Shown: positions 1 through 24,504 of the stretch, piece by piece
Numbering within the stretch: position 1 is the first letter of the stretch
Layout: each line of letters starts with the position of its first letter
IMG/VR virus record: IMGVR_UViG_3300031902_000051
Location: 1 to 24,504 of that record
Source of the DNA: a virus
Length of the DNA stretch: 24,504 bases
Strand: one strand, 5' to 3'
The notes under the pieces: model-generated
The model's database searches: none
Told to the model about the DNA's origin: nothing
Seen by the model: only the letters and a program-made list of their open reading frames with translations
Position numbers and translations under genes: made by a program

Positions 1-621
1 ATAACCACAATAGCACTTGCTTATTCAGATCGGCAAGACCAAGCAGTAATTGATATGATCCCCTATTTCATCTCAATGGTAGAGTCTCGTATTAACCGAT
101 TGCTGGTTATTGAGGATATGAGTATCAGATACCAATTTCCTGAACCTAATCCTACCGATGGTAGATATACGTTACCTTCTGACTTCTCAGCATTACAAGA
201 TATTGCAATCGTAAATCTAACCACACCAACCAGTCGTACCACTCTGGCTTTGATAAATCCAGAGCAAATGAATACAGCGACCAACACAACTAATGTCGAT
301 AATAGCTTAAAGCACTTCTATAACATATTGGCAAACCAACTCATTATACAACCTGTGGTTACCGATGGAGAAAAACAGCTAGAGATTGTTTACTATGGAA
401 ATATTATTCCTTTAACTCAATTTAATACTGAAAACTGGATTAGTATCAACCACCCTGATTTATACATTAACGGGATAATGGTAGAGATAAATGCTTTCAT
501 AAAAGATGCTAATGCAACTTCATTATGGGATGCTAGATTTAAGGAAGTTATAGATGAATTAGAAGAAGCAGATAATGTCCTTGTCTATAGCGGAACTCCA
601 CTACAAACGCGAATAGGATAG
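1..621 (+). CDS. Head-tail adaptor protein, SU10-type (5' partial)
   Basis: The frame is open from base 1 to the stop at 621, so the true start lies left of the window. The ATG at 55 is probably internal, because the 18 codons before it read as good coding sequence (ALAYSDRQDQAVIDMIPYF) and continue into it. The pattern of a helical N-terminus, I-P-x-F-I-x-x-x-E-x-R-I-N-R and then a beta-rich middle with F-x-x-L-x-D-I resembles the adaptor proteins of SU10-like and related podoviruses. These form a ring between the portal and the tail nozzle. The position directly upstream of the fibre and nozzle genes fits. The family call is by recognition of the N-terminal pattern; the C-terminal half is less distinctive. 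A generic structural protein remains possible. Confidence 0.6.
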   Translation: MTTIALAYSDRQDQAVIDMIPYFISMVESRINRLLVIEDMSIRYQFPEPNPTDGRYTLPSDFSALQDIAIVNLTTPTSRTTLALINPEQMNTATNTTNVDNSLKHFYNILANQLIIQPVVTDGEKQLEIVYYGNIIPLTQFNTENWISINHPDLYINGIMVEINAFIKDANATSLWDARFKEVIDELEEADNVLVYSGTPLQTRIG

Positions 622-626
622 CAGAA

Positions 627-2198
627 ATGGCACTTGAAACAACAACTACTATAGCAGGACTTGATCCTAACAATCCAGTACCATCTGATCCGGTTGGGCA
701 AGGTGATGACCATTTACGACTAATAAAAACAGTCCTTAAAGATACGTTTCCTGGTTCTTCTGGTGTTGGATTTTCTGTACCTATAACAGCCACTGAAACT
801 CAGTTAAATGGCCTAACCTCAGGATTAAAGTATGTTTCTAACATTGCTGCCCTTAGGAATACATCTTTTTTAAATGTGACATCAGTTGCCACTAATGGAT
901 ATTACACCGCTGGCGATAGTGGGAATGGTACTTATTGGTATGATTCTACAGATACTACAAGTGTAGATGATAATGGGTCAATTATTGTTGCTACGGATGG
1001 CGGGCGTTGGAAATTATTTTCTATTCAAGGAATTAATGTTAAACAGTTTGGGGCTAATGGAGATGGAATAACAAACGATACTACAGCGATTGATGCTGCT
1101 CTTGCTGCTGCAAGAAGTGCTAAAGTAGCCTTCATATTTCCTATTGGAAATTATTTATATAGTGGAACTGTATATAATGTTACGTCTATAGCAACATTAT
1201 TAAATCGGGACTATGCAAACTCTGTTGTAACGCCTTCACAAGCTCGTGTATCAATGATTTCATGCGTTGACCAAACGCCGGATATAAGCCCTCTGGATGG
1301 TGCTAATTCGCGTGTTCCCATAGCAGTCACTGTTAGAGCTTATGGCGCTTGCCATGCCGCTGGCATAAATACAAATTTGGTTAATTTTTCAACTGATGGT
1401 AATGGAAATACCGCGTTATATGCAAGTGGAGTTGGAGGTAGTACAGCGGCCCTGTGGACATCTGCATTACATGGTGAAACAAGACACGCGGGCGGATCAA
1501 CAATTGCTTTAAATACTGAGAGTGCCAGCTATGATAATTCTGGAGGATTTTTTGGCGTAGTTGTAGGTAACTCAACTGCAACTGCGCCTGCTACGCACCC
1601 AATCACTGGGTTACCCTCGATATTACACGATGGAGCCACGGGGGTTTATATTAATGGACGAAATGATATAAGCCCTAAAGGTGGTTGGAAATATGGAATA
1701 CTGGTTAGTGGTAATAGCTTGAGAACAGGATCAACTACCATTTCAATAGAGGCTACCTCTAGTGTAGTTAATCATATTAAAACCTCAACTCTTTCACCCT
1801 CTAGTGTAGCAGATATTATGCTACAAGGTAATAGCGCCTGTGGACTAATGCTTGAAGGTAACTATACGAGTACCGCCATAAGGATGAAAGTAGGCGAATC
1901 TATTTCCTGGGAAGCAACTACCTCTATTAGGACTAACTATAATTCTGCGACGGTTACCTGGGGCATTTACACTAGCCAGACAACTGAAAGAGCTTCTTTC
2001 AACGTATCAGCATCACCTTATTTAAAATTAAATGCCACTAAGGTAGTCGGCATTCGTGATACGGGATGGACTGCTTTTACAGGCATAACTAATAAAGCAA
2101 CTGGGTATGCCACTAGCACTATAACATTGCAACAATTGGCAGAAAGAGTTGCAGCATTACAAGTAGCACTGACAACTCATGGATTGGTGGGGGCATAA
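627..2198 (+). CDS. Tail fibre/spike with beta-helix domain
   Basis: This 523-aa receptor-binding protein candidate has three visible parts. Residues about 1-70 form an anchor region with G-Q-G-D-D-H-L-R-L-I-K and I-T-A-T-E-x-x-L, shared with the neighbouring collar fibre (2350-3123). Around residues 137-160 there is a pectate-lyase-3/beta-helix entry motif (VKQFGANGDGITNDT followed by A-I-D-A-A-L). The rest is Ser/Thr/Gly/Asn-rich, as in a beta-solenoid. The C-terminus (AERVAALQVALTTHGLVG) is a short coiled coil often seen at the end of trimeric phage fibres. Whether it cuts a host polysaccharide is unknown: no catalytic residues can be assigned. The stop overlaps the next start (TAATG). Confidence 0.8.
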   Translation: MALETTTTIAGLDPNNPVPSDPVGQGDDHLRLIKTVLKDTFPGSSGVGFSVPITATETQLNGLTSGLKYVSNIAALRNTSFLNVTSVATNGYYTAGDSGNGTYWYDSTDTTSVDDNGSIIVATDGGRWKLFSIQGINVKQFGANGDGITNDTTAIDAALAAARSAKVAFIFPIGNYLYSGTVYNVTSIATLLNRDYANSVVTPSQARVSMISCVDQTPDISPLDGANSRVPIAVTVRAYGACHAAGINTNLVNFSTDGNGNTALYASGVGGSTAALWTSALHGETRHAGGSTIALNTESASYDNSGGFFGVVVGNSTATAPATHPITGLPSILHDGATGVYINGRNDISPKGGWKYGILVSGNSLRTGSTTISIEATSSVVNHIKTSTLSPSSVADIMLQGNSACGLMLEGNYTSTAIRMKVGESISWEATTSIRTNYNSATVTWGIYTSQTTERASFNVSASPYLKLNATKVVGIRDTGWTAFTGITNKATGYATSTITLQQLAERVAALQVALTTHGLVGA

Positions 2199-2353
2199 TG
2201 CTTCTTGAATTTACTGAAGAACAACTTCATATTATTGATAAAGCATTGCAGCAAATGCCATTTTATCTAGTGGCACCATTAATAGATGATATTAATAAGC
2301 AAATTGCAAGTGCACCGCAAGATGCTGACACAAAACAGGACATCCAAACATGA
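2198..2353 (+). CDS. Small fibre-linked protein, 51 aa
   Basis: This short gene fills the space between the two fibres. Its ATG overlaps the fibre stop (TAATG) and its TGA overlaps the next ATG (ATGA), so all three are translationally coupled. The product begins MLLEFTEEQLHIIDKALQQM, followed by PFYLVAPLIDDINKQI and a polar tail. It looks mostly alpha-helical and amphipathic. Small proteins of this style (L-x-x-T-E-x-Q-L-x-x-I-D-x-A-L-x-x-x-P) are commonly found next to phage fibre genes. A virion or assembly role is inferred from position only, and no function is known. The tight overlaps at both ends are the main evidence that it is real. Confidence 0.7.
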   Translation: MLLEFTEEQLHIIDKALQQMPFYLVAPLIDDINKQIASAPQDADTKQDIQT

Positions 2354-3123
2354 GTTTAGAATCAGCGTCCTATATTGGACAACTACAAGTATCTAACCCT
2401 ACAAGGCAAGACCCTATAAATCAGGGGGACGACCATCTTAGGCTTATTAAATCTGTATTACAAGTACAGTTTCCAGGGGTATCAGGGACAGGTTTTGGCA
2501 AGGCAATAACTGCTACAGAGGATGAACTTAACTTTGTGCATGGTGTGACAAGTAGCATACAAACTCAATTGACACGTGTGCAGAATGCTTGCCCAATTGG
2601 GATGATTGCCATGTGGTCAGGTGTAACAGCTCCTTCTGGTTGGCAAATATGTGATGGAACTAATAGCACACCTGATTTACGGGGTATGTTCATTATGGGC
2701 ACTAGTTCTACACATGCACTTAATACAACAGGTGGAAGTGCAGATTCTATCGTCCCACTACATAACCATGCAGCTACGGCTAGTGCCACACATACTTTAG
2801 TAACTACCACTGAAGATGCCAGCCACACCCATTCATTTACCACAGCTACAGAGAGTAATGCACATACACACACCTATCTAAAGGTTACTGGATCAGGTGG
2901 TATACAGTCAGGGTCAGGGTTAGGTCAACAGCAAGATGTTACGGGTGATCCCGATGCATTACATACCCATAGCGGGACTACTAATGGTGAATCTAATAAT
3001 CACATCCATTATGTGAATGGAACAATATCTGTGAGCCCTACTGTTAATAATGCAGGTATAAGTGCCACAAATGGCAATCTACCTCCTTACTATGTATTGG
3101 CTTATATTATGTTAATGGCTTAA
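2350..3123 (+). CDS. Tail collar-domain fibre protein
   Basis: The 257-aa product starts with the same anchor module as the 627-2198 fibre (Q-G-D-D-H-L-R-L-I-K, P-G-V-S-G-x-G-F, I-T-A-T-E-D-E-L). It then has a Phage Tail Collar domain at about residues 78-115: PIGMIAMWSG, A-P-S-G-W-x-x-C-D-G and PDLRGMFIMG. The following region carries repeated His-x-His pairs (HNH, HTH, HTHT, HTH, HIH), as in metal-binding needle regions of trimeric fibres such as T4 gp12 and gp37. The C-terminus ends in the usual L-P-P-Y-Y-V-L-A-Y-I-M. It is probably a trimeric receptor-binding fibre. The start overlaps the previous stop by 4 bases. Confidence 0.88.
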   Translation: MSLESASYIGQLQVSNPTRQDPINQGDDHLRLIKSVLQVQFPGVSGTGFGKAITATEDELNFVHGVTSSIQTQLTRVQNACPIGMIAMWSGVTAPSGWQICDGTNSTPDLRGMFIMGTSSTHALNTTGGSADSIVPLHNHAATASATHTLVTTTEDASHTHSFTTATESNAHTHTYLKVTGSGGIQSGSGLGQQQDVTGDPDALHTHSGTTNGESNNHIHYVNGTISVSPTVNNAGISATNGNLPPYYVLAYIMLMA

Positions 3124-3125
3124 TT

Positions 3126-4763
3126 ATGGAAATTAAAGCGCTTACTATTGGTGAAACAAAAGGACTCAATACAGATATAGTCCCTGTTAACTTATCGCCG
3201 GATATTTTTTCAGGGGGTAATAATTTTCGTTGTGTTAGAAAAGCAGTTGTTTCGTTTAATGGTAAGACGGATTTAATGTATTTTGCCGATCCAATTACAC
3301 CCAGTAAAATTGCCTGTGTGGTCTCCAGTGATATTGCATTTTATGTTGTAATGGGCACTACATCTATCATAGCCAGCAATGGCACTAATTTCTATAACAT
3401 ATCTTCAGGCGCTTATTCTGTAACTGCTAAAAATTGGGATTTTTGTAATGACAACCAAGTCCCTGTTTTCAATAATCCTGACTGGTACCCTGAGTATTGG
3501 GATCCCATATCTGGTTCGCAGTTATTACAACCCTTGCCATTTTCCGCTACTGATACATGGGAAACCGCTTTAATACATGCTAATTTAATTAGGTCCCACA
3601 AGAACTTTCTATTTGCACTAGGTACTGTCGAAGGTGCTGTAGAAAAGCCAACTACTTTTAGATGGTCTGCTCCTGCTGATAATGGCAGTATACCTTTTAC
3701 ATGGGATGAAACAGACTTATCTACTATAGCAGGTGTATCTGTATTACAAGGCAACTATGGACGAATAGTTGATGGTCTTACTTTAAGAGATACATTTGTT
3801 ATCTACTCCGAATCTGGCATAAGCATCCTTCATTATGTAGGAGGCGAGTTTATTTGGAATGTAGTGGAGTTATCCAATACCTATGGAATACTTGCAAAAA
3901 ACTGCGCGGTATATGCCAATCAAAGACATTATGTAATTACACAAGATGACATCATTGTCCATGATGGAACTAATGTTGTCTCACTTCTGCATAATAGGAT
4001 GCGTGTTAGAGTACGTGCTGCATTAGGTTCTACGCATGCCAAGAATGCATATGTTTTATCTGATTATTCTAAAAAAGAAGTTTGGTTTTGTATTGTTGAA
4101 GCATCCTTTACATTACCTAATCTAGCGGTTATTTATAACTGGGAAGATGACACTTTTTCCATTAGGGACTTGGGTTCTAATTTCTCAAGTATGATTTATG
4201 CTCCGCTTATATCATCAACTGTTCAGATAGGCTGGAATACGATAACCTCTGAGTATGATACTGCCACAGGTTCATGGGCTAACATGATTGGTAATTCAGC
4301 GGGTCAGGAACCTGCATGGGATGATCAAGCGGGTGAATGGGAGTTATCACCTTTTAATTGGAACTATGTAAATGATATTCCAATACTAGGCGCAATCATA
4401 GGGATTAATCCTGCCAATAGTATTGTTAGCGCATTAACCATCGATGATGGTTCAGCGGATTTAGATGCAACGTTATTGCATGAAGACTTTGTATTTGACA
4501 ACATGTTATCTGTGTCAACTATTGTAAGTCTATACCCTATGATCCAATGCAATGGCCAAATGTCTATCCAAGTAGGGTCAAAGTATAATCTTGGTGCTGA
4601 TACCATGTGGAAACCAGCTGTAATATACGATCCATCCAAATCTAAAAAAGTAGATATACGATCAACAGGTGTTTACCATTCCTGGAAGTTTTCAAGCATA
4701 GGTAACACGCCTTTTGGACTATCTGGTTTTACCTTCTATTATGCCAATAATGGACAAAGATAA
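3126..4763 (+). CDS. Tail nozzle / tail tubular-like structural protein
   Basis: This large beta-rich protein of 545 aa has no signal peptide or membrane segment. It contains repeated aromatic, beta-propeller-like strands such as YVITQDDIIVHDG, and segments such as VIYNWEDDTFSIRDLG, typical of nozzle, tail tubular B or stabilisation proteins of podoviruses (SU10 nozzle, T7 gp12, P22 gp10 type). Its size and its place between the adaptor/fibre genes and the ejection genes support this. I infer that it forms the distal tail tube to which the fibres attach. The ATG follows the previous stop by two bases. The exact subfamily cannot be told by eye. Confidence 0.55.
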   Translation: MEIKALTIGETKGLNTDIVPVNLSPDIFSGGNNFRCVRKAVVSFNGKTDLMYFADPITPSKIACVVSSDIAFYVVMGTTSIIASNGTNFYNISSGAYSVTAKNWDFCNDNQVPVFNNPDWYPEYWDPISGSQLLQPLPFSATDTWETALIHANLIRSHKNFLFALGTVEGAVEKPTTFRWSAPADNGSIPFTWDETDLSTIAGVSVLQGNYGRIVDGLTLRDTFVIYSESGISILHYVGGEFIWNVVELSNTYGILAKNCAVYANQRHYVITQDDIIVHDGTNVVSLLHNRMRVRVRAALGSTHAKNAYVLSDYSKKEVWFCIVEASFTLPNLAVIYNWEDDTFSIRDLGSNFSSMIYAPLISSTVQIGWNTITSEYDTATGSWANMIGNSAGQEPAWDDQAGEWELSPFNWNYVNDIPILGAIIGINPANSIVSALTIDDGSADLDATLLHEDFVFDNMLSVSTIVSLYPMIQCNGQMSIQVGSKYNLGADTMWKPAVIYDPSKSKKVDIRSTGVYHSWKFSSIGNTPFGLSGFTFYYANNGQR

Positions 4764-4990
4764 TGGAAACCGTACCTAAAGGCTTAACTGTTGATTTGGA
4801 GAACTACTTTACCCGTATGGCCCAAGCGATAGATGACTTACAAGCTAATGCTGTGCCTGAACATAGAACCTACTTACCAACCCGACCTGTTATTGGTAGG
4901 CTTTACTACTTTAAGAACTCAGTGCTACCAACAATTACCTTACATGGTTTATGGATTTATAAATCTACTGGGTGGGTACATATAGCATGA
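4763..4990 (+). CDS. Small virion-associated protein, 75 aa
   Basis: The ATG overlaps the TAA of the nozzle-like gene (TAATG), and the TGA overlaps the next start (ATGA). The N-terminal half is helical (DLENYFTRMAQAIDDLQANA). The C-terminal half is beta-like, with L-P-T-R-P-V-x-G-R-L-Y-Y-F and a final L-W-I-Y-K-S-T-G-W-V-H-I. That second pattern is common in small phage structural proteins that carry a short fibre-like C-terminus. No enzymatic motif is visible. It is probably a minor virion or assembly component, by location in the tail module. Coding is convincing from the overlaps and the conserved-looking pattern. Confidence 0.6.
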   Translation: METVPKGLTVDLENYFTRMAQAIDDLQANAVPEHRTYLPTRPVIGRLYYFKNSVLPTITLHGLWIYKSTGWVHIA

Positions 4991-5418
4991 GCCCATACAG
5001 TTTCCACATGATTAATCCAATAATGCTGGACTACTTGTGGCCACAGTTGATGGTACATCTTGAGCGAGTCATTAAGGTTAGTAACGGTGAGTTTACCGAA
5101 GAGACGCTTTACAACCGTGCGCTATCGGGTGGTTCTGTTATTGTCACCGTTAATATGGGAAGCGAGATAATAGCTGTGACTACTATAGAATTGGTGACTT
5201 ACGATAGTGGGCTTAAGAGCCTTCTTATACCTATCTTTGGTGGCGATAAGATGTTTAGTTGGGGAGAAGACTTTTTAGTGTTTTTAAAGATGTTAGCTAA
5301 GAAGTATGAGTGTACAGAGTTACGTGGCATGGCAGTTAGAGACGGCTGGATGCGTGCATTAAAAAGTAAGGGCTGGTCAGAGTCCTATGTAGTTATCAAG
5401 TGCCCTTTGGAGAATTAA
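4987..5418 (+). CDS. GNAT-like internal virion protein
   Basis: I place the start at the ATG at 4987, which overlaps the previous stop (ATGA). A start at 4972 would need a longer overlap inside the upstream gene. The product is 143 aa with an acyltransferase-like layout: helical N-terminus, central strands (GSVIVTVNMG, AVTTIELV), then ELRGMAVRDGWMRALKSKGW and the final strand SYVVIKCPLE. The C-terminal R-x-G-W-x-x-x-L-K-x-x-G-W followed by a strand is typical of small phage proteins related to T7 gp13 and the GNAT fold. Such proteins act in virion assembly, and acetyltransferase activity is not established. The acetyl-CoA loop is not clearly present. Confidence 0.5.
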   Translation: MSPYSFHMINPIMLDYLWPQLMVHLERVIKVSNGEFTEETLYNRALSGGSVIVTVNMGSEIIAVTTIELVTYDSGLKSLLIPIFGGDKMFSWGEDFLVFLKMLAKKYECTELRGMAVRDGWMRALKSKGWSESYVVIKCPLEN

Positions 5419-5419
5419 T

Positions 5420-6316
5420 ATGAGTGGCTCAAGTTCAAGTAATCAAGGAATGAATATTTATGGGAATAACTCCCAAAATTCCCGCTCAGGTGGTAGTACA
5501 TTTGGGCAGGATGTATTCAATAGCGGTGCATTAAATAACCTATATAGTGGTGCTCAAAATCTATATAACCAAGGCGTTAACCAAAGCCAAGGGATGGTGC
5601 CAGGTGCCGTTAATTTCCAAAATAAACAAGCCCAAGGTGCGGCTACTGCCAATCAAGGTATGCAACAAGGCGGTGTTTATGGTGGATTAGGTATTGGCAA
5701 TCAGTTAATGAGTTCATTGCAGCAATCTCAGAATACCCCTTCTGCTACCAGCCAAACCTATGCAGATATAATGGGAGGCCAAGGGAATAATTATGCTGAT
5801 GCCATGAAGAACCAGTATATCAAGGATGCTAATCGAACACAGCAAAACATGATGTCAAACCTGGATGCTAGGGCCGCAGGTACTGGTATGACAGGTAGTT
5901 CACGGCAAGGTGTTTCCCAAGGTATTGCAGAGCGTGGTATTAATGACGCCCTGCAAAGTAACCTGGCTCAAACAGGATACAATACATTTGATAAAGATTT
6001 ACAGAATAAGCTGAACATTGCCCAGCAAGCGGATACCAATAACTTTAACCGTCAAAACTTAATGTCAGGTATGCTAGGACAGCAACAGAATACTGTTAAC
6101 CAAGGCATTAACAATACGGGTGCTGTCCAAGGTTACGGAATGGGGCAGTTCAATGCAGCGAACGCACCTTGGCAGCAAGCCCAGAATTATCAAGGCGTGA
6201 TAGGTGCTCCAACTGTGCTTAACTCTGGTAATAGTTTTAACCAGGGGCAAGGTACATCTACTGGTTGGGGAGCTGGCCAGAATAGCGGAAGTTCTAAAGG
6301 ATCAGGATTATTGTAA
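5420..6316 (+). CDS. Gln/Asn/Gly-rich structural protein
   Basis: This 298-aa protein of strongly biased composition (Gln, Asn, Gly, Ser) has almost no hydrophobic core at either end. A central helical part (about residues 120-200) contains DARAAGTGMTGSSRQGVSQG, then I-A-E-R-G-I-N-D-A-L-Q-S-N-L. A motif of this kind (G-S-S-R-Q-G-x-x-x-G-I-A) recurs in virion proteins that precede the DNA-ejection genes in many podoviruses. Its position between the GNAT-like protein and the cupin fits an internal or tail-associated structural protein. Function is unknown. The start is one base after the previous stop, and its TAA overlaps the next ATG (TAATG). The low complexity means similarity searches should be masked. 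Confidence 0.6.
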   Translation: MSGSSSSNQGMNIYGNNSQNSRSGGSTFGQDVFNSGALNNLYSGAQNLYNQGVNQSQGMVPGAVNFQNKQAQGAATANQGMQQGGVYGGLGIGNQLMSSLQQSQNTPSATSQTYADIMGGQGNNYADAMKNQYIKDANRTQQNMMSNLDARAAGTGMTGSSRQGVSQGIAERGINDALQSNLAQTGYNTFDKDLQNKLNIAQQADTNNFNRQNLMSGMLGQQQNTVNQGINNTGAVQGYGMGQFNAANAPWQQAQNYQGVIGAPTVLNSGNSFNQGQGTSTGWGAGQNSGSSKGSGLL

Positions 6317-6744
6317 TGAATACTGAACTTGCCCATATAGAAAAGATAGATAAGTTAAGCCGCTATCTTAAAGAGAACTTTGCAGAACCAGATATAGAAA
6401 TTAATCACTTCTTTATACCAGGTGTTTATGTACGTGCAGGATTTTTACCTGCTGATAGTGTATTGACAGGAAAAATACATAACTATGAGTGTATTAACAT
6501 AGTTGCAAAAGGACAGATATGTGTGGCTACCAAAGAAGGATTTGATACATTGAATGCAGGTGATATTTTCAGAACACCCGCAGGCACTAAGAAAGCAGGT
6601 TATGTTATTGAAGATACTGTATTTATTACTGTGCATGCATGTGATAAGACTGAGATTGCTGATGTAGAAGATTATTTATCAAGTGATACTTATGACGAGT
6701 ATCTTACTAAAGTAAGGGGGCTGGAATGTTCATCGATGCAATAG
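6316..6744 (+). CDS. Phage cupin-fold protein
   Basis: The 142-aa product has a single small beta-barrel (cupin) pattern: HFFIPGVYVRAGFLPADSVL, then T-G-K-I-H-N-Y-E-C-I-N-I-V-A-K-G, then AGDIFRTPAGTKKAGYV and V-F-I-T-V-H-A. Proteins of this pattern are common in phage virion modules. Only some of the usual metal-ligand histidines are visible (H in K-I-H), so I do not claim an enzymatic activity. A structural or assembly role is inferred from the neighbours. The end overlaps the following Gly/Ala-rich gene by 19 bases, and the start overlaps the previous stop by one base. Confidence 0.75.
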   Translation: MNTELAHIEKIDKLSRYLKENFAEPDIEINHFFIPGVYVRAGFLPADSVLTGKIHNYECINIVAKGQICVATKEGFDTLNAGDIFRTPAGTKKAGYVIEDTVFITVHACDKTEIADVEDYLSSDTYDEYLTKVRGLECSSMQ

Positions 6745-7286
6745 CTGCAATGGGTAGTGCACTAGGCGGAGCAGCCGGAGGAACTGCCGCTGGTGCGGGT
6801 GCTGGTTCTGCATTAGGGGCAGGTACAGGTGCAGCGCTAGGCGGTACAGCTGCGGGTGGTGCAGCTACTGGCATTGGTTCTGCTGTAGGCTCTGCTATAA
6901 CACCTGCCATGTCATCTTTAGGCACAGCAGCGAGTGCAGCCCCGGCTGCAGAAGGCATTGGTGCAGCGGGTGGTGCGGCGGGATTTGGTAGTCCTGCGGC
7001 AAGTGCAGCAGCCGCTCCCGCAGCAGGTGGTGGTGCAAGTACTGGTATTATGGATTCTGTAATGGGTAAGATGGGTGGGCAAGGAGGCGGAGGTGGTGGA
7101 GACCTACAAATGATAGGCCAACTTCTATCAAAGTCTAAGCACTCTGGCTTAAATGCAGGAACACCACAACCTTTGAATATGCAACAAGGAATGCAGGGCT
7201 ACGTTAATGCAGGTGATCCAGGGCAAGCAGAGCAGGAGCCTATGGATATTAATGGATTTATTTCACAAATAATGGGGAAACGGTAA
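6726..7286 (+). CDS. Gly/Ala-rich hydrophobic virion protein
   Basis: The first 110 residues or so of this 186-aa protein are almost entirely Gly, Ala, Ser and Thr with many small-xxx-small patterns, a composition suited to inserting into or crossing membranes. The C-terminal part is polar (Q-M-I-G-Q-L-L-S-K-S-K, then EPMDINGFISQIMGKR). Proteins like this often sit beside ejection proteins in podoviruses and may help build the channel through the cell envelope. That role is inferred. The GC-rich composition also produces a long false frame on the other strand (6707-6958). It overlaps the cupin gene by 19 bases and the next gene by one (TAATG). Confidence 0.65.
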   Translation: MFIDAIAAMGSALGGAAGGTAAGAGAGSALGAGTGAALGGTAAGGAATGIGSAVGSAITPAMSSLGTAASAAPAAEGIGAAGGAAGFGSPAASAAAAPAAGGGASTGIMDSVMGKMGGQGGGGGGDLQMIGQLLSKSKHSGLNAGTPQPLNMQQGMQGYVNAGDPGQAEQEPMDINGFISQIMGKR

Positions 7287-8509
7287 TGGCTGATAATATG
7301 GAAGGATTAGGTACAATGTTGTCCTTTCTAGGGCAAGGTTCTAATGCGGGGGGTGCTGAACCATTGCCTGATAGTGGACCGCCCTCAGGTTTCTTTCAGC
7401 AACCACAAGCACCACAAGCGCAACAACCTGGTGGTAGTGGTATACTAAAAGGTATTTTAGGAAATTTGGCAAGTTCATATGTAACCAATAAGCTACAGAC
7501 ACATATGGATAATGCGGACGCTAAGGAGCAAGGCGCCCAGTTAAGCGGTGTTATAACAGAGCAGCTTAAGGCAACACCTAAAGACAGCCCATTTCATGAG
7601 TTCTTAACAAATAATAAACGCCTGGTAGGCTCTAGTAACCCTGCTCTAGTAAAAGCTGGGCTTAAAGCTTACGGAGATTACACAAGCAGTGTGGCTAACA
7701 ATTTACAGACTACAGCGGAGCAAAAGAATGTAGCTGACCCTAAAGTTATGGAGATGCAAACCCGTAAAGACAACGTAGGCTCTATACCTGCAGGCATGAC
7801 ACGTGATGCTCAAGGTAACCTACAGTATAGCCCTATGGTTACCGGGGGTAATTATGGGGATGTTATTGCACAACGTGCATTAGAGCAGCGTATGGCGGTT
7901 ACTCCGGTGCAGGCTAAACAACTAGAACTAGCACAAGCCTCCTCTGACCGCGCCGAAAAACGTAGCGCGATTGAGGATGCCCGGTATGAACGCTCATTAA
8001 TCAAAGAAATTCCCGCTAACCATAGAGCCTCCTATACGGGCAATCTATCTTCAATCAACCAAATAGATGAAGCTTTAAAAGCGGTGCAAGAACGTCCCGA
8101 ATCGTTTGGATTAAAGATGATAGGGGGCGACAAAATTAACCAGCGCCTTGACCCTGAAGGTACAAAATACCGGGCGGCTATATCTCAGATTGCCAGTGCC
8201 AAAAGGCACGATATTTCGGGTGCCGCAGTTAGTCCAACAGAAGATAAATATTTGCAACCCTTTTTGCCGAATGAGACGGATACTCCAGAGGCTATTCAAA
8301 AGAAATTGTTAACGCTTCGTGAACAATATGCAAACACAAATAACGAGATCGGCAGTATTTATAAAGAGGGATACCGTGGTCAGTTACCGGCAATACCTAA
8401 AGACCCGATTACTTTACAAAATGAAGCAAAACAAGAAGCTGCTGACAAGGCATTGCTTAATGCCGACCAGGAAGCGGCTTACCAAAATTATCTAAAGGGG
8501 CGGAAATGA
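7286..8509 (+). CDS. Probable DNA ejection / internal virion protein
   Basis: This 407-aa protein starts with a low-complexity Gly/Pro/Gln-rich region (about residues 1-60, with QQPQAPQAQQPGG), then a largely alpha-helical body. A distinctive stretch near residue 300 reads ASAKRHDISGAAVSPTEDKY followed by L-Q-P-F-L-P, which resembles a motif found in predicted ejection proteins of podoviruses. The C-terminus is rich in charged helices (EAKQEAADKALLNADQEAAY). No catalytic motif is seen. It most likely leaves the capsid with the DNA. It is coupled to the lysozyme-domain gene by a 4-base ATGA overlap. Base composition rises in GC from about 7900 onward. Confidence 0.6.
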   Translation: MADNMEGLGTMLSFLGQGSNAGGAEPLPDSGPPSGFFQQPQAPQAQQPGGSGILKGILGNLASSYVTNKLQTHMDNADAKEQGAQLSGVITEQLKATPKDSPFHEFLTNNKRLVGSSNPALVKAGLKAYGDYTSSVANNLQTTAEQKNVADPKVMEMQTRKDNVGSIPAGMTRDAQGNLQYSPMVTGGNYGDVIAQRALEQRMAVTPVQAKQLELAQASSDRAEKRSAIEDARYERSLIKEIPANHRASYTGNLSSINQIDEALKAVQERPESFGLKMIGGDKINQRLDPEGTKYRAAISQIASAKRHDISGAAVSPTEDKYLQPFLPNETDTPEAIQKKLLTLREQYANTNNEIGSIYKEGYRGQLPAIPKDPITLQNEAKQEAADKALLNADQEAAYQNYLKGRK

Positions 8510-10674
8510 AATCTGTGGATGTTGTTAACTACTTTATGCAGAAAGGGTATAAACCCCACCAGGCGGCGGCGATTGCCGGAAATTTAACGCAAGAATCCAG
8601 CCTAAATCCTGAAGCGATTAATAAGAAGTCGGGTAATTTTGGCCTTGCCCAATGGGGGAACTCAAGGAAAAGAGCACTTAACGACTATGCGGCCAGACAA
8701 GGCAGCCATGCGGCTGACCCCGGCACTCAGCTTGATTTTATCGACCACGAACTGAACACCACGGAACGCAAGGCAAAAGCCAAGCTGTTGGCCACAACAA
8801 ACCTTGCCGATGCCACTAATGCGTTCAGTGATCACTATGAGCGTGCTGGTGCTGCAGAAAAGAACAACTCTCGACGCTTATCGTTTGCGGAAAAAGCCCT
8901 TAACTATGTGATACCCACAGCTTCGGCAAGCGAGGAGCCTTATCAGGGACCCGCTAAACCTAAACTGAGTAGAGCAGAATGGTTAGCGCAGCAAGCAGCG
9001 CAGCAACCCCAAGAAACCCCTGCCCCTGAAAAAAAGTTAAGTCGGGCGGAGTGGTTTGCGCAACAACAAGGGGCGCAATCGCCTGCTCCACCCGAGTCCG
9101 GCATGGCCGCTAAACGCGCCGCCATGGTAGGGGTTCCGGTGGGCGATGAAAATACGGCAGAAAAGCGGCATGGGGACATGTCTTCTGCGCGTTATGTACT
9201 AAATGCTATTCGTGGTGTGGGAAATGCTGCATTAACAGACGCGGGAAACATTTTAAATATTCCTAATTCTCTGGATGAAGTAGTCCCTGCAATTGGGGAT
9301 ACTTTAAAAGGGTTGGCGGATACCCCTCAAGTACAGGCACAAAATCCTGGGAATGCTGTGGGTAAATTTTTAATGGATACGGGGGCTCAAATACCTGCGG
9401 GGATGGCTGGTAAGTTGTTTGGAGCAGTAGGCCCTATCGGACAGGCAATGACTAGGGCGGGGGCTTCTGGGTTAACAGAAGGTGCCACTGCAAGCGGAGA
9501 TATGATTGACCGTGCTAAAGCAGCGGGTTTAGGCATATTGGGTTCTCTTGGGGGGGAAGCCTTGGGGGCTGGGATAAGTACAGCTTTACGCCCTTTTAAA
9601 AATGAATTAGATGCTACGGCAAAAGCGCTTATTCCAAAAGCCAAATCTATGGGGATGAAACTAAATGCAGCAGATACTTCAGGTAATAAAGCACTAGTTG
9701 CAGCTAACTCTGCGCTGGATACTTTGCCTACCAGTTCTAGTATGCAGAAGGCCGCTGCGGATGCAAAGCAGGAGGCATGGACTAAAGCACTTTATGCGGA
9801 AGGTGGGCATACTTTTGACCCGACAACCCCTGGAAACTTAGGGAGAATGAAAGAAGCTATTGGTAATGAGTACAAGGCTATTACTTCTAATAACACATTA
9901 GTCGTTGACCCTTTATTAAAGAAACATCTTGCAGATATAAAACAGCAATATAGCCAGTTTTTACCTACAGATCAGAAGCGTATTGTTAACAACTACATTT
10001 CCGATATAACCAGTAAGACGGATATGCCTGGGGATATTTACCAAGCAACACGTTCTAAAATTGATAAAGCCGCAAGTGGTTATAAAGTATCCGATCCTAA
10101 CGCTATGGATGCCCTTAAAGGTGTCCGGGGTGCATTGGATTCTGCAATGGAACGTAATATGTCCCCTGAGGATGCTTTACGGTTAAGAACTGCAAATAAG
10201 AATTATATGGTACAAAAGCATATCGAAAAAGCGATTGACCCTGTAACTGAGCAGGTTTCCCCTGCCAAATTAATGAATGAAGTAACTAGGCGTGACCCCA
10301 ATATTGCCAAGTATGGACAAGGCCCACAAGGATTGGTTGATATTGCTAAAGTGGGTAAGCAATTTATAACACCTAAATTAGGGGATTCTGGCACTGCACA
10401 AAGATCATATATGATGCAGGCTTTAACTAATCCATGGTCTGGGGCCTTAGCTGGGTTTAGTGCCGCTAACATTCCCGGTGCTGTTGCAGGTGGATTAAGT
10501 TCACTACTATTGCCTAAAGCAGCAAGTAAGGTGCTACAGAATGGGGGTAACAAATGGTTAACGCAAGGGTTAGGGGATATGGAAAAAACTATCCCTGGAC
10601 TTGGTAACATGACAAGGGAAGGTTTACTTAAAGAAATAACCCGTCAAGCGGGTATTGCAGGGTCTCGAAAGTAA
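8506..10674 (+). CDS. Internal virion protein with N-terminal phage lysozyme-like domain
   Basis: Residues about 1-130 of this 722-aa protein match the phage tail lysozyme domain: AAAIAGNLTQESSLNP, with the likely catalytic Glu in T-Q-E-S, then NFGLAQWGNSRKRAL. This would cut peptidoglycan during DNA entry. A linker follows with two copies of K-L-S-R-A-E-W-(L/F)-A-Q-Q separated by Pro/Gln-rich sequence. A Gly/Ala-rich, membrane-active-looking region comes next at about residues 280-370 (LGILGSLGGEALGAG), then a helical C-terminal half with another Gly/Ala-rich segment near residue 650. The layout is like the large ejection proteins of podoviruses. The 3' end overlaps the polymerase gene on the other strand by 31 bp. 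Confidence 0.75.
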   Translation: MKSVDVVNYFMQKGYKPHQAAAIAGNLTQESSLNPEAINKKSGNFGLAQWGNSRKRALNDYAARQGSHAADPGTQLDFIDHELNTTERKAKAKLLATTNLADATNAFSDHYERAGAAEKNNSRRLSFAEKALNYVIPTASASEEPYQGPAKPKLSRAEWLAQQAAQQPQETPAPEKKLSRAEWFAQQQGAQSPAPPESGMAAKRAAMVGVPVGDENTAEKRHGDMSSARYVLNAIRGVGNAALTDAGNILNIPNSLDEVVPAIGDTLKGLADTPQVQAQNPGNAVGKFLMDTGAQIPAGMAGKLFGAVGPIGQAMTRAGASGLTEGATASGDMIDRAKAAGLGILGSLGGEALGAGISTALRPFKNELDATAKALIPKAKSMGMKLNAADTSGNKALVAANSALDTLPTSSSMQKAAADAKQEAWTKALYAEGGHTFDPTTPGNLGRMKEAIGNEYKAITSNNTLVVDPLLKKHLADIKQQYSQFLPTDQKRIVNNYISDITSKTDMPGDIYQATRSKIDKAASGYKVSDPNAMDALKGVRGALDSAMERNMSPEDALRLRTANKNYMVQKHIEKAIDPVTEQVSPAKLMNEVTRRDPNIAKYGQGPQGLVDIAKVGKQFITPKLGDSGTAQRSYMMQALTNPWSGALAGFSAANIPGAVAGGLSSLLLPKAASKVLQNGGNKWLTQGLGDMEKTIPGLGNMTREGLLKEITRQAGIAGSRK

Positions 10675-12635
10675 CCAATACCCTCCAATATTGCATAACA
10701 GTTTTCAATATACCATTGCTTATCCACATCATCTGGAAAAACTGTGGGTAACTCCTGTAACGGCCTGCAACCATCTGTCAATGGGACATCGTTACCACTT
10801 TTGGCATAAATAATAGGCCCAGGGCAATTTATGGACTTATACCAGCGCACCGTCTTACCCAAGTACACACCGTCCTTAAAGGCCCCTCCCCTAACAACTC
10901 GCAAGGTTAAAAAGTCCCTTATGTCCGTACAACTGTTTACAGTTTCTTCAACCGTTATCCCATGTGTCAACCAGTTAACCACAGCATTAACACACACTTC
11001 GTTGACCGGATTTTTACTTATATCTTTAAGCCGATAAGCCCCTTTGAGCTTAACACTATTGTCTTCCTTAATGGCAATGTAGTTGTTAACGTCTCGTGAG
11101 TAGATTGCCTTATATACAGTTTCCTCTGTTTCAAAACCGGCGGCGCGTTCCCAGTGTTGCACAATAGCATTAAGCTTCGCTTCGTTGTTTTGATGCGTAT
11201 AGACTACAATACCATCGGTGTTACCGGAAACAACTTCTATTCCTGCAAGCTCTAATGTTTCAATAAGCATTAATAGTGCGAGCTGACCGGTTAAGGTAAT
11301 TTGGATAACTAGCTGGGGAGAATATAAGGAGGAATACTGGTTCCCCATCTTACCAAAGGAAGCGTTAATAATAATTTTTTCGCAATCCGCAGTAACTGTG
11401 TCGCCTGTGTGCTTTGCAGTAATGCGTTCAACAACAATACGGTCAAACTCTATAAGGAATTCCTTCCCCATACCTTTAGGAGATAACTTTTGATTCAAAA
11501 TAATTCTTGGATAATAAGATGTCACGTCTTTATCCCTTAAAATCATTCCGTTGTTTGCATGGTATGCAGTACCCTTTTCTTTACTGTGCAACCCGCCAAT
11601 CCCTAGCTGGTAATTACCCTTGTTTATTACAATATTTAGACTTGATAATTCGGGTGGTAATCCTACGCGACCACTTTCACCCACTATAAACCGACTATTT
11701 TTAACCACACTTAGGACAGTTTGCATCATATGCGATTTATATTGTATAAAATTTGGAACGTTATATTTATAAACCCTCCCGATCTCCAGCGGTTCTTTAT
11801 CTACCCTACACCCTTTACGCTTTTCAACCAATGTACGTATGACATTCTCAGCAATTTGAGCATCACTACTGCTACGTAAATCTAACCCGTACTGCTTGCT
11901 CATTGTGCAGCGTAAAGCGAGCTGTGCGCTTATAGCTGTGGTTAACAGCACGGTATCTAATAAGTCGTTAGTGCAGTAGTGGCGGGTTATTAATTTTTGT
12001 TGGTACGTAAGGGTTTTATGTGGGTGGAATGGTAAGTCTTGTAGCTTAGGGGCGTGTATTCTTCCACTATAAACTTTAAGCGAACCGTCCAATGGAAGAA
12101 TGTTAATAATATCCACGCTATCGATTTGAAAAGGCTTAACTTTAAACTCACGGTAAATGTCTCTCGCTTTAAGGTTTTGCAGGATAATTAAATCGCTTGC
12201 TTGTTTAAGAACGTCCGGGCGTGCAAGGTGGGGATAGGTAGCAAGGGTTGCTATGGGAATGTCATAATTTCTGGAGTTAAACCCTATAACCTGGAAGTGA
12301 TGTAGTAACCACTTAAGTTTAACGCAATCTAGAAGTTCATTCTCTAATATTTCAAACAGCAAGTATTTCCCGGACTTGGGTTCGCTGAACGCAATTAGGA
12401 AATAGTTACTATAGCATTCAATATCAAAGTACAGGGGTATTTTACGAGCGGCATAGTTAATGAGCTCCTGGTCGGTTAGCAGGTTGTACTGTGCAGCGAG
12501 CGCACGGTCTAACCCAGGCAGATAGTCGTCACGCTCCCAAACAGGTTCCGGTGGGGTTTTCCGTTCGGGAGTTTTTTTAACCTTGGGGGGTGGGGGTTCG
12601 TCGAACCAGAAGAGGCCCATTGCATCCGCTCTCAT
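10644..12635 (-). CDS. Family B DNA polymerase
   Basis: This 663-aa replicative polymerase has an intact 3'-5' exonuclease: Exo I YFDIEC (D71, E73), Exo II GFNSRNYD (N120-D125) and Exo III YCTND (Y220, D224). Polymerase motif A is DVTSYYP (D370), motif B is KIIINASFG (420-428) and motif C is GNTDGI (D474). K-L-K-G-A-Y near residue 530 fits the KxKG region. Motif C has Asn where DTD is usual but keeps the second, catalytic Asp. The start at 12635 is chosen because a purine-rich site (AGGAGAAGAGG) directly precedes it; ATG at 12620 is an alternative. The first 59 bases lie inside the zinc-ribbon gene. The 3' end overlaps the convergent virion gene. Confidence 0.93.
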   Translation of the reverse strand: MRADAMGLFWFDEPPPPKVKKTPERKTPPEPVWERDDYLPGLDRALAAQYNLLTDQELINYAARKIPLYFDIECYSNYFLIAFSEPKSGKYLLFEILENELLDCVKLKWLLHHFQVIGFNSRNYDIPIATLATYPHLARPDVLKQASDLIILQNLKARDIYREFKVKPFQIDSVDIINILPLDGSLKVYSGRIHAPKLQDLPFHPHKTLTYQQKLITRHYCTNDLLDTVLLTTAISAQLALRCTMSKQYGLDLRSSSDAQIAENVIRTLVEKRKGCRVDKEPLEIGRVYKYNVPNFIQYKSHMMQTVLSVVKNSRFIVGESGRVGLPPELSSLNIVINKGNYQLGIGGLHSKEKGTAYHANNGMILRDKDVTSYYPRIILNQKLSPKGMGKEFLIEFDRIVVERITAKHTGDTVTADCEKIIINASFGKMGNQYSSLYSPQLVIQITLTGQLALLMLIETLELAGIEVVSGNTDGIVVYTHQNNEAKLNAIVQHWERAAGFETEETVYKAIYSRDVNNYIAIKEDNSVKLKGAYRLKDISKNPVNEVCVNAVVNWLTHGITVEETVNSCTDIRDFLTLRVVRGGAFKDGVYLGKTVRWYKSINCPGPIIYAKSGNDVPLTDGCRPLQELPTVFPDDVDKQWYIENCYAILEGIGYFRDPAIPA

Positions 12636-12777
12636 CCTCTTCTCCTATAACGTATTTAAGTTCTTCTGGTTCATCTGGTGTGCAGCTTGAAACATAGCAA
12701 CCACAGCACGGGCAAATTTCCTCACCCCGTGCCCAGACACACTCTTCGCAGTTGCAGAAGTCATCATGTTCAGTCAT
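12577..12777 (-). CDS. Small Cys-rich zinc-ribbon-like protein
   Basis: The 66-aa product has nine cysteines, eight of them in two clusters: C-N-C-E-E-C near residue 8 and C-P-C-C-G-C at 22-27 followed by C32. This suggests one or two structural zinc sites. The acidic C-terminal half is less ordered. It has a good ribosome-binding site (CCGGAG, seven bases before the ATG) and follows a promoter-like sequence at 12815-12843. It overlaps the start of DNA polymerase by 59 bases in another frame, so the two are probably translated together. A role in replication is a guess from position; no family is recognised. Confidence 0.65.
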   Translation of the reverse strand: MTEHDDFCNCEECVWARGEEICPCCGCYVSSCTPDEPEELKYVIGEEDESGCNGPLLVRRTPTPQG

Positions 12778-12814
12778 TATTTTCTCCGGTTATGTTTTTA
12801 TTTAAGTTACCTAC

Positions 12815-12843
12815 AGTATAAAGGATATTTCAAAATATATAAT
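12815..12843 (-). promoter_or_regulatory. Putative sigma70-type promoter for zinc-ribbon and polymerase genes
   Basis: On the minus strand the gap upstream of the zinc-ribbon gene holds a near-consensus -10 box TATACT (12815-12820). It is preceded by very AT-rich DNA with only a weak -35 candidate (about 12837-12843, depending on spacing). The same C-T-T-T-A-T-A-C-T core occurs at the promoter near 18255, which supports a shared early-promoter type. The region ends the preceding operon (clamp stop at 12863). Confidence 0.45.
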
Positions 12844-12862
12844 AAAATATTTAAAAATAATT

Positions 12863-13822
12863 TTAAACACGTAACCCAATAATAACACCCCGCACGCGCT
12901 CCCCAAAGAAGGGGCAGGGTTTAGGGTAAAAACTCCAATCAATGCTGGTAGCAAACCCCTTTAACAGTTGCAACATATTTATGATATAAACCGCTTCCCC
13001 AATGTCGCTGTGTAATTCATAATTTGCACCCTCGTCCGTAACTTGGTGCGTGCTGATAACATTGTGGTTAACATACACGCGGTTAAGCTTGTTGTCTGTG
13101 AAGGGTTTAATGGTTTCAAGTGCTTCAAATAATTCATCGTCAATAACTACAGGTGAACTTTTCTTATTTAACACTGCACGAATATCAGGCCACGTTGTTG
13201 TAAGCAGCTGAGAACGCAACCAGCGCTCCTCATTATAAAGGAACGTTATTGCATTATCCAAAACAAGTGCGCCTACAGGTTCTTCCCCTATACGAATCAT
13301 TTCCTTAATAGCCACTTTAGGAATGTTGACAGGGGAAGGGATGTTTGAACCTAGCCAGTATTCGGCCAGGATGATATTATTGGTAGCGAAAGCCGATTGC
13401 CCATCAAGCAGTATGCCCTCACACCAAGGTCTTGAGGCATCGGTGCCGATAATGGGGTACAGGGTTTTAAAGGCAGCAAGCACATCTTTGCCGTTTATTT
13501 CAAACGGTTCACCCTCGGCAATCACATGTGGAGTTTCCCCATCAATGCAGTTAACAAAAGCTTTGAACTTACCACTAGTAATACTTAACCTCCCTGCGGC
13601 TGTCAGGGACATTTTAACCTCGTCCTTACAATTCCCTATAGCCTTTACTAACTCCTCACCACGAGGCTTACAGGGGGGTATTTTAATGGGTATGGGGGTA
13701 CATAGGGCAATGACTCCATTGTGACCCCGTATAGTATCGTTTTCAATGACGAAGTGAGTCAGTGCAGGTATGAAGTCTTTAGTTGATATGGAGCCTTTAA
13801 CAAACTTAAGGGCGTTTAACAT
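12863..13822 (-). CDS. Sliding clamp (DnaN-like DNA polymerase processivity factor)
   Basis: This 319-aa protein resembles a bacterial beta clamp of somewhat reduced length (about 366 aa is usual). The N-terminal domain opens with L-K-F-V-K-G-S-I-S-T-K-D-F-I-P-A-L and then I-R-G-H-N-G-V-I-A-L. The second domain has CEGILLDGQSAFATNNIILA, matching the clamp pattern in which a strand, T-D/N and A follow each other. L-T-T-T-W-P-D-I-R-A-V-L matches the clamp's F-P-D-Y-R-x-V-L. The C-terminus ends in a strand like the clamp's peptide-binding pocket edge (R-G-V-I-I-G-L-R-V). It would hold the family B polymerase on DNA. The ATG overlaps the dpdA stop (TAATG), so it is co-expressed with DNA modification. 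Confidence 0.75.
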   Translation of the reverse strand: MLNALKFVKGSISTKDFIPALTHFVIENDTIRGHNGVIALCTPIPIKIPPCKPRGEELVKAIGNCKDEVKMSLTAAGRLSITSGKFKAFVNCIDGETPHVIAEGEPFEINGKDVLAAFKTLYPIIGTDASRPWCEGILLDGQSAFATNNIILAEYWLGSNIPSPVNIPKVAIKEMIRIGEEPVGALVLDNAITFLYNEERWLRSQLLTTTWPDIRAVLNKKSSPVVIDDELFEALETIKPFTDNKLNRVYVNHNVISTHQVTDEGANYELHSDIGEAVYIINMLQLLKGFATSIDWSFYPKPCPFFGERVRGVIIGLRV

Positions 13823-14745
13823 TAGAATAATTCCTGAACTTCTATTTTAAAATTTTTATTCTTATGGTCTTTATTTATTTGTTCGTTTATTTTTATAAAA
13901 CTATGGATATTATAAGCGGCACGACTTTCTCTGTTTATAGATAATTTTTCACTATCAAAACCTTGCTCTTTTATCATTTTAAAAATGTAATCTTTTTCAA
14001 TATCCGTATATGTTAAAACGTGTTTTCCATTATCAAATAATTTTGGCGATCTTTTAGAAATAGGTAATATCCAATTATTAGGGGTGACAATATTTCCAAA
14101 TTTTGCAAGTTGAATCCAAGTTGAAGAATCTACACTTTGCCAAGGGTAATTTTTCATAATTGAATATGAAGTAATGCCGAATCCATGTACTTTTATTTTA
14201 GGGTATCCTTTTCCATCTAAAAGGTATTTTCTCCATATTCTATCTAACCATATACAGAGCTGTTTGTCCGATACCCCTACCATCCCACCTAAGGCCAAAT
14301 ATTCATAATTTTTGATATAATATTCTAAGTACCTTTCATCTTCTCCTACATGAAAGCAAGGGATAGGTTTAACCCCCAATGATTCCATCCATTTTTGATT
14401 TTGATAGGTCAATAAAGCATCCCCTATTCCATCTAATACTGAGGCCATAACTATCCCGTCTTCTACTCTGATAATGTCTAGATTACGTTTAATGTAATCA
14501 CAGTAGGTGGGCAGGTCTATTGATACCCCTAAGGTATAAGCTGAGAAAGCGCCCGAATCCAAGAATATTTTATGACCATTATTCCTTATGGTATCTACTA
14601 CACTCTGTTTATTTATATAATGATAACTTTCAAGAATATTCGGACATTCATCAATTGTCTTTTTTTCTATGTAATTTAAGTTTTCATAAGCTGAAGTACC
14701 GCGGCAAACTCCACTGGTAAATATAGCCGCGTTATAAATTTTCAT
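13822..14745 (-). CDS. dpdA: DNA guanine transglycosylase, DpdA-type (TGT fold)
   Basis: This 307-aa protein has the hallmarks of the tRNA-guanine transglycosylase superfamily: FLDSGAFSA (first catalytic Asp, residues 60-68), CFHVGED, LALGGMVG (base-binding loop, near 151-158), K-V-H-G-F-G-I-T and SVDSSTW (second, nucleophile-type Asp). Phage DpdA proteins with this outline exchange guanine in DNA for a 7-deazaguanine. Four preQ0-pathway genes directly upstream in the same operon make DNA the likely substrate. Its base composition is strikingly AT-rich compared with its neighbours, which suggests separate acquisition. The last five residues, VQELF, resemble a clamp-binding peptide. Start and stop overlap the flanking genes by one base each. 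The DpdA subfamily cannot be assigned by eye. Confidence 0.88.
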   Translation of the reverse strand: MKIYNAAIFTSGVCRGTSAYENLNYIEKKTIDECPNILESYHYINKQSVVDTIRNNGHKIFLDSGAFSAYTLGVSIDLPTYCDYIKRNLDIIRVEDGIVMASVLDGIGDALLTYQNQKWMESLGVKPIPCFHVGEDERYLEYYIKNYEYLALGGMVGVSDKQLCIWLDRIWRKYLLDGKGYPKIKVHGFGITSYSIMKNYPWQSVDSSTWIQLAKFGNIVTPNNWILPISKRSPKLFDNGKHVLTYTDIEKDYIFKMIKEQGFDSEKLSINRESRAAYNIHSFIKINEQINKDHKNKNFKIEVQELF

Positions 14746-15656
14746 TATTTCGTTATAGCCAAAAACTCAGCGCGAGCAGCATCGCTTTCTTTGATGACGC
14801 CTCGCAAAGCTGTGGTTACTGTTTCACTATTGGCTCGACCCACGCCACGACTTTCCAAGCACATGTGCCTAGCATTAATGTAGACACCCACGCCTAAAGG
14901 TTGTAAATGTTCCATCAAGGCATCGGCAATCTGGCAAGTAAGCCGTTCCTGTACCTGCAAGCGTCGAGCGAATATATCCACAAGTCTATCAATTTTAGAT
15001 AACCCGACAATCTTACCGGAAGGAATATAGGCGACTGTACAGGTTCCAAAAATATCCGCAAGGTGGTGTTCGCACTTAGAATGAATTATTATATCCTTTC
15101 TAACTATCATCTGGTCATACCCTTCCGCCCCATCCTCAAACACTTTAAGCACATCTGCAGGGCTCTTATCATAACCGCTACACCAGTGCCGCCAAGCTTT
15201 CGCTACCCGTGCAGGCGTTTCACGCAACCCCTCCCGGTTAACGTCTTCTCCCATGTATTGGAGCAATCGTTGAATGTTGTGCTCAATGGTTTCGTGGTTG
15301 TCAGTAGCTCCTTGTTCCCAAGGGAAGACAACCCACTTTCCGCGAAATTTGTTATTAGGGTCTCGCTTGTCAAACAGTGTATAAAATGGTTTGGCGCCAT
15401 AGGCTTTCCGATAAGCTTCTGTTGTCTTACCGCTATCAATTAAGTCGTCAATAAAGCAATCTGCCATGTCTGGATGGTCAACTATACTAATGTTGTCAAC
15501 ATAGCGTCTAAGCAGGTACGCAACCGGGATTCCCCCTCTTGGTATTGCATAAACCTTTATAGGGTTTTTACGTGCAAAGTTCATTAGAACCCGTTGGCTC
15601 ATGGAGCGAACAAGAAGATCAATATTGCCGTGGTTCAGTATAATATGGCCTCCCAT
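14745..15656 (-). CDS. folE: Phosphoribosyltransferase-GTP cyclohydrolase I fusion
   Basis: This is a two-domain protein of 303 aa. Residues 1 to about 118 form a Gpt-like phosphoribosyltransferase: VYAIPRGGIPVAYLL, the PRPP loop F-I-D-D-L-I-D-S-G-K-T (68-78) and WVVFPWEQG, like the end of xanthine-guanine PRTase. Residues about 120-303 are a complete FolE: GEDVNREGLRETPARVAKAW, zinc ligands in C195-E-H-H198 and C266 (HMCLESRGV). FolE opens GTP to dihydroneopterin triphosphate, the first step to preQ0. The start is placed at 15656, where the minus strand reads GGAGGGTTAAAATG, an excellent ribosome-binding site that also contains the queD stop. A start at 15704 would lack this and overlap queD by 47 bases. 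Confidence 0.9.
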   Translation of the reverse strand: MGGHIILNHGNIDLLVRSMSQRVLMNFARKNPIKVYAIPRGGIPVAYLLRRYVDNISIVDHPDMADCFIDDLIDSGKTTEAYRKAYGAKPFYTLFDKRDPNNKFRGKWVVFPWEQGATDNHETIEHNIQRLLQYMGEDVNREGLRETPARVAKAWRHWCSGYDKSPADVLKVFEDGAEGYDQMIVRKDIIIHSKCEHHLADIFGTCTVAYIPSGKIVGLSKIDRLVDIFARRLQVQERLTCQIADALMEHLQPLGVGVYINARHMCLESRGVGRANSETVTTALRGVIKESDAARAEFLAITK

Positions 15657-15657
15657 T

Positions 15658-16077
15658 TTAACCCTCCAAAGTGTAGGTGGCACTACACTTGCGCGTCTCT
15701 TCAAACGTCACGGAAACTAAAGTAACCCCGGTTCCGCGTAGTTGCTGAGGCCCTATAACGTTCACAAGGTATTCTGCCATTGCTTCCGCGGTAGGATTAA
15801 AGGTTAGCACTACAACACTGAAGTCAATTTCTTGTAACTTATAAGATAGTGGGTCCTTCTCCCATACTAGGAATCTATGATCCCAATTATCTTCTACCCA
15901 CAGTGCAAGCCTGGATTTAATAACGGAAAAGTCCATAACCCTTCCTAAACTATCCAATTTTCCCTTAACTGTAAAAGTAACCCGACCATTATGCCCGTGA
16001 ATTCTAGAGCAGACTGATTCATGCCCGTGTACCCGGTGGCCGTAACTAAAATCATGGCATCTTGTTGCCGTTATCAT
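15658..16077 (-). CDS. queD: 6-carboxy-tetrahydropterin synthase QueD
   Basis: This 139-aa protein is close to the usual QueD length of about 120 aa. Zinc ligands are H14 (YGHRVHG), H27 and H29 (RIHGHNG), and the catalytic Cys is C23 in V-C-S-R-I-H-G-H. Further family marks are MDFSVIK, N-W-D-H-R-F-L (catalytic Asp-His), NPTAEAMAEYL and the substrate-binding Glu in F-E-E-T. It converts dihydroneopterin triphosphate to 6-carboxy-tetrahydropterin, the second step to preQ0. Its ATG overlaps the queC stop (ATGA), and its stop lies inside the ribosome-binding site of the PRTase-FolE fusion, so expression of the steps is tightly linked. All key residues are present. Confidence 0.93.
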   Translation of the reverse strand: MITATRCHDFSYGHRVHGHESVCSRIHGHNGRVTFTVKGKLDSLGRVMDFSVIKSRLALWVEDNWDHRFLVWEKDPLSYKLQEIDFSVVVLTFNPTAEAMAEYLVNVIGPQQLRGTGVTLVSVTFEETRKCSATYTLEG

Positions 16078-16871
16078 TGTATTAGCTCCTTACGGTAGTT
16101 TTCAGTACAAGGTAGGTCCATTAAACCCTCTTTTACTGCACGCAATACCAGCGGATCGGGTAATCCAGCCTCCTCAAACCCCGCTGCACGCAATACGTTA
16201 GCATGGTTCATATCTGTAGGTGGGTACTTCCCGTCATAGCTTGTATGGCTATATGCTAACGCTTCCCAACAACCCACAAGCCCTTTAGCTTTAATAACGC
16301 TCTCTGCTTTAGTAAAGTGCAACAAGGGGGCATGAATAGTTAGCCATTTATCTTTGGTGAGGTCATTGCCCAGTGCATAATTAATAAAAGTTTCCGTTGC
16401 ATCAATAAAGCTTTCCCGGCAGTCAGGATAATTTGCATTATCCTCTTCACAGACACCTGTTGCAATAACATCACAACCCAACGCCACAGCACGATTGGCT
16501 ACAATGGTAAGGAACAAAGCATTTCGCATGGGAACAAAAGTTAATTCAACGCGGTTACCGATAACGTCCGCCATTTGCGCAGCGTTTGTGTATTGTTCTA
16601 AAGGGTTGTTACTGGTTAAGGGTGAAACAGACACTAAGCAGTTGGGAACCTGTATAACTTCATGCGATATAACCCCTGCCATTTCTGCGATAATCTTTGC
16701 AGCTTGTATTTCCAATTGATGACGTTGCCCATAGTCAAAAGTTATTGCATGTATTTCGCCATAACGCTGTTTTGCCATATACAGAACGGTTGTTGAATCT
16801 TGCCCTCCACTGAGGAGGACCAATGCACGTTTTTTATTTTTCATGTAATCAAAAGTCATTTTATTTTTCAT
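16074..16871 (-). CDS. queC: QueC-family 7-cyano-7-deazaguanine synthase lacking the zinc cysteines
   Basis: This 265-aa enzyme of the PP-loop ATPase type has SGGQDS at 21-26, ITFDYGQRHQLE, FVPMRNALF and ATGVCEEDNANYPDCR, all usual for QueC. QueC turns 7-carboxy-7-deazaguanine into the amide (ADG) and then the nitrile (preQ0) with ATP and ammonia. The C-terminal zinc site is different: where E. coli QueC has four Cys with spacing 9-3-3, this protein has S211, T219, N222 and N225. The surrounding sequence (TSYDG, NVLRAAGFEEAGLPDP) still aligns. The site is therefore lost by substitution, not truncation. The start at 16871 overlaps the queE stop (ATGA); M-K-N-K is repeated at residues 1-4 and 10-13, so ATG at 16844 is an alternative. 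Confidence 0.9.
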   Translation of the reverse strand: MKNKMTFDYMKNKKRALVLLSGGQDSTTVLYMAKQRYGEIHAITFDYGQRHQLEIQAAKIIAEMAGVISHEVIQVPNCLVSVSPLTSNNPLEQYTNAAQMADVIGNRVELTFVPMRNALFLTIVANRAVALGCDVIATGVCEEDNANYPDCRESFIDATETFINYALGNDLTKDKWLTIHAPLLHFTKAESVIKAKGLVGCWEALAYSHTSYDGKYPPTDMNHANVLRAAGFEEAGLPDPLVLRAVKEGLMDLPCTENYRKELIQ

Positions 16872-17560
16872 GGTAGGTCACATATTTTATGAATTTGAAG
16901 GCACAGTTTGTAACCGTGCTTGATACAACTGTTAACCACAGCGCGTTGGGCCATGCGGTTGAAGAAGTGCGATCCAGCGTCCAATGGTTGTAAGTACACG
17001 TTAGCGTTCTTAGGAGCCCTGTATAAGCCAACAGGACCACGTAAGTCGCCCAGCTGAGTATTGGGCAACCCGTCGCCAGGGTCTAGGTTGGTGTGGTTAC
17101 CCACATACTTATAAACGTCAATATAGGGGATAATCTCACGGTTAAGGGTGGGAGTTTTGGGGCTGCATACAATAGTTAAAGCGTAGTGATCGAACGGGAG
17201 TTTTTGATAAAGCGTTCCGTTTGTCTCAATTTGCACGCGGAATTTGTGCAGCAATAAAGAAGCAGTTAAGGCGGTTAGTGCAGATTGCCGAAAAGGTTCA
17301 CCTCCTGTGATAATTACAAGGTGCCCCTTACTGTGGTTACATAGGCCTTGTACATGTTCTACCAGTTCGTTGACCGTTTGGTTATAACGTCCGGTTGTGT
17401 AGTTTGTATCACAAGCTCTACACATAATGTTACAGCCGGCCATTCTAATAAAGACAGCGCGTTCACCTGCAAACGGTCCTTCTCCTTGCAGGGTTAAAAA
17501 TACAGAATGGACGTCAATACATTCTTCCTCTACTTTGTGTTCTGGGGGTTGTAAGTTCAT
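16868..17560 (-). CDS. queE: 7-carboxy-7-deazaguanine synthase QueE (radical SAM)
   Basis: The 230-aa product has F-L-T-L-Q-G-E-G-P at 21-29 and the iron-sulphur motif C43-x3-C47-x2-C50 (GCNIMCRACDT), the canonical CX3CX2C. VIITGGEPFRQ supplies the SAM-binding G-G-E-P, and V-Q-I-E-T-N-G-T is the usual later strand. It carries out the ring contraction of carboxy-tetrahydropterin to 7-carboxy-7-deazaguanine. It is the first pathway gene of the operon, with a hairpin leader at 17579-17600 and the Lys-rich gene upstream. Its stop overlaps the queC start by 4 bases. It looks intact and of normal length. Confidence 0.94.
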   Translation of the reverse strand: MNLQPPEHKVEEECIDVHSVFLTLQGEGPFAGERAVFIRMAGCNIMCRACDTNYTTGRYNQTVNELVEHVQGLCNHSKGHLVIITGGEPFRQSALTALTASLLLHKFRVQIETNGTLYQKLPFDHYALTIVCSPKTPTLNREIIPYIDVYKYVGNHTNLDPGDGLPNTQLGDLRGPVGLYRAPKNANVYLQPLDAGSHFFNRMAQRAVVNSCIKHGYKLCLQIHKICDLP

Positions 17561-17578
17561 TTTAATTCCAAGTTTTAA

Positions 17579-17600
17579 CTGCCCCTATTGCTAGGGACAG
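17579..17600 (-). promoter_or_regulatory. RNA hairpin with GCAA tetraloop in the queE leader
   Basis: On the minus strand, CTGTCCCTA-GCAA-TAGGGGCAG forms a nine-pair stem (one G-U pair) closed by a GNRA-type loop. It lies between the stop of the Lys-rich gene and the queE start. No run of U follows, so it is not a classical terminator. It could be an RNA-processing or stability element, or a weak translational control site. Confidence 0.45.
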
Positions 17601-17618
17601 GTTGTTGGTGGGTGGGGT

Positions 17619-18203
17619 TTATTCTACTACGAGTACAACTTCTTCCACTAAAGCATCGGAAGCGATCTTGTAAGCTTCTTCCGCTTTGAGTAAGCGTGTA
17701 TAGGCTTCATCATATGCAGCTTGCAACTTTGCAATATTGTTATCGCTCTTTGGACCTACAATGCGACCAGCAATGCCGTGGAACTTTTTCCATGCAGCGT
17801 ATTGAGTGGATACCATGTTAGTGTTAGCGCCATATTTATCAGTTTCCGCACGTAATTCCGCGATACTAACTGGTGAACCTTTTTCTGAAGACAATTTATC
17901 CGCAAGGTTCCAAACTTGCCCCGTTTTACCAGTTGAATTGGGACGCTTAACGCTATTTTGTTCAATAAGTGCGGGTTTAGGTTCCTTAACGGGTTTTTCC
18001 GCTTCAACAGCCTCTTTTTTTGCTCGACGTTCCGCTTTTTTTGCAGCTTTAAAAGCTTCTTTTTCCGCTGCTAACTGCGCAGCTTCTAGCGCTTTTTGTT
18101 CTGATAACACTTGCTCCAAGTTAACGACTTGTGATGATCCCATAATGGTTTCAATTGTTGAGTCCATTGTTACGTCGTCTTTTTTGGTTACTTTCTTAGC
18201 CAT
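17619..18203 (-). CDS. Lys/Ala-rich protein with possible DNA-binding core
   Basis: The N-terminus of this 194-aa protein is highly charged and helical, with an Ala/Lys/Glu coiled-coil stretch at about residues 35-75 (EAFKAAKKAERRAKKEAVEA). The middle part (about 93-148) reads like a small helical fold: GQVWNLADKLSSEKGSPVSI, then A-E-L-R-A-E, then NTNMVSTQYAAWKKFHGI, which could be a helix-turn-helix or winged-helix unit. A second helical stretch follows at the C-terminus. It has a good ribosome-binding site (GAAGG) and is the first gene after the promoter near 18255, at the head of the modification operon. A nucleoid-like or regulatory DNA-binding role is possible but unproven. No family is recognised. 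Confidence 0.6.
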   Translation of the reverse strand: MAKKVTKKDDVTMDSTIETIMGSSQVVNLEQVLSEQKALEAAQLAAEKEAFKAAKKAERRAKKEAVEAEKPVKEPKPALIEQNSVKRPNSTGKTGQVWNLADKLSSEKGSPVSIAELRAETDKYGANTNMVSTQYAAWKKFHGIAGRIVGPKSDNNIAKLQAAYDEAYTRLLKAEEAYKIASDALVEEVVLVVE

Positions 18204-18254
18204 TTTATTTGCCTTCTAATTCTTTGAATTAATATAAGTTCGTCTACAGTGCAT

Positions 18255-18284
18255 AGTATAAAGAAATTTAGAAACTTTTTACAA
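18255..18284 (-). promoter_or_regulatory. Putative sigma70-type promoter of the deazaguanine operon
   Basis: The minus strand reads TTGTAA (18279-18284), an 18-base spacer and TATACT (18255-18260). It lies in the 109-base gap before the Lys-rich gene, with AT-rich DNA upstream that could act as an UP element. The same TTGTAAAA start occurs at the promoter at 23153-23180. It probably drives the Lys-rich gene, queE, queC, queD, the PRTase-FolE fusion, dpdA and the clamp as one transcript. Confidence 0.55.
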
Positions 18285-18312
18285 TTATTTTTAATTTTCT
18301 GAAAAATAATTT

Positions 18313-18876
18313 TTAAAAAGGTATGTCATCGTCAAAGTCTTCAAAAGGTATTTCCAAACCCCGCTTAACCGCTTCCCCCATTAATCTGGGTAACTGGTTT
18401 GCTTCTTTCATATAATCTTTTCTTGTTTTAGGTTTTGGGGTACTTTTCGTTTTTTGAGTGTTCGGAACTGTAATGCCCCCCATTACTTGGATAGAATGAT
18501 ACGTATAGACACGGTTACAGTAAATGTCCTCACCGTAACCGCGTTCGGTTGCATAAGCATCAAATTCAACGCGTAATCGAACGCCTACTGTTTTTCCTAT
18601 AAGGGGTTTGACACCGTCTAGTTGCGTTAACCCGGTGGCTAGACAAATGTCTTTAAGCTTTCTGTGGGCATAATTTTGAGCTTTCTCATTAGGATGCTCA
18701 ACGCATAAATAGTCATACAAAACCCTATCCTGTACCTCTAATTTAAGTACGAGATTAACGCCTGTTAAGGCTTTGTTATCTTTAAGTTCGGCTTTTTTGA
18801 TAACCGCAGGGTATAACCCCTCCGGTAAAGGAAGGGTACTATCGATCAGGGGTTGCGCTGAAAATTTAAATGTCAT
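18313..18876 (-). CDS. DUF669-like protein with SSB-type acidic tail
   Basis: The first 130 residues or so of this 187-aa protein form a beta-rich domain: LPEGLYPAVIKKAELKDNK, then L-V-L-K-L-E-V and AQNYAHRKLKDICLATGL, as in phage DUF669 proteins that accompany recombination genes. A basic linker follows (T-K-S-T-P-K-P-K-T-R-K). The C-terminus EDFDDDIPF is an acidic tail ending in I-P-F, the pattern by which bacterial single-strand-binding proteins recruit partners. I infer a single-stranded-DNA-binding protein. It lies two bases after the exonuclease stop, and a second DUF669-like protein lies on the other side of the exonuclease. DNA binding itself cannot be seen from sequence. Confidence 0.6.
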   Translation of the reverse strand: MTFKFSAQPLIDSTLPLPEGLYPAVIKKAELKDNKALTGVNLVLKLEVQDRVLYDYLCVEHPNEKAQNYAHRKLKDICLATGLTQLDGVKPLIGKTVGVRLRVEFDAYATERGYGEDIYCNRVYTYHSIQVMGGITVPNTQKTKSTPKPKTRKDYMKEANQLPRLMGEAVKRGLEIPFEDFDDDIPF

Positions 18877-18878
18877 AG

Positions 18879-19769
18879 TTAACTTCTTATAAAACTATGG
18901 TGCCCACAACCTGCAAGCTGTGCGTCTTTGTCAATTGGTTTGTTGTGTAGCCTGCAATACCATGTTCCCTCTTCTTGTGGGGCTGAGTATAAGCACGTCC
19001 TACAGTTCTGCTCAGGGGCTGCATTTTTATGACAAATGTGATGGTAATTACAGAATTTGCACACGTACCAGCTCGGGTTATCATTAATGCGTGGAGGCGC
19101 TTGTGGCGCGAATATAATGTCTTTTGCACGCTGTTTGAACCTAGGGGCTGTGTGGCTACCTTGCTCTATTATTTCCGCATAAATTTCGTCATCATCCTTA
19201 TTAATGGCGATATACAGGCCATAAGCTAACCCCATACCCTCCATATACATCTGCATCTGGGTATAATGCTCGGGTTTATACTGCTGTACTCCTAGGTTTA
19301 ATTTTTTAAAGGAGGCATTGCTATGCGTTTTAAATTCCAGTAGGCAAGCCGTCCCTTCCGGGAGGTCAGGGATACCGTAAGCTACCCCGTCACCACTACC
19401 CCCAAGGTGGCCCCCAAAATCAGAAATTTTGTACTGTCTACCTTCACGGTCTTGCTGATAAACAGATAGCCCTGATGCAAGCATAAGCGCAATTATGCGG
19501 CCTTCTTCCAAGTGCCCCCTGTTAAAAAGCCTAAGGATACGCCCTGTCAACATTGGCTTATGAAACCAACGGAACCCATACCACAGAGCACGACTACATT
19601 CTCCACCAATAACAGACGCCCCTAGATGGGAACGAAAGCCATCCTCATCCTGCCTATAGACATCACTAATATGGGGGAGTACATTTGCAAGTTGCTTACG
19701 GTATTCATTCCCTTGATCATTAACTAGCGTTTCCTCAAACAGTTTGAGTGTTTTAACTGCAATTTTCAT
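18879..19769 (-). CDS. Cas4/RecB-like PD-(D/E)XK exonuclease with Fe-S cluster
   Basis: This 296-aa nuclease contains GGECSRALWYGFR, L-E-E-G-R-I-I, GGSGDGVAYG (metal-binding Asp) and LLEFKTHS (E-x-K), followed by Q-M-Q-M-Y-M-E-G. One Cys before the nuclease core (in G-G-E-C-S-R) and three after it (C-K-F-C-x5-C) match the Cas4/AddB type of 4Fe-4S site. A second set, C-R-T-C, Y-C-R and G-C-G-H-H, may bind zinc at the end. It probably resects DNA for the recombination system together with the Sak4-like ATPase. The start is set at 19769 because AGGA lies seven bases upstream of it; ATG at 19775, two codons earlier, sits almost on that site. Confidence 0.82.
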   Translation of the reverse strand: MKIAVKTLKLFEETLVNDQGNEYRKQLANVLPHISDVYRQDEDGFRSHLGASVIGGECSRALWYGFRWFHKPMLTGRILRLFNRGHLEEGRIIALMLASGLSVYQQDREGRQYKISDFGGHLGGSGDGVAYGIPDLPEGTACLLEFKTHSNASFKKLNLGVQQYKPEHYTQMQMYMEGMGLAYGLYIAINKDDDEIYAEIIEQGSHTAPRFKQRAKDIIFAPQAPPRINDNPSWYVCKFCNYHHICHKNAAPEQNCRTCLYSAPQEEGTWYCRLHNKPIDKDAQLAGCGHHSFIRS

Positions 19770-19785
19770 TTCCATTTCCTAAATA

Positions 19786-19804
19786 GGGAGGCACTAGGCC
19801 TCCC
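19786..19804 (-). promoter_or_regulatory. Intergenic hairpin, weak terminator or processing site
   Basis: The minus strand has GGGAGGC-CTAGT-GCCTCCC followed by TATTT. A perfect seven-pair stem lies between a DUF669-like gene and the exonuclease gene. The U tract is short and broken, so full termination is doubtful. It may lower expression of the downstream exonuclease, or separate the transcripts. Confidence 0.5.
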
Positions 19805-19820
19805 TTGTATGGGCATCTTA

Positions 19821-20459
19821 TTAAGCTTGTACCCAAGGTGGGGTTTTCCCGAGAGCTGTTGCTTTTACTTCCTCTATTGGGAGCTTGGTTTGTACAGGAT
19901 TAACATCTGCCCAGGCGGGCGCTTTTATTTCTTCCTCCATCACCGCAGGTTGACCCTGTTGCCAGGGTTGGGCGGGAGGGCTAACTTGGGCACGTTCACC
20001 CATAGGTCTCGCTGCATCTGGAATATTTAACGTGGGTTGTGCGGGGGCTTGCTCTTTATAATATCCGGTAATATTATTACGATCCGGGTACATGGTCCCA
20101 TCCCCTCTTGAGCCTCCAATTTCAATGCCTACGTCAATATTAAGAGGACGGTTATGCAGCAATCCCAATTGGGCATCATCAATCGTCATGACCCCGATAC
20201 TATGGCATATTGCACTTAATTGGCCCTGGCCTATGCGTTGACATACTTCATTCTGATTAATAACGTTGATATTGGAATAAATACGGCGGTTATGGAACTC
20301 CCCGCCTAAAATTGTAAACTCCAAAGCTAGTATTAAACCTAACCCGCTTTTAGTAGTTTTTATTTCAGTTTTAGTTATGGACGCCCGATATATTCCTTTA
20401 GGGATAGGACTTGACCCTTGGTCGGGTAAGACTTGTGTTGCATCAAATTTAAATGCCAT
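19821..20459 (-). CDS. DUF669-family phage protein
   Basis: The N-terminal two thirds of this 212-aa protein fit the DUF669 pattern: PIPKGIYRASITKTEIKTTK, then S-G-L-G-L-I-L-A-L-E-F-T-I, N-R-R-I-Y-S-N-I-N-V, GQGQLSAICHSIG and L-N-I-D-V-G-I-E. Asn and Tyr residues near residue 130 end the domain. The C-terminal third is a Pro/Gln-rich, probably disordered tail. DUF669 proteins occur in phage recombination and replication modules, and an ssDNA-related role is suspected. The ATG has a good site (AAGGAAA). It is related in outline to the 18313-18876 product, which has a different tail. The gap upstream holds no clear promoter. Confidence 0.75.
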   Translation of the reverse strand: MAFKFDATQVLPDQGSSPIPKGIYRASITKTEIKTTKSGLGLILALEFTILGGEFHNRRIYSNINVINQNEVCQRIGQGQLSAICHSIGVMTIDDAQLGLLHNRPLNIDVGIEIGGSRGDGTMYPDRNNITGYYKEQAPAQPTLNIPDAARPMGERAQVSPPAQPWQQGQPAVMEEEIKAPAWADVNPVQTKLPIEEVKATALGKTPPWVQA

Positions 20460-20513
20460 TTTATGTTTCCTTAGGTTGTGTGGTGTTACCCACGGTTAAA
20501 AATTCGTTTATGT

Positions 20514-20675
20514 TTATTTACAATCTTTATAGTTATGCCGCTCATTGCGTAAGGCGGGCTGACAAAATAGAATATGCATAAGTATTTTTCCACTGTATAC
20601 AAAATTTGGTTTTTTAACCCGAATTCCATATACATCGTTTTTATTTTCTTCGTTTTTACCTGTTGGATTTGGCAT
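20514..20675 (-). CDS. Hypothetical protein, 53 aa
   Basis: This short gene lies in the space before the DUF669 gene. Its ATG (20675) follows a strong ribosome-binding site (AAGGATAAGGG) inside the end of the Cys-rich gene, which it overlaps by 20 bases in another frame. The product begins MPNPTGKNEENKNDVYGIRV and continues K-K-P-N-F-V-Y-S-G-K-I-L to a basic, Cys-containing C-terminus (NERHNYKDCK). No motif or family is recognised. A competing frame in the same interval (20486-20635) has no such ribosome-binding site. Without this gene the interval would be a 196-base gap, unusual in this genome. Confidence 0.6.
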   Translation of the reverse strand: MPNPTGKNEENKNDVYGIRVKKPNFVYSGKILMHILFCQPALRNERHNYKDCK

Positions 20676-20904
20676 TACCCTTATCCTTACATTTATTTAA
20701 AGTTGCATTAGGACGTGCATCACAAGGCGTACACATCCCCCGCTTTTGTCTTTCATAAGCGATCCATATTTCAACTGGGTTACACTTACTATCTGGTTTT
20801 GTACACTCTGCTATCTCTGTACAGAATGTGCCTGGTTTTGACTCTGAAAATGATGCATTAGCCACTGCCGATATTCCCATTGCTATCAGCAATATCATTT
20901 TCAT
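20656..20904 (-). CDS. Small secreted Cys-rich protein
   Basis: The 82-aa product has a clear signal peptide: short basic start, hydrophobic core, and a likely cut after A-V-A-N-A (near residue 17). The mature part of about 65 residues has six cysteines (F-C-T, E-C-T, K-C-N, M-C-T-P-C and N-K-C), an even number compatible with three disulphides in the periplasm. The C-terminus is basic. No family is recognised. Its ATG overlaps the stop of the octapeptide-repeat gene upstream (ATGA), so it is made together with that protein. Periplasmic targets or superinfection exclusion are possible, but this is only inference. Confidence 0.68.
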   Translation of the reverse strand: MKMILLIAMGISAVANASFSESKPGTFCTEIAECTKPDSKCNPVEIWIAYERQKRGMCTPCDARPNATLNKCKDKGNAKSNR

Positions 20905-21485
20905 TTCAATAACTCCATAATATCCTCAGGAATTTCTGTCATCCATTCAGGTTTGTTCTTAGCAATCCATTCAGGCCTGTTATTAGCCATCCATTCAGGT
21001 CTATTCTTAGCCATCCAATAAGACATGTTATCTGCCATCCATTCAGGTCTATTCTTAGCCATCCAGTCAGTCCTACTAGCTGCCATCCATTCAGGTCTAT
21101 GATCTGCCATCCAATCAGTCTTATTTCTAGACATCCAATTAGGTCTATTATCTGCCATCCAGTCAGGTCTATTATTAGCCATCCATCCAGGTCTATGATC
21201 TGCCATCCAATAAGGTCTATTGTCAGCCATCCAGTCAGGTCTATGGTATGCCATCCATCCAGGTCTATGATCTGCCATACATTCAGACCTATGATCTGCC
21301 ACCCAATAAGGCTTGTTATACGCCATACAGTCAGGCCTGTTGTATGTCATCCAGTCAAGTCTATTATCAACCATCCAGTTAGGCCTGTTATTAGCCATCC
21401 AATCAGGTCTATTATCAGCCATCCAATCAGGTCTTTTTTCAGCTATAATCAACAGTTGCTCATGGGCTAAATCTATCATTCTCAT
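20901..21485 (-). CDS. Octapeptide-repeat protein A (21 units)
   Basis: Almost the whole of this 194-aa protein consists of 21 tandem eight-residue units with consensus R-P-(D/E)-W-M-A-(D/N)-(N/H) (residues 18-185). A 17-residue cap starting M-R-M-I-D-L-A-H-E-Q-L precedes them, and KPEWMTEIPEDIMELLK closes the protein. Positions 1, 2, 4, 5 and 6 are nearly constant; 3, 7 and 8 vary. A twin with 17 units lies immediately upstream. Start and stop overlap the flanking genes by 4 bases, and GGAG lies eight bases before the ATG. Trp every eight residues suggests a solenoid fold. I recognise no family. The long open frame on the other strand (21099-21470) is a by-product of the repeat. Confidence 0.85.
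   Translation of the reverse strand: MRMIDLAHEQLLIIAEKRPDWMADNRPDWMANNRPNWMVDNRLDWMTYNRPDCMAYNKPYWVADHRSECMADHRPGWMAYHRPDWMADNRPYWMADHRPGWMANNRPDWMADNRPNWMSRNKTDWMADHRPEWMAASRTDWMAKNRPEWMADNMSYWMAKNRPEWMANNRPEWIAKNKPEWMTEIPEDIMELLK
20931..21434 (-). repeat. 24-bp tandem coding repeat, 21 copies
   Basis: In-frame direct repeats of 24 bp encode the octapeptides of repeat protein A. A typical plus-strand unit contains GCCATCCATTCAGGTCTATT. Copies differ at a few bases each, mostly in codons 3, 7 and 8. Unit length is a multiple of three, so gain or loss of units keeps the frame. There are no spacers. Confidence 0.95.
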
Positions 21486-21970
21486 TTCAATAACTCCATA
21501 ATATAATCAGGAATTTCTGTCATCCATTCAGGTTTGTCCTTAACAATCCATCCAGGTCTATTCCTATCAATCCAGTCAGGTCTATTATCAACCATCCAAT
21601 CGGGTCTATTATCCGCCATCCATTCAGGTCTATTATCTGCCATCCAGTCAGGTCTATTATTAGCCATCCATCCAGGTCTATGATCTGCCATCCAGTCAGG
21701 TCTATTATCAGCCATCCATTCAGGCCTAAGGTATGTCGTCCATTCAGGTCTATGATCTGCCATCCATTCAGGCCTGTTATTAGCCATCCATTCAGGTCTA
21801 TTCTTAGCCATCCAGTCAGGTCTATGATATGCTATCCATTCAGGTCTATGATCTGCCATCCATTCAGTCCTATTATCCGCCATCCAGCTAGGTCTATTGT
21901 CAGCCATCCAGTCAGGTCTATTATCAGCTAGGGTTACCAGTTGCTCATGGGTTAAATCTATCATTTTCAT
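21482..21970 (-). CDS. Octapeptide-repeat protein B (17 units)
   Basis: This 162-aa paralogue of the product of 20901-21485 has a 17-residue N-cap (M-K-M-I-D-L-T-H-E-Q-L-V-T-L-A), 17 octads of the R-P-x-W-M-A-x-N type (residues 18-153) and the same C-cap (KPEWMTEIPDYIMELLK). Unit identity is higher than in protein A, and Glu is more common at position 3. Both caps are conserved between the twins, which argues for a defined folded protein and a gene duplication rather than random slippage. It begins 17 bases after a predicted terminator (21987-22017), with AGGTGATGAA as ribosome-binding site. Function is unknown. A binding solenoid, an inhibitor of a host protein or an anti-defence factor are all open options. 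Confidence 0.85.
   Translation of the reverse strand: MKMIDLTHEQLVTLADNRPDWMADNRPSWMADNRTEWMADHRPEWIAYHRPDWMAKNRPEWMANNRPEWMADHRPEWTTYLRPEWMADNRPDWMADHRPGWMANNRPDWMADNRPEWMADNRPDWMVDNRPDWIDRNRPGWIVKDKPEWMTEIPDYIMELLK
21512..21919 (-). repeat. 24-bp tandem coding repeat, 17 copies
   Basis: This is the same 24-bp unit as at 20931-21434, encoding the octads of repeat protein B. A three-unit block (RPDWMADH, RPGWMANN, RPDWMADN) is closely matched in both arrays, which suggests exchange or homogenisation between them. Confidence 0.95.
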
Positions 21971-21986
21971 TTCATCACCTATTACT

Positions 21987-22017
21987 AAAAAAGAGGGTGG
22001 GTAATTAATCCACCCTT
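21987..22017 (-). terminator. Rho-independent terminator
   Basis: On the minus strand GGGTGG, a nine-base loop and CCACCC are followed directly by TCTTTTTT. It stops transcripts of the small-gene operon after the Lar-like gene. The U tract ends only about 17 bases before the start of repeat gene B, with no clear promoter between, so the repeat genes need read-through or antitermination, or a promoter hidden in the Lar-like gene. Confidence 0.8.
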
Positions 22018-22060
22018 AGAGTGTGCTGGCATTTGGGAGAGCACCTAGCCAGCGTTAGGC

Positions 22061-22264
22061 TTATTTTGTTTGCAAGTAAGCTTCTGTTTGATAGCCTAAT
22101 TGGTTTTCACCTGGGCGATTATTCCACAATGCAAGTGCATGGCCAGCGTCATTACCGCTAGGGCCAAGTGTATTGCAATCCAAACACTGGTAATATTTTT
22201 CTAATGCTATTACCGTGAAATTTACCCTATGGTTACCACAGAAGGGGCAGGCTTTAACTTTCAT
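22061..22264 (-). CDS. Lar-like zinc-binding protein (restriction alleviation family)
   Basis: The 67-aa product contains ACPFCGNHRVNF, Y-Y-Q-C-L-D-C-N-T-L-G-P-S-G and H-A-L-A-L-W-N-N-R. Two CxxC pairs and the final A-x-x-x-W-N-x-R are the signature of the Lar family, whose E. coli Rac member modulates type I restriction. Many phage members are untested, so an anti-restriction role is a family-based inference. It is the last gene before the terminator at 21987, and its ATG overlaps the stop of a 30-aa membrane peptide (ATGA). It has AGGTG as ribosome-binding site. Confidence 0.75.
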   Translation of the reverse strand: MKVKACPFCGNHRVNFTVIALEKYYQCLDCNTLGPSGNDAGHALALWNNRPGENQLGYQTEAYLQTK

Positions 22265-22353
22265 AACATGACACCTATTATTTTATACATAATCAAAAGA
22301 TAAATTATCCATAGGATAGTGGGCCTGTCAGCCAGCCAATTTATAATTTTCAT
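22261..22353 (-). CDS. Tiny membrane peptide, 30 aa
   Basis: The product starts M-K-I-I-N-W-L-A-D-R-P and then has one hydrophobic helix (TILWIIYLLIMYKIIGVML). Both ends overlap neighbours by the sequence ATGA, linking it to another membrane peptide and to the Lar-like gene. It has no strong ribosome-binding site of its own and probably depends on translational coupling. Function is unknown; an inner-membrane peptide is the best description. Confidence 0.55.
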   Translation of the reverse strand: MKIINWLADRPTILWIIYLLIMYKIIGVML

Positions 22354-22439
22354 AGTTGATGTAAACTCGCAAAAATAATGGCTACAAAACATATGACCGT
22401 TACCAACAGAGCATCTATTAAAACATCTTTATTTTTCAT
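22350..22439 (-). CDS. Tiny membrane peptide, 29 aa
   Basis: The product has a charged start (M-K-N-K-D) and one transmembrane segment (LLVTVICFVAIIFASL). GAGGG lies eight bases before the ATG, which overlaps the stop of the lipoprotein gene (ATGA). Its own stop overlaps the next ATG. Small single-span peptides in early phage operons can inhibit host functions or help lysis, but nothing here identifies the role. Confidence 0.55.
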   Translation of the reverse strand: MKNKDVLIDALLVTVICFVAIIFASLHQL

Positions 22440-22672
22440 TGGTATAGCCCTCTATATGGCATTTCTGGGTTGGCATTCTGTAAGTCAATTTGGTTAACCA
22501 CAGACATATTGCGGGTTGGTTGGCCTGCACTTAGACCGATATTGTAGGCATTCTGTGTGCTATTGCTGTTTGCTTTTGCAGCCAGAAATGCCATAGCAAA
22601 ATCACCTACAGTGTACGGGGAGTTGGCACAACCTGTGGTTAACAGGAGGGTTGTAATAATTAACGTTTTCAT
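22436..22672 (-). CDS. Small lipoprotein, 78 aa
   Basis: The start is set at the ATG at 22672, where AAAGGAG precedes by a proper distance and the frame opens with a signal sequence, M-K-T-L-I-I-T-T-L-L-L-T-T-G-C. The lipobox L-T-T-G-C predicts lipidation at Cys15; Asn at +3 and Ala at +2 favour the outer membrane. A start at 22765 would bury this signal. The mature part is short and Asn/Gln-rich (SVVNQIDLQNANPEMPY). It is not Pro-rich like Rz1 spanins. Superinfection exclusion is one possible role, by analogy with other phage lipoproteins, but this is inference. Confidence 0.72.
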   Translation of the reverse strand: MKTLIITTLLLTTGCANSPYTVGDFAMAFLAAKANSNSTQNAYNIGLSAGQPTRNMSVVNQIDLQNANPEMPYRGLYQ

Positions 22673-22929
22673 TTCAACTCCTTTAATAATGCGATAATCA
22701 AAGGAGACAGACGCCCCATATCGGTTAACGCCCATAGGTAGGTTGTAGGGGAACCCGCTCGACAAATGCCTTTTTCAACAAGGTCTTTTCTGATTCTTTC
22801 GGAAAGTTCTCGGTTGTCCTCAAAATCCGGTTTTATAAGTTCAAAGGCTTCTGGATGTGACATCAACCAATTAGCTATGGCTTGTTTAATAGATACTATT
22901 GTCATTTCATTTGCAAATTGTGTTTTCAT
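22669..22929 (-). CDS. Hypothetical protein, 86 aa
   Basis: The start is set at 22929, with GGGAAACGAAA before it; the frame runs upstream to 22974, but that part overlaps the preceding small gene. The product is compact and helical: IKQAIANWLMSHPEAFELIK, then E-L-S-E-R-I-R-K-D-L-V and SPTTYLWALTDMGRLSPLI. The layout could be a small winged-helix-like fold, but no family is recognised. The stop overlaps the lipoprotein start (ATGA). It shares almost the same leader and first codons (M-K-T-Q) as the gene before it. Confidence 0.6.
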   Translation of the reverse strand: MKTQFANEMTIVSIKQAIANWLMSHPEAFELIKPDFEDNRELSERIRKDLVEKGICRAGSPTTYLWALTDMGRLSPLIIALLKELK

Positions 22930-22944
22930 TTTCGTTTCCCGTTT
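22918..22944 (-). repeat. Duplicated translation-start cassette, copy 2
   Basis: These 27 bases match 23102-23128 at 25 positions. Each copy carries the ribosome-binding region (AAACGGGAAAC), the ATG and the first codons (M-K-T-Q) of a different small gene. Confidence 0.85.
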
Positions 22945-23113
22945 AGCAATATTTTGAAAAGATGTTGTAAGCAATAATAACCCATGGGGCTAACATGAAA
23001 TACCATGCCCATCTTTGCCCAGTTTCGATTGCTTCTTTCTGTTTTTTATCGTTTTCAATTGATGAAGCAAAGTATTCTTTCCATTCTCGATCAATTTCTT
23101 GTTGTGTTTTCAT
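22943..23113 (-). CDS. Small membrane protein, 56 aa
   Basis: The product starts MKTQQEIDREWKEYFASSIE, a charged helix, and ends in one hydrophobic segment (WAWYFMLAPWVIIAYNIF). The Lys/Glu-rich helix would face the cytoplasm or periplasm with a C-terminal anchor. It is the first gene after the promoter at 23153-23180 and has ACGGGAAAC as ribosome-binding site. The TAA lies 13 bases before the next ATG. No family is recognised. Confidence 0.6.
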   Translation of the reverse strand: MKTQQEIDREWKEYFASSIENDKKQKEAIETGQRWAWYFMLAPWVIIAYNIFSKYC

Positions 23114-23128
23114 TTCAGTTTCCCGTTT
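23102..23128 (-). repeat. Duplicated translation-start cassette, copy 1
   Basis: This is the other copy of the 27-base leader described at 22918-22944, with two mismatches, about 184 bases away. It sets the start of the 56-aa membrane protein. Confidence 0.85.
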
Positions 23129-23152
23129 GGTTTAAGTTATTTGTTACTTAAT

Positions 23153-23180
23153 ATTATAATTACTTTTAAAACTTTTACAA
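23153..23180 (-). promoter_or_regulatory. Putative sigma70-type promoter of the small-gene operon
   Basis: The minus strand reads TTGTAA (23175-23180), a 16-base spacer and the perfect -10 box TATAAT (23153-23158). It lies in the 79-base gap after the Sak4-like gene and before the 56-aa gene. The TTGTAAAA start is shared with the promoter near 18255, so these may be early promoters read by the host polymerase. Confidence 0.6.
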
Positions 23181-23192
23181 ACTATTTTTAAC

Positions 23193-24023
23193 CTATCTTT
23201 TGTAAATATCGATTCCACAGCTTTCATGCATTGCATGTGCCAAGTAATTCCAGCCTTGCTCTTTGGGGATATTAATCTCACCCTCCATGCCAAAGCGGTT
23301 ACCTGCAATGTAACTGGGGGTACGACTTAACCCTAACACACGGCCCCTGTTTTCACTGATACCTTTACTAATGCCGTGTTGCTCACTAATTATTAAAGGT
23401 TCATGCAGGAAGAAGATACCATCCAGCCATTGCAGGAACAACTCGCGCTTGCCAAACGTTTTATAGTTCTTTGGACTGTGTAACTGGATATTCCAACTAG
23501 CATACTCACCTACCTGCGGATCGAGCATTTGATCGGCAAAGACGTGAGCCGTTAACACCACGTTAATCCCGTGTTGCAAAGCAAGGACATCCAGCATAGC
23601 AATAATTTCCATGAAGCGTTCGTTAGCAACATCAAAACCTTTTCCGTAACCCCCCAGGCAACTATTCATGGTAACCGACTTATTTAGACCTCCTTTATAG
23701 GTAGGGTCGCTTAACAGCACGCCCTCATGGATTAACCGTTCCAGTGCTGTGACACTGTCTATAACCACAGTTTTAAACGGGAACGAACCCTGTTTGCAAG
23801 ATGCGGTTATCTCGGTTAATAAGTCCACGAAGTTAATGTACTGGGTAACCATTGGAACGTGCTGTACTTCAACCCCTGCAAACCCGCTTTCAATCGGTAT
23901 AAGCAGTACACCGGGCGCACCGCATGTGAACGTTGTTTTACCAATCTTTTCAACACCCGCAACTGCAATGCGAACCCCTGCAAAGCTGTCAGCGGTGTTT
24001 TTAACTTGACTTAAAATGCTCAT
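23193..24023 (-). CDS. Sak4-like RecA-fold ATPase (recombination)
   Basis: This 276-aa ATPase has the Walker A motif GVEKIGKTTF (residues 23-32) and the Walker B strand TVVIDSVTAL (D89). VVLTAHVFAD is the usual sensor-like strand of RecA-fold phage ATPases. The outline (G-V-R-I-A-V-A-G at the start, a short core and no second domain) fits the AAA_24/Sak4 group, single-strand annealing or recombinase-like proteins of phage. It would work with the exonuclease and the DUF669-type proteins downstream. The start overlaps the previous stop (ATGA), with AAGGTGAAAG before it. Confidence 0.8.
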   Translation of the reverse strand: MSILSQVKNTADSFAGVRIAVAGVEKIGKTTFTCGAPGVLLIPIESGFAGVEVQHVPMVTQYINFVDLLTEITASCKQGSFPFKTVVIDSVTALERLIHEGVLLSDPTYKGGLNKSVTMNSCLGGYGKGFDVANERFMEIIAMLDVLALQHGINVVLTAHVFADQMLDPQVGEYASWNIQLHSPKNYKTFGKRELFLQWLDGIFFLHEPLIISEQHGISKGISENRGRVLGLSRTPSYIAGNRFGMEGEINIPKEQGWNYLAHAMHESCGIDIYKR

Positions 24024-24469
24024 TCTTTCACCTTCTTGATTTCTAATGTAGGCGCTGCTGGTTTAATGGTTAAGGCTTCGTCAATAACCGCACGCATTTC
24101 CTCAGCTAACTGCTTATAGGTGGTTGTGTTAAACACTGGCTTATAATCAACAACATCTTCAAACACCAGCCCCACATCCAACCCCGCGTCGCTATCACAT
24201 ACCTTACGGAACTTATCAAAGTCCATACTGTAGCTTAAAGCATACTTGCCCTCCAGTTGGTAACCACTGCCCAAATCATGCCGGTTAACGCCAACCTTAG
24301 GGTTCATAAAGTAATGGTCGAAGAGCTGCTTGCGTACAAACATCTCACGTTCCTTTACCTCTTTAAGTTTTTCCTGTAGCCCATGCCATTCAATTAATAA
24401 ATTTTGGTAGTCCACCTTTTCTCTCCTGTTAAATGTTATAACAATGTTGTTCCCGTTGATGTCTAACAT
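24020..24469 (-). CDS. Hypothetical replication-module protein (DUF7173-like)
   Basis: The N-terminal half of this 149-aa protein is a charged coiled coil (WHGLQEKLKEVKEREMFVRK). A beta-like middle (LGSGYQLEGKYALSYSMDFD) and a helical C-terminal part follow. Proteins of this outline often lie directly before Sak4-like ATPases in phage genomes; I call it DUF7173-like from memory of that arrangement, with limited certainty. No Shine-Dalgarno site is seen before ATG 24469, and TTG at 24475 is a possible alternative start. An in-frame stop lies just upstream, so it does not extend beyond the window. It is coupled to the ATPase gene by ATGA. Confidence 0.6.
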   Translation of the reverse strand: MLDINGNNIVITFNRREKVDYQNLLIEWHGLQEKLKEVKEREMFVRKQLFDHYFMNPKVGVNRHDLGSGYQLEGKYALSYSMDFDKFRKVCDSDAGLDVGLVFEDVVDYKPVFNTTTYKQLAEEMRAVIDEALTIKPAAPTLEIKKVKE

Positions 24470-24504
24470 GGCCAATTTAAAAAGTTATAAAGACCAATAT
24501 TGTT

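Follow-up and report, generated by a model that had tools for sequence, protein, structure and literature searches.

Two described repeats have an eight-residue unit with proline at the start of a helix: the ALTTAQ repeat (PF20080) and HeliScrew4 (PDB 9ZEM; 120 aa), whose sequence matches PF20080 (E=7.5e-25) and which, judging from its name and repeat, would be a screw of short helices. In mesothelin, a chain of short helices is wound into an ARM/HEAT-like solenoid (PMC10035497). In genes of mobile elements, Borg aaTRs are in-frame tandem units with a length that is a multiple of three and with a number that changes fast (PMC9879509). The window analyzed here, a virus record of 24,504 bases to which all positions refer unless another record is named, contains two adjacent genes, A and B, that are tandem paralogs of an unnamed family of phage-borne, stand-alone repeat proteins. 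The family occurs in several unrelated uncultured phages. We propose, with a probability of roughly 45%, that A and B encode expandable, predicted helical rods that would act as avidity-type binding scaffolds in a host-directed early role.

Two coupled octad genes and their family

Genes A and B are both on the minus strand and overlap by 4 nt (ATGA). They encode 21 and 17 octads, respectively, of the form R-P-x-W-M-A-x-N/H without interruptions, between a shared N-terminal cap (MxMIDLxHEQLxxxA...) and a shared C-terminal cap (KPEWMTEIPxxIMELLK). The ORFs, overlap, and unit counts agree with the twin coupled genes with common caps that an earlier note had described from the same DNA (table 1). 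As a correction to that note, gene A is also coupled through an ATGA to an 82-aa ORF. Overall identity between A and B is 72%. The two are colinear over approximately the first 14 units and, in the unit comparison, A has four additional octads ahead of an identical last octad, indicating a gene duplication followed by gain or loss of units.

Table 1. Features of the octad locus and its neighborhood in the window.
Feature	Position	Strand	Basis or remark
SSB-like protein (phrog_2300/6015)	19821..20459	-	Pocket border
82-aa secreted-type ORF	20656..20904	-	Start overlaps stop of A; no family match
Gene A, 194 aa, 21 octads	20901..21485	-	Start within stop of B (ATGA)
Gene A C-terminal cap PEDIMELLK and stop	20901..20930	-	
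Gene A octad array, 21 octads	20931..21434	-	
24-bp array	20940..21919		TRF
Gene A N-terminal cap, residues 1-17	21435..21485	-	
Gene B, 162 aa, 17 octads	21482..21970	-	Upstream of gene A; ORF list, unit comparison
Gene B C-terminal cap PDYIMELLK and stop	21482..21511	-	
Shine-Dalgarno-like GGAG, gene A	21494..21497	-	Within end of B
Gene B octad array, 17x RPxWMAxN/H	21512..21919	-	TRF, unit analysis
Gene B N-terminal cap, residues 1-17 (MKMIDLTHEQLVTLADN)	21920..21970	-	Kept in homologs
Shine-Dalgarno-like AGGTGA, gene B	21975..21980	-	
Terminator-like hairpin and T-rich tail	21999..22015	-	Just upstream of B; consensus match only
Lar-like restriction alleviation protein	22061..22264	-	PF14354, above cut-off
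78-aa lipoprotein-like protein	22436..22672	-	81% identical in related phage, there abutting octad gene
Sak4-like recombination ATPase	23193..24023	-	Other pocket border

Searches of 2.9 million viral contigs with degenerate patterns or BLAST, which more divergent members may escape, found octad proteins with caps, ranging in size from about 4 to 32 units, in six further lineages of uncultured viruses. Single octad proteins of 171, 109, and 61 aa are encoded on a 14-kb contig (L013), a 48.6-kb contig (L018), and a 375-kb record (L017). A 68.9-kb contig (L178) has two octad paralogs of 243 and 108 aa, and identical 190-aa proteins are present in two records (L199/L204). On a 46.7-kb contig (L006/L155), the gene crosses the contig end into its start and would encode about 273 aa if joined. 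The 375-kb record also has a second, frameshifted octad copy (L219/L223, about 4087-4241) beside a serine-recombinase/transposase-type cassette.

Family members follow one plan: an N-cap MKxxEL(T/S)xxQLxxIA, a number of octads that differs between A and B and between relatives, and a C-cap (D/E)(I/V)Px-x-I-x-x-L(L). In divergent members, the octad reads (R/Y/N/H)-P-(E/D)-W-M-(A/V)-x-N, with Arg at position 1 not conserved and positions 1, 3, and 7 the most variable; W is retained in 44 of 55 such octads, M in 39/55, N in 38/55, and P in 34/55. Octads of L178 and L204 are highly variable and mainly W, M, N, P, and A/V are kept, with the register intact.

The earlier note knew of no named family, and none was found. 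Neither the window proteins nor the related octad proteins match a family in Pfam, NCBIfam, or PADLOC, including the PADLOC models of known anti-phage defense families. PHROG gave no significant match over most of the protein, the best being to phrog_35407 (function unassigned) over 20 residues of the L018 protein only (E=7.6e-4). Neither the 50,697 named phage records nor the 72,556 plasmid records searched with patterns and BLAST contained a relative. When about 1,150 genomes of Gammaproteobacteria, Alphaproteobacteria, and Bacteroidota were searched with a profile, six matches emerged, but no unbroken frame among them followed the octad grammar, and a degenerate W-x7-W pattern applied to 84,980 species genomes returned, among the matches listed, only unrelated repeat frames. 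No relevant paper was found on the octad string, HeliScrew, or ALTTAQ.

Several candidates were rejected. Matches from tblastn in Bbp36 VR2 of BPP-1, a Porphyromonas phage, Acaryochloris, and Acinetobacter are low-complexity frame artefacts because the true frame in each encodes an unrelated repeat; the remaining tblastn matches in phages and plasmids, including Aeromonas, were dismissed by analogy with the four regions that were read. A match in Salmonella phage SPFM10 (E=2) was taken as chance. Two of the regions read have eight-residue repeats of their own. The true frame of Bordetella phage BPP-1 Bbp36 VR2 (L008:2987-3316), annotated as variable region 2, repeats GTATAGYR, unrelated in sequence to the octads. 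In Acinetobacter baumannii plasmid p3DB053, a small protein of (M/L)Y(T/S)GPGGG units (L007:3020-3454) is encoded close to toxin and antitoxin genes of the RelE/ParE type.

The octad arrays are a genuine protein family under purifying selection. Every Trp of B (17/17) and of A (19/19) is at residue 4 modulo 8, counted from zero, and none of 20,000 shuffles matched this register. Between units, pN/pS in the annotated frame is 0.50 (95% limits of 0.31-0.74) and 0.41 (0.30-0.54) for the two genes, with bootstrap limits that are indicative since unit pairs are not independent, versus about 0.7-1.9 in the remaining two sense frames. Although units of the L204 protein and of the two L178 proteins differ from each other with a pN of 0.43-0.53, Trp residues in these proteins are in phase in 18/18, 18/18, and 8/8 cases. 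Across family proteins, the counts in register are 17/17, 19/19, 18/18, 18/18, 8/8, 17/17, and 3/3, and 5/6 in a protein with its sixth Trp in a cap. Between-unit pN/pS is not below 1 in L018, which has few units, and is approximately 0.9 in L006. Four independent lines identify the arrays as protein: the Trp register, the frame-specific pN/pS, caps and phasing that outlast the DNA repeat in diverged homologs, and a syntenic ortholog. This agrees with the view taken earlier that selection acts on the protein rather than on a random satellite. A non-functional 24-bp satellite that is open by chance would account for the several further frames that are likewise open over long stretches of the array. 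But it is scarcely credible given frame-specific purifying selection, caps, start signals, and a register that persists in decayed repeats, with six other lineages having the same kind of protein.

Predicted fold and proposed binding surface

In the AlphaFold2 model of gene B, each octad comprises a seven-residue helix (P-x-W-M-A-x-N) and a single-residue break (mean pLDDT of 93, pTM of 0.74), with the C-terminal 25 residues less certain. The input alignment was shallow, at nine sequences, and pLDDT ranged from 76 to 93 across five models. AlphaFold2 can turn repeats into confident false solenoids, a bias mainly towards unrealistic beta-solenoids built from perfect repeats (PMC11795689); the fold modeled here is alpha and the octads are imperfect. 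The tight solenoid suggested in the earlier note holds in so far as a regular, tight repeat fold is predicted for B; the divergent L204 protein mostly shows the same pattern, at a pLDDT of only 69. Foldseek searches against the PDB gave no match at E<=10 for the confident gene B model and likewise none for the low-confidence L204 model. Octad proteins are probably folded rods of short helices.

We suggest the following architecture. In each octad, P-x-W-M-A-x-N would fold as a single short alpha-helix, and the remaining residue, R or another, would break it. With octads stacked one after another, the result would be an elongated helical rod, capped by MKxxELTxxQLxxIA at its N-terminus and by DIPxxIxxLL at its C-terminus. 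P, W, M, A, and N would be the conserved structural set, and positions 3 and 7, which are four residues apart on one helix face, would form with the break residue an exposed variable surface. Recombination would gain or lose whole 24-bp units, shifting the length of the rod while keeping the register. In the cytosol, the rod would most likely capture or block a host or defense component by repetition and avidity, a step proposed because the genes are in an early accessory pocket.

The same features bear on two other uses of a rod. With a strict unit register and, in each unit, two hypervariable positions on the same helix face, the proteins could also read a linear polymer (nucleic acid or peptide) module by module, as TALE or PUF proteins do, using a single unit or a few for each repeat of the ligand. 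We regard this as very improbable because octad proteins are neutral to acidic (net charges of -9, -3, and -14), divergent members do not conserve the Arg of position 1, and no match was found to TAL models (PF03377) or to PUF. DNA mimicry was set aside because the charge is merely mildly negative. Conversely, if length mattered and surface did not, the proteins could be self-assembling or structural rods or spacers, consistent with uniform octads and a unit number that varies from the 61 aa of L017 to the 273 aa or so of L006/L155. But A and B are encoded in the early/DNA module, far from structural genes, with no signal peptide or other fused domain, and positions 3 and 7 vary beyond the need of a passive spacer, making this alternative distinctly unlikely.

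A variable pocket between ATPase and SSB genes

The genome in the window resembles those of Queuovirinae, with a polymerase that is 46-49% identical to the polymerases of Seuratvirus VogelGryff and Pseudomonas phage JG054. Its gap between the ATPase and SSB genes holds the lipoprotein gene, the Lar-like gene, B, A, and the 82-aa ORF. Recognition of the lipoprotein, PF14354, and the Sak4-like ATPase bears out the placement claimed earlier, in an early module beside membrane, Lar-like, and recombination genes. In the related phage L199, in which the ATPase and QueE are 71-75% identical to those of the window, the same gap has the lipoprotein gene, a single octad gene (50-54% identical), and other small genes; the octad gene is thus a syntenic ortholog in the same pocket. 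In VogelGryff and MiCath, the ATPase and ssDNA-binding genes are followed directly by core genes and the octad pocket is absent. These differences in gap contents place the octad gene in a variable accessory pocket. Accessory pockets are the usual place of host-interaction genes.

Two other features of the pocket are of note. The 78-aa lipoprotein is unusually conserved for an accessory gene, as the neighboring SSB genes are 47-48% identical (table 1). The hairpin upstream of B may insulate the octad genes from the transcript that precedes them, but regional matches to the consensus do not exceed the number expected by chance.

Location also raises the possibility that the rod is a scaffold of the phage replication or recombination machinery, organizing SSB, the Sak4-like ATPase, or the polymerase instead of meeting a host target. 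The window genes lie between the Sak4-like ATPase and SSB genes. In L178, the octad genes are adjoined by HNH endonucleases and a DNA polymerase, with the two paralogs (6033-9849) flanking the polymerase gene and an HNH gene beside each. However, the close core modules of VogelGryff and MiCath lack an octad gene between ATPase and SSB, and neighbors in L018, L013, and L017 are not replication genes. We consider a replication scaffold unlikely.

The neighborhoods of other family members could alternatively reflect selfish or mobile cargo, lacking a fixed role and carried along with homing endonucleases and transposons. HNH genes accompany the L178 copies, a transposase as well as small lipoproteins are near the octad gene of L018, a serine recombinase is near that of L013, and the frameshifted copy in the 375-kb record is near its recombinase/transposase-type cassette. 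But no such gene is beside the copies of the window or L199, where position is conserved and selection is purifying, and mobile cargo is therefore an improbable explanation.

An avidity-type scaffold with a host-directed early role remains our preferred reading. It is location that points to host takeover or anti-defense, the roles considered plausible in the earlier note, and location does not name the target. A bolder version is conceivable but somewhat unlikely: a new class of counter-defense or host-takeover protein, a rod of one-helix octads, capped at either end and adjustable in length, that would bind a host component repeatedly through exposed variable positions, would have spread among unrelated phages, and would be retuned through gain or loss of 24-bp units.

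Elsewhere in the window, minus-strand genes at 13822-17560 encode a DpdA-like protein (phrog_887), FolE, QueD, QueC, and QueE, a near-complete set for 7-deazaguanine DNA modification. Within this region, a GTP cyclohydrolase I (14745-15704; PF01227, residues 140-317) has an N-terminal half weakly like phosphoribosyltransferases (PF00156, E=0.0017, below cut-off), possibly a fusion in the 7-deazaguanine pathway. On the plus strand, 8506-10674 encodes a protein of 722 aa in which a phage lysozyme domain (PF18013) at the N-terminus is joined to a long stretch that has no annotation.

Comparison with known repeat systems

If the predicted fold holds, octad proteins would be a binding scaffold that occurs in nature and is encoded by phages, with a helical repeat unit among the shortest, both caps defined, and surface positions free to vary. 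Protein engineers would gain a very compact modular rod, and phage biologists a family that can be traced and that likely faces the host.

When the family profile was compared with all PDB chains, the sole match below E=0.05 was HeliScrew4 (E=0.0044), aligned octad on octad, Pro on Pro, and Ala on Ala. This match is a lead to the fold that is independent of the structure model. The HeliScrew4 unit, L-S/T-P-E/D-Q/K-I/V/F-A-A, has the period of eight and, like the octad, a helix-start Pro and an acidic residue followed by hydrophobic residues and Ala. It differs in having Q for the W that is invariant in octads, L for N/H, and S/T for R. The probability from hhalign is 4.6-5%, and HeliScrew4 was absent from the results of Foldseek, the set of which may not include 9ZEM. 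Given the hhalign value and lack of a Foldseek match, we consider HeliScrew4 to be analogous in its period and in its chemistry at the helix start, not a proven relative. The ALTTAQ repeat likewise shares the eight-residue unit and helix-start Pro, but its residues differ, whereas octad proteins are small stand-alone phage proteins with their own caps; neither the window nor the related octad proteins match PF20080 even at E<=10. The octapeptide was at first thought to be undescribed. As a sequence family it is unnamed, but a period of eight with a helix-start Pro has precedent in ALTTAQ and HeliScrew4.

Other helical repeats are more distant. ARM/HEAT repeats, as in mesothelin, have two or three helices per turn versus one helix per eight residues in octads, and octad proteins have no sequence or Foldseek match to ARM, HEAT, or TPR alpha-solenoids. 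TAL effector repeats are also tandem helical units with two variable positions, but the units have two helices and 33-35 residues.

Octad genes resemble those with Borg aaTRs in having in-frame tandem units, in a mobile element, that change in number. However, Borg aaTRs are near-perfect, mostly disordered, and almost without Trp, whereas octads are rich in Trp, have diverged, evolve under purifying selection, and are predicted to fold. If the fold holds, in-frame tandem repeats in phage genomes can thus be old, folded, and selected and not just young and disordered as in Borgs. The octad architecture is a Trp-type, phage-borne, and stand-alone variant of period-8 helical repeats, of which there is at least one solved example.
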